Shown here piece by piece: positions 1 through 64,000 of a stretch of 64,000 nt of DNA. This DNA is from Macrocystis pyrifera (taxonomy: Eukaryota; Sar; Phaeophyceae; Laminariales; Laminariaceae), in NCBI GenBank assembly GCA_031763025.1, contig JASSKH010000031.1, positions 4,920,358 to 4,984,357 of the forward strand. Direction: 5' to 3'. A model generated the notes under the pieces. The model was given only the letters and a program-made list of their open reading frames with translations, did not search any database and was not told the DNA's origin. Position numbers and translations under genes: made by a program. Every line of letters begins with the position of its first letter. Position 1 is the first letter of the stretch.

Positions 1-294
1 TGTGAGCAAATTTTCAGAACATATCTTGCAGACTGCGATCCTCGAAAGCTGGTCCGGGTGCCTACCTCTCTGAGAGTAGTCTCACTCGTTCCTAGAAGAG
101 CCGGCTTGGGTTTCCTCGCTATATACCGGGGGGGGGGGGGGGGGGGGGGAAACTGGCTCGAAAGAAATACACAAATTCTGTTTTGGCAACCCCAAAAGCG
201 AAAAAAAAACAGTCTTGCATGAAAAACGGCCTCCTGAAGTTGACCAAGAGTCCCGAAATTATCGCACCACTTCGTGTAATACCATTCCTTTTAC

Positions 295-488
295 CTTGCG
301 GCGGGGGTGTCTTCCTCGAAGAGTCGCTGCAAGAAGCCTCGGTAGGGAGCGATGCCCGTACCGGTTCCCACCATGATCACGTCGGTCTCCGGGGTTTCCT
401 CAGGCAGAAGCATTATTTTCCCGCTGGGGCCGGTGAGGGTCACCTCTTGCCCTGCCCCCGCCGTGCACAAAAAGTTCGAGCACACGCC
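295..488 (-). CDS. petH: FNR exon 7: end of FAD domain and NADP-binding start
   Basis: The exon encodes [19 protein letters not shown] and [21 protein letters not shown]. The GTGTGIAP loop binds the NADP pyrophosphate. Donor AG|GTAA leaves phase 2. The next exon is not visible in positions 1-294, so the C-terminal part is outside the window. Confidence 0.94.
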
Positions 489-3400
489 CTGATGCAACAA
501 AAACAACGCGAGGAAAACAAAACACCCATTTTAGGACTGCACTCTCGATTTAAGGAACAAATTACTTGGAATAAGAGCTCAATATATGCTCATGTGCTTA
601 AAAGGGTCAAGGAGTTCCACCAACTTCGCGTTCTAGGGAGGGGAGGGGGGGGGCGGGGGCGGGGCACCTCATGGTCATGCATGGCCGTAGCATGATAAAA
701 GACCATAGACCCCGGCATCCCTACGATGCCGGGATGGAGCACGTCGGGGAGGGAGGGGGGGGGGGGTATTCATGATCATGTGAGGGGGGGGGGGGGGGGG
801 TGTACCAATGCCATGCAGGCTGTAGGTATTAATACGTAGTCGTATGACCATTGGGGCGTACTCATTAGTTGGTTGGCTTGGTCATTTGACCATCGCGCTT
901 CTCTTTCGAGGAGGAGTACCGTTCTTACCTCTAACAGAGGTATGCACACCTCTAACATTTGAGGGCTCATCAAGTTTTTTCATATATACACCTGAAACTA
1001 TGTTGCTTATTTTGTCCCCAGTCGCTGTTTCGCTTTTCGTTGTCACCGTCTATCTCCTGGGATAGCGATCGTTTTTCTCGCTATTTTCTAGTGTACGAAA
1101 CTTCTCGATGCCACGTTCGTCTGCTTTCCTCGCTCCTCCTCCTCCTCCTCCTCCTCCTCCTCCTCCCCCAACACAATCCCGTTTCTCCTTGCATATTTCA
1201 CATCCGTTGAGGGGGAGGGGGGAAGAAAAAGTTGGCCGCGAAGTCGATTAAAAGCCGTAAGACTACCGATAAAAATTAGTCCCATACAAATTCCAAGTAG
1301 TTTGTGACGAAAAAATGTGGGCGCATCTGGACGTGAACACAAGGGACGTTATACACTGATATTTGTGCGCCAACTGTCCTTGCATTTCCGTCCAGAGCGG
1401 TTTAAAACATCACCGAAAACAAAACAAGCAATACATAAGCTACGAAGAGTGGTGTAACATAGGGCGACACACACCGACACTCGAAAAATTTACTGCATCA
1501 AGCGAGACACACCAAAGCACAGGAAGCTGTTGCACTACTGTACTTCGCAGTCATAAATACATGCCAACATGAAAGGCGCGACAGCAACAACACCAACCAA
1601 GCACGCACGAACACAACCCAATCAACTGAGTAACCACAAACAAATGTCAAGCGCAAAACAGCGCCTCTCTCCCTCCCTCTCAAGTCCGCCTCACAAGCGG
1701 TTCTTAGTAGGATGCAGCTCACCCTTGATGCGACTCGATGGACACCTCACGGCGCTTCGCGCTTGGTGCAAGCAATGTCTGCCTGGTCGGTGAAAACGCG
1801 ACGTGCTCCATCCCGGCCTTGTAGGAATGCGAGGGTCTATAGTCATACGACTGCGACCATGCATGATATGGAGCACACACACCCCCCCTCCCTCCCTCCC
1901 TCCCCCCCTCCCTGTTTACCTGCTTGGCGGGGTCTTCCTTCCCTGTTTCCGGGTCGATCACCGTGGCCCTCCGAACGCAGAGCGATACCGTCTCGCCGTC
2001 CCCGTCGTCCCCATACCTCGTAGACGCTATCGAGTATAGCCTCACCTGACATGGGCGCATCGAATTAAACGGTATGTCATAATATCATATCGTAAGTTAT
2101 CATGTCATATCGTGCGACACAATATATTTTCAGACAGATTAGTATCGTATAATATCGCATCGTTCCGTGGTCGTCGCTCTCCGTACGCAGGGCGACACCG
2201 TCTCACCATCCCCATCGTCCCGATATGTACCTCGCAGCCGCTATAACAGTCGAGTCCAGCCTCACCTGATATCTGTCGTATTGTAGTGCACGGAATCGTG
2301 TCGTGTAGCATAATATCGTATCGCATCGTGTCGTGTCGCAAAATATCATATCATATCGTATCGTATCGTATCGTGTCGTGTCGCATAGTATATCATATCA
2401 TATCGTAGCGTAGCGTATCGTATCGCACTGCTCTGACTCCAACTATTAATATTAATACCTTGGAAAAAAAAGCCGGCACATGAAACATGGTCTACAGCAG
2501 TAGTATATTATACCGAAATACAAGGGGCTATGCGGGCGGTCGTCCAGGAGGAGGAGGAAGCTGAGGCTCGATGCCAAGAAATTGATAGCGTGCGCTTCAC
2601 AATCCATGAGCATCGGAAAAGGCGGCAGAATATGCTGCCGGTTACTTGCGATTAACCGAAAAAAGCGGCGGAATGCTAAAAGGCGGTATAACTAACTCCT
2701 ATCTCAGGGAGTACGCGACGGCCGACAGCGCAGCTCCGTGGAGAAGGTGCCGTCACAGCAGCTGCTGTAGCAGTTCTGCTGTAGCTGTGCATCTCCGCAG
2801 CCAAGCAGTACAGCTCCGCTGCAGCTGCTGCCGCTGTACGATAGCGTACACACTAAAAATGCTGGCGGCCGTCATAAGTGCTGCTGGCTGTAGGTGACGT
2901 GCGATCTCTCCCTCATATATCTCGACATATATTTTTTTATGGATGGTAGTTCTCCACTAAGCCTGGGTGGCATGTGCTATCGGGGCGTTCCATCGATGTC
3001 CCAGATATAGCAGCCACCCGCGCAGGCCCCGACAATGGCAACGCCGGCCGGGTAGCTGACCCTCGCCATGGGTCGGAGGTCGGAGAGGACGTGCCGGAAA
3101 AAACCACGCAAATGCATGCACCCTGTCGAGAGACCACGGGCCGAAACACTGACAGGGCAGGGATTTTCGGAGATTCCTTCGTAGATCTCAACGTCAAGGC
3201 TTCGCGCGGGCGCTACGGCGCTGGGCAGGCGGATCCTCCGACGCCGGGCGGTGTCAGGCGTGGAGGGGACACGCCCCGGCGAAGAAACCGCGCGGAAAGA
3301 CGGTCAGAGTCGGGAGAGATCCGCCGACCAAAAACGGACCGGATCAGGTTGAGGATCATCATAGGTATATTTACATACACCAATTTGGGCGTAAATGTAA

Positions 3401-6400
3401 GGACCTTACACTCTGGGCGTAAATATAAGGACCGGTTGGTATTCATATCAACGTATAAACGTTCCTTATATTTCCGGCCAGAGCGGTACCTGGTACCCTG
3501 GTGTATACAGTACCACTCCGGCTCGCTGGCCGGAAATATAGTCCTCGCTCGGAATCTGATGTCGACATCAAACGGGGCATATATTTCAGGCCAAAAAGCG
3601 GCGCAATCTCAAACGATCAAGCCTCAGAAAGCACAGGCGATACACACTCCCAACGGTGTAAACGCCTCCTGGTACAAAGCGATTTCTCTTGGGATCCGGG
3701 ATTGTCTTCAAAACCTCAAGACAGATCACCGATGCCCACTTCCCGTATCGAAAAAAGCCTGCGCAAGCATGGGAAATTTCTCTCTCTTATTTTTTCCCCC
3801 GCCCAGACCTCCCTACTAAAAAAACTGCCGGAGTCTGGATTGCCTTCAACACCTCAGATAGACCACCAATCTCCGCTTCAACGATCTAGTTCTCTTACAG
3901 TAGAGGGCAGATGAACTGTCCTGATCTGCCTGATCTACAGTAGTACTAATACGGGGGACCATAGTAAATAGGACCAAATATTTCTAGTAAAAATATTTGA
4001 ATATATAGGTTTTTGTGTGTACCGTAGGTCCTATTTGCTATGTTCCACCGTAATAATAGCTCATGCTGCCGCGTGAGGGCCGTAATAATCCGCTCTGCGA
4101 TCTACTGTACAGTAGGTCATATTGTCCTGGGTTGGATCTTCCAGAGTACAGACCCTGCCCAGCAAATCATAACGGCAGGTTTAGGATCTACATGAGATCT
4201 ATCTGTAGATGATCTGTCCGGCGTTTGGAATTATTCTGTTGGGGGCGGGGGGGGTGGTGGGTCACGTCTCTAAACGACGTCCACGCACACTGATGATGAT
4301 CATCATGATTATAATTGATCACAACGATGGTGTTCACTAAAGTAGCCCATTTCCTTGAAATCTCGGCCGTGAGTCACAAAACAGGCTGTGTATGTACACA
4401 GAAAGAGATTCTCGAGGAAAGAAAACAATCAAGTCCACGAAAATAGGCAACAGCAGAACCAGCACCCAAGGGATCTTCACTCACGAGCTGTGGCATACCA
4501 TTCCCGTATCACTTGCAACCAAATAAATACCAGGAACATACTCATGGTATTATACGTACACTCGAAAAAAAGCATATGTCGAGCCAAAACACCCAAACCC
4601 CAAATTATCACCTTGTGAGGCTTGCCGTTCGCGTCTACGCCGGGGGGCGTGACCCCCAGGCTCTGCCCCTCCCAGTACGGCATGTTGCCGCCGTGCCGAA
4701 GCTTCACGTGAAACACCTGCGTTGCAGTAGTCGATGATACATTCGGCTTGAGCATCAATGATTGCTTAGCTGTAGGTGTTTAGATAGCGAATGTATGCAG
4801 TCGACTGCCTGCAGATTTTTTTTTTTTAACCGACGAAAAGTAAATGACCAAACAAGAACCTAGCGAGCTCATTTTTGAGGGGGCACGCTACATACGTAAG
4901 AAATGCGGAGTAAGAAGTCGTGCTCAGTGGCGGGGCGCTACTCTAAATCCTTTGTGTTGTAGCCTGTGCTCAAGGCTGCCTGAGGGTTGCTTACCACTTA
5001 TTCGAGAGAGTGGTTGATACACACTGCTGTGCACAAGACGAATATAACTACAGCATCCTGACCCTAACACTGACCGTAAGCCAATCAGAGCGACTCCAAC
5101 CTGACCCTAAGCCAATCAGACCAAACGTCGAATAAGCCACTTACTCGAGAAAATGGTTGATGCACACCGTGTACGAGACGAATAGAACTAACCCTGACCC
5201 TATAACCCTAAGCCAATCAGAGCAACACTAACCTGACCCTGAGCCAATTAGACCAACACTAACCCAACCCTAACAAGCTAATCAGGGCAACACTTACCTG
5301 ACCCTGAGAAAACAACCATACCAAATATCGCACAGGTGGTAAGCTCTACTGAGGCTTCTCAAGGGCGGTATCACACTACGGCTTCACGACTCGCTCCGAA
5401 TTATTGGTGGTGGGACCCATGCTGTATTCAGACAGCGAAATATACAAACATATAACCTGTCACCACTTTGGGCCACACAGCTTTTTCTTGTTTTTTTCGT
5501 TCTACCTCCCATTGATCATCTTCCGCCCTTCTTTTCTCTCCCCCTCCTAGTGGTAACTCAGACCCGGGGTCACATAGCAGAGGCTCGGCTCTCCTCCCCC
5601 CTCCCCCGACCACGGTTCGTGCCTTCCATTTTTTTGGGGGTCGGGAGAAGACTTCGGACCTTTACTTGCCTCGTCGACTCGCGTCGAATTGCGCTGTGTA
5701 TCCACACGACGCGCTCTCAGCAGCTGATCTCCCCTTTCATGCTTGCGAACAAACTCAAAGTCTCACCACCTTGCCACCGTGGGATTCAAACCCACGAAGG
5801 CAAATCTAGCAGCATTCGAGGGTAACCACTGGACCACCGAGGCGATTGTTGAATATATTCCCCTTTCTGACTCTGAAATTGACATGAAACGGAACCTGCA
5901 TTTCCCGGTCAGACCGGGGGGGGGGGGGGGGGGGGGGGAGCGACCGCGGTTTGACCCTCTTGGTTGACCGCCCCCACATATTTAATCGCCTATTGGCACA
6001 TTCAATAGGGCCGTGACACATTCAACAGGCTATATATAGCCACATACAACAGGCTATTGACATATCAAATAGGTTATTGACACGTCCAATAGGCTATTGA
6101 CACATCCAATAGGCAGCCCAAAAGAGTTAAGAGTGAAGGATACGGGCCGGAAACTCCCGTGGATGCTATTTGCGTACCGTGTACTACACTCAAGAGAATA
6201 ACACACCCTGCGACGAAAATCACGAGCGGAGTTTGTCCGAAGCAAGGGGGACGAAGGCAGCCCTCCCGGGTGGCTATCTCCACCGCACCTGCTCCTCTCG
6301 GGAGTCAGGTCGGGTCAACGTGCCCAAACGCCGGTGGTAACAGCAGCCTGTTCAGATGTTGCATCGTGAGCTATGGGCTAAATTGGCACACGACACGAAA

Positions 6401-8894
6401 TTGAAACGTGGAAGTGTGGTGACCTTTAGCTTTATTTTTACCAATCCGCCGGAGGATAAAAAGCAAAAGAAAAAGCAAAAAAAAAAAAAGCAAAGGTAGA
6501 ACCTATTTTTCTGCGGCTGCCAACTTGCCAATCCGCCGGAGGATAAAAAGAAAAAGAAAAAGAAAAAAGAAAAAGCAAAGGTAGAACCTATTTTTCTGCG
6601 GCTGCCAACTTGAAGTACTCTAAAGTATCTCGCAAAAAACAATCTTGAGAAGTAACGGACGCTCAACCACGGCCCATTGCAGGTGTTGTTCGTAAAATAT
6701 TATACGAAAACAAAAAAAAAAAAATGGGCGGGGTTGACGACGTTGGGTAGTCCCTCAGTTCAGGAACCCGCCATCCAGAAACATTTGCCTTATAAGGCGG
6801 AAATAAGTCCTTCGTACCACACGTCATGGGTCTACAGGGCATGGAAACATCTCTACTGCGACGAATAATCCGAGCCGTTTTTTTCTCCAGAGCAAGGGAA
6901 TGGGGGGCGGGGGGGGCAACTTGTAACCCAACCACAAATGATGGCTACGTCTTTCTATACGTATGTAGACGCATCGCTCGGCGCTTGCGCACTTGCACCG
7001 TCCCGGTGTCGAGAGGGGAAAAAAAAAAAGAAGCTTCGAAATTCGAGCGAGGGCGTGTGTACTACACGTTATCTACTACGGGGGACCATAGTAAATAGGA
7101 CCAAATATTGTCAGTAAAAACAGGTAAATACATAGGTTTTTATGTATACCGTAGGTCCTATTAACTATGGACCCCCGTAATACCCCAAAGGGTAAAGAGG
7201 ATGATACACTGTTTTCTGACCACAGGCAGGATTTTCGGGGAAAAATTAGTTACAGCATATAAACGTAAGAATATCACCAGCATCACGGCATTTCGACGCG
7301 AGTCGACGGGGGAAGAAACAAAAACTGAGCTTTTCTCGCGATAAAACTGAAAAGCAGGCATGCACCGACCATATCGTACGCAGTGGAGAGGGGGGGGGGG
7401 GGGGGGGGGGGGGAGAAAGAGCGCCCGCCCGCTATGTGGCCCCCGGATCTGAGTCACGAAAGGGAGGGACCAGGAGAAGTAGTGAGGCGGAGAAGCTGAT
7501 AGATGGGATGGAGAAAAAAAAAACAACGAACAAACCAGGGTGTGCGCGGCTAAAATAGAGAAGACGACTCTATACCCACTCCTAAAAATTTCATACGTAC
7601 TATACTACTAGTAATAGTCAAAAACAAATCAGTGGCGTGGGGGGATTTTCTGAACGGATTTGCGAAAAAAAAAAGTTGTCCGGTTCTTATTTTTATTTTT
7701 TAGTCTTACTTGGTTTTAGAGAAAAAAAAACTTGTCTGGTGGGTCTCGAAAACGGCTATCAAGAGTGGGGTGGTGTCTTTTTTTTTTCTTCATCTTTTTC
7801 GTGCACCCTTTTGAACAACCCAACTGCTGTAAGGTTCGGGCGTGTCTCGCCGCAATCTTACCTCGCCCGAGGCCCCAGGCTGGACCAGCTTGTGGACGCT
7901 CTCCACGGTGCCTATGTAAGGCTCCTTGGACTTGTACGTGTGCATCGGGAGTTCCGACATGTCCCTGAATGGTTCAGGAAGTTGTGGAGTTGTGGAGGGA
8001 GAGGAGGGGGGGGGGGGGGGGTGGGGGGGGGGGGTCGAGGAGGGGGGGGGGTACTCATGCGTCGATTGCCTTCGTCATTTGAACATTGACCACGCATCCC
8101 TTTTGAGACGGAGGGGGCAGGGATTCGTTAAGAAAGGAGGGGGTGGGAGGGAGGGAGGGAGGGAGGGCGGGAGGTGTGTACTAGGATGCAGCTCGCCTTT
8201 CATGCGAGCCGAGCACCTTGCGGCGCTTCGCGCTTGGAGCAGAAAAAGTCTAGCTGGTCGGAGAAAACCCGGCCTGCTCCGTCCCATCATTGTAGGGATG
8301 CGAGGGTGTACGGTCTTACGACTACGGCCATGCACGACATTACTACACCCCATGCACGACATGTGGGGAAATATATAATGAGCGCCCAAATATTGGAGGT
8401 GTCTCCTTTGAAGCAGGAACGGTACTCCGTCTCGAAAGGAATGCGTGGTCAACGGTAAAGTGAGTACCTGGTAAGGCAAGCAACAAATGAGTACACTCCC
8501 CCTTCCTCCCTCCCCGCCGCCTCGCCTCCCCCTAACCCCTCACCAGTAGGGGTCCCGTTCGAGCGACCGCGTTACCGCTCCGCCGATGAATGTTTCGGAC
8601 GGAGTTCCAGCCCCAACAAGCGGCTTGTGCGGCTGTGTTTTGGGGGCATCCTTGACGGGAGAGGAAGCAGCAGCGGCTACCGCCGCTGATGGTGCTGCTG
8701 GTGCTGCTGGTGCTGCTGGTGCTGTTGCTGGACTTCCAGCCGAAGAAGGGGCTGCAGCTGCACGCGCCGCTTGGACCTGGTCCATCACCTCGCGGAGCTT
8801 GGAAACCTGGTAGGGATTCGTTGGGGTCGATTCGGAGGTTGTAAGGGGGGAGGGGAGGGGGGGGGGGTATAGGGGCTAGGGGGGGGGGGGGGGT

Positions 8895-8933
<39 letters not shown>

Positions 8934-11787
8934 GGGCTGCTTTCAATAGCTTGTCAAGAGAGATACCTTGCAAGGGCATGGAGGACAGACAGTACATGCA
9001 TGCTCCGAAGAAAATACTATAGTACAAGCAGTAATTTTGCGTTGCCCGCGGGCTCGGTGTGGGGGGTGGTGAACCAATAAATTACCTCCACGCAGTACAC
9101 ACTTATACTGTACTGCTGTACGGCACGCCCTATACTGCACTATCCTGGCGTATTGGTGCTGTTGTTTCCGTGCCGTTCTGTGCTGTATCTGGCACAATCG
9201 TACACGTGAGGCTGTTAGGTTATGTTCTGTACTACTTAACCATACTTGTGCACACTAGTTATAACTAAAATTCTTCTGTACGGCACGTTACCTGGTCGCT
9301 GAGGCCCTTGACGGTCTCGAGGGTGGACGGGGCCGCCGATGACGACGATGACACCGTGTGCCCGCCGTGCTCCCCTACCGCCATCACCGTCACCGCCCTG
9401 CTGCTGCTGCTGCTGCTGTCGAGCGACGCGAGAAAGCAAACACGGGCGACGCCGGACACATACGACACACAACATGCATTTTTTTTGTTTTGCTGTGGGT
9501 GACATTATTTCTATCAGGTTATTTCTACAGCAGTTTTTCGGGGGGGAAACCTACCAACGGGTATGCCACCCTTGGCGTAAATATAAGGAGCATTTAACCC
9601 TTTTAGGAGTGTTCTGGGGATAAATCGTTCAAATTCCAAGTAGTTTGGCCCCAAAAACGGGACTTCTGGGGCAAACTGCAGTCTCGTTTTGGGGACAAAC
9701 CATTCAAATTCTAAGCAGTTTGTCTCCAAAACGGGACTGCAGTTTGCCCCTAAACATTGACTTGAACTCCCTCGTATTTCCGCCCGGAGTGGTATGTATC
9801 TCACCCCTAATACCGTCCCTCCGGACCATACCCGTCTTAATATGAACCGACCTTGGATTGAGATATTTTTTCCGGATAATCGGGTAGCTTTAGTATTTTA
9901 TCCATTACCATACCCGTAAAGCTACCTACTACCTGGTATTATACCTACCCACCCCATTTTACTTGTGTGGTAATTTCGTAACAGCTTGAATTTAGTGCGG
10001 AGGTCTCTTCACGGTTCGGAACCGCAGCTCTTCCGGAGGGGGAATCTCACGGATCGGCGCGGTTCGGAACAGTACATGCCATGTTCCTGCGGTTCGGTTC
10101 GGTTCGGCTCGGCTCGGTTGAGTTCGGTTGAGTTCGGTTTGGTTCGGTTCGGTTCGGTTGAGTTCGGTTGAGTTCGGTTCGGTTCGGTTCGGTTTGGTTA
10201 TATATGCGACAGCGTAAATCCTTCGTACAGTACGTAGCAGTATCGCGCACGCTCGGCATTCGAACGCTCCCTCCGAGCCTGAGTATGATTCCTACTGTTG
10301 TGTTCGTACTGCCGCTAAGGTTTCATGCTGATCCGTGTTCTATAAATAGGAGAAGAGATATGTCCGGCGGTGTTTGGTGTATTGCTTTCGTATCGTACGT
10401 AAGACACGCGTAATCTATCGCGATCTTCGAACTTGGTTCAGAATCGAGAGAATAGCGATCTACTACTCTGTAGACCTCGGGTCAAGAATCGGAGTCGAGA
10501 AGTTACGAAGATACTCGGTCAAGAATCGGAGTCAATAATCGGGGTGAAGAAGCCAATCGGTTAAGAATTGTCCCTAAGAATCGTCTTCAAGAATCGGTGT
10601 GGAGAAATCGCGGTAATTCGGGGTCAAGAATCGGTGTCAATAATTAGCGTCAGGGAATCCAGTCAAAGTGCCCCTCAGAAATCTTCAGTGATCGCGGGAT
10701 TTACAGCAGTGCCGACAGATTATCAAGTACCTGGTACTGAACTGGTCACGTTATCCGTTATCTCCGGTACTGCCCTTTACTCGTATACTTCGCATACCGC
10801 TATCTGCTGTGCTGCTGCTGTGGCGTTCCTGTTACTACTGATATATATGGGGCTGCTACAGTACTGCTGTGCTGCTTATTTTGGCGGAACAAATGCCGTT
10901 CTTTGCGCCGCTCTTTTGTGCCGAGAACGTCCAAAAAGTCCAATCACTGCTGCTGTGCAACAGAGTGCAGTGTTTGATGCATGCATCATATTGCACGATA
11001 TGGTCGGGGGGGCTGGTTGCGATACAAGCGAGGTCGTATGGTGTCATCTCTTCCTTCTGGAGGGTTTGTTGACCCTCCATTCACTGCTGTACTGCTGTTG
11101 CTAGTGATCTGGTGATTAGAACGCTGTTGGTACTGCTGTATTAATAAGCGGAGCTCTGCTGCTCTTTGTCCCGGAGACAGGCATCGGATGGTCGGTCGAC
11201 TTTTGTTTTCGACTGCTGCGCCGCCGTTGCCGAGATTCCACCTGGTGCCAGGTGCTGGCGCTGCATTGCTGCACTACGTATCATACAGCAGTGTCCAATA
11301 ACCGACTTCATTACAGCTCCAGCACTTCACCTACCAGGATACAACAACAGGAGTACCAAGCACTCGAGCTACGTTTTCATTGTTCATGGATGGTATGACA
11401 TGGCAGCAAGCAGCGCTCTGGTCGTTCACAGCTCACAGAGAGAATAGGGCCTAACATACGGACGACGGACGAAAAGTGCCCCAGAAAATACTGTCGCGGC
11501 GATCGGCGACATCTGGAGCGACTCCAAGCCTTACACGTCTGGCCTTGTTCTATCCGAGGGCCACCACGGTCAACGCCTTCAAGCTCATTTCAGTCTCTTT
11601 TCTCGCCCAACTGCTGCTCTGCTGCTGCTTCTGCTGCTTCTGGTTTCTGCTGTTGCTGCTGCTTCTGCTGCTGATCGTCATACCTGCTTTTGGTTGCCTG
11701 GGCCGGGAGGCCGAGCGGCCTCAGGAAACCATCGGCACCGCGACCCGCAAGTAGAACCACTAGTACTGCGGTGGTGCTTCCCTTCAT
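295..11787 (-). CDS. petH: Plastid ferredoxin-NADP+ reductase, seven exons, 3' end outside window
   Basis: FNR transfers electrons from reduced ferredoxin (or flavodoxin) to NADP+ at the stromal face of thylakoids. Exons on the minus strand: 11684-11787, 9292-9415, 8544-8806, 7862-7964, 4612-4716, 1920-2045 and 295-488. All introns are GT-AG and all phases join without a break, giving 339 complete codons so far. In order the protein has a signal peptide, a Ser-rich stretch, a short heptad helix, an Ala/Pro-rich linker, an FAD-binding barrel ([24 protein letters not shown]) and the start of the NADP-binding domain ([14 protein letters not shown]). About 160 residues precede the catalytic part, far more than in plant FNR. 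The last ~100 residues lie left of position 1. Recognition is by motifs; identity is very likely. Confidence 0.93.
668..745 (-). repeat. GAGTAC module 1, partial
   Basis: Matches the GGTCTATGGTC...CGGCCATGCATGA end of module 1 on the minus strand, with G/C homopolymers on both sides. Confidence 0.75.
844..975 (-). repeat. GAGTAC module 2
   Basis: On the minus strand: ATGTTAGAGGTG, CGAAAGAGAAGCGCGATGG, and a right end of AATGAGTAC-type facing the G run at 784-800. Confidence 0.7.
1708..1910 (+). repeat. GAGTAC module 1 with C-rich tail
   Basis: Full module from AGGATGCAGCTCACCCTT to the CATGCATGATATGGAGCAC end, followed by C/CCT-rich sequence. Confidence 0.85.
1920..2045 (-). CDS. petH: FNR exon 6: FAD-binding RLYSIAS motif
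   Basis: The exon encodes 42 codons beginning [20 protein letters not shown] and ending GKEDPAKQ. RxYSIAS contacts the FAD flavin and phosphates in this family. The exon joins PHK of exon 5 to GVCSNFLC of exon 7 in frame. A decayed copy lies about 220 bp away at 2160-2275. Confidence 0.94.
2070..2430 (+). repeat. TATCGTATCGTGTCG minisatellite
   Basis: Degenerate 5-bp-based repeats (TATCG, TGTCG, CATCG), interrupted by the duplicated FNR exon. Confidence 0.85.
2160..2275 (-). pseudogene. Decayed duplicate of FNR exon 6
   Basis: On the minus strand this segment matches the start of exon 6 and its acceptor (CAGGTGAGGCT). It then carries a six-base insertion and further changes that break the frame, yielding a stop soon after, although the stretch matching GDDGDGETV remains readable in another frame. 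It lies in intron 5 and is flanked by a TATCGTATCG minisatellite. It is a partial tandem duplication without a usable reading frame. Confidence 0.8.
3405..3490 (+). mobile_element. Hairpin element, ATATAAGGA family
   Basis: Inverted arms TCTGGGCGTAAATATAAGG and TCCTTATATTTCCGGCCAGA. Relatives occur at 22940-23035, 41785-41875, 54730-54805 and 54898-54985. Confidence 0.72.
3947..4054 (+). mobile_element. MITE, TTACGGGGG family
   Basis: The left end reads TAATACGGGGGACCATAG. The right end is mutated to TGTTCCACCGTAATA. The internal TAGGACCAAATATT core is present. Confidence 0.85.
4612..4716 (-). CDS. petH: FNR exon 5: FAD domain
   Basis: The exon encodes 35 codons, from [20 protein letters not shown] through [15 protein letters not shown]. 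The YWEGQS-GV-PPG pattern is highly conserved in FNR. Donor AAG|GTGATA and acceptor GCAG are both in phase 0. Confidence 0.93.
5040..5320 (+). repeat. CCTGACCCTAAGCCAATCAG repeat
   Basis: About six irregular units of 30-40 bp combining ACCCTAA-like and CCAATCAGA motifs, with a longer repeat of TTACTCGAGA-AATGGTTGATGCAC on both sides. Confidence 0.78.
5771..5843 (-). tRNA. tRNA-like sequence, probably a pseudogene or SINE head
   Basis: On the minus strand an A-box-like TGGTCCAGTGG and a B-box-like GGTTTGAATCC lie 44 nt apart, as in tRNAs. The T arm (GTGGG/CCCAC) is perfect, but the acceptor and D stems do not pair and the anticodon loop would have eight bases. Probably not a functional tRNA. 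Confidence 0.3.
6255..6613 (+). mobile_element. Retroposon-like family B with A-rich end
   Basis: The body 6255-6470 ends CCAATCCGCCGGAGGATAAA and an A-rich tail. The last ~80 bp (tail plus GGTAGAACCTATTTTTCTGC) is tandemly duplicated. The same body occurs inverted at 51725-51945. Confidence 0.7.
7075..7182 (+). mobile_element. MITE, TTACGGGGG family
   Basis: Full length, with inverted ends ACGGGGGACCATAGTAAATA and GGTCCTATTAACTATGGACC and the central GGTTTTTATGTATACCGT. Confidence 0.9.
7862..7964 (-). CDS. petH: FNR exon 4: start of the FAD domain
   Basis: The exon encodes [18 protein letters not shown] and continues [16 protein letters not shown]; the K-P/EPYIG stretch is typical of the start of FNR catalytic cores. 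Acceptor TTCAG and donor GAG|GTAAGA are both good. The acceptor is preceded by a long C run on the coding strand that is the tail of a GAGTAC repeat element. Confidence 0.9.
7997..8115 (-). repeat. GAGTAC module 2, partial, with C tail
   Basis: On the minus strand: CGTCTCAAAAGGGATGCGTG to GAGTAC, then a 60-nt C-rich tail that runs up to the FNR exon 4 acceptor. Confidence 0.85.
8178..8345 (+). repeat. GAGTAC module 1
   Basis: AGGATGCAGCTCGCCTTTCA through CGGCCATGCACGACAT. The GAGTAC end is altered and there is no C run. Confidence 0.82.
8375..8500 (+). repeat. GAGTAC module 2
   Basis: GAGCGCCCAAATATTGGAGG through GCAAGCAACAAATGAGTAC, then a C/CCT tail. Confidence 0.87.
8544..8806 (-). CDS. 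petH: FNR exon 3: helix and Ala/Pro-rich linker
   Basis: The exon begins [14 protein letters not shown], continues through about 40 residues rich in Ala, Pro and Ser, and ends near [14 protein letters not shown] just before the catalytic core. The codon for the final Trp is split across the intron (TG|G). The acceptor lies behind the G-rich run at 8840-8931, which is C-rich on the coding strand. Confidence 0.82.
8807..9291 (-). other. FNR intron 2
   Basis: The intron holds a G-rich stretch (8840-8931, C on the coding strand) shortly upstream of the acceptor. A TACTGTACTGCTGTACGGC stretch lies near 9105. Nothing else is recognised. Confidence 0.6.
9292..9415 (-). CDS. petH: FNR exon 2: Ser-rich stretch and start of heptad helix
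   Basis: The exon runs from an acceptor in a CAG repeat to donor CAG|GTAACG. It encodes a Ser run and then [12 protein letters not shown], which continues into [12 protein letters not shown] of exon 3. Because of the CAG repeat, the acceptor could be any of several CAGs in the same phase, changing the number of Ser residues only. Confidence 0.75.
9568..9797 (+). mobile_element. Palindromic element with CAAAACGGGACT core
   Basis: Outer arms GCGTAAATATAAGGAGC and CTCGTATTTCCGCCCGGAG. Internal direct and inverted copies of GACAAACCATTCAAATTC and AACGGGACTGCAGT. Related to 21740-21835 and 22570-22790. Confidence 0.65.
10080..10197 (+). repeat. GGTTCGGTTGAGTTC minisatellite
   Basis: Short units GGTTC, GGTTGAGTTC and GGCTC in FNR intron 1. 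Confidence 0.9.
11684..11787 (-). CDS. petH: FNR exon 1: signal peptide and start of transit peptide
   Basis: The exon starts at ATG 11787 and encodes a basic start, a hydrophobic core ([11 protein letters not shown]), then GADG followed by FLRPLG. A Phe just after the presumed signal cleavage site is the hallmark of import into stramenopile secondary plastids. The donor CAG|GTATGA leaves phase 2. Reading on without splicing gives only a poly-Gln stretch and then a stop. Confidence 0.8.
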
Positions 11788-14700
11788 GGCGAGGCCGATT
11801 GCTGTATGCTGCGGCGACGCTGCCTTGGTTAGTGTACAAGTCACGAACTGCTGTAGCCTGCGCCTAAACCTGCGGTGGAAACCAGAAACTTGAAAACAAA
11901 TGGTTGATACATACTGCAGTTCACTTCGGATTGGTCAATATTCCTCCGTGTTGCCCTCGAAACGACACCAACTTACGGTTACAAGTTGCAAGGTTGGCGG
12001 TATGTACACATGTCACACCATGTACTATGTACCGACGTTACGACTTTACTATGCTATGTACGACGTTACCAGATACCTGGTATACGTTTTGCACACTCCC
12101 AGGTAGTAGGTCACCAGCAATTCCGTCAACGTTGCAGAGTTACAAAGCACACTCGATCGAGTGTACGTGTACTAATATCATACCTGGTACCTGGTAATAA
12201 TTCAGGGCCAATAATTAATATTATGCATTTTTTTTGTTTGAACGATGCTTCGCCACGGCATCCCCGGTGGCTTGGTATTAATAGGTGGTCCGCGTGCCTG
12301 TCAAGATCAATTTCGTGGGTTCAAGTCCCACCGAGTGCATGCTCATCGGGACTTTTTCTTGCATAAAAATTGATAAGCGGAAAGCGCGAAAGCGTGAGTT
12401 GGCTACATTCGATGAAAATCGATGAGCAGTGGGAATGCTGAACCCTATGCGCGACAAAAAATAAAGGCACGTACCGGGGGGGAGAATGGACGACACTTGT
12501 GACCACGGCATGTCCAGAAGATCGTCGAGGGTAAAACCTCCTACGAGTGGGCTGGGAAGTAAAAGTGATGGATAAAAAAAAAATAATAATAATAATAATA
12601 GCATTGTTGTATTGTATTGCGTCGTACCAAGTATTCTATTAATCAGTAATGAGTTGTTTCTTCACCGGACAGTCGGATCCGACAGGCACAAACTGAAATT
12701 CCAAAACAGAAACCCTGTTATTAACTGTGTAGTTGACACTGCTGTGAGGATATAAAAGGAACACGAACACATGAATAATATTTATACAGCGTGGACCCTC
12801 TCCTTCCTCATTCGCATCAATCATCACCGCTCGACGAGACGGCACGAGGAAAGCCTAACGAAATAAAAAACACGTCGCTGCACAAGCTCCGTGCAGCAAG
12901 TCACGAAAATAATGGTTATAAATTTTGTTGCGGATTGTCGACCCATCACTTGTTTGTAAAGTACTACCCAAAATATCACCCATCATCACGTAGCGGAACG
13001 GCACACCACCCACAAAAGAGCTATATCGAAAGATGAAACTGTAGGCCCCTTTGCACGACACGCAGCGGACTGTAAAATCATTCGAAAGACTATAATAATA
13101 ATCTGCTGCTAATGGCTGCAGGCCAATGTTTGCATGACACGCGGCGGACTCTGCATATTATTGTTAATGCGAAAGATGATATAGTAGGCCCTTGGCATCA
13201 CATACAGGGGACTCTAAAGAATTATCTACTATTATTTAATATGACACGTCCGCCGAGATCTATCTCATGTTTCTCGTTGCGGGAACATGCAATCCCACAC
13301 GATTACGTACCGACCGGGTAAAATACTTTATCCTCCATGCCCCAGCCAAAAATCAACGACGACGGCAACAACACGCAACACACATTAATTTGGTGCAAAA
13401 AATCACCTCAGAGTCTCCCTTCTTCGTTGAAACCTCCCTCACCCCGCCCCCGCCACGCCTCGCGTTCCATATGAAAAACCGCAGCAGGCCTCTATTATGT
13501 CCCTTCTCCAGTACCCCCCGTCCTCCCCCCTCCTGATGGATCAAGAAATAGAGTGCCCCCCCTGTACCTTGCCCAAGCCCCCCCCCGGGCCATGAAGGAC
13601 CAAGCAACCTCCAATCAATTGTATTGATTAGCGGAAGTTTAGACCAAACTAGAAAAAGGCCTCTTCAACCATTCCTTCCTACTCTTACTGCTTTGCGTTG
13701 CTTTTCTAGAGAAATCGAGCAAGAAAGGTCATCGAACCGAAACCAACAGCAGCAAAACAACTGCTAGTTTCTTTCCAATCAAATCCAATCACGCACTTAT
13801 TCCCTGCTTTTATTTGCTTAGAGGTCGACATCGGCCAACAACAAAACCAAAACAAATAAAATCAAACTAACGACAGCAGAAGAGGTGCCGATCTGTCTAA
13901 AACCCGTCAATTGGTTACGTAGTTTAGTTCCAAGAACGCCATCCTCCCCCACCTCTACCCTGTTGAGTTATGTTTCTCGTTCTACCCATTAAAGCGAGGT
14001 GGCGCGTTCTCTTTCTCGCATGTGCCCTCCCCCCCCCCCCCCCCCTGTCCAGACATCCCTCCGCCACGTTCCCCAACAGCCACCCAGACATTAGGCCAAG
14101 AGCATACTGCACAGAGAAATCACCACCGCCGTCGCCATGACCGCCACACCTATTACCATCCTGACCATCACTAGCCTTGTTCCGAACCCCTCCCGATCCA
14201 ATAACTCCCCTGGTTTCGATGCCCGGCGGCGTATCAAAACCCGAAGCCCTCCTGGCCTCGATGCCGGGCACCTTATCACCGCGCTCCATTGGCCACAACG
14301 ACGCAAGCAACGACAATGCTGACACTGCACCCACCTACACTTGGTATGGGATTCAACAGAAAAAAATCAAACCGGTATGGGCTGTGACGGTAAAAAAAGC
14401 GCGTTTATTTGTTTGCTCTCATAATAGCCCGCAAGGCGCCAACGAGGTAACACGGGGAGTTTCTATGCATGGGAGCGCAGCGCGCGGGGGGGGGAGTACG
14501 TGCCCCCCGGGTCGATCGACCCGCAATATTTTTCATGTAAAAAACACACACACGCTGCTGTGTTTGTTGTGGTGGCGATAAGGCAGGCGACGTCAAGTGG
14601 CTTGAACATTTTCAGCATGGGCCGTTGTAACCATATATACCTCCACCAGACAAACGGGAGAGGGGGAGGCTAGAGGGGTGGCAATGGGAGCGGAGAGGGA

Positions 14701-15228
14701 GGGGAGGACTTGGTAGAGAGAGAAAGATAGATACCCTTGTCCAAAAACGCATGTGCTCAGATGCATGCAGTCAAATTTCGTTCAAGAAGAAGCGACCAAT
14801 AGTTTTACCGCAGAGGATTCCTTTCTTCCATCCTTCTTGCTCTCTCCATGACGGCTTTTCTTCCGCTATAAAACGAACATCACACACGAAATGGGGCACA
14901 TTACCATCCCACCCGGGCACCGAACGCACGACAACGAACGCACGACTAAGGTAGGAACCCCCCCCCCCCCCCCCCCCCCCGCCCCCCTCTAACTCCACCT
15001 CCCCAACCGTAGCCACAAGCCCGATTGTCTAGATGCCTTCCCTCCCCCTCCACCCTCCTCCCCTCAAACGCAAAGGGCCTCCACATGCGGCATCCAAGAT
15101 AAAAAAAGGTATTCACCCCCCCGCTCCACCACCACCACCACCACCACCACCACCACCCGCAAATAACGCCTCCAAAAAAAAATTCAAGGAGAGTGATTCC
15201 ACGCAATGCAACCGTTACTACGACGGTT
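11788..15228. other. Intergenic region between TPI 3' end and FNR 5' end
   Basis: The two minus-strand genes are separated by 3.4 kb that should hold the TPI 3' UTR and the FNR promoter; no specific promoter element can be assigned. It contains a tRNA-like sequence (12266-12339), an AAT repeat (12580-12600), C runs (14027-14045, 14958-14980) and an ACC repeat (15128-15158). Confidence 0.55.
12266..12339 (+). tRNA. tRNA-like sequence, probably a pseudogene
   Basis: A T arm GTGGG-TTCAAGT-CCCAC with a B box, and an A-box-like TGGTATTAATAGG 45 nt before it. The acceptor stem does not pair. The T-arm sequence resembles the one at 5771-5843. Confidence 0.25.
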
Positions 15229-15365
15229 TCAAGCGCTAACCGCGGACTTGAAACCGACGATGCGGGCGAATTTGTCCGCGACAAGCGAGGCTCCGCCGAC
15301 CAGGGCACCGTCGATGTCGGGGCAGGCCATGAGCTCGTCTACTGTCTCGGGCGTTACGGAACCGC
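15229..15365 (-). CDS. TPI: TPI exon 7 and stop
   Basis: The exon encodes [20 protein letters not shown] then [18 protein letters not shown] and ends with TGA at 15229-15231. The phosphate-binding GGS and GGASL motifs are intact. The acceptor is CCGCAG in phase 1. Confidence 0.96.
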
Positions 15366-18300
15366 CTGCGGTTACCCGGGAGTTGCGGGTAGGGGGGGGT
15401 CGGAAGGACGGGGAGGGGAGGGGGCGCGTATTGTGGGGAGAGGGGGGTCAAACGGACACGTCGACGCATGCTATGTAACGGTGCTATGTTTATGAGGCTT
15501 CTCACTTGAAAAGCCCTGTATATCACCCAAAAAAACGGACTCAAGAAAAAGTGTACACTTACTAAACCGATGCGCAATCCCATGGCGTAGGTCTATGTTG
15601 AAACACAGTTAAAAAACTAAAACGATATTCCCAGCGATATCGGGTAGCCCCTTAGTTGAGAAGCCCAAACAGTCAGAACTTATCTTGGCCAAAATGTGCT
15701 ATGCCCCTACATCGTAAAAACGCCTCCGTCGTTCAAATAGTTGGCTGGCATTATAGTTACTGTAGTCGCAACGGGTATGCTTCGTACAGGACGGCGGCAT
15801 CGGAACTGGGGAGGAAGGGGGCGTATTGAGGGGGGGACACGATGCAGCAGTGAGCACGTCGTTGAATCGTCACCTCTTTTTTTTCTCCGCAATAAAGATG
15901 CCTGGCACTAGTTAATGTGGAACCATTTGTTGTAGAAGCTGGGCCGAGTCGAACGTTCTACTGACTACCTCCACCGCCACCGCCACCACCACAACCACCA
16001 TCACCATTAACCCTCTTGTGAATTTCAGAGAGCAAGATTGGCGATAACAATTGACGGATGAAGCAACCACCGTGGCCACTGCATGGTTGGGGGACGACAC
16101 AATGGTTGGTGTCCGAGTTGCAACGGTTGAATGCAAGGAGTCGTACGGCACGGGCGCGACATGACCCTGCTCGTATTGCTGGGCGTTCACGCTGCTCCCT
16201 ACATGGTTGATAACTCCAAAGGCGGAAGGTACCAACCTTTGTCTTGGTCGCTACTTCTATCTACACACCCAATGGGGGGCAAACTTATCTCTTGACACAC
16301 ACCGTACTGCGTCCCGACCCCGTCAGTCGCCACGCCCACCTTACTTTCTGCGCCAGCGAAGACACCACGATCCATCCCGACATCAACCCCAAGAATCTTC
16401 CCCAGTACCTCAACTACTGCATGAGGCACTACTGACATAACTATCTAACCTATCAAAACTCGCCCATCCCCACCACCACCACCACCACCACCATCACCAC
16501 CATGAAAAGCAACACCACCACCGCCACGTACCATCACCAAAAACACAAATAGGCTCTGATCCATGAAATGCTCACCATCATTTTCGCCACACATTCATAC
16601 TTTATTCGTGTTTTTTTCGCATGCTGGTATGCTCGACATATGTTTCAAGAGTGCCTGCCCACTGTAGTAGAGGCGAATTTGAGGTGAATTCGCAGAAAAC
16701 AAAACACGGGGGCATCTTGGTGAAAAAACACGCGAAATTCCATTATTACGGGGGACCATAGTAAACAGGACATACGGTATACACACAAAAATACATATAA
16801 ATACAACTATAATTACGATTTTTGAGGTCGTTGTCACTTGCTAGCTCTTGGCAGACAGACCGACTGATAGACAGCTCTTCGCAAACAGCCCCCTTCTTCT
16901 TTGAAACAGCCGAACAGCCAAACAACCTTTCTTCCTTCTTTGAAACAGCCGAACAACAGCCAAACAACCTTTCTTCTTTCTTCTTCGCCAAAGTCACGTG
17001 TCGATCTGCTGTTTCAGTGCGCGAAATGGTACTGGCCGAAATCAATTGGAAATCGAACCAGCTGTAAGTATTATCGTCTCGTCGAACCTGGTGGCATCCA
17101 GGGGAGTATTTACCTATTTTTGCTAACAATATATGGTCCCATTTACTATGGTCCCCCGTAATAATAGCCTAACTCGCACCAACTGGCAACAAAAATTCGC
17201 CAAAAAAAAAAAAAAATGGTCTCTATAGTGCCGATTGAGCGAGTAGTGCCGGCTGCCCTGTATAGTGCCGGTGAAATCGCATGACAGAGATGGGATTAAC
17301 CAGTGCGGCAGTCAGTATGGGGAGTAGTCAATGCCGGTTGCCACCATTACGGGGGGGTCTATAGTTAACAGGACCTATGGCATACATAAAAACCTATATA
17401 TTTAGGTATTTTTACTCACAATATTTGGTCCTGTTTACTATGGTTCCCCGTAATACCAATATTGCCGGTTTTGTTGTCTGGTGCATACCGGCACTATATA
17501 GGGACCATCACTACGTTGGGGGGAAAAGTCCGTAATTACCACCACCACCACCACCACCGCCACAGCTACCATCAATCCCTTTCTCCCTCTCACCGTACTG
17601 TATCCTGACCCCGTCAGCCACCGTGTCGCCGTACTTCTCCGACAGCAAAGACCGGACGTACGCGTGTACCCCTTGAGCGTCAGCCGGGGTGGCGGTCAGT
17701 CCAGTGCCGATCGCCCAGACCTGTCGACCAAAAAATACGACAAAAAAAAACGGACAGAACAAGAAACGGGGAAACAAAAACAAAAAAATGAGAAACAGAA
17801 ACAGAGAGAAATGAACAACCAAACAAGCATACAAACAAACACACAAACAGGTAGGGGTACTGTGCACTGGGGAGGAGGAAAAGGAGGAGGGGGGGGGGGG
17901 GGGGGGGGGGGGGGGTTCCACGATCTTTCACGAGGGCTCTTTCAGTTGTTGGGGTGGCGGTCAGACCGGTTCCGATCGCCCAGAGACCTGTTGACAACTG
18001 CACAAAACACAAACCGGACAGCGGAGAACGAGAAACAACGAGAAACAGACAGAAACGCCAACAAACAAACAATCAAACAACCAGATAGGGGTATCGTGCA
18101 TCGTGCATCGTGCATCGGGGAGGAGGAGGAAGAGGGGGAGGGAGGGGGGGCGGGGTCCATATTCGTATTTTTTTCGGGGGTTTTCAGCTGTTGAGGAGGC
18201 CATCAGACCGGTTCCGATCGCCCACACCCCGTCGACAATGACCGAGAAACACGATGAAAAAATAAACGCCGAAACAAGCAAAAAAGCAAACAACGAGATT

Positions 18301-20046
18301 TTTTTTTTTGTTGCAACACTTCGCTGTCGGTATTTGCAAATATCGCCGACGGTATTTGCAACATCACTGTCGGCATTTACAATTTTTCGTCGCCCCGAGT
18401 TCAGAAAACAAATGATGACGTCAACTAGTAATTCATCTGGGGTCGTCATGCGCCGTGAGCTCGGTCTCTGCCTCCTCCCAAGCCCCTGCCGCTGTCGGTA
18501 TATGCAAAGTATTGCTGTCGGTATTTGGAATGTCGCGGGCGGTATTCGCAATGCCGCTGTCGGTATGATATGTACAACGTCGTTGTCGGTATCTTCAGTA
18601 TCGCTGATAGTATTTGCAAGTTTTGCTGTCGGTATTGGGGATGTCGTTGTTGGTATATGCAATGCCGGTGTCGGTACGTGCAACGTCGATGTCGGTATCT
18701 GCAATATCGCTGTCGGTATTTGGAAGTTTTGCTGTCGGTATTTGGAGCGTCGTTGTTGGTATTTGCAACGCCGCTGTCGGTATGTGCAACATCGTTGTCG
18801 GTGTTGCAATTATCGCTGTCGGTAGTTGCAAGCCGCTGTCGGTATGTCCAACGTCGTTGTCAGTATGTCGGTATTTGCAAGTTTTGCTGTCGGTATTTGG
18901 AATGTCGTTGTTGGTATTTTGAAACGCTGCTGTCGGTAAGCGCAACGTCGTTGTCGCTATTTGCAATTATCGCTGTCGGTGTGGCTCACCGGCTCGTAAG
19001 CGATGACGATTTTGTCCATCTCCTCTGCCGATACGCCGGCCAGGTCCTTGCCCAGCTGGACCGCGCAGATCTGCAATTTGCGCGGGTATTTATAGGCGGA
19101 AAGTCACGACGACAAAAAAAAAACGCCCCATGAGACGTACATGTAGGAACACGAACGTAGCAGCAGCGTCAGCGAAGATAACGGGAATGGCGTGGGGCGG
19201 AGTGAAGTAGATGGGGGGCGAGGGATGGGCGCGGGGGGGGGGCGAAAGGTATGACGACCCTGCCATCACAAAAAAGTAGACATTTTTTTTTTCACCAGTG
19301 GAACCAATTTTGCGCTGGTTAATGTCACATAAAACAAACAACACCGGTACTATGTGCTACCCTTTCGCTCGTGCGACTATCGCTGCTTCTCCTCCTACCC
19401 CCTCGACCCCTTCCCTCCAAACCTCCGCTCCCCCAACCACAACAATTGAGACCCCTCCGGTTCCCCTGTCCCTTTCTCAAACATACCTCCTTGTTAAGTC
19501 CCGCTTCGTACTCCTCCTTGCTCTCTCCGATGCAGAGGATGGGCTTCAGCCCCGCGTCCAGCACCTTGCGCACCTTTTAATCGTCGAAAAACAACGAATT
19601 ACGTTTGTCGTGCGTGCACCCGTTTAAAAAAAAAAACGCAGCCACAATAAAAAAAAATTAAAAAGTTGACCTATCGACAACGTGGGGAGCGAAACTCATG
19701 ACGTCACACACAGTAAAGCTCTGGCCGTACATGCAAAAGGACCGTTCGGGTATAAATGTGAAAGCCAAGCGGTCCTTGCATTTTCGGGCAGAGTTGAGTT
19801 GGCGGTTTCAACGCTGCCGTTCTCGAACAGTGGCCGCAGAGGATGTATCTACGTGCCCCCCCCCCCTCCCCCCCTCAGGAAGGGGATAAGATTAGCAGAA
19901 AGTTTCCATGTAATATATGGAAACAACGTAATGAGCGCCCGAATGTTGGAGGTGTCTCTACCAGGAGTTAGGAACGGTGCTCCGTCTCGAAAGAGATGCG
20001 TGGTCAATGGTCAAATGACTAGGGCAAGCAACAAAAGAGTACGCCC

Positions 20047-20105
<59 letters not shown>

Positions 20106-23100
20106 CACCCCCCCCTCCCCAATCGCCTACCCCAACTAAAACTCTGCATATCATCATAAATACATGAACAAGGGGCTTCGCCGGCGGCCTGAATGGTCGC
20201 CGGTCGCCGCGTCGGGTGATGCCCACGATGATGGCAGCGTATCTGCAAAGCGGAGGTCAGACTTAATGCCGAGACTTACGAGGATTTTTATACACGCTAC
20301 CCAAAACGTACAGAGAATGAGCGTGACTGATGTCCACATTCTCGTGTGGTACGGTATTAGGTCAAATATTCGACACGCATGAATGAATACAGCGTGCTTC
20401 GCCGGCGGCCTGGATGGCCACGTTGTTACTGCGGGGGACCATAGTAAATAGGACCAAATATTGTTAGCAAAATTAGGTAAATATATAGGTTTTTGTGTGT
20501 ACCGTAGGTCATATTTACTATGGTTCCCCCTAATAGCAGCGTTGTGACGTAGGATTGAGGTCCGACTCGGTGCCAAGAGATCAGAGTGTCCTAAACACCG
20601 CCCACGGAGAAATCGAGCGACTGCCAGCTGCACAGATACGCCCCAGGTGTGGGGAATAGTCGGCTTTTTGGGGGGGGGGGGGAGACATAAAAACATGCAG
20701 GAGTTGAAACGAGCTATGGCACTACACGGGGAGCACTAAGATTTCAGAGAGCATCAGCCCACCGTTTCGATCACTTCATCCATTAGATTTTCCGCAATGT
20801 ACGGAAGATGCGAGGGTCTATGGACGTACGACTGCGGCCATGCATAACATGAGTACACCCCCCCCCCCCCCCCGCCCGCCCGCCCGCCATATACCCCCCC
20901 CGGCTCGCCCGCTCCCTCCTACCACCCATCCAAACAAACGATCACTCCGCAAAAATCACACCTTTCGGTTGACGGTTTCATCGCTGTCCCCGAACACCGA
21001 TCGTCGCTCGGAGTGCCCGCAGAGCACGTACGTGCAGCCCACGGACGCCAGCATCGCCGTCGAGACGGCCCCGGTGAACGCCCCCTGGTTCTCGATGTAC
21101 AGGTTCTGCGCGCCCACACTCACGTGGTTGCCAGCCACGCTCCCCACCTTAACCCAAAAAAAACGAGATCGGACGTAAATGTATAGTTGCACAAGAGTAG
21201 TGTTTTAGACCAGGTTTCCTGAAAACATTTATATGCGTCACGTGGCAAAACAAAAAATACGGCAAACGGTGAAGCAAGATTTTTTCGCAGCGAAAAAGTT
21301 CAAAAAAAAAAAAAACTCATTAAGAGCTGGGGGGAAAATTGAGAAGGTTTCAAATTTGTGAAAAAAAGACAAAAAAAACTCAAGTTGCAAATATTTGGAA
21401 AAACGGGAAGTTGCAAAACAAGCTGAAAACAAACGTGTAATTTTTTTCAAATTTTTGAGAAACAACCTCGCGTTTTTTGCAAAAAATTGAAGTTACGCTC
21501 TAACAACTGTGGTGCGGTGGGCGAGGACGGCAAAACATACACACGCAGTACACACATTCGAGTCGTGAAAGCACACACACGCGCGCACACACACACGCAC
21601 ACCAAATATATGACACACCCGCACCTACATATTATTTGGACACACAATTTTCACCCGCCTGCCCCCCCTACGCCCGATCCAGCCATCGCTTCGAAACCGG
21701 GCCTCTGCAGGTTATAAACTATGGGTAACCGAAGACGTCAACCTTTTTAGGATTACAGTCCCGCCTGGGAAACAAACTACGGAGAATTTGAGTGGTTTGC
21801 CATCATAACGGGACCGCAGTTCTAAAAGGGTTGCGAGAACGCCTCGCAAACCCAAGGGAAACCCCGCGCATCTGAATTGTTAATCAGGGCAGCCGGTTTC
21901 GTAGCGACAGTCCCAAGGCATGAAAAAAACAACAACAACAACAAAAAAACGCCGAAAAACTCACCCCAAGACATGAAAACGCCGGGCAGCATCAAGGGAA
22001 ACCTCGCATTCGAATTGTTAGTCGGGGCTGCCGCCTTCGTGTTTTTAGTGTCTCAACACTTCATCCTTCCCCTGCTGCAACTATTATCCCAGTCTTTATT
22101 CCAAAGTACTACAAAAAAAAAGTGGGTCAAACTTATGACGGGGGGTCAAGTCGAGCAAAAAATAAAGGAGAAAAAAAAGCCGAGAAACTCTTAAGCAAAC
22201 CCCATTTCGATTAGATGTCTGTATTTATAGTTACTTGCCTGCTCCCCCACGGGCACGAGGAAAGGGTGGGGGGGGATGACGGCCACCTCTACGTTTTCCG
22301 CGCCGGTGGTCAGCTCCGCCACCTGTTTCCGGGAAAAGCGAAAGGTGACAGATGTCAACATCGGAAAAGAGAGGTCTCGTTAGGAACATGCAGTACTAAA
22401 GTAGTAGTGCTAAGCATGCACTTAAGAACATGGCGCTACGAACGAGCACTAGGAAGACGCATGCGCTAATAGAGCGAGTTGGAAAACATGCTTACGAACA
22501 ATACCGGGCACGTGTACGTGGGTAGTTTCCTTTTGCAGCTCCAGCGGCTACAGGTCAAGAATATTAACGTAACCCTACTGTTGTTGTACTGAAGTCCCGT
22601 TTTCGGGACAGACCACGCAGATTCTAGACCAGTATTACGGGGGACGGACCATATTAAATAGGACCTGCGGTACACACAAAATCCTATATATTTTCCTAAT
22701 ATTGCTAACAAATGTTTGGTCCTATTTACTATGGTCCCCCGTAACTAGTTTGTCCCCGAGAAAGGGACAGCAGTCCTAAAAAGGTTAAAATCGTGGGTCA
22801 AGTACATACCTGGTATATGTTTCGGTGTTATCTCCTAACGACGAGGGTGACTACTTGAAAATGCGCTAGGATCATGCGTTCGTATCAATGTTGATACTTT
22901 CTGTAGGTTTACTATTAAAACCGTGTGTACTCGAATTAACGTACCACTCTGTCTTTGAAAATAAGGATCGTTTGTATTGAATTTTTAATATAGGAATGAT
23001 CCCTACGGTTCGGGACAGAGCGGTACGGCAAAGAGCCTTTCCCAGAACGGAAAGGTTCGCCATTTTTACCGAACAAGTTTCCGGAATTTTCTGGCGGGAG

Positions 23101-26100
23101 AGCCTTTCCGAACCGATAGTGTTCGACTTTACGCAGCACCTTGCACCGCTGTCGAGGGAAAACGAGCGCGGAACAGCGATCGCACCCCAGAGCGAGCTCC
23201 ACGCTCTACGTACCTGGTGCGAAACATGGTACCTGGTATGAAGTATAGACGCTGTGAGATCGAAAGTCTACTCAAAAGCTGCGATAATTTGATTCGATCG
23301 GGCCTGCTTCGGGGTGTTGGTGTGTGTGTAGGTTTTTAGAGTTTTTAGAGCTGTGCACAAATTATTGCAGGTTTTGAAGCAACGCAATCGCTATACACCT
23401 ACCAGGTACCAGGTATGCCATAAAGGTGACTGCTGTAGATACGGCATATGCTTCCTTGTAGACGCTGCAGCACGGTCAGCGCAAGTCCAGCCCAGGCATA
23501 TAAGTGCCGTCATTTACATCCGTAACTTAAGAGACGTGATCGGTTTCCAGCCCGTGTGGCTTGCTGCTGCTGCTACCTGCGGTGTGATGCGATTGCGATG
23601 GTGCGCGAAGCATACGGTGTGTGGTACCTGGTATGTGATGCACCAGGGATGATAAAATCTGGCATGCAGTGTTCTTCGAGTGTCATACCTGGTATATGAT
23701 GTCCTCCAGGTTGGACACAGCCTGCATGGGCCTGGTACTACGATGATGGCTCTCTGCCGACCTCTATTACGGGGGACCGTAGTAAATAGGACCAAATATT
23801 GTCACTAAAAATGGGTAAATATATAGGTTTTTATGTGTACCATAGGTCCTATTAACTATGGACCCCCGTAATAGGTGCTGCTGCACTTTCAGGGGGTACG
23901 TAAATCGAAACTACAGGAGTAGCCTTTTGGTTATTAGTTATGTCCTGGTATGACATATCTATGGACAGCGAGTGCGTTTTGGACGATAACTGTCAGATTG
24001 ATGTAGACCACTATGAAAACCACACACCAAGAATTAATATCACGCGGTGGCCCCTACTATATAGGCCCAAAAACGGGGCGGAGAGAGGCTTCCCCAAGAT
24101 ATTCCTGAAGAATACAAACGTAGCATCGATGGGAAGCCTATCATCAGCCGCGTTGTTTTAAAAAGACAGCATTTCCGATTCAGGCAGTAGATTAGGAGAT
24201 ACAACGCACCAAAGTGGGTGCTTTGGGCCTGTTTTGGGCCGATTTACTATGGGCCTCCGTGATGTCAATAGTATACACGCGCGATCGAATTATCACCTTG
24301 TACGATGGGCTATATGACTCTAAACCTGACTGGTATGTTTTGGAGTTAACCCATAGCACACAGCGCGTACATGGATGAGTTTCGAGGGATTTTTTTCTGT
24401 CTCATCCATCACAGCCGAGCGTCATGTTTTTTTTTGCACTTTCAAACGAATAGAAAGCACGTGTATCAATAGTTGATACGTCAGCTACAGGAAAAAACTA
24501 GGACAGCAGTAGATACGTGGTAAATTATATCCGCTGAACGCAACCAACCTTGTCAAAATAGATTATAGACAGATGCTCAATTCTTCAAGAATCCGAAAGC
24601 TGAGATGGTGGCGATCGACACGGCAGCAGACACTACCAGCAGTAGACACACCGGTTCCATCGATCGCCCGTTTTCTACGACGGGAGTTCATAAAGTGTGC
24701 GGCGGTAATCAACTTTCTGAAGGCCAGGGGACAGGGGGAAGCGGGGGGGGGGCGTCTGTTCTTTGTCTTTTGGGCTTCTCGGAGCTGTTCATGAGCAGTC
24801 TAACATGTCATCATGCCGAACTATTGACTGACTGCACCAAATGCCAGGAAGTGGGTATCAGTATTTTCACCCCTTGACAGGCAGCAAATTTGCCATAATT
24901 TCCTGGACTGCCAGGACACCAAACTACGTACAGCAGTAGGTTGCAGGGTGGAACACTCGGCCCCACGAGAAATATGGGCACCCTTGTCAACGCACGTTTT
25001 CTCTTGCTTGACATGCCTCTCGGCATCTTTGGCCTGTACAGCAGTACAGCAGCGTTGTACTTCGATCACACTATTACTAAATACGATAAATAGTACCCGG
25101 TATGTGGCTCACGTGCGAGTACAGCCGTATACCATCGCGCTCTTTTCGTTCGCATGTGCATCATAGGTCCCACAGATCCCTCCATTAATACCACAAAACC
25201 CCTCTATTAATACCAATCCCACGAACGGCATGCGAAAAATTACTTATTAACAGGATTAGTGGGCAACCGGGAATCAGTTGAGCAGTATCACAAGGATTGT
25301 AAGGCCATCTATTTCACGCCTATATACGATACTGCTGTTTGTTGTTGCTGTTCCAACATCAAAAATTGCAAAAAAAACGCCACAAACCTACAAATGTAGT
25401 ATTACTAGTAGTCCGTGGTCACAGGACAGGCCCCAGCAACTACCGGTGGCTTAAGACACCACCTAACACCATGTATATTCATAAAAATTAAAAACAGCAG
25501 CTGTGAGAGACCTGTGCCAATGGGAAAGCGAAGTATCAATAAAAAGTTTGAATTTCAAAGATACCCGCCAAACATTTTTAGAACACGCTTCCTGTGGCCA
25601 CGTTTATAATAAAAAAAAAAGTTCTCAACTTTTGGAAAAGCCCGAAAAAGGCAAATATGGGGCCGAATGTTGGGCCAAGATCGGCTTCAGAAAAATTCAG
25701 GCCGATGTTTGGTTCGAAGCGGCGAGATTCCGAGTCCTCGACAGGCATCGATCGACAAAACCAACGACTGCGTCATGAATTCTGAACGGATTGCGCTCCT
25801 TAGGGGCTCCGACCCACCCTAGGGTCACCGTGTTCACACAATGGCCATTGACGTGTGGCGGGCGCTGGCCAGGCGTACGATAAAAAATAATTAGTCACTG
25901 GTGTGCACAAAACACGAGACAAAACTTTCTCGATCCATCTCGAATGGCAAAAAACAGGCTTTTTTTCAGGTTTGGGAGGATACCGCAGGACGCCGCCGGC
26001 AAGCTTTCGCCCCCTAGAGCATGTATCCACTTTCTATCTTCCATGCCGTCATCTATACTCGTTGGCCTTGCCCGACACCAAGCGGGTTGGCCGTGGGCTG

Positions 26101-28880
26101 AGTCTATATCGAGATCGAGCATCTATCGTCGCACGAGCTGATATTTATCGGCGTGTTTGACAATTTGCCACGAGAGAAAACAAATTGCGCCGCCTGCAGC
26201 CGTTAGAAAAGGTAAAAATGGAATATAGACAAGACGTACTACGCAACTTGCAAAGTTGAGTATCAACTATTTAATCAGTCGAACTCACATCTGACGTATT
26301 TCAAAATTTATAAAAAGAAGAAAAAATCATACATTTTTTCCCTTTTTTCCCACAGCGGCAGTACGAGGATATTTCCGGTTGATTTTTTAAAGCAATATTC
26401 TTGAAAGAAAACTTTTGGACTTCGCGTTTCCATTGGCAAAGGTCTGAGACCGAGGATCTGGTTGGAGCTCATCTTCGCAAGCTGTGCGTGTGATACTACT
26501 AATAGGTCCATAGTAAATAGGACCTACGGTACACACAAAACTCTATATATTACCCTATTTTTACTAACAATGTTTGGTCCTATATACTATGGCCCCCCGT
26601 AATATAATGGTGACACTTCGATCGCGCGTACTACAGCAGTACGCATTTTACATGGCCTCATAAAGGAAGTACAATAGTCCGTACACGAGTGCGAGACAGA
26701 GACAATCTGAAGCTGCAGAATTCAAGTAGTCATTGTGCCAGGTACCCGCTGTACGTATTGATAGGCCATCATCGTCTGCGCCCACAACGCACACGACCAT
26801 CACACGGATCGACACGTAGGACCCATTGAGCCTTCCTTGCCCTCCCCCGTTCCCCCCTTCACGTAGACCTTCGTCACTGGGCTCGTTATCATACCTACCT
26901 ATCGTACCACCATTGCATCGTATTATTAGAAACATGATACTACGTGTACAGTACAGTACAGTACAGTAGGAATAACCAACGACGTGCGATACTAATAGCG
27001 ATACGTTGATCATGGCTACTGCTGCTGTCGTCGTGGTCCTACCTGCTGCTATATACTGCTGTCGGCTGTAGACCAAAATAATCGTGCGGTCGACGGCACG
27101 CCTCCAGGAGGCAGGGAAATCCACAAAATCGCGCCGTTCTGTAAGTAGGCCTTTGACTCGCAGATTTTTGCTTTCAAATCGGGGCTGTCCGTCCGCTTAA
27201 CTTGAAAAAAAACGCTTAGGGGAAGCACAACAAGCGAAAACTCGCATAATTAGAGGACCACAGCTTGGCATAACTGCAGCACGAGCATATTTTGGAGACG
27301 TACCTTGTTGTACATACGCACCAGGTACGACTAACAAAAAAAAAAAAAGCAACAGCAGTGGTGGAGGTCGAGGACTTGGTCGAAACTCATCTTCTGCAAA
27401 CTGTGTGTGATGATACTTCGATCGCGTGTACTTCGGGTTTTATATGACCTCATCATGCAGGAGATACAGGCACTCCGCATGTACGAGGGAAGACAACATC
27501 TGCATCTACCATGGTATATACCAGTTACAGTTATCTGATGCAGTATGCTTACCGCATGACTCGAGCACGACGGAGCGTTTATAGTACTCCAGGGAAGTTT
27601 GTGACGCCTTGCCAGTTACGTAGTACCCAGTGAACCAGCTACCGGGCTACCGCCCATGTCAGTCTGAGTAGATACGTATCATGGCCGTACTGCTGTACCT
27701 GGTACTACTTACTGCTGTGCCGGTAGACTGTACAGAAAAGTACGAGCAGGCAAAGTTTCTCGTAATCAGCAACAACATCAGCAGTATATACAAGTGCCCG
27801 AATTCGGAAATCTTCTCATCCATCCGCGAGTACAAACAGGCCTTCGGTACACCAGATACTAAACACGGCTGGCCTGTGAGATGTGAAGGAGCACCCTATC
27901 GTCGCTCGTGCACAACAGGTTTGCGTCCGCTTGTTTTGGACTGGCAGGTTGGTGCGTACCCGTACGAGAGGCGGGGGAAAGGGGCATGCTCGCATTTTCT
28001 TGTGGCAACTATTAACACAGCTGTAGAGATCTGCTGCTGCTGCTGCTCCTGCTGCTTGCGACTGATATGCAAAGCACGAACCAACCGCCTGTCGATTATC
28101 GCACGTCCAGCAGGAGTACGTAGTAGATACTGGTGAACGGCCGCATCTCTGGCTGTCACAGCAGCCGCAGCCCTTGCTGCTTTTCTCTTGCAGCTTCGCA
28201 CTGGCCGCTATTTTCATGTTGGTACGGAATGGTGAGACGCCCATTTTTTACGAGTACGCTCTTTCAAGGTCAGAGGTAGGAGGGAAGACCGTGTCAGGTC
28301 AGGCCCGTTCATGAAGAAGGCAGGCGAGGGTGGTGACCGCGCCTGTCGCGCGAGCGGCGTTTTCGGTGCGGAAGGACGCATGCCTCCTCCCCCGCCCGGA
28401 AAAAAAAAAGGATCCACCCCGGCAGAGCAAAGAGCAAGGCAGATCTGTTAGTGCGCAACGACACAGGTGGTGGTGGTTGTCATGAGAGGTGCAGCGAGAC
28501 TTCAGCGGAGAAAGAAGCAGCAGGGTGGAACTTTCACAAGAGAAAACAAGACACGGCAAGGGTCTGTGTTGACGGAATCGATGCTCCACGCAATGTTGTC
28601 GCTCTATACACGAGGCATAGACCGTGCAAACCTGTTTGGCCAGGGCCTTCGCGGAGTCCAGGTCCAGGGGGTTCATCTTCCAGTTGCCGGCGATGAAAGG
28701 CACGCGGCCTCCAGCGGCCATCTGGCATACCCCTTGCTTGGAGTTGACGCGCTCCTGCACGCCGCCTTGCCTCCCCAAACCAGACGATGCGCCGTGGAAG
28801 GCCGTGGTCGGGGCCATGAAGGCGGAAGCCGCCGGCACGCCCGCCAGTACCATCGCGCAGGAAGATGAAGTGAACTTCAT
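15229..28880 (-). CDS. TPI: Plastid triosephosphate isomerase, complete, seven exons
   Basis: TPI interconverts dihydroxyacetone phosphate and glyceraldehyde 3-phosphate; the presequence places this copy in the plastid. Exons: 28632-28880, 22239-22322, 20962-21147, 19487-19573, 18990-19070, 17594-17720 and 15229-15365. Together they are 951 nt, encoding 316 residues with all phases consistent. The N-terminus is a signal peptide ending ASAF, then a Ser/Gly-rich transit region, then the barrel. The catalytic residues are present: Asn and Lys in GNWKMN, His in LCGHSERR and Glu in AYEP. Loop 6 (VWAIGTG) and the phosphate loops GGS and GALVGGASL are intact. Introns total 12.7 kb. Intron 2 is GC-AG. 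Partial copies of exon 6 lie in both neighbouring introns. Confidence 0.96.
16296..16370 (-). pseudogene. Decayed copy of the end of TPI exon 6
   Basis: On the minus strand this segment resembles the last ~60 bases of exon 6 (GACGGGGTC...CAGTACGGTG), including a donor-like GTGTGT in place of GTGAGA. It lies in intron 6, and its reading frame diverges upstream. Confidence 0.65.
16743..17163 (+). mobile_element. MITE interrupted by ~300 bp
   Basis: The left end (TATTACGGGGGACCATAG) at 16743 and the matching right end at 17101-17163 are separated by about 300 bp of unrelated sequence with TTCTTTGAAACAGCCGAACA repeats. Confidence 0.75.
17215..17512 (+). mobile_element. Inverted-repeat element with CTATAGTGCCGG ends
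   Basis: The left end TGGTCTCTATAGTGCCG is matched at the right by CGGCACTATATAGGGACCA. Internal TAGTGCCGG motifs recur. Related but incomplete sequences lie at 51640-51712 and 59620-59840. Confidence 0.7.
17346..17455 (+). mobile_element. MITE nested in a CGGCACTATA element
   Basis: A full-length copy with ends ATTACGGGGGGGTCTATAG and GGTTCCCCGTAATA. It lies inside the inverted-repeat element 17215-17512. Confidence 0.88.
17594..17720 (-). CDS. TPI: TPI exon 6: loop 6
   Basis: The exon encodes [18 protein letters not shown] to [17 protein letters not shown], ending in phase 1 before GTGAGA. It holds the flexible loop that closes over the substrate. Two extra copies of its first ~50 bases lie upstream in intron 5, and a decayed copy of its last ~60 bases lies in intron 6. 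Confidence 0.95.
17942..18000 (-). pseudogene. Partial copy B of TPI exon 6
   Basis: On the minus strand an acceptor-like CAACAG is followed by the exon 6 start, with two extra bases that put [11 protein letters not shown] out of phase with exon 5. Similarity ends after TATP. The flanking pyrimidine-rich DNA is duplicated too, giving a tandem unit of about 250-270 bp. Confidence 0.8.
18186..18240 (-). pseudogene. Partial copy C of TPI exon 6
   Basis: This third copy reads [12 protein letters not shown] on the minus strand. The acceptor dinucleotide is lost (GACGG in place of GACAG) and similarity ends after about 40 bases. It is unlikely to be spliced in. Confidence 0.78.
18990..19070 (-). 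CDS. TPI: TPI exon 5: catalytic Glu
   Basis: The exon encodes [18 protein letters not shown] and DKIVIAYEP. The Glu of AYEP is the catalytic base. The exon ends exactly at AYEP|, so loop 6 is in the next exon. The donor (CCG|GTGAGC) abuts the minisatellite that fills the next intron. Confidence 0.95.
19071..19486 (-). other. TPI intron 4
   Basis: The 416 nt intron contains only A/T homopolymers and a short G run (19231-19240). No repeat family was recognised. Confidence 0.6.
19487..19573 (-). CDS. TPI: TPI exon 4
   Basis: The exon encodes [20 protein letters not shown] and [16 protein letters not shown] is a conserved TPI barrel strand. The acceptor is AAAAG and the donor GAG|GTATGT, both phase 0. 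Confidence 0.96.
19905..20102 (+). repeat. GAGTAC module 2 with ~55 nt C tail
   Basis: GAGCGCCCGAATGTTGGAGG through GGCAAGCAACAAAAGAGTAC, then a nearly pure C run of about 55 nt (20048-20102). Confidence 0.9.
20426..20535 (+). mobile_element. MITE, TTACGGGGG family
   Basis: Full length, with slightly diverged ends TTACTGCGGGGGACCATAG and GGTTCCCCCTAATA, in TPI intron 3. Confidence 0.88.
20805..20872 (+). repeat. GAGTAC module 1, right end with C tail
   Basis: Only the last ~50 bp is present (GATGCGAGGGTCTATGG to AACATGAGTAC), followed by C14. Confidence 0.82.
20962..21147 (-). CDS. TPI: TPI exon 3: catalytic His
   Basis: The exon encodes 62 codons including [21 protein letters not shown] and [18 protein letters not shown]. 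The His of CGHSERR is the electrophilic catalyst. The acceptor is TTAAG and the donor AAG|GTGTGA, both phase 0. Confidence 0.96.
21148..22238 (-). other. TPI intron 2 (GC-AG)
   Basis: The intron holds an ACAC repeat (21565-21605), a stretch resembling the palindromic element at 9568-9797 (21740-21835), and an approximate ~110 bp tandem duplication (21845-22060). Confidence 0.55.
22239..22322 (-). CDS. TPI: TPI exon 2, followed by a GC donor
   Basis: The exon encodes [20 protein letters not shown] and FLVPVGEQ, the second barrel strand region. The acceptor is AAACAG. The donor is CAG|GCAAGT, the classic GC-AG form. Exons 1 and 3 join this exon in phase 0, and their barrel sequences fit on each side. 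Confidence 0.92.
22633..22744 (+). mobile_element. MITE inserted in another palindromic element
   Basis: Full length, with a small duplication in the left end (GGGGGACGGACC). The flanks (CCCGTTTTCGGGACA and GTTTGTCCCCGAGAAAGGGAC) belong to the palindromic family seen at 9568-9797. Confidence 0.88.
22940..23035 (+). mobile_element. Hairpin element, ATATAAGGA family
   Basis: Arms GTACCACTCTGTCTTTG and CGGTTCGGGACAGAGCGGTAC. Confidence 0.7.
23765..23873 (+). mobile_element. MITE, TTACGGGGG family
   Basis: Full length, flanked by TA on both sides (CTC-TA-TTACGG and CGTAA-TA-GGT). Confidence 0.92.
26500..26604 (+). mobile_element. MITE with truncated left end
   Basis: The left terminal G run is lost (TACTAATAGGTCCATAG); the right end GGCCCCCCGTAATA is intact. 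A related segment without the element lies at 27360-27500. Confidence 0.85.
28632..28880 (-). CDS. TPI: TPI exon 1: plastid presequence and catalytic Asn/Lys
   Basis: The ATG at 28880 was chosen because the signal peptide follows directly ([20 protein letters not shown] then FMAPTTAF). An in-frame ATG seven codons upstream (28901) is possible. The exon continues to [20 protein letters not shown], with the catalytic Lys in NWK. The donor CAG|GTTTGC is in phase 0. Confidence 0.93.
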
Positions 28881-29978
28881 GTTCGTTGGTCGAGAAGGCA
28901 CGAGGAGCTGCTGGAGAGACCTTGCAACGTCGTTGCGTCAGGGGTGTGAGAGAGGTGCAGCTAAGTAAAAACACGAACACGGAAACGCACGAAGAATATG
29001 GCCTTTGCCTCGTCCCTACCATATACCGCCTCGCAAATAGCATAGTACTCCATTTTGAGTTGTGTGCATTTTCTGATAGAGTCATTCCCATTGTCTGAGG
29101 GAGTAGTAGACCTCGCTGCTGCACGAGGCCTTTGGCTTTTGCTCACGAAGCTGTGCGTGCCTTGTTGCACATATATCCTCGCTGAATTTCGCTCCTCTCG
29201 AGCCGATTGGCCTATTAATAGTAAATAGCGCAACCATAACTGCTCTTGTGTTTGCAAACCTCTCAGTACCAAGAGTCGAAAGCTCAAGCCTGTGTGTCGT
29301 TTGAAGTTTGCAACCGAGAACAGCAGTGGTAGGTCTTTGGTGCACTCCAGACAAGAACACAGCAACCACCGACCACCGACTCCAGCTGAACTACAGCGAG
29401 CAACCCGTAGCAAGTCGCAGCAGCGCACTGCACGGGTTGAGATCCCTGGCAGTGCTCTCGGTCCAGGCTCTGCGGCATCTGCAGCGAGGAGGGAGGGAGG
29501 GAGGGAGGCAAGGAGGGGGGGCAGAACAAGTCTCAAACCTGGTTGACGGCAGACAAGGTCGGTGCGGGGGCGATGATTATTGTCCAACAGAACAACAGAG
29601 AGGCAGAGAGGGTATTATATCGGGCTACGATATTTTTTTTGGGCTGGCTGGCGGAGTCTGTTGGTCTTTTTCTTTACAGTTTAGGCACCTGTGTGTGTAT
29701 CATGCAGAGCACTCTACTGCCACATACTGGTACCGGTACCTGATACCATATGATACATATGGCATGTGGATGCATGTGTGTAGCAAGCGCGGAGCGCAGC
29801 ATTATAGTTGTACATGTCCAGATCATGTCCAGATCATTCCCACTTGATTATCTAGATCCTTCGAGGCAGATATACCTATTCCCGATCTTTTGTGATCTAT
29901 CTCATGTTGCCGGGTGGGACCCGTACAATCTGTACCGGTATAATCTACTGCTGCAGCGCATGTTTTGCATGATCTACA

Positions 29979-30090
29979 TATTACGTGGGTCCATAATTAA
30001 TAGGACCTATGGTGTACATAAAAACCTATATGTTTACCTATTTTTTCTAACAATATTTGGTCCTATTTACTATATGGTCCCGCATGATAG
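29979..30090 (+). mobile_element. MITE, TTACGGGGG family
   Basis: The left end is TATTACGTGGGTCCATA and the right end is diverged (GGTCCCGCATGATA). It lies in the TPI/MIOS intergenic region. Confidence 0.83.
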
Positions 30091-30242
30091 TAATAGCACA
30101 TGATTCCTCGGCTAGATTGTACTTGCACAGATCCTGTACAACTTCGCACAATTGCAGGCGAGGAACTATCAGCGTGTCTGCGCATATCATTTTAATAATA
30201 CTCGTAGTTTTGTTCAATCGAAGATTTCTGTCGGAAAGGTAT

Positions 30243-30352
30243 TATTACGGGGATCCATAGCTAATAGGACCTATGGTATATATAAAAACCTATATATTTC
30301 ACTATTTTTACTAACAATATTTGGTCCTATTAACTTTGGTCCCCCGTAATAA
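30243..30352 (+). mobile_element. MITE, TTACGGGGG family
   Basis: Full length (TATTACGGGGATCCATAG ... GGTCCCCCGTAATA), about 150 bp from the previous copy. Confidence 0.9.
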
Positions 30353-33300
30353 TAGTCATAATTGAAAACCTACCAGCATGCGCGTCATCGGAGGCAAAAA
30401 AAAAAAAACGCCAAAAATAAAGATTCTTTTGTTGGAAAAAAAACAAACACTTGCAGCAGCGGCAGCACTTGCAGGACGAGCAGAAGTCGTGCAAGCAGCA
30501 GTACCTACCTGCAGCGGCCAGCAGCAGCATGCAGCAGCAGCATGCAGCAGCAAGTAGGCTGCAGGAGCAGTAAACAGTAGCAAGCACCAACAGGCAAGAG
30601 TGCGGTCTATCTTGCGCTCGTCGACACTCGTTGTGCAAGCAACGCCGCCACAACGAGAAGATCGCCCTCCTTCTCCCTTGTTGTTCTCTCTGCCCGAGAA
30701 GGGGTCGTAAAAAGCGAAGATCAGGAGTGTGGCGGTAAGGGTGCACGCGCTTGCAGCAGCGGCAGCAGCAAGCAGCAGTAGCATGCAGTAGTAGTAGTCC
30801 GTGACATGCAGCAGCAGGCAGCAGAGGCATGCAGCAGCAGCGGCAGCAATTCTTCTCGCGAAACCTCGCCGGTAGCAGATTCGGCCTGATTCCACTCTCG
30901 GGGCAAGCTTGGCCAATCCAAAGCGCCCGGAGAGTTTTCGGCGAACAGAATGGAGCGGTCGAATCTCACATCGAACAGAGATGACTCTAATATAAAACTG
31001 GTACCAAGTATGCTATCCAAGAATGCATAAGTTCGTCATATTGTGCAAATTAGTAGTCTTTTTGATATGTCGTCGGTAACGAGTGAATAATACGGATGTT
31101 TCCTATGCGGTTCGATTTCGAGCTTTAGATTAGTATTTTTCGATCCCAAAAATGAAAGTATGTGCTTAGGCCGATTCTTATGCAGTCGGAAACTAGGATT
31201 GAAAAAACCGCTTTCCGATCAGTTATTTGTCCGACTGGATTATGAATAGCTGCCCTTCTTGTCGTCCGTCGAATCGAATACCAGGTATACAGTTTTGTTT
31301 TTGTTTTTTCTGGAGACGTTTGATTTAAGGGAGTGACTTTCAATAGATTGACTATTAATAGCTCCGAAAAAAAGGGTAGGGCAGGCAGAAGTCGGTTCGG
31401 ATCTGCTTCGCCGTAGTGCTCGTGGGGTCAGAGAGGTTTTCATCTCCCAGCAGCTGCGCCCAACCACACATACATGCTGATGTATCGCTTCTTCCTCGAG
31501 CAGCGTGTGAGCTTCACACGCGGGGCGTTCTCCTCCATCTCGTCCTCGAGGCCATCGCGGCGCTGGATTTCTTCGAGAGTCGCCACAGCTACAGCCAGCG
31601 CAGCAGGTGGCAAAAGGTCATCGACACAGCGCACTGCGGCCATCGGGTGCTGCCATTGCTGCTGACGGGCGTAGACAAGGATGTAGCACGCTGACTCGCG
31701 CCGAGCAGCAGCAGAAGTGACAGCAGCCAAGCCAGCGTCGCCGATGTTGTAGTATGGGGTCGTGTCCTATGTCGCGTTGTTGTGTGGGTGTGTGATACTC
31801 GTACGAGTATGCGGCGGGACTTTCTAACATTTCCGATGCATGAATCCGACTGGCGAGTTGGATCGAAAATTTCAGTTTTTTCGACTGTCTGGTCCAGGAG
31901 GAAATCATAATATTTTTTTTTGGGATTGAACAAGCGCGCTTTTTCAACTGCATAAGAATGCCAATTTTTTGTCCCCGATCGGAAACCGGCTTTTTCAATC
32001 CATGTTTCCGACTGCATACGAAATGGCCTTATTCAGTCCGAATACATGCACAATCCGACCAGAATTGTTTCTATTTAAGAATCCGATAGCCCGAGTCGTC
32101 AGATTTTTGCCCAAAACCCGACGATCCGAGCCATCAGATTTTCAAAGCGAAAATATATATGGTTTCTAAATTCAAACTGTTATCCACGACAGCAAGCAGC
32201 AGCAGAATGATCGATGAGTTGAATGGTGACACAGCTGGATATAGCGACGTTGCTTCGCACCCGACGCACAGTTGGCGGGCGGCGCGTCTCTTCGTGGCCA
32301 GACTGCAGTCGACTGGCGCGGGCTCGGGGCCTAGAGACGAAGAGAAGCGCACTCGGCGCGTATCTCTCGTGGATACGCACTTGTGAACAGCAGCAGCCGA
32401 GGCACTCAGTCGTGTGTGAAGTACAAAATACCAAGCAAGACAGGTTGACTCTACGTAGCGCACTCGGCATGTCTCTTGGCCACCAGACCAGAGGCAGAAT
32501 GCGTCGGCTCGGACGCTTGGGTCCTACGCGCAGTGCAGCGCACTCGGCGCTTCCCTTCGCGCGTGCCAGACCCCAACGGCAGCAGTTGGTCTCGGCGCTT
32601 GCTCGAATGTCTGGTACACATTATAAATCCGATTTTTCCCCATAGGGAAAACGATTCGGTTCGCAAACTGCTACAGCTGAAAATGCTGTCGGGTCGAGAT
32701 CTGAAGTTCAAAATCTGAACCGCATAGGAAATAGCCTACGCAAATTTTCGTACGAGGCATATTTTTTTTAATGCCCAGACACTCTTTTAATAGATTATGT
32801 ACAGACAGTAGTAGATCAAGACCAATCCGAGGTGCGCAATATGAATGCTTTAGTTGTCAAGCAGCAGTAAGTATCTGCCTGGTACAACGCAGGGTTTTGG
32901 TTCATGCTCAACAAAAAGCCGGCTGACATTCCAACCTCGTCAAGAGTTTGGGCTATCCGCTAGCCAGCCCTTGGCGAAAATTTGCTCCGTTGTAAAAGCT
33001 AGAACTTCGAACCGAGGCCTTCGTTCTGTACCAAGCACCAACTGCTCGTATATATCGTACCTGGCACGTATGCTGTGTGTTGGAGATCCCTCGCAGAAAG
33101 GATGGGCTGCTCCTGCCCGACGACATGACCTTTTATTCCAAGCTCCCTCGCGAGATGTAGCCGCTGAAAATGGTGTAGTAAAGAAGGACTTCGGAACGTT
33201 GGGATTCTACAGTGGTCACATCTAAGTGTTTAGGGGTGTCAAGTCGTACCCTCTATCGGTCGAGATTGTACTGACCGCGTCAGCAGTCTGTGTACTACTG

Positions 33301-33713
33301 CTGCAGACTGCACCTGTATGCTGGGAAGCGAGTCACGATTCCCTATTTTTTTGTCGATATCTCCGGGTCCCGAAAGGGTTTAAGGATGCCCAGTGCAATA
33401 GTCCCAAGATTATTCCGGTTGCACAAGCAGTCAGTCAGTATACTGGACTGCACCAGTATTCTGGGAAGCGAGCATTTTGTTTTGTTTTGCTTTGTTTCAT
33501 CTTTTAAACCTGGGCCTTGAATGCTATATATGTAGTGCGTGAGGCGTGTCGGATACTACTGCAACCCAAGGGTTAGCTCCGTAACGCCTGCCCTTTTCCT
33601 GCCGCCGTCGCTGCCATTGCTACCACCTCCGCCTCCGCCGCCGCCGTCGCTGCCGCCGCCGCTGAATGCCATCTCGATCCCGCAGCCCAGGATAGGAGCG
33701 CCCGAGGGAAGGC

Positions 33714-34079
33714 ATGGCGCAGCAGACGACGGACAAAGCGGGACCTCGCCACCCCCTCCTAAAGTGCTGCCCCATCTACTCCAACTTTTTCGCGTACTCG
33801 TCGGGTTCGAAGGGTGCCGGGATCGACCTCGTCCGCTTCAGCCGCTCGTCGCGGGAGGCGGAAGTAGAGGCGGTCGGTGGAAGGGGGGCGGGGATCGCTG
33901 ACAGGCGCTCTCTCGAGGGGTACGCCAGTCACCAGCAGCCGCAGCTGGTGCTCAATCATCAGCATCAGCAGTATCAGCAGCAGCAGCAGAATCTGCAGTA
34001 CCAACAGCAGCAGCAGCAGTATCACCAGCAATATCACCAGCATCCCCCGCACCAGCACCAGCCTCAGCACCAGCATCAG
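33714..34079 (+). CDS. MIOS: MIOS-like exon 1
   Basis: ATG 33714 lies in a good context (GGCATGGCG) after a GC-rich 5' region. The exon encodes the first WD40 strand area (LLKCCPIYSNFFAYSS) and then a His/Gln-rich tail from CAG/CAC repeats (33940-34079). The donor CAG|GTCAGC is in phase 0. Confidence 0.75.
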
Positions 34080-35008
34080 GTCAGCATTTCTACATTCCGA
34101 CTTTGCTTTATAATTTCCACCACCACCACCACCACCACTGGCCTAACCCTACTTCTGCCGATGTCGTCCATCTGAACCACCCCGAGAACGCTGCTGTTCT
34201 GGGCGGTAGTGTTTACGCCCTGGCCCAGCTTACGGCAACCGAAGCCGCGAGGGCGCACTCAGAGCGTGCTTTGGGGTACGCTTTAGCATGGGGTTAAGCT
34301 AAGGGTACGGGTTAAAGGTTGGAGTTGAAGTTGAAGTTGGGGTTGAGTCGCGATGTATGAAAAACAAAAAAAAAGATGGGAAAAGCACGAAAAAAACTCT
34401 CAGAAAATTAAAGTTTTTTTCGCGTGCTTTATCTGGTGTGCTTACAGTAGTGGTTCGACCCCGGTCAAGAGACCTTTCCCCACCCGCCTCCTCCTTGTGC
34501 CACCCTGCTTACCCCCCCCCATCCCCCCGCTTCCTTCCTTCCACCCCACCCCCACCCTCCCCTTCTCTTCCGGCTTCGCTGGTTAACCGCCGGTTCGCTG
34601 CGTACCCCCGTTTGCCCCCCCCCCCCCCCCCCCCCCCACCGTGCAGGCGTATCGCCCTTTTCCCGACTGCAGTCCAGCCGACAGTGGAGGCAGCACGTTC
34701 GGGCCCGGCGCCGGTGCTAAGCTTCCCCCTCAGTGGACCAGCTTCGGCGGGGGGGGGAGAAGGGGGCGGCGTCTATGGCCACCTCGGACCCCCGCATGCC
34801 AGCAGGAGGCAGGGTTGGGAGTTGGGTCACTGGCGGCGGTGGTGGTGCGGGTGGGGGTGGGGGTGTAGGTGGGAGTGGATTGGTCGGGGGCGCCGGCTAT
34901 GATAATGCCTTCGTGGGGCAGGTCCGGACTTTAATGACGTTTCGGGGGGTCCGCCGAGCTCGACGGGAGCTACCTTCTCGCAGACGATGGCTGGTATCTC
35001 GAGCGTCA

Positions 35009-35050
<42 letters not shown>

Positions 35051-38000
35051 CTGGTGTTGGTGGTGTTGGTGGTGGTGGTGGTGGTGGTGTTGGTGGTGGT
35101 GGGATAGGCGTTCTGAGCGGCAGCGGAGGCACTGCTGGCGGTTCCGCGTATCCTGGACTGGGGGTAGGGATGGGTGGTGGGGTTAGCGTTAGCAGCACCG
35201 GCGGCGGCGGCGGCGGCGGCGGGGGAGGGGGCGGGGGGGGGGGGGGGGGGGGGTTGGAGGGGCGGGGGGGGGGGGGCGAGGGGATGGAGGGCGTCTCGAA
35301 CTCGGCCCCCTTTGGCGGCAGTGGCGTCGTCGGCGGAGGCGGTGGGGGGGGGGAGGGGGTTTGGGGTTATCAGGAGTGAGTTCCTCGCTGCTGGTTGGCG
35401 TGAATGGGAGCGCGGGTGGGGCCGGGGGGGGGGGTGCAGGGGGAGGTGGAGGCGGTGGTGGACAGGGGACGGGCGATTTCACGGGGTACCCTTTAGGGGC
35501 GAGGAAACCTTCCTCGGTGTTCTCGGACACGGGGATTTTCAGGGGAACGGGAGCGGGCGCAGCTGTGGCTGGAGTGGGGGGATTCTGGAAGCACCACACT
35601 GAGGGAAGCAGCGGCTCGTGGCACCGGCAACAAGAGGTTTGGACTAGAGGTTGGGTTAGGATTGTTTGTTAGGGTCAGGGGTGGGAGTAGGGTTGGGGTT
35701 ACCGGGCCCGCGGTCACAAAGCCACAAAACAGAGAGCATATGCATGAAATATTACGGGGGTCCATAGTAAATAGGACCAAATGTTGTTGGTAAAAAAAAG
35801 GTAAATAAATAGGTTTTTGTGTGTACCGTAGGTCCTATTAACTATGGTTCCCCGTAATAGTATATGTTTTCCTCTGGTCGCCTACAAGGAAGGTGGTTGA
35901 TATTTGATGGCACACGATAGTAGCCGGAAGCCGGCACAGTAGTAGTATCAATATACCTGGTAGCAAGAAACCTTTTGTGAATTATTACGGGGGGCCATAG
36001 TAAATAGGACCAAATATTGTTGATAAAAATATGCAAATATATGGGTGTTTGTGTGCACCGTAGGTCCTATTAACTACGGTACCCCGTAATACTTGTTTTG
36101 TTTTCCTGCCCGTGACCCATTGCTCGCGCGCGTGTACTGTCTGCGCTCCTTATCGCTTATTACACGCGCAACTCTTGGTCCGAGGGGTGGCAGGACCTTC
36201 AGGTGTCGTGCATGAGCTGGTTCCCACACTCCCAGGTGTCACGTCGGGATGGCATGGAGGCGGCCGACATCCGCATGCTTGCAGTCGGATACGCCAGTGG
36301 CAAGGTGTGGAGCGCCTTGACCGTTGATGACCGTTGGTGGGGCGTTGACCATTGACTGTCAACTCTGTTGACCGTTGGTCGTTGACTATTGATTGTTGAC
36401 CGTTGATGATTGACCGTTGGCGGTTGGCCGGTAGTTGGCTGCTGACCGTTGACAGGTGTTGATCATTGATGACCGTTGGTCGGCGCTGGTGACCGTTGGT
36501 GACAGTTTTTGTGAGCTGGCGGCTTCCGGTATTTATTGGCGGTTGACCGTGGACGGCTGACCGTTGTGGACCGTTGACCGTTGTTGACAGCAGCACGCAC
36601 CCTCCAAATCTTTCAGACATCAGCGTTGTGTTGGTATTCAGCTGCCGGAATCTGCTGTAACCACCCCCCCCCCCCCCCCCTTTCCACCCTGCCTACCGTT
36701 TGAGGTCGGGTTGGTTCGATTTCCGGACGGGAGGGGTCACGGAGAAAACATCTGCATCCTGCCGGCCGCTCAAGAAGAATCGTCCCTGCAATGCCGTAGC
36801 CTGGGACCCCGCCAACCCGTCACGGCTAGCAGCTTGCTGGTCGAAGGTGGGTGGAGGCCGTAGAGGTGGTAGTTGGTGGCCGTGACTGTGAAGGTGGTCG
36901 TGGTGGCGGCGGCGGTGGCGGTGGTGGTGGTGGTGGTGGTAGTGGGTGATGTTGGTGGTGATTGTGGGGGGTGGTGGTGGTGGTGGTGGGGCGGTGATGG
37001 GAGTAGCGAAAGGACGGGAGGAAGGATGTCGTGATGGTGGTGATGGTGGCGGTGGGGGTGGAGAGTGGGGGCAGTGAAAATTGACGAGGCGGGGAGTGAC
37101 GCGGCGCGAAGGTGTTCGTCGTGCTATGTTTCCGATCCAACGACCACGGTTGGTCTAATGTTGTCAGGAAAATCGGCGTACACCTCCCGCGTGTTGATTC
37201 GGGCCGGGGGATAGAGCATGACGATCCGGCAGAGCCTACGCCGTCATCGCTCCGAAAAAGCTGGCTTGGGTTTTCGCGTGTCGTGCCAGCGTCTCCCCTT
37301 TGCCTTGGTCTGCCTATGTACCGGTTTTTTTCGGAGGCGAAGAGGGAACCAAAACGATTTGCACAAAACTGACAGATCAGATCCCCAATTCATATCGCCA
37401 GACCTGTCGGGGACAATAGATCCCTGATACTTAAGATGTTCGCAATCTAGATGATTTTTGCCGGGTGGGATCTGTATGATCTGTGTAATTTTATTATTTG
37501 TACGATCTGTACGATGTGTATAACCTGCATGGTCTGTAAGATGTGTATGACATGTATAATCTACATGATCTGCTTGATCTGTTGTGACGCGGCTCTTGCG
37601 CGCACATGATTGCCGGGTACGTACGATACTTGTATATTTTGCTTTTTTGCGCGACATTTCAAAGCGGCAGGTAAAGGATCTTTTTAGTAGATGCTCTGAA
37701 TCGTACTTATGTATGATGTCTGAATAGATTATCTAGATGTTGAGCTGTCCGATGCTGTCATCGAGATGATGGTTACGGTGCCGACTACGGGCAGCAACCC
37801 GGCGCAGCTGGACTAGCGCAAGGGGGTTATTCGGCTGTCCCCGGAACTACACTGCGCTGCAACACGGCGCTTACTCGCACCGTACTTGCAGGTCAATCAC
37901 CTCGCATGGTTGGTTTTCCGTACCGGGGTTCCCAGAAGGTAAAACACTACCACACACACGCCTTTTCCGTCCATCTCTCCCTTTCCGGCGTATATCTCCA

Positions 38001-38790
38001 TTTCCCGCGCATCTCTCAGTATTCGGTTCATCTCTCCCTTTGGTACCCATCTCTCCCGTCCCCGTCCATCTCTTCCTTTTCCGCTCACTTCTCCTTTTTT
38101 TGGCTTATCTCTCCGTTTCCCGTTTATATTTTCGTTTCCCGTTCAGGGTCTCTCCCTTTTGCGTTACTCTTCCTTTTTTTTTCGGTCCATCTCCTTTTCC
38201 GCTCATGTATCTATTGTCCGTTCACTTCTTGTTTTTTTTCGTTCATCATCTCTCTATTCCCTGTCCGTCTCTCCCCTTTCGAACTCATTTTTTTTTTGTG
38301 TATCTCTCCCCTTTTTTGTTGCTCTCCATTTCCAACTCTCCCTTTCCCGTCCATTACCTTTTCCATCCGTTCCTCTCGATTCAGTTCAGCTCTTCATATT
38401 TCCGTTCATCTCTCCTTTTTTCGTTACTCTCGATTTCCCATCCGTATTTCTCTTTTCGGTTTATCTCCCTCTTTTCCGTTCCTGTATCCCTTTTCCGTTC
38501 ATCTCTCCATTTCCCGTACATCCCTCCCTTTTTCGTTCACGTATCCCTTTTTCGTTGCTCCCCCTTTCCCATCCGTCTCTCCCTTTGCCGTTTTGTTTAT
38601 CCTTTTCACATCCATCTCTCCCTTTCCCGCATGTTTTTCTTTTTCCCTTCCAAATCTCCGTTTTGTTTTCCCTTTCTCAAAATCCGCTTCTCCCTTCTCC
38701 CGTTCATACCTCCCCCCTCTCCGTCCGTCTCTCCCTTACCCCAAACTCCCACCTCTCGATTTCCCGTTCATGTCCCCCTTTTTTCTGTCA

Positions 38791-38839
<49 letters not shown>

Positions 38840-40532
38840 CCGACTTATTTTTTTCCCTTCAAATACGAATACAACCAGAATCGAAGCGACAAAAGCCTGG
38901 CCGTGTTCGACATCAACTACGTTCAGCAGTGGCAGAGCGGTGTCGGCGCGAGCTCAGCCCAAGGGCCGGTAGGGGCCCGGAGGGCAGCAGCAGCAGCAGC
39001 TGCGGCGGCTGCTCTCGCCAATGCTAGCGCAACAGGCTCTTCCTCGGCTGTTTCAGCGGCGATGGCTGCGGCGGCGGCGGCGGCGGCGGCGGCTGGGGGG
39101 GGGCGGGGGATCGGGGGTAGTAGGGTTAGCAGCGGCAGGCGGAGCTGCGGGGGGGGGGGGGGGGGGGGGGGGGGGGAGTCGGCACCGCGGCGCCCGGTGT
39201 TGGCACCATGAGCAGCATGATCAGCGGCATGACTGGGCTAAACTTGGGTGGTCCTAGCGGCAGCGGAAGCGGCATGTCCGGGACGGGGGTGGGGGTGGCG
39301 GCAGCAGGAGGGGTAGGAGGGGGGGGGGGGGTTCTAGTGACGATGAAGACGAGGGCATCGTCAACGGTGTGGGGAGTGGTGGTGGCGGCGTTGGTGGTGG
39401 CGTTAGCGGGAGTTGTGGTGGCGGCAGTGGCGGTGGTGGCGCGGGTTCAAGAATGCCTGGGGGTGGGGGCGGGGGGTTTCCGCTCGGCGGTGCGGCCTTG
39501 TCCGGGGCGGGAGGCGGGGGGTCGATCAGGGAAGGGGGTGGCCAGGTCTGGCCGATCAGCAAGGTAAGTTTAGGGTGTGTCCATAGTTTGTGTCCGCGTG
39601 TCCACCATGTGTGTCTGCGCGTCCATGAGCTATGTGTGTCCATGGTTTTGTGCCTGTGTGCTTATTATTTGCGTCTTATGTGTCCATGATTTATGCTTGT
39701 GTGTCCATGATTGGTGCCTGTGTGTCCGTAATTTTTGTCTGCATGCGACTGGTGTCTTACCGTCTGTCGGTGTATCTGTCTGTCTGTCTGTCTGTCTATT
39801 CTGTCTCGTCCGTCTGTATATACATCTGTCTTGTCCGCTCGTCTGTCTGCCTGCCTGTCCGTCCGTCCGTCCGTCCGTCCATCCGTCGGTCGCATTACCT
39901 CACAACCATTTGCGTGCTTCTTCCTTGCGACGTGCACCACGCCTGCACCACTTTACACGAAAACCAACCTTGCCCGGGCGAAAAAGAGCACCTACTCTTG
40001 GGACTCCCCTAATGCGGCCTACGAAAACGAGCAGACGGATTACGGCATGAACAACGACGGCTACGTCTCTCTGGCATGGGTACCAGGGCACGACTCGCTG
40101 CTGCTGGCCGGCACGGCATCGAAATTCCTCAAGATCGTTGACATTCGCGTTGTGTGAGTGCTGGCTGTTGTGATGTGGGGGGGGGGGCGGGGGGGGGGGG
40201 GGAAGGTCGGGGTAGTGGGGGTGGTGTTGGTGAAACATGGCAGGGTGTGGGGTGCGGAAGGTGGCGGCGGCGGTAACGGTGGTGATAGTATTACGGGGGA
40301 CCATTGTTGATAGGACTTACGGTACAGACAAAACAAAAACCTGGTACATATTTTCCCCTATTTTTACTGACAATATTTGGTCCTGTTTACTATGGTCCCC
40401 CGTAATTGTAGCAGTTATTGATGTGTTAGTATTGTACTAGATGTAGTAGTGTTAGTAGTAGTGTTAGTAGTAGTAGTAGCAGTAGTAGTAGTAGTAGTAG
40501 CAGTAGTAGTAGTAGTAGTAGAAGTAGTAGTA

Positions 40533-40590
<58 letters not shown>

Positions 40591-40738
40591 TAGTAGTAGT
40601 AGTTGTAGTAGTAGTACTAGTAGTACTAGTAGTACTAGTAGTACTAGTAGTACTAGTAGTAGTAGCAGTAGTAGCAGCAGTAGCAGTAATAGTAGTAGCA
40701 GTAGTAGTAGTAGTAGCAGTAGTAGTAGTAGTAGTAAC

Positions 40739-40836
<98 letters not shown>

Positions 40837-40954
40837 CAGTAGCAGTAGCAGTAGCAGTAGTAGCAGTAGCAGTAGCAGTAGCAGTAGCAGTAGCAGTAGC
40901 AGTAGCAGTAGCAGTAGCAGTAGCAGTAGCAGTAGCAGTAGCAGTAGCAGTAGC

Positions 40955-41016
<62 letters not shown>

Positions 41017-44000
41017 GTAGTAGTAGGAGTAGTACTAGTAGTAGTAGTAGTAGTAGGAGTAGTAGGAGTAGTACTAGTAGTAGTAGTAGTAGTAGAGAGG
41101 CCGCTTGTACATGATCTAGCAGAAGCACTACTCTAGTGATGAACTTGCGTAGTACGTGTTGGCTGTTAACATACACCAGGTGCTTGGGAAGTATTCAAAG
41201 TTGGTTGCGTGCGTTCTCATGTTTTCACGGGTCGTTTAGTCCTTTGCGTTTTTGCGTTTTTTTTTCTGACTGGCGCGTGTTTTTTACGCCTCGAAGCGTG
41301 TTTCGTACTCGTTTTTGTATTCGTAGAATACAGTACGCATACTTCTTCACCCAGTCGATAGGGTCTTTGCTGCGAAATGTTGGTTTGACCCCAAATTGGT
41401 CGAGCTTTCTTGTGGTGTGTTTACTGTCCCAGGTATATGATCGACCCCAAAACATGCAACATTTTCAAGAGTAAACCCAACTCGAAGCAGAATTAGGGCA
41501 AAAATGGCATTTTGGCCACTTTTTTGCCACATCCTTACAACGAGGATCCTAACGTTTTCGTGGGTTGTGGGGTCATTTTCATGCAGGAAACAGACCACAC
41601 AAGAAACCCAACCGATTCGGTGTCAACGAAATTCTTGGCGAACACAAACCCTTTCAGGGCCGCGGTCCCGTTTTCGGGGGACCATAGTAAATAGGACCTA
41701 CGGTACACACAAAAACCTATATATTTACCTATTTTTACTAACAATATTTGGTCCTATTTACTATGGCCCCCCGTAATAGAAGAAGGGTATACCACTCTGA
41801 ACGAGAATACAAGGTACGTTTAAAAATCATATAAGAGTCCAAATGGTTCTTATAATCCGGGTCAGAGCCATATTCATAGCCGTGAATTGAACCACAAGGC
41901 ATGCCTTACTCACAGCTAAGCCATACCGCCCGCCCCCCCGCCCCCCCCCCGCATCAATTCATTCGACGCTGTCACCCACTGCCTTTACAAGCGGCCCGTG
42001 TTATTACGGGGGACCATAGTAAATAGGACCAAATATTGTTACTAAAAATAGGTAAATATATAGGTTTTTATGTATACCATAGGTCCTATTAACTATGGAC
42101 CCCCGTAGTAATAGTAGGATGCAGCTCACCCTTCTTTGCTTCTCGGCGAACGCCCCAGGGCGCTTCGCAGCTCGCTGGCTGCAAGCAACGTCTTGCCCGG
42201 TCGGTGGAAAACCCCGACGTTCTCCGTCCCGGCATTGTAGGGATGCGAGGTGTCTATGGTCATACGACTACGGCCATGCATGACATGCGTGCCACCCCCC
42301 CCCGCACCCCCTCACCCCCTCCCCGCGCGCGCGGGGGGCAGACAACGCCTGCCTGGTCGGTGACAACCCGACGTGCGCCGTCCCGGCAATGTAAGGGGCG
42401 AGAGGTGTCTATGGTCATACGACTACGGCCACGAATGACATGAGTACCACCCCCCCCCCCCCCCTTCTCGCGTGCGCGTGGTGCAAGCAATGGTCGCCTG
42501 GTCGGTGAAAACCCGGCGTGCTCCGTCCCGGCATTGTAGGGATGCGAGGTGTCTATGGTCGTACGACTACGGCCATGCAATGCGTGACATGAGTACCCCC
42601 CTCCCCCCCCCCGTCCGCATGCTCCGTCTCGAAAGGGATGCGTGGTCAATGGTCAAATGACTAAGGCAAGCAACAAATGAGTACGCCCCCCCCCTCCCCC
42701 CCCCCGTCCGCCGCGCGCCCCGCGTCTCAGCCCCGCTACCCATAGGAGCATCGAGGCGCACAAAGGACCCGTCAGCGGCATCGTGGTGAGGGCCATAGAC
42801 CCGAGAGTGGTGGCGACATGGTCCGAGGCTCCAGGGGTGAGAGGTTGAGCCTTGCCGGGCGTCGTAGTCTGCTGCATCATGTGCAGATACTGCCGTGGGG
42901 TACGAGTACTCATTTTTTTACCACCCCCCGCGACAAGCCTATACGAAACTTGGGTCTTCCTTTGCCTCTAGTAAGATGGTCTTATCTTAAAAAAAAAAAA
43001 AAAAAAAAAAAAATGAGAGAAAAAAGAAAAAGTTATTCCATTCTGAAATTCCGAAAGTAGTTTTTTTTTTTTTTTTTTTTCTCGTGACAAATAGCCGATT
43101 TAGCGAGAGGGCTTGTCTGTCTCCCGAGAAAGTCTCGAAACTGATGGTCTTTTGAAGTGGGTGCCTGGCTGTCGATACACTACTACTGCACCAAATTGAC
43201 ACACGACACGAAATTGGAACGTGGAAGTGTGTGGTGAGCTTAAGCTTTATTTTTACCAATCCGCCGGAGGATGAAAAAAAAAAAAAAAAAAAACTACTCC
43301 ACCGATTTACCAGGTATGTTGCTTAGTTGTTGTAAGTATAGTACATACAAGGCGTTCCTACAGTACGGAGTGGATCATAGTGAGGGCGACGCAAGAAGTA
43401 CGCGTTACCTCGACAGCAGCAGAGCACCAACATGTTATACAGCAGCAGCAGCAACAACAGCAGCAACAGCAACAGCTGCAGCAGCAACTGCACTGCTGCA
43501 TACTTCACCCCAGACGGAGGAGGAGGGCGCGGACAAAGCGTTTATAGACAAAGGAGGAAACGAAACTGTGAAAGTTAACTATGTACGCGCAAACTCTCGA
43601 TTTTTTTTGCGCATTTTTTTTTTTTTCATCGTGCCGCGGGGGCGCCTCAAACAAAAAAAGTCGGTGACACGCCAGGACACGCCGCATAATTTGTTTTTTT
43701 TAGTTACGAGTACACAGGAGGGGGGGCTCTAAAGCCAAGTGAAAACAAGTACCAGCTATCCAAAAACATGTAGTTTTCTTATTTCGCCCTGTGATCATAA
43801 CACTTCGGTCGGGTTTCCGTTCTTGATCTCTGGGGGTGTGTGTGCCGCTTTCTCTTTTTCGGGGGCGCTCGTCGCATGCTGGTGAAATATTTACGTACCT
43901 CTTACGTTATTACGGGGGTCCATAGTTAACGGGACCAAATTTTCTTAGTAAAAATAGGTAAATATATGGGTTTTTATGTACACCATAGGTCCTGTTAACT

Positions 44001-47000
44001 ATGGACCCCCGTAATAGTACACGCTGCTGTATACGTACATCTTAGAATATGTCAGCCTCCAAGAAAGGCGTTGGCTTTCGGCCTTTCGTTCCATTTTTTT
44101 TTTTTTATTTTTAGGACAACGAAAATGTACCACCTGTGTACGTACCTGGTATGCTGTACCGCTGTACGAGTAGCCTATCAACGGAAGTACAGTCGATTGA
44201 CACACGACACGAAATTGGGAACGTGGAAGTGTGGTGAAGCTTAAGCTTTATTTTTACCAATCCGCCGGAGGATAAAAAAAAGATAAAAAATAAAAAATAC
44301 AATCAATACCTGGTACATCAACATCTACGTTCCAACTATTACGGGGAACCACAGAAAATAGGACCAAAATATTGTTCGTAAAAATAGGTGAATATATAGG
44401 TTTTTTATGTGTACCGTAGGTCCTATTAACTATGGACCCCCGTAGTAAGAGCTGCGACGGACGCAAAGTCTGGTGGCTTGTGGTTTGTGTCGACCATGCA
44501 GACATGCGGCGCTTACTTGCCGGCAGGCTTAGCCAAGCACAACGCGAAAAGCATCAGTCTCCTCCTGACCTCTACGATGAAAATATCGTCTCTCCCGATC
44601 TCTCTCCGACGCCGAAGCATAGTTTTTTCTTTCTGGTTTGGGTGTAGAGCATACCAAGCAGGCGGCAGCCTCTAGCCCCCTGGACAGCGGGTCCAAATGA
44701 TAACTTTGAGGCCGTCATCGGCATTCGCTGGCCTTACCCAACCCGAAGCGGGTTGACCGCGGGCTGAATCCATGTCGAGAGTCGGAGACCAAAGGTCTGT
44801 CCGTCGTCGCGTGAGCCGATGTTTATTGTTTAGCGTGTTGATAGTTCAGGAGGAAGCAGAACTGCTACGCGTGAGAAAAATAAATAGATGTTTTTTCAAC
44901 GTATTCGTACCGCTGGAAATATTTTATAAAAAGGTAAGTTCCCCCCCCCCCCCCCCCCCCCCCCCTTTGCCCACAGCGCTGCACACGAAGGAACGGCAGC
45001 AGCAGCAGCAGCAGCAGAATCTCTTTTGGGGGGTCCTGCTGCGCGAGTCCCTAGCAACAGACATGCGACTGACGGTATTTCCCATTGCCTCCTCTCATTC
45101 TGCGTGTACCCGGCAGGAGCCGGTGAAAATATGGGATGTTCGCAAGCTTCAGGACGGTTCCAGCGTCTCTAAGGGTCCCAGCTACTACCCCCCTACCCCG
45201 CCCGTGGCTGTTCTGCGAGCTCCCACGGACCCTACGAGCTCAGTCGTGGATGTGAGCTTCATTTGCTAGGGGTGTGAATTGGAGCCGATTCACCCAATGT
45301 ATCGGAGCGGATTTTGAATCGGGATTGGAATCGGCAAATAGGAACTTTTTTTTTTTTTGTCGGCAAAACATCGGCACAACATCCGTAAAACATCGCGTCC
45401 CGATCCGCATGACTAAACGTTAGGATTCACCCCTAGATTTTGTCGTAAAACAAGGATTCAAGAACAAGGGTTCACTCACACCCACCCGATACGTCGGATA
45501 TTATCGTTCGCGCCGAAAAACTGATGTTTTATCACATATCGGATTAAAAAACAAGGATTCACTCACTCACACCCACCCGATACATCGGATGTTATCGTCT
45601 CCGCCGAAAACTGATGTTTTATCGCATATCGGATTAAAAAACAAGGATTCGCTCACTCGCACCCACCTGATACATCGGATGTTATCGTCTGCGCCGAAAA
45701 CTGATGTTTTATCACATGTCGGATTAAAAAACAAGGATTCACTCACTCACACCCACCCGATACATCGGATGTTATCGTCTGCGCCGAAAACTGATGTTTC
45801 ATCACATACCGGATTAAAAAACAAGGATTCACTCACTCACACCCACCCGATGCATCGGATGTTATCGTCTGCGCCGAAAACTGATATTATTTCAAACATC
45901 GGATTCAAAAACAAGGATTCACTCGCACCCACCCGATACATCGGGGATATTATCGTCTCCGCCGAAAACTGACATTTTTTCAAATATCGGATTCAAAAAC
46001 AAGGATTCGCTCACACCCACCCGATACATCGGATATTATCGTCTGCGCCGAAAACTGATGTTTTTTTTTTTTTTTTCAAATATCGGGAAAAAATAAACAC
46101 AGCCCCCTGTAGGGCTTGAAGCCATGCCTTACTTAAAAAGGGGGGGGGGGGGGGGGGGGGGGAAGCCAGTAGAACGAACCGACCCGGAGCTGGCGAGGCA
46201 GGGGGTGCGTGTACATCATACCCCAGAGCTGTAATGCAAGGAGATTGCATAGATGCCCGACAAGCGCGTACGCAACAGCCGTATGTCGGGCGGGAGCCGT
46301 ACAACCCGCATGCTATACTGCTGCACGAGGACACGTTTCGTATTTCCTGGTTTGGATCTGTACTGCTGCTGCTGCTGCTGCTGTATATATACACGGACCC
46401 TGCATAACATCTCGCGGTGGGCGGGTTACTGTAGGATCTAGAAGACGAACTATTATCACGGGGGGACCATAGTAAATAGGACCTACGGTACACACAAAAA
46501 CCTACATGTTTACGTATTCTTACTAACAATATTAGGTCATATTTACTATGGCCCCCCGCAGTATTACGGGGGTCCATAGTTAACGGGACCAAATTTTTGT
46601 TAGTAAAAATAGGTAAATATATAGGTTCTTATGTATACCATAGGTCCTATTAACTATGGACCCCCGTAATAGTACATGGTGACCCTGTCCGGGGTGTAAG
46701 ATGTTGTGACGATTACCCCCTCCCAGAAGGTGGTAGGCCGTAGTCGCTGCACGGTCCCGCTGAACGGCTGATGCGAGGCCGCACCTGTGACACACAGTAG
46801 CAGTAGTTGTGGTAGCTGTTTTTATTTTTATTTTTGATTATGATACTGTATGTGTTTTTACTAGTTTGTTTATTTATTTACGAGAATGTTTTTTTGTTTT
46901 TGTTTTTTTTTTCATTTCGTCACCTTTTGCGGTCTTCGCGCTTGTTTCTCTGCCCTTCCTTTTCAGACCCGGGATCACATAGCAGGGGTTACCCCCCCCC

Positions 47001-47173
47001 CCCCTACAATGCCGGGATGAAGCATGTCGGGTTTCCACCGACCAGGCCGACAGCTATGACGGGGGGGGGGGGCATATTAACAGCGATCGGGACCCATGAT
47101 ACGCACAGAAACCTAAATATTCCTGTATTTTTACGTACCTCCTGTAAAGAATATTTGGTCCCGATTACAATAT

Positions 47174-47213
<40 letters not shown>

Positions 47214-48778
47214 TAACGTTTGCTGTTGCCGAAAGCTGCAGTACGTTCCCCATCTCTTTTGATGCTCGTTTGGCGCATGTGGCATGGGTATCCCAGCATG
47301 AGCAAGGTCGTGTGTGTGTGTGTTTGTGTGTGTTTTTTTGCGCGGCTGTTCACTGGTTGGGTCAAACTTCGCGGGTCAGGTCGGTTCGGGTCGAGTCGGG
47401 TAAAAGGGCGACCCGACCCGATCCACGAGAGTTTTAAAACCTCCTGACCCGACCCGACACGACCCGAACCACGAGAGTTCGAAGAGTTCCCGGCCGGACC
47501 CGAGGTTAGGGCTGGGGGTGGGGTCATGGCCCGTAGCGCTGCTTTTCTTCCCCTTATTATATATCATGGTACTGGTTTTCCAAGAAGAAGCGCAGGCCTC
47601 TTCACGTCGGGGGTCATGGGTGTTGTGTATAAACCCGCGGCAATTTTTTCTTGTCGTACAAACGTGGCCTTTTGTCCGGGCAGGTGGCCTGGTGTCCCAG
47701 CCGCAACGATGTCGTGGCGACCGTGCACTCGAACGATAGGCGGAAGGTCTGCCTGTGGGATCTTCAAGGGGGCAGCAACATGCGGAAGGTGAGAGGATGT
47801 TGGTGTTGGTGTTGGTGTTACAGTAGGTTGGTGTTGGTGATGGCGGTGTTAGTGTTGTTGTTGGTGGTGAGGGGGGGGGGGGGGGGAGTGTACTCATTAT
47901 CGTGCGTGGCCGTAGTCATATGACCATAGACCCTCGCATCCCTACAATGCCGGGACGGAGGAGCACGTCGGGTTTTCACCGACCAGGCAGACATTGCGTG
48001 CACCAAGCGCGAAGCGCCGTGAGGTGTTGGGCGAGTCGCATGAAGGGTGAGCTGCATCCTGCTGGGGGGGGGGGGGGGGGGGTACTCACTATCATGCATG
48101 GCCGCAGTCGTATAACCACAGACCCTCGCATCCCTGCAATGCCGGGACGGAGCATGTCGGGTTCTCATTTTTTGCTTGCGTTAGTCATTTATTGACCATC
48201 GGCCACGCATCCCTTTCGAGACGGACCACCGTTCCTGCTAATATAGACAGGTGGGGGGGGGGGGGTACTCGATAGGAGAGATGTACTCGATCTCATGCAT
48301 GTCCGTAGTCGTATGACCATAGACCCTCGCATCCCTACAATGCCGGGACGGAGCATGTCGGGTTTTCACCGACCAGGCAGACATTGCTTGCACCAAGCGC
48401 GAAGCGCCGTGAGGTGTCGGGCGAGTCGCATGAAGGGTGAGCTGCATCCTACTAAGAACCGCTTGTAAGGCAGACTTGCATATGGATGACAGCTTCAATG
48501 AGTTAGTTTAATTTCCGGTGTAGCCACTTCCAGATACAGCAATGGGAGTACTATGTAACTGCCTCTTGGGTGCCGTACCTTGAACACTACGTGATACGAT
48601 CAATTCCCTTGAGCAGAGTAAAGGTTCTTTACCTCGCACAAATGATCTAACTAGACGACCAGCTGTGGGCGACCGCCAAAAAAAAAAAAAAAAAAAAAAA
48701 ACGGTACCCTGGATGTCTAGCTCACGTAGTGAGCGGCATGTTTTACAGTGTCGTTGCCAACCGACACCAACCCAAAGG

Positions 48779-48811
<33 letters not shown>

Positions 48812-51549
48812 ATCGTGGTCGTGGTGGTGTTGGTGGTGTTGGTGATCGGTCGGCGTGGTTGGCCGTGCCCTCTCTCGCCTGTCTGGTACAATATTTATGG
48901 GTTGGGTTGGCGTCGGTTGGCAACGACACTGTAAAACATGCCGGCAACTGCGTGAGCTAGACAGCCAGGGTACCGTTTGTTTGTTTGTTTGTTTGTTTTG
49001 GAGGTCGGTCACAGCTGGCGATCGAGTTGGATGATTTGTGCGGGGTGGAGAACCTATACTCAGCACGAGGAGAATGATCGTATCACGTACCAGGTAGTGT
49101 TTACGGTATGTCACCCACGAGGCAAGTTACATGGTAACCCCATTGATGCCTCTGGAAGTGAGTACACCGGAAAATAAACTAACTCGTTGAAGCTGTCGTC
49201 CATACGCAAGTCCACCTCACGAGGGGTTCTTTGTACGATGCAGCTCACCCTTCATCCGACTCGCCCAACACCTCACGTTTCGCTTCGCGTTCGGTGCAAG
49301 CCATATCTGCCTGGTTGGTGAAAACCCGACGTGCTCCGTCCCGGCATTGTAGAGATGCGAGGGTCTATGGTCATACGGCTACGGCCATGCATGATATCGA
49401 GTACACGCCCCCTATGCATGATGATGAGTGCACCCCCCCCGCCCCCCCCCCCCCCCTATACTATATACCTGGTATATGTATATAGGTTGGGTTGGCGTCG
49501 GTTGGCGACGATGCTGTAAAACACGCCTCTCATTGCGTGAGCTAGACAACCAGGGTACCGTTTTTTTGTTTTGTTTTTTTGGCGGTTACCACGGCTGGCG
49601 ATCAAGTTAGATCATTTTTTTTGGTGCGGGGAGAACCTTTACTCCGCACAAGGGGGATGATCGCATCAACGTAGAGTGTATCTGGTGAGGCACCCACGAG
49701 GCAGTTACATATTGAACCGATTGCTGTCTCCGGAAGTGGCCACACCAGAAATTAAATCAGTTCATTGATGCTGTCATCCATATGCAAGAAAATCCGCCTC
49801 TCAAGCGGTTCTTAGTAGGTTGCAGCTCACCCTTCATGCGACTGGCCCAACACTTCACGGCGCTTCGCGCTTGGTGCAAGCAATGTCTGCCTGGTCGGTG
49901 AAAACCCGACGCGCTCCGTCCCGGCATTGTAGGGATGCGAGAGTCTATGGTCATACGACTACGGCCATGCATGATAATGAGTACACCCCTCCTCCCCCCC
50001 TCCCCCTGCACCCCCAAAACCGTCATGGTTGTGTCGATAATTAAAGGAAACCTTCCCCCCTTTTCCGCGCACAAACACACTCCCCACGACCACCGGCCCT
50101 GCCCCCTCCCTCCCCTCAATCAAAACTGGACGAAAAAAACGTCGCAACTGTCTTGATATTTATAGGAACCCCCCCCCCCCCCCCCCGCGCGCTTGTTCCG
50201 CCCACCAACAAGCAGACTCCCTACGACCATCGGTTCACGAAGCATGCGATTTCCACCATCAGCTGGCAGCCCCGAGGCCTCAGCCCCCGGCTACCTTCGG
50301 TCATATCAGCAGCGGTAGCGGCAGCAGCAGCAGCGACAACAACAGCAGCTGCAGCGGCAGCAACGGCGGCAGCAGCAGCGGCTTCAACCTCTGCGCCCTT
50401 GGGGGCGACGGTGGGGGTCGGTGGGAGTGGGGCAGGGGGAGGAGTGGGGGTGGACCAAGGCTCGTTGGCCGCACTAGCGGCGGCGTCGACAGCAGGTGTG
50501 TGGTAAAGGGGGTTGGGGACTACAGCGGGGGGGGGGGGGGCGTACTCATTTGTTGCTTGCCTTAGTCGTTTGACCATTGACCACGCATCCCTTTCGAGAC
50601 GGAGCTATAGGGGGGGGGGGGTGTACTCATTATCATGCATGGCCGTAGTCGTATGACCATAGACCCTCGCATCATTACAATGCCGGGACGGAGCACGTCG
50701 GGTTTTCACCGACCAGGTAGACATTGCTTGCACCAAGCGCGAAGCGAAACGTGAGGTGTAATGTAAGGGGGTTTCGAACGAGAATCGAATCCGATTTTAC
50801 GGTTCTATGTGCGATACCGATACCGATAAACCAGAAACCAGAAAAAAAATGTACCGCTCTTGTCCCGATATATAGGTAACGTCTCGATACTGAATGTGAA
50901 TACAAACGTTTTTTTACATTTCGGGACATAGTGCTAGATCGACGCATGCTCCGGTAGAGGTGTGACCCGTTTTGTTTCTGGAGCTGCTCACATTGCCTCA
51001 AGGAGCTCTATACCTCACCGAACCAACCCGATTTTGGAAGAAAAGGAGCTCTATACCTCACCGAACAAAACTGATTTTTGGAGGAAAACAATTCCGTGTC
51101 CTGTTTACATATAGTGTACACAGTACAACGACAAAAATCGCAACGCAAGAACGAAATTTCGACGATTGTTTGGGTTAAGGAGCTCTGTCATTCAGAAAAC
51201 GTTTCTGCCAAAAAAAGTGCTGCGTTACGAATCATACCTCTACGCGTCTACCGATAAAACTAAAAGCACTATTACGGGGGTCCATAGTTAGCGGGACCAA
51301 ATTTTGTTAGTAAAAATAGGTAAATATATAGGTTTTTATGTATACCATAGGTCCTATTAACTATGTACCCCCGTAATACTACTGTTACGTGGTACGCGGT
51401 CGATACCATTTCGGAAATCTGATACGGTACATCGAAGCTTTCGTTCAGCGCCTTGGGTTCGAGACGAGACCTACAGCTAAGCAGGAGAAACTACGTATTG
51501 GTTCGTAGTACACGGAAGTTTTCGTAGAGTTATCTGCATGAAAGACGCG

Positions 51550-51590
<41 letters not shown>

Positions 51591-54586
51591 GGGGGGGGGG
51601 GGGGGGGGTGTCAGGGCAAAACACGTTCGATACGATACAGTAATGGTCCCTCTATATTGTCGGCCTGCGGCCAGGCAAAAACACCGGCACTATAGCGGCA
51701 ACCGGCGCAGTACTTTTTTTTTCTTTTTTTTTAATCCTCCGGCGGTTTGGTAAAAATAAAGCTTAAGGTCACCACACTTCCACCGTTCCGATTTCGTGTC
51801 GTGTGTCATTTTAGCCCATAGCTCACGATGTAACATCAGGACAGGCTGTTGTTACCCCTGGAGTTTTGGGCACGTTGACCCGACCTGACTGACCCCCGAG
51901 AGGAGCAGGTGCGGTGGAGATAGCCACCCGGGAGAGTCATCTCTCCCGGGTAGTGTGGGGCTTGCGCGAGCGTATACTCCTCTCGCTGCCACGCTTTAAG
52001 AACGAGAAGGAGGAACCCAGAAGCCCAGTGAGTGCGCTTCAACCTTCTCGTTCTTCGCCAGAAAAAAATAGTTGGCTACAGTATAAGAAACCGAAAATTC
52101 AAGCGCCTGGAACCACATTTTCAAACTTTAGCGACGAGGTCCGCCCCGAAGGAGGACACTAAAAGTAAGTGATGTCGCTTTGGGACGCTCATGGGAGTGA
52201 GTGCGCCAAGGAGCTCATGTCTGCCCTGCCAATGTTTGGCTCGATGCAAACGCTCGGAGCTAGAGCAGACAAAACGAAAAGTCTTGAGAAAAAAAAAAAA
52301 ATGATGGCGGCAGATGTGGTTCCAGTGTCTTCGTTGTCGGGATTTTTCTTCGTATCACAACAGTAGGCCTAGCCTCTAGGCCTATCGATAGGCAGCGAGC
52401 AGTGCCGTGCTCTACTCGTGCATCTATCACGAGAAGCTAGGAGGGGGCACGGGGCGAGTGTGGCCGTTCTTCTCTTCTCTCTGCCTCTGAACAAATTAAG
52501 CCATTTAGTTTCCGTCGGTAGAGCCCATGGCTATAAAATGGTCAATTCCGTCGGTTGTGAACAAAACGGGCATCTCACGTAAACTTAGAGATACTATGCA
52601 ACACCAGGTGCGTATTACGGGGGTCCATAGTTAATAGGACCTATGGTATACCTAAAAACCTATATATATTTGCCTATTTTTACTAACAAAATTTGGTCCC
52701 GTTAGCTATGGACCCCCGTAATAGAATATAGCACGGGTCGAGGTGGGGATGGCAACAAGGTTTGGAGTTTAGCGGTGGGGTTATATACGGCGGCGGAGTT
52801 AGGGTTAGGGTTGGGGTGGGGATGGCGGTGGGGTTAGGAGTGGGGGGGTGGGGTTGGGGGGGTGGGGGTGAAGGTGGGGGTGGGGGTGCGGAGAGGGAGT
52901 GACGGGGGGAAGGGTTGGAGGCGAGGTGGTGATGGCGGGAAGGTTGTGGGGGTAGGGAAGCGTTCGGGGCTGGGGGGGTGGAGGGTCGATGGGAGTTGGA
53001 GGGTTGAGGGGGGGGGGGAGGGGGGGAGCGGACGATGGGGAGGAGATAATTTGCCGAGACGGCGGTTTTTGGCAGGAAGACGAATGAAAACGCCGCGTGA
53101 AAGGGGTGGGGGGACGCGCGCGATGCAAAGCGAGGGTCGCGTGCCGGGTATAGTTTCAGTTGTATTACGTGCCGTGTGTGTTTGTGTTCTTTTTTTTTAG
53201 ATATAAATGAATTGAACCCTCTCGTATCTGAACCACGCTCTCTCTTTTTTTTTTTTTTGACGTTTCCCTTAATTAGTTTCCGCTTGCGTTCTCGTTTACG
53301 TTTATTTTCCCGTTTTCCGTTTTTGTTTTCTTTTGGCCGGCCGGGGTGGGCGTGTTGGGACTGGATTGTGAATTGACAGGAGGTGCGAACCTAGCCCCTG
53401 GATCTGCTCCGCTACATGTTAGCTATAGCGCCGGCGCTGGCGCGGAAGCTAATGCAGCGATGTCGGCTGCGGGAGGCATGTTTGGCGGCGCAACAGGGGG
53501 GGATCTGGGGACGTCAGGTAGGGGGACACCTATTTGATAAAAAAAAAAAAAAAAAAATCAAAGACGTGCAGATCAACCCCCGTTAAAACAAGTAAAAACA
53601 TTAAAACAAGCAAAAACACGAGGAAAAACGCCTCACCCACATGCCGAGACTTGGAAAAACACGGGCGCAAGCCCATCCCCGGAACAAAGATCAAGCCAGA
53701 CACGCCTCCCCAACGAACACCGTAGTGTTGATTGTTGGTGCTGTTGTTGTTGCTGTTCTTGGCGTTTTCGTCGTTTCTGGTTGCAATGTTTTGTTTCCTT
53801 TGGTTTTGTTCGTCGTCCTCGTAATTCTTTTTTTTCTTCCCCTGTATGTTGTCATTTTCATCTGTGTTTTGCATCACCATTTTTCACTTGGTCTTCGTTT
53901 CATATTCACTTTCATTCTTATTTTGTTTTTTGTGTTGGCCGTTTGTTTTTCATCTCCATTTTCACCTCCATCGCCTTTACCAGATCCATCTCCATTTCCA
54001 TCTCCATCTTCTTTCTCTATTGCTGTTTATTTTATATCATTTTTTTGTTTTTTTTTTTTTCATCTCCATTTCCGCTTCCATTTATATTCCAGTCTTCTTT
54101 ACTTTTTCCATCCCCATTTTCATTTCTAGTCTTGTTTTCAGCTCTGTATTTTCGCTTCCATTCCCTTTTCCGTTTCTATTTCCGTTTCCATTTCGTTCCC
54201 ATTCTTTTTAACGGATATCAGGAGCGGCGGCAGCAGCAGCGGCGGCAGGAACTGGGTTAGGTGGAGCAGGGGGAGAAAGGAGGGCCGCGGAAGCAGCCGC
54301 GATAGCTTTCGCGGAAGACATGCGAGTGACGGTCAAGTTTCCGGACAGGATGCTGGTGAGGGTTTCTTGCGTTCGGCGCCAGCGTACTGCTCTATATTAT
54401 TACCGACGACAGACGGCAGAAGTACTCGTTTGTTTGCTTGCTTGATTTTTCGTTTCGTTTCGTTTCGTTTTGTTTGTTTATCTTGTTTTGCTTTGTTTTT
54501 CTTGTTTTGTTTTTCTTGTTCTGTGTTTGTTTTGTCTGTTTGCTTGTCTACCTGTCTGTCTGTTTGTCTGTCTGTCTGTGTGTCTA

Positions 54587-54631
<45 letters not shown>

Positions 54632-57600
54632 GCCTGTCTGTCTGTCTGCCTGCCTGCCTGCCTGCCTGTCTGTCTGTCTGCCTGTCTGTCTGTCTGTCTG
54701 TCTGTCTGCTTTTTGTTACCACCCTGTGGGTAGGAATATACGGAGCGTTTAGACACAAATACGAAGACCCAACGGCCCTCATATTTCCAACTAGAGCGGT
54801 ATCATAGTTGGGCACGTCGGTGAATCAGATAATCGATTCCCACTTGATGATCTAGAGTAGATCCTTCAGGGTACACAGATTTCTGATCTGTATGACCTAC
54901 CACTCTGTCCCCAAATATAAGAACTGTTTCGATTCAATATTATTATAAAAATGTTGATTATATCTTGGAACAGAGTGGTGCAGTAGTAGCTCATGTTACC
55001 GGGTAGGAGCCGTACGATCTGCATGGTATATATATATATAACGTATTTCCTGGCTTGGAGCTGTACTATACAGATCCTGCACACCGTCTCATATCGGCAG
55101 TTTTTTTTTCCTTCGTTTTTTCTTACACTTTTTCTTTTGCCGTGGCGGCGCACAGACGGTCAGCACGGACGGGAGTTTCGTAGAGAATATCGGGCCGATG
55201 GAAAAGGGTCCGGTGACGGTGTCTGCGCACGGGGACCTCGCGCGCGCCCAGGGGTTCTGCGAGTACGAGGGATCTGCTGATGTGAGAGGCGTTTTGGTCA
55301 TTCGCTGTCCCCGATTTCCGAAAAGTATAAACAGCTAATTACGACCCCAACCTCCCAATTAGCAACCAAAACCCCAACCCCTCCGTCCTTCTTCCTGCCC
55401 CTACCGAACCGAACACACCACTTGATTAAGCGAAGCGTATTTATAAGAAAAGCGATTATTTTGTGGATTTCAATATATACACGTCGGAGTCCGTTGTTGA
55501 TTCTCATGTCGACGAAAGGACTGGCACGCTGATGCCCTGTGCATATATAGTACAAGCGCTTCGCTCAGCGGGCGGTACCGCCCGCTACGCTCGCTCTCGA
55601 GGAGGAGGAGGAGGAAGAATGGAAACGGAACAGACGGTCCAAACAATCAGGTGCGAACAGGCGACTTGCACAAAATGCCAAGAACTCCATGTTCCATCCA
55701 GGAAAACAGGCCAATCGCCGCATGCCGCACGTACGTACGTACGTACGTACATACCCCAGCTGAGGTACTTGTTTTCTTCGTTTGATGTATACGAAAGAGA
55801 AAGCGCAGCGGCACAGCACGGCACAGCACGGCAGAGCACGGCACAGCGGCACCGCAAAAAACAAACGAAAATGAAGAAGGAAAAATTCAGAGAGAACAAA
55901 AAAATGCCCGTTCCCTCTCATGTAATTATTTCCTGCCTGATTCGAACACCTAGCACCGGTCAAAAAAACGTAATCGAACATCAGAGCTTCTCTCAGCCTC
56001 GTACGACGCCCGCCCCTCTTGCGACCACCTCGCCACCGATTCGGTCCGGGTAAAGCTTTCCTCCTTCTCTGCCACAGTGAGCCCCGTCGCCCGCCTCGCG
56101 TAGAGCCCGGTGCTCACGGCGGCCCTCGTTCGCCAGCTCGACCATGTTGGTGCTCAGACTGCGTAAGCTCTCTCTGTGAACTTCAGCTTGGTCGCCAAAT
56201 AAGCACCGCTTGAATATTATTTTGCAGATCAAAACGACCCTTGTATACTCGTACATACTATAACCGACCCCACAAGAGGAGGCCAGACAGAACCCATTCA
56301 TGCTTCCCTCGTGTCTCGAGGCACACGCGACACCTAGCCACGAAAACGGCGACCGCGCTCCATCCAACCCCCCCCCTCTACTCTCCCAGCACCCGCTGAC
56401 ACCCGCCGCGACGCGCGCCGGGCTCGCCCGCGGTGCCGTGCTCTGGGACACACACGCACACGAAACGAAAGAAGAAGAAAAAAATAACGCAAGCAGGAAA
56501 AAAGGCTCTGGCCGGCAAGTAACAGACGGGAGGTGGTGTTCAAGTGGGAGCTCTGAGAGGGCAGGGATGTGACAACGGAGCATGCATGCTCAGAGAGAAA
56601 TATATCTGTAAGTAGGTTTTTTTTTTTACGCATGTGGGAGGGAGCAAGCGCAGGGCCCACTTCGTCCACTCCTCTGTCCCAGCGTCTCGGCTCGCAGCTA
56701 CGTGGGCAAAGCAGGCGCGCACGGGCGAACGGCGCGACACCGCCCTCTGTTGGTGCAGATAGGCCTACGATAACATCGGCTAGCAGGAGGCTATCGCTTC
56801 CGTTTTGTTCACGACTGTATCTACTATTAATACCACCTCTCTGTTAGTGGTTTGAACACCAAAAAAAAAAAACGGACCAAAATCATTATTTTCCCCCTCG
56901 TTGTTTTCTCCACCAGGCGTTATATCTCTCTCTCTACATGGTGGTGAACAAACTGTAAGGTTTACGTTACGCCCGTCGGAGAGGTCGTCTGCAGATAAAT
57001 CATCTGCTTATAGATCATCTAGCAGTTCCTCGCCTGCCGCTGTGAGAGGTTGTGCAAGCAAGATCTATCTGTGCATAGTACAGATCATCCAACCCGGGAA
57101 ACATGCGCTATATGGTAGATTATACAAGGTCGGGAATATATGATCTATCTTCCTTGAAAAATCTAGATCGTGACCCTGTGCTCGGCAATCGATGATCTGG
57201 CCGAGTTGTGAGAGTTTCCGCTCGGAACTCGCGAGGCGGGGGTTATTTGTAACTGTCGTCAACTTGTGTGCGAGTGCGATGGTTGAGAATTTTATTATGA
57301 GAACCGTACATCTCGGTCGGCGGACGCGCAGTAGATTCATTCGGCATCCAAGGCAATTCGAAAAAAAGGGGGAACGTTGTTTTGGGCACCGCCAATTTTT
57401 TCATTCCCAAACTACAGCAGTCCAATCCAGCCCAATGCAACCCACCCGGAAAAAAACTCGACCCAACCTAACCCAACCCAACCCAACCCAACCATAATTC
57501 AGAGATCCGGGTTCCGGTCGCGGTGCGATGAGGACACCAGCACCAGCGCGGCGGTTGAGAGCGGCTTCCTCGAGAAGGCTCTCTCCGCCAGGATGGCCAT

Positions 57601-60165
57601 CGCACGCAGCGGAAAGCCGCCGGACATTGCGGAGGTGTGTGTTGGTGGTGGTGGTGGTGGGTGGTGGTGGTGGCGGCGGTGTTGGTGTTGGTGTTGGTTG
57701 GTGTGTTTTTGTTGTTGCTGTTGTTGCTCTTGTCTCTTCTTTCGTCCTGTCTGGTCGTGCGCTGTGTTGTCGTGTCGTGCGTCGTGTTGTCTCGTCTCGT
57801 CTCGCCGTCTTGCTTCGCCTTGCCTTGCCTTGTCTTGTCGTAGCCAGGCTATGCACTTCGAACAGCAGCAACAACAAACATCCGACAACTGGTGGACCAC
57901 GTTTTTGTTTTTCGTACATAGCCTGCTCAAACTACAGCAGGTACAACCATGTTGAGCTCAGGCCTGCAACTGTATAGAGTGCCCCTACATAAGCATGCCC
58001 GCCCCACTACATAGCACTAACCAACCATGGCTCAAATGACCTTCTCATCCTTCTGGGTTTTCATACAGGTGATGAAGTGGCGTGCTCAAGCCGGGTACCG
58101 AACTGACGCCGTCCACAACAGGACCAACATCTTCGCGCGCGAGCTGCCTTCAGAGGTGACGTGTCCACAAGCGAAAGGGTATTTTCCAAGCATTTCGCGT
58201 GTTGTGCGGTCCTGCCGGCGCCGTCCCGTGCCGCACGCGGTCGACCAAACCATGTCTTGGTGCGCTACTATCTAGTCAAAGCGAGGTCTTCAAGCCACAG
58301 AATACTTGGTACGACCCAAGCGCCTAATATTACGGGGGACCATAGCAAAAGGGACCAACTATTGTTAGTAAAAATAGGGAATTACATATCGATTTTTTTT
58401 TGTGTGTGTATCGTAGGTCCTGTTAGCTATGGTCCCCCCCGTAAACGAACTAAATCTCTACAACAACAAACAACATTTTTTTTTTTTTTTTTCTTACGTT
58501 TTTTCGAAACGGTCCCCATCTCTTTTTAAATCTTCCACACCTCGGACACGTTACCAGATAGATTATGATGATCTATCTGATCTGTCTAGTTCCTCAACTG
58601 CCGTCGCGAGAGCTTTCGTGCAGGGTCTGTCTTGTGGGGAAGATCCAATCCAGAGGAAGACATATGTTTAGAGCAGATCATGCGGAATTGTACGGGCCCC
58701 ACCCGGCAAACATGAGCTAGGTCATGCAGATCATACAGATCGGGAGCAGATGATCTATCTGCCTTGAAAGAACTTGATCATAAGTGGGAATGATCTGTAG
58801 ATGATCTGTACGATCTGTAGAGGATCTGTCTGTCTGAGGTGTGCAGTCTTCTCTGCGTTTTCGCTTCTCCTCGAGGGGGGACGGGGGATAGCGGTGGGCG
58901 TGAGGGCGCGGTAGGGGGGGGAGGGGCGAAGGGGAAGGGGGGGGGGTGCTCGATAAGAGAGATGTACTCGATCTCACACGTGGCCGTAGTCGTATGACCG
59001 GAGACCCTCGCACCCGTACGATGCCGGGACGGAGGAGCACGTCGGGTTTTCACCGACCAGGCAGACATTGCTTGCACCAAGCGCGAAGCGCCGTGAGGTG
59101 TCCGGCGAGTTGCATGAAGGGTGAGCTGCATCCTGTTCACGGAGGACCATAGTAAATAGAACCTATGGTACACACAAAAAACTATACTATTACCTATTTT
59201 TACGAACAGAATTTGGTCCTATTTACTATGCCCCCCCGTAATGCTAAGAAGCGCTTGTCGGGGGGGGGGGGGGTCGGGGCGGTGTTTTTATTATTGGTGG
59301 ATATCGAGCGAGAATGGAGTAGGTCGAGTTTCCGTGTCCCACCTTTTGTGCACTAAATGAATTACGACGCATGTTTAGTACGGGGGACCATAGTTAGTAG
59401 GACCTACGGTGCACACAAAAACCTATACATTTACCTATTTTTACTAACAATATTTGGTCCTATTAACTGTGGACCCCCGTAGTAGTATTTCGGGGGACCA
59501 TAGTAAGTAGGACCTACGGTACACACAAACATCTTTATATTTCCCTGTTTTTACTAGCAATATTTGGTCCTTGTTGCTATGGTCTCCCGTGATGTTAATA
59601 CCTGGTAGTATGTATACAACCGTGGTCCGTCTACATAGTGCCGGTACATATGCACCAGTCAGCAATACCGGCATTGGTATGGCGTCAACCGGCACTAATC
59701 CCTCCGCACACTCCCACAATTGTATTGGTCAGTCCCATACCAGGTAGGAGCCAAGCGAGTTCACAGGCACTATTAAGGGAGGCCGACACTACTGTGCTAC
59801 TCAACCGGCTCTAAGTGGAGGGACCGTTGCCGACTGTAGTGTATTTTACTCAACCGACCGTGCTATTTTTCTGGATTTTGTTTTTCCCCTCTTGTTGTTT
59901 CGTTTTGTTTCGTTTTGTTTTGTTTTGTTTCGTTTTGTTTTGTTTGTTCGTTCGTCCGTTCTTTCGTTTGTTTTTTTCATCCTTTTTTTTTGTGTTGCGG
60001 TCGGTACGGTTTTCGATGATATCCTGTTTGTGTGGAAACGGTTAACACGCAGGACATCAGATCGCGATCTACTGTACTGTAGATGACCTCCTGCAGGTTT
60101 TTCATGGAGGGGCGTGGACAGTCACCGGGTGTAGCTCGCAGTTGGGGCGATCATCACATGTGAAT

Positions 60166-60196
<31 letters not shown>

Positions 60197-62459
60197 GCAT
60201 ATATCATATCTACAGGGGAGTGAACAGGAGCCGATTCACCCAACTGATCGGAGTGATCTCCGGTTCACAACCAATTACTCGGAGCGATTTCCGATTCACC
60301 CAATCAATCGGAGCGATTTAAATCGGAATCTCGACAAATCGGAACTTTTTTTTTTTTTTTTTGCTGGCAATAAAACTGGCAAATAACATTTTAAAATGTC
60401 GGCCAAACATCGCGTCCCGATTAGCGATGACCATGTAAGTTAGGATTCACCCACTTTTTTTGTGTACGACTAGTTTTTTTCAAAACAAGGATCCACTCAG
60501 AGCACGTACTCGTACGCCGGATTCGCCGATATATCGGATATCGGGTATATAATATCGTCTGCGCCGAAAAACCGATATTTTAAAAATATCGGTTGAGAGA
60601 CAGCCGATTCACGGCGTTAATAATATCGGCCAAGCGAGAAAATATGTGAGAGCGCTCTTTCTACTGCTGCTGTGGCATTGCTCAACAATTACTCACGAGC
60701 GGTAGCTGCCGATATACGAGGAGTTGTGCGGGGGGTCTGCATAGTTTAGGTCCCATCCCAGCGAGCTTGACCTGCTACCAGGTAGATAATGCAGATTGTG
60801 CGGCCCCCACCCACCCGGCAACATAACCTACGTGGGAGTGGGAATCGTAACGTAAAACTATAAAAGCGTACGAGCATCTCTTAAGTTCACGTGAAATGTC
60901 TGTTTTGTTCACAACCGACGGAAATTTATTATTTATAGTCATGGGCCCTACCGACGGAAACTAGATGACTTAATTTGCTCAGAGGCTGAGAGAAGCGAAG
61001 AACGGCCACACTCGTCCCGTGCGTGCCCCCTCCTAGCTTCTCGTGATAGGTGCACGAGTAGAGCACGGCACTGCTCGCTGCCGATTGATAGGCCTAGAGG
61101 CGAGGCCTACTGTTGTGGTTTCTCCCGCCCACCCGCCCCTTTCTTCAACGGGTGATGTGGAGGGCCAATCGCTTCTCCATACGATATATATATATATATA
61201 TCATATATCGAAGCTCCACGTTTCGATATTCGAGAACCGGTACCTGGTACCTGATACTGCTGTGTTTTCGATATTCCTCCACGGTGTCTGTTAACAGCAC
61301 AGCAATGAATGAACCATGGGTCGTTTTTTTTTTTTTCGTTACTGGTTATTTTTATTACTATTAATTATTTTTTTAAGGTTTCAAATACAGGTGGCCTGTT
61401 TCGAAGTTCTACATGACACGAACATGGTGCAATACGTATTTTTTGTCGGAGACTGGAGGAAAGGTCTTGTGATTTTAGTCGTGTTCGGATGTCGTTCGTT
61501 TTTTGGTCCTCTGGGTGTGATTCGGTTGTGATTCGGTCGATGCTGTTCGGCCCCAACCTTGAGCCACCATCTCTAACCCCCACCCCCCACCCTTGCCCGC
61601 TCCCTTACCCAACCCCCCCCAACCCCGAACCGCATGCCCTAGCCCCACCCCTACCCCCACCCCCACCCCACCCCCGACCCCTATCCCTACCCCCCATACC
61701 CCAACCCCAATCCTAGCCAACCTCCACCCTTTACCCCACCCCTTGTCCCCCCCAGCCCCGCCCCTATCCCTACCTCCATCCCCCCATGCCCATCCCCATG
61801 CCCATCCCCCAACCCCAACCCCACCTCACCCCCCTACCCCGACCCCACCCCCCATCCCCCAATTCCAACCCCAGCCAACCCCCACCCCACCCTTATACCC
61901 TAACCCAAACGCCCATACCCAACCCCTACCCCACCCGACCCCCCTATACCCCAACCCCCGCCCCCTACCCCCCATACCCCAATCCCTACCCCACCCCAGC
62001 CCCCTATACCCCAACCCTCGCCCCCTACCCCCCATACCCAATACCTACCCCACCCCAGCCCCCTATACCCCACCCCAGCCCCTTACCCCCCATACCCAAC
62101 CCCTACCCCACCCCAGCCCCCTATACCCCAACCCCCGCCCCCAACCCCCACCCCCTATTCCCTACCCCCCGCTTACAGATGGAAGCCTCCTTGGATATGA
62201 ACAACATCCACCCGGAAGTTCTCGCGGCAGGAGGCGGCGGGCCGGCCCCGGCGACCTCAGGCCTGGCGACATCCTATTCGGCTGCTGTGGCGACTGCCGA
62301 CATCCGATCGGGTTTCAGGCTGTGGTTATGGGTAGCGAGGATCGAGGGTCTGTGCGAAGATCAGGCTAGGAAGAAGGAGAGGGAGGCTGTGCCAGGGGCG
62401 GGGGTCGGGGTCGGGGTGGGGGGGGTGGCGGGCGGGGGGTCTTTGGGCAGCATTGGGGG
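33714..62459 (+). CDS. MIOS: MIOS/Mio-like WD40 protein (GATOR2), 16 exons seen, 3' end outside window
   Basis: MIOS is a WD40 subunit of GATOR2, which relieves GATOR1 inhibition of TORC1 at the lysosome or vacuole. Exons carry blades resembling MIOS in order: CPIYSNFFAYSS, CNAVAWDPANPSRLAACWSK, KSLAVFDINYV, YVSLAWVPGHDSLLLAGTAS, AIDPRVVATWSE, PVKIWDVRKL, VAWCPSRNDVVATVHSND then VCLWDLQ, ISTISWQPRG, and finally MKWRAQAGY and RSGFRLWLWVARIE from the region after the propeller. About 1,320 codons are already present, against about 875 residues for the whole human protein; the excess is Gly, Ala, Ser and Gln low complexity. The C-terminal zinc-binding part is not in the window. The assignment rests on remembered blade patterns and order. 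Confidence 0.82.
34080..34646 (+). other. MIOS-like intron 1
   Basis: The intron holds a CCA repeat (34118-34138), GGGTTA-like repeats (34290-34350) and a C run of about 20 nt (34617-34637) just before the acceptor. Confidence 0.55.
34647..35636 (+). CDS. MIOS: MIOS-like exon 2, long Gly-rich insert
   Basis: The exon follows a C run and TGCAG, begins AYRPFPDCSPADSGG, and ends SSGSWHRQQE before VSCMSWFPHSQ of exon 3. Total length is exactly 330 codons. However, the start frame hits a stop near 34866 and the plausible protein path changes frame at G runs (near 34750, 34920 and 35350). Homopolymer length errors or hidden small introns would explain this. The boundaries are tentative. Confidence 0.5.
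35750..35859 (+). mobile_element. MITE, TTACGGGGG family
   Basis: Full length, TA on both sides, in MIOS-like intron 2. Confidence 0.92.
35983..36091 (+). mobile_element. MITE, TTACGGGGG family
   Basis: Full length, 123 bp after the previous copy, with the right end changed to GGTACCCCGTAATA. Confidence 0.9.
36203..36304 (+). CDS. MIOS: MIOS-like exon 3
   Basis: The exon encodes VSCMSWFPHSQVSRRDG and DIRMLAVGYASGK, a WD40 blade pattern (M-WFPH ... MLAVGYASG). The acceptor is CTTCAG and the donor AAG|GTGTGG in phase 0. Using GT two bases later would change the phase to suit exon 4. Confidence 0.82.
36305..36704 (+). repeat. MIOS-like intron 3: GACCGTTG minisatellite
   Basis: A degenerate array of GACCGTTG/GTTGACC fills 36318-36590 and is followed by an 18-nt C run before exon 4. 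Confidence 0.8.
36705..36846 (+). CDS. MIOS: MIOS-like exon 4
   Basis: The exon certainly includes KKNRPCNAVAWDPANPSRLA and ACWSK, a very MIOS-like blade, ending AAG|GTGGGT in phase 0. The 5' boundary is uncertain: the acceptor TTTGAG behind a C run (36663-36680) needs a phase-2 donor upstream. Otherwise the exon starts later, at 36745 or 36775. Confidence 0.75.
36847..38878 (+). repeat. MIOS-like intron 4: GGTGGT, GATCTGTA and CTCTCCCTTTTCCGTT arrays
   Basis: The intron holds a GGT-rich stretch (36850-37070), a GATCTGTATGATCTGTA-type stretch (37440-37590), a degenerate CATCTCTCCCTTTTCCGTT array (37965-38790) and a 47-nt C run (38792-38838) near the acceptor. Long Phe/Ser-rich open frames here are products of the repeat. 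Confidence 0.75.
38879..39563 (+). CDS. MIOS: MIOS-like exon 5 with Ala/Gly-rich insert
   Basis: The acceptor ACCAG follows a 47-nt C run. The exon opens NRSDKSLAVFDINYVQQW (a blade), then runs through Ala- and Gly-rich sequence to GGQVWPISK and donor AAG|GTAAGT. Both ends are phase 0, yet the length is 685 (3n+1), so the frame must slip at G runs near 39150-39176 and 39319-39329. Confidence 0.75.
39564..39986 (+). repeat. MIOS-like intron 5: TGTGTCCATG and CTGT arrays
   Basis: The intron holds degenerate TGTGTGTCCATGATT repeats (39575-39745) and CTGT/CCGT microsatellites (39765-39890). Confidence 0.75.
39987..40153 (+). CDS. MIOS: MIOS-like exon 6
   Basis: The exon encodes STYSWDSPNAAYENEQTDYG and NNDGYVSLAWVPGHDSLLLA, ending KIVDIRV. 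This is the clearest MIOS blade (SLAWVP...LLLAGT...). The acceptor is AAAAAG; the donor GT|GTGAGT leaves phase 2. Confidence 0.88.
40289..40407 (+). mobile_element. MITE, TTACGGGGG family
   Basis: Full length. The central part is longer through an AAACAAAAACCTGGTACATA stretch that contains a CTGGTA motif. Confidence 0.9.
40441..41094 (+). repeat. AGT/AGC trinucleotide array
   Basis: About 650 bp of AGT, with a block of AGTAGC (40835-40957) and scattered ACTAGT interruptions. It lies in MIOS-like intron 6. Confidence 0.95.
41673..41778 (+). mobile_element. MITE, TTACGGGGG family
   Basis: The left end reads TTCGGGGGACCATAG and lies directly after a GGTCCCGTTTTCGGG sequence of the palindromic family. 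The right end is intact. Confidence 0.88.
42002..42110 (+). mobile_element. MITE, TTACGGGGG family
   Basis: Full length. It directly precedes the first of three tandem GAGTAC modules. Confidence 0.92.
42112..42600 (+). repeat. Three tandem GAGTAC modules 1
   Basis: Copies end near 42290, 42450 and 42600, each with GAGGTGTCTATGGTC, then ACGGCCA and a C run. The second and third lack the first half. Confidence 0.87.
42615..42715 (+). repeat. GAGTAC module 2, partial, with C tail
   Basis: CCGTCTCGAAAGGGATGCG through AACAAATGAGTAC, then a C-rich tail. The acceptor of MIOS-like exon 7 follows at 42745. Confidence 0.88.
42746..42836 (+). CDS. MIOS: MIOS-like exon 7
   Basis: The exon encodes SIEAHKGPVSGIVVRAIDPR then VVATWSEAPG, joining DIRVV of exon 6 and EPVKIWDVRK of exon 8 exactly in phase. 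The acceptor CATAG lies about 35 nt behind the C tail of a GAGTAC repeat. Confidence 0.87.
43190..43290 (+). mobile_element. Retroposon-like family B, 3' fragment
   Basis: ACACGACACGAAATTGGAAC to CCGCCGGAGGATG followed by A19. Confidence 0.72.
43909..44016 (+). mobile_element. MITE, TTACGGGGG family
   Basis: Full length, of the GTCCATAGTTAACGGGACC subtype, with TA flanks. Confidence 0.92.
44195..44290 (+). mobile_element. Retroposon-like family B, 3' fragment
   Basis: ACACGACACGAAATTGGGAA to CCGCCGGAGGATA followed by an A-rich tail. Confidence 0.72.
44338..44447 (+). mobile_element. MITE, TTACGGGGG family
   Basis: Full length, with end changes TATTACGGGGAACCACAG and GGACCCCCGTAGTA. It lies just after an A-tailed family B fragment. 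Confidence 0.9.
45117..45251 (+). CDS. MIOS: MIOS-like exon 8
   Basis: The exon encodes EPVKIWDVRKLQDGSSVSKG and ends TSSVVD; KIWDVRK is a WD40 strand-c/d motif. The acceptor is CGGCAG and the donor GAT|GTGAGC; the exon is 45 codons, phase 0. Confidence 0.88.
45275..46095 (+). repeat. Dispersed element with ~90 bp tandem array
   Basis: A unique head (45280-45435) is followed by about seven units of ~90 bp: ACCCACCCGATACATCGGAT, then CGCCGAAAACTGATG, then AAAACAAGGATTCACTCAC. A diverged relative without the array lies at 60215-60640. Confidence 0.85.
46454..46562 (+). mobile_element. MITE, first of a tandem pair
   Basis: Ends TATCACGGGGGGACCATAG and GGCCCCCCGCAGTA. The right-hand TA is shared with the next copy. 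Confidence 0.9.
46562..46671 (+). mobile_element. MITE, second of a tandem pair
   Basis: Full length, of the GTCCATAGTTAACGGGACC subtype and so different from its neighbour. It therefore looks like an independent insertion rather than a duplication. Confidence 0.9.
47055..47217 (+). mobile_element. MITE relative with expanded G/C termini
   Basis: The terminal G run is about 12 nt at the left and the C run over 40 nt at the right. Between them lie the diverged internal parts (CGGGACCCATGATACGCACA, AATATTTGGTCCCGATTA). Confidence 0.7.
47684..47788 (+). CDS. MIOS: MIOS-like exon 9
   Basis: The exon encodes VAWCPSRNDVVATVHSNDRR then KVCLWDLQGGSNMRK, following VVD of exon 8. VAWCP...TV...LWDLQ is a complete blade closely resembling MIOS. 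It is 35 codons, phase 0, with donor AAG|GTGAGA. Confidence 0.9.
47880..48065 (-). repeat. GAGTAC module 1
   Basis: Full module on the minus strand with its C tail (G on plus) at 47870-47886. Confidence 0.87.
48066..48240 (-). repeat. GAGTAC module 1 (partial) and module 2
   Basis: G run, then TACTCACTATCATGCATGGC (module 1 end), fused to module 2 at 48165-48240. Confidence 0.78.
48240..48780 (-). repeat. Long module element, minus-strand arm
   Basis: Module 1 (48275-48460) is extended by 300 bp ending in AACCGACACCAACCCA. It is the inverse of the copies at 48895, 49455 and 63495. Confidence 0.83.
48895..49420 (+). repeat. Long module element, plus-strand arm
   Basis: GGGTTGGCGTCGGTTGGC start, TTTG repeats, GATCGTATCACGTACCAGG, then module 1 with GAGTAC end and C run. 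Confidence 0.85.
49455..49995 (+). repeat. Long module element
   Basis: Same order as 48895-49420, preceded by TATACCTGGTATATG. The C/CCT tail follows at 49986. Confidence 0.87.
50213..50495 (+). CDS. MIOS: MIOS-like exon 10
   Basis: The exon encodes QTPYDHRFTKHAISTISWQP then an Ala/Thr-rich run from GCAGCAG repeats, ending in phase 1 at CAG|GTGTGT. ISTISWQP resembles the last propeller blade. The acceptor may be 3 nt later (50216). Confidence 0.78.
50530..50760 (-). repeat. Partial module 2 and module 1, both on minus strand
   Basis: A G run plus GTACTCATTTGTTGCTTGCC (module 2), then a second G run plus GTACTCATTATCATGCATGG (module 1). Confidence 0.85.
51270..51378 (+). mobile_element. MITE, TTACGGGGG family
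   Basis: Full length, of the GTCCATAGTTAGCGGGACC subtype, with TA flanks. Confidence 0.92.
51725..51945 (-). mobile_element. Retroposon-like family B
   Basis: Inverse copy of 6255-6475: the T-rich start (A tail on minus), then TCCTCCGGCGG, to CGGTGGAGATAGCCACCCGG. Confidence 0.72.
52062..52590 (+). repeat. Dispersed family C
   Basis: Part A (52062-52355, ending near the GTCGGGATTTTTCTTCG) and part B (52358-52590, TAGGCCTAGCCTCTAGGCCT to TTGTGAACAAAACGGGCAT). Both recur in reverse at 62600-62885 and 60893-61130. Confidence 0.78.
52613..52723 (+). mobile_element. MITE, TTACGGGGG family
   Basis: Full length, directly after family C (52062-52590), in the opposite internal orientation to most copies. 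Confidence 0.92.
53380..53517 (+). CDS. MIOS: MIOS-like exon 11
   Basis: The exon encodes GGANLAPGSAPLHVSYSAG and a Gly/Ala-rich end. Acceptor GACAG and donor CAG|GTAGGG fit phases 1 and 1. There is no recognisable motif of its own; it is assigned by splice sites and phase. Confidence 0.65.
53518..54221 (+). other. MIOS-like intron 11
   Basis: The intron is pyrimidine-rich, with degenerate CATCTCCATTTTC repeats (53850-54205) leading to the acceptor, and an A run at 53539-53556. Confidence 0.65.
54222..54355 (+). CDS. MIOS: MIOS-like exon 12
   Basis: The exon encodes an Ala-rich start and then FAEDMRVTVKFPDRML before donor CTG|GTGAGG. The acceptor ATCAG joins exon 11 in phase 1, and the exit is phase 0. 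Confidence 0.7.
54545..54710 (+). repeat. CTGT/CTGC tetranucleotide microsatellite
   Basis: About 40 nearly perfect CTGT units with CTGC variants. Confidence 0.95.
54898..54985 (+). mobile_element. Hairpin element, ATATAAGGA family
   Basis: Arms CTACCACTCTGTCCCCAAAT and ATCTTGGAACAGAGTGGTGC. Confidence 0.7.
55156..55281 (+). CDS. MIOS: MIOS-like exon 13
   Basis: The exon encodes 42 codons: TVSTDGSFVENIGPMEKGPV, then TVSAHGDLARAQGFCEYEGS and AD. The acceptor CACAG and donor GAT|GTGAGA are both phase 0. Confidence 0.75.
55282..57502 (+). other. MIOS-like intron 13
   Basis: The intron holds a GTAC repeat (55731-55750), GCACAGC repeats (55808-55850), GATC-rich stretches (56980-57185) and AACCC repeats (57465-57492) before the acceptor. 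No gene was recognised. Confidence 0.6.
57503..57634 (+). CDS. MIOS: MIOS-like exon 14
   Basis: The exon encodes RSGFRSRCDEDTSTSAAVES and ends KPPDIAE, leading into VMKWRAQAGY. The acceptor is TTCAG and the donor GAG|GTGTGT; 44 codons, phase 0. Confidence 0.72.
57635..58068 (+). other. MIOS-like intron 14
   Basis: The intron is GGT/GTT-rich at its start (57640-57730), followed by CGTCTTGC-type repeats (57775-57840). Nothing else was recognised. Confidence 0.6.
58069..58155 (+). CDS. MIOS: MIOS-like exon 15
   Basis: The exon encodes VMKWRAQAGYRTDAVHNRTN then IFARELPSE. The M-R-A-GY pattern after the propeller matches the M(R)RA-GY segment that follows the WD40 domain in MIOS. The acceptor is ACAG and the donor GAG|GTGACG, phase 0. 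Confidence 0.82.
58329..58444 (+). mobile_element. MITE, TTACGGGGG family
   Basis: Slightly long through T and TG runs in the centre. The right end GGTCCCCCCCGTAAA has two extra C. Confidence 0.88.
58970..59135 (-). repeat. GAGTAC module 1
   Basis: Full module on the minus strand, with its C tail (G on plus) at 58938-58947 and a MITE attached to its other end. Confidence 0.86.
59136..59243 (+). mobile_element. MITE beside module 1
   Basis: The left end is diverged (TTCACGGAGGACCATAG) and follows directly on the module 1 end at 59135. The right end is GCCCCCCCGTAATG. Confidence 0.86.
59376..59485 (+). mobile_element. MITE, first of a second tandem pair
   Basis: Ends TAGTACGGGGGACCATAG and GGACCCCCGTAGTAG, immediately followed by another copy. 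Confidence 0.9.
59486..59594 (+). mobile_element. MITE, second of a second tandem pair
   Basis: Ends TATTTCGGGGGACCATAG and GGTCTCCCGTGATG, with internal changes distinct from its neighbour. Confidence 0.88.
61565..62170 (+). repeat. C-rich CCCCAACCCC/CCCCTACCCC array
   Basis: About 600 bp of degenerate C-rich units, nearly G-free on the plus strand, ending at the acceptor of exon 16. Confidence 0.93.
62179..62459 (+). CDS. MIOS: MIOS-like exon 16, last visible
   Basis: The exon encodes MEASLDMNNIHPEVLAAGGG, then ADIRSGFRLWLWVARIEGLC and a Gly-rich end; the donor near 62460 (GTGAGA) leaves phase 2. The LWLWVARIE helix resembles the start of the MIOS helical region. The acceptor TTACAG follows 600 bp of C-rich repeat. 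Confidence 0.78.
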
Positions 62460-62955
62460 GTGAGAGCTGGTTTTTCAATGGGATGTTGTGGAGGTGGTTG
62501 AGGGGGGGGGACGGGGGCGGGAGGGGGGGGGGGGCGGGGGCGGGGGGCGAGGGGGGGGGGGGGTACTCGATGGGGGGGGGGTACACCTGTGTTGCGCTGC
62601 CCACAAAACACAAAAAAAAGTCCCGAAAATGTAGACAATGGAAGCACGTCTGCCGCCATGTTTTTGACTGAGACTTTTCGTTTTTCTGCTCCAGCTCCGA
62701 ACGTTTCCATCGAGCCAAAAATGTTGGCAGGGCAGACATGAGCTTCTTGGTGCACTCACTCCCATGAGCGTCCCAAAGCGACAGCGCTTTTAGTGTCCTC
62801 CTTCGGGGGGGACCTCGTCGCTAAAAGTTGGAAAATGTGGTTCCAGGCGCTTGAATTTCCAGTTTCTCGTACTGTAGCCGAGCATTTATTTTTTTATGGT
62901 GCAGAACGACCAGGAGTTCTGCCAAGCCTTCCTGTTCCCAACCCTATAACAGACT

Positions 62956-63063
62956 GTTACGGGGGACCATAGTAAATAGGACCAAATATTGTGAGTAAAA
63001 ATAGGTAAGTATATAGGTTTTTGTGTATACCATAGGTCCTGTAAACTATGGACCCCCGTAATA
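62956..63063 (+). mobile_element. MITE, TTACGGGGG family
   Basis: Full length, with flanks TG and TA instead of two TA. Confidence 0.92.
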
Positions 63064-63258
63064 GCTGTCCTGCTGTTTTTTGTGAGACGCCCTGCGTTCG
63101 CGTTTAAAAAAATGTCCGGGGGATGGTCACCAAACGTTCGGTTGGTAGATGTTGCGGGGTAGCTACGTACGCGCTTTTTGTTTTGTTTTGTTTTTTTTTC
63201 GATGTCTTTCGACACGTTTTCTGTTTTACGAAAGAGAGCACACTTACGGACTTTTGCT

Positions 63259-63377
63259 GTTACGGGGGTCCAAAGTTAACAGGAGGAACAAATATTGTTG
63301 GTAAAAATAGGTAAATATATAGGTTTTTATCTATACCATAGGTCCTACCAGGTATTAAACTATGGACCCCCGTAGTA
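63259..63377 (+). mobile_element. MITE with two small insertions
   Basis: Full length plus small insertions: extra bases after AACAGGA and an extra ACCAGGTATT-like stretch inside the right arm. Confidence 0.88.
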
Positions 63378-63494
63378 TGGTGCTGCTGCTATGAAGAAGA
63401 TGGCACAGCGCGCTGTGATGTTTACATACGATACGGTCGCACACGAAGCGCTCGGCATAACACTGCCTCTGATTTTGTCCATTATGCCCCCCTC

Positions 63495-63597
63495 CCTATA
63501 TTATATACCTGGTATATATATTGGTTGGGTTGGCGTCAATTGGCGACGACGCTGTAAAACACGCCTCTCACTACGTGAGCTAGACAGCCAGGGTACC

Positions 63598-63632
<35 letters not shown>

Positions 63633-64000
63633 GGGGTCACCACGGCTGGCGGGCGAGTTAGATCATTTTTGTGCGGGGATAACCTTTGCTCCGCACAAGG
63701 GGGATGATCGTATCACGTAGTGTGTGTACGTGGTAAGGCACCCACGAGGCAGTTACGTAGTTAGCCCATTGCTGTCTCTGGAAGTTGCCACACCAGAAAA
63801 TAAATCAATTCGTTGACGCTGTCATACATATGCGAGAAAAGCCGCCTCAAAAGCGGTTCGCAGTAGGATGCAGCTCACCCTTCATGCGACTCGCCCGACA
63901 CCTCACGTTTCGCGCCGCGTTTGGTGCAAGCAACGTATGTCTGGTCGGTGAAAACACGACGTGCTCCGTCCCGGCATGGTAGGGATGCGAGGGTCTATGG
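63495..64000 (+). repeat. Long module element, cut by window end
   Basis: TATATACCTGGTATATATA, GGGTTGGCGTCAATTGGC, a T run, then module 1 to GGGTCTATGG at the last base. Confidence 0.87.

Follow-up and report, generated by a model that had tools for sequence, protein, structure and literature searches.

In a stretch of 64,000 nt from Macrocystis pyrifera (hereafter the window; G000:C213:4920358-4984357), two kinds of repeat, A and B, share one right end, GAGTAC followed by a run of C. This raises the question of what the C-run is: a tail that the elements bring along, or a site in which they land. The shared end itself, reported in a preliminary description of this DNA, is real and strong. 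A C-run (a G-run on the other strand) lies within a few bases of a GAGTAC-like end at all 13 places named earlier; at 49435 the motif is GAGTGC instead of GAGTAC, and at 20035 AAAGAGTAC is followed by GCCCT and then C55. Pattern counts in the organism's own 537-Mb genome (537,376,219 bases, 223 contigs) gave 8,311 occurrences of GAGTACCCCCCCC (4149 + 4162) versus 77 (38 + 39) of the reversed pattern. In the window, profile searches detected 16 copies of A and 7 of B. One of these 23 is cut by the window end; among the 22 testable copies, 17 have a C-run of at least 7 within 40 nt downstream and one has a G-run, versus a random-flank null of 0.025. As a control family, we used a ∼113-nt MITE with ends TATTACGGGGG / CCCCCGTAATA, which has 29 loci in the window (for example 42002-42114, 43908-44020 and 51270-51382); the 28 local copies tested showed one C-run and one G-run among 56 flanks. 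The copies and their runs are as follows.

668..1019, minus strand: B, very short A-like ends (by eye) separated by C17 and C12, and a truncated A
1681..1908, plus strand: A copy (model 335-536), then a C/T-rich tract
8006..8113, minus strand: B copy (model 104-166), then C10, C12 and C16
8173..8494, plus strand: A copy then B copy, with no C-run of at least 7 in between
19882..20042, plus strand: B copy (model 1-166 of 166; profile E-value 4e-50), a LINE-unit 3' end, ending in GAGTAC
20048..20102, plus strand: C55 to the right of this B copy, with C11 and C7 on the left at 19856-19874
20794..20873, plus strand: 5'-truncated A copy (61 nt of the model, by profile), then C16
42111..42705, plus strand: head-to-tail array A-C9-A-C15-A-C10-B-C10, four copies with differing 5' starts
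47002..47052, minus strand: A fragment without 3' end, C12 on the left and a G-run on the right, the sole copy with a right-hand G-run
47871..48265, minus strand: array of C13, B fused to a truncated A, C19, A and C16 (minus-strand reading)
48283..48809, minus strand: long A copy (model 32-536), with C30 directly adjoining on the left (48780-48809)
48882..49404, plus strand: long A copy (model 13-536), facing the copy at 48283..48809 head to head
49442..49984, plus strand: C15, then directly a full-length A copy (model 1-536)
50527..50760, minus strand: A-C12-B-C14 (minus-strand reading)
58937..59136, minus strand: A copy (model 365-536), the end of which is extended (ATCGAGTACATCTCTC..ATCGAGCAC) and precedes C10; on its 5' side it adjoins a MITE
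62551..62581, minus strand: C10, ATCGAGTAC, C13, a minimal end in C-rich DNA adjoining another repeat
63496..64000, plus strand: full-length A copy cut by the window end, with CCCCCCTCC on its left

Other repeats lie among these copies. Two A copies (42111 and 59136) abut the MITE on their 5' side, and at 47061-47212 the G/C ends of a MITE-like stretch seem to have lengthened to G12 and C38, a hint of C-run expansion by slippage. A tandem repeat with a 90-nt period occupies 45427-45966 in five overlapping copies, and a long AGT-type trinucleotide repeat 40326-41110. Another repeat is present in pieces (52048-52595, 62610-62909 and 60873-61117); read on the minus strand, the one at 62610-62909 continues into C10-ATCGAGTAC-C13, whereas its relative at 52048-52353 does not.

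The C-runs themselves are far more numerous than the elements. In the window, 64 of 76 C-runs of at least 8 have no GAGTAC, and genome-wide GAGTA directly precedes 8,311 of 265,288 such runs, so that most long C-runs lack the motif. The preliminary description had counted this outcome against a common end; it proved to be the case.

A and B had been taken for two unrelated modules, which was wrong, as their last ∼65–75 nt are homologous. When the two 3' consensus sequences were aligned without GAGTAC, the score was 42, whereas the best of 5000 shuffles reached 25, and the A and B profiles detect each other's copies (best about 3e-6 and 2e-6). The idea of different bodies therefore stands for the 5' parts and fails for the 3' ends, and descent from one ancestral repeat, raised earlier as a counter-argument, applies to the 3' end only. 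A is a ∼536-nt non-autonomous repeat with a 3' end related to that of B. To this end we could fit two hairpins and a tentative closing stem: in an alignment of 18 of the 23 window copies (A3; A668, A8173, A20794, A47052 and A63496 left out), 90.3% of cells are paired, versus 34–46% with partners slid by 1–3 columns. Because between 20 and 226 of 500 column shuffles match or exceed the observed value, depending on which of the five measures is taken, covariation is not clearly above shuffles and lends the pairing weak support only. The consensus fold kept the two hairpins, and the closing stem was absent. A three-way junction closed by GUGCUC/GAGUAC came out of single-sequence folding only (z-scores: A −0.72, B −2.0); it is absent from the consensus folds, no compensatory change was found in it, and we mention that such a junction might form at the A/B 3' end as a suggestion only.

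What could mobilise both modules became apparent in forty stretches retrieved from the genome around GAGTAC-C8 sites: B proved to be where a ∼3.9-kb LINE ends on its 3' side, and this LINE has domains of an APE-type endonuclease and of a reverse transcriptase. In 5 of the 40 stretches (L026, L031, L040, L041 and L042), a longer unit terminates in the B end. In the first four the unit is ∼3.87 kb, with 89.7–98.5% identity to L040; a sixth stretch, L039, holds a portion of it, cut by the end of the retrieved DNA. Upstream of the B ends lie matches to Exo_endo_phos (1.1e-10 in L040, 5.5e-11 in L031) and RVT_1 (1.1e-14 in L040, 1.4e-14 in L026, 1.6e-31 in L042), and the best PDB relatives include L1 ORF2 (2.7e-17) and R2 (3.8e-17). 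The B unit thus has three features of an APE-type LINE: an APE-type endonuclease domain, a reverse transcriptase of non-LTR type, and a constant 3' end with 5' truncation. As L040/L041 (98%) and L026/L031 (96%) are near-duplicates, these are about three independent LINE copies, and the reading frames of those examined are interrupted. L042 also holds inverted copies of the LINE 3' kilobase (2409-3420 and 5004-6018, 92% identical), and the minus strand of L033 carries pieces of a DNA transposase (2623-3300 and 4320-5267; DDE_Tnp_4 / Plant_tran).

A resembles the LINE tails as well. Its alignment scores with the tails of L040 (32) and L042 (42) exceed all 2000 shuffles, and the score of 21 with those of L026 and L031 was reached by 8 of 2000; the full-length A profile (nhmmer) had no match on the L040 LINE tail. 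With B the end of a LINE that has domains of both enzymes and A sharing a related 3' end, the earlier idea of a common mobilising machinery is supported. In the window itself, no reverse transcriptase was detected among the 113 of 240 filtered ORFs scanned against Pfam, where the sole match was to one proline-rich family; 10 window ORFs scanned beforehand gave no match. For a 35-residue exon in the window, all 26 PDB matches with E values up to 1 are to triosephosphate isomerase (best 0.0032; Pfam TIM below cut-off at E 0.029); the exon is preceded by a leader that we take to be plastid-like.

The ends of the copies agree with a LINE mechanism. A 3' ends fall at model positions 529–536 in 14 of 16 window copies, the exceptions being one copy cut by the window end and one fragment, and B 3' ends at 165–166 of 166 in 7 of 7. 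In contrast to these constant 3' ends, the 5' starts in the window vary from model position 1 to 476 in A and from 1 to 104 in B, as target-primed reverse transcription predicts. To quantify insertion lengths, we listed 45 A and 15 non-LINE B copies from window and genome, leaving out four LINE-length B copies and A47052, entering the window-cut copy 63496 as full length and the sets L023/L025 and L017/L020/L027 once each. Certain lengths recur in this list: 63–65 nt in 7 of 15 B copies, and 38–41 nt (6/45), 172–180 nt (5/45) and 505–536 nt (8/45) in A. Insertions of 23–65 nt are common, with 15 of the 45 A copies and 8 of the 15 B copies being no longer than 65 nt. The B breakpoint at 63–65 nt falls one base into the tentative closing stem, and that of A at 38–41 nt immediately precedes the inner hairpin. 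As both are on the 5' side of hairpins, these breakpoints may reflect RNA that was trimmed before being copied, as opposed to synthesis that stopped early. Genome-wide, C6 joined directly to the B breakpoint gave 993 matches with up to 2 mismatches, 70 of them exact, whereas G6 gave 169 and no exact one, most of those listed resembling what the element itself carries upstream. For the A breakpoint, the C6 junction gave 836 matches, 97 exact (the G6 comparison was made for the B breakpoint). The C6 junctions of both kinds listed are on many large contigs.

These junctions place C-runs on the left of copies, and the left flank is also the fair test of whether the run was there before the element, because a right C-run had been part of the selection of genome sites. 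Among 59 genome sites, 7 were not placed, and 7 of the remaining 52 were dropped for similar left flanks, leaving 45. The dropped copies include L029 (minus strand, 4814), for which a pure-C flank was the sole ground; to the left of this position on the minus strand, a C-run of ∼70 separates a MITE from a 39-nt A insertion. Of the 45 copies, 25 have a left C-run of at least 7 and none a left G-run (null 0.029); four further near-duplicates (L020, L025, L027 and L041) were kept, and without them the count is 24 of 41. The window copies agree, with 11 of 23 having a left C-run and none a left G-run. In the other 20 of the 45 the left flank has no run of at least 7, and at the full-length LINE copies L040/L041 and L026 a left C-run is absent.

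No convincing target duplication was found in the 12 clusters examined; two shared words, with null fractions of 0.015 and 0.03, were put down to chance among 12 clusters. We propose that a duplication would not be visible because it would lie inside the homopolymer. A single query for an empty site returned only the occupied locus.

Overall, this suggests a model, which we consider likely, in which a single LINE-type machinery inserted both A and B as retroposons, splitting a C-run that served as their target. The LINE protein would recognise the 3' end of the RNA, where two hairpins are followed by GAGUAC, its endonuclease would nick the G-strand of a C-homopolymer, and reverse transcription would be primed from the nicked G-run. 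The C-tract beside GAGTAC would then be mainly the split target site, to which the RNA might add a few Cs, and a target duplication, if any, would fall within the homopolymer. C-runs to the right of old copies could in turn become targets for new copies of the same orientation, so that head-to-tail arrays would build up, and run length would then drift by slippage. In the window, 10 of 12 neighbouring pairs within 200 nt have the same orientation; of the 9 pairs with a run of at least 7 in the gap, 8 do. The one opposite pair is head to head at 48775/48882, with the run on the left of both copies.

The strongest competitor is the reading offered by the preliminary description, a C-tail in place of an A-tail or a sequence-specific addition of C. 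Here the RNA would carry a C-tail that is encoded, slipped or enzymatically added, and left C-runs would mark insertion into the tails of earlier copies. This would fit right C-runs being commoner in the window (17/22) than left ones (11/23), C enrichment being stronger on the right, where it also extends further (from 0.82 down to 0.37 across 100 nt, versus 0.45 to 0.30 across 40 nt on the left), a base between GAGTAC and the run that is often A for module A and G for module B, and the LINE copies with a right but no left C-run. However, a loose motif search detected a GAGTAC-like end within the left 40 nt of 6 of the 45 genome copies and of only 3 of the 25 with a left C-run, so most left C-runs do not follow another element's end, and element-free C-runs predominate. 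As the unselected left side also has a same-strand C-run and element-free runs far outnumber occupied ones, the tail is the weaker reading and, as a full account, improbable. What may survive of it is a short RNA C-tail, which could possibly contribute by pairing with the G-strand. We thus regard the C-run as mainly a landing site, with good though not compelling confidence.

Alternatively, the genome might grow long C-runs from short ones, with short terminal C seeds lengthened by replication slippage after insertion. C-runs of at least 8 are indeed abundant (265,288), and tail length varies among near-identical duplicated loci (C46, C42 and C11; in another set C7, C11, C15 and C10). Yet the MITEs of the window, which have a terminal CCCCC, rarely abut long runs (the one C-run and one G-run in 56 flanks), and slippage leaves unexplained the left C-runs joined to recurrent internal breakpoints, which makes this origin very unlikely. 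A satellite or tandem duplication carrying the C-run, rather than retroposition, could account for the head-to-tail arrays, in which the order A-C-B occurs twice, and for several sampled loci being near-identical duplicates, but is hardly credible because array members differ in 5' start and type, dispersed copies sit in unrelated flanks, C6-breakpoint junctions occur on many large contigs and a LINE with the same end exists.

Taking C-runs as the landing site, we can extend the model tentatively, with somewhat less than even confidence, to a (dC)n/(dG)n-homing LINE primed from the G-strand, the machinery of which might also insert trimmed, structure-protected RNA ends of 23–65 nt, copied in full, and so leave on the order of a thousand micro-insertions of each kind embedded in C-runs. 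If true, C-homopolymers would be an abundant, strand-oriented and self-renewing LINE landing site, and targeting of C-runs would explain both the nested head-to-tail arrays and the unseen target duplications. A LINE could then copy RNA pieces of ∼25–65 nt into the genome, sizes that repeat annotation usually misses, and the recurrent breakpoints at hairpin bases would be a record of RNA decay products.

How do A, B and their LINE compare with known elements? Exact A, B and MITE patterns had no match in viral contigs, and a distant search of a phage collection with one A copy had none either. One viral contig (L001) had a single loose-pattern match, where the 401 bases around it bear no likeness to A or B by eye, and an 18-mer occurs at three places in prokaryote genomes (L002-L004), which we took as chance. 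Some LINEs insert into simple repeats, and the element described here appears to do likewise, although its apparent target is a C homopolymer and is common to non-autonomous riders and very short insertions. A has the LINE-related 3' end of a SINE, but no tRNA-, 5S- or 7SL-derived head was detected: no tRNA head was found in the window and no Rfam match at gathering score, searches that could miss divergent heads, and five weak sub-gathering Rfam matches in two A-bearing stretches were taken as chance. We therefore did not file A as a SINE. SINEs that share the 3' end of a LINE, have a hairpin near that end and are mobilised by the LINE in trans are established (PMC3747384). Such pairs resemble A and B in their different bodies, single LINE-derived 3' end, hairpin near it and, probably, mobilisation in trans, but their 3' repeats are A, T or short units (such as ATT, CA, CAA, TTG), with no (C)n in the available parts of that table, whereas here the repeat is C (PMC3747384). 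The commonest family in Ectocarpus is the ∼600-bp non-autonomous RTEX-N1_Ec32, which shares its 3' end with the autonomous RTE-X LINEs RTEX-1/RTEX-2_Ec32 and has a 5' region of unknown origin (PMC12477816). Compared by description only, it is like A in being an abundant non-autonomous repeat with a 3' end in common with a LINE; unlike A and B, it is given no terminal C-run in the available part of that account (PMC12477816). The Zepp LINE of green algae forms nested clusters, as do copies of the present LINE, but at about one cluster per chromosome (PMC3446292) and with a poly-A tail (PMC3747384, Table 3), whereas the copies described here are dispersed and the run is C. Our searches of one open-access library listed no C-run-targeted LINE, and we do not claim its absence from print. 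Against this background, the new part is the probable use of C-runs as a landing site together with the abundance of 23–65-nt insertions.
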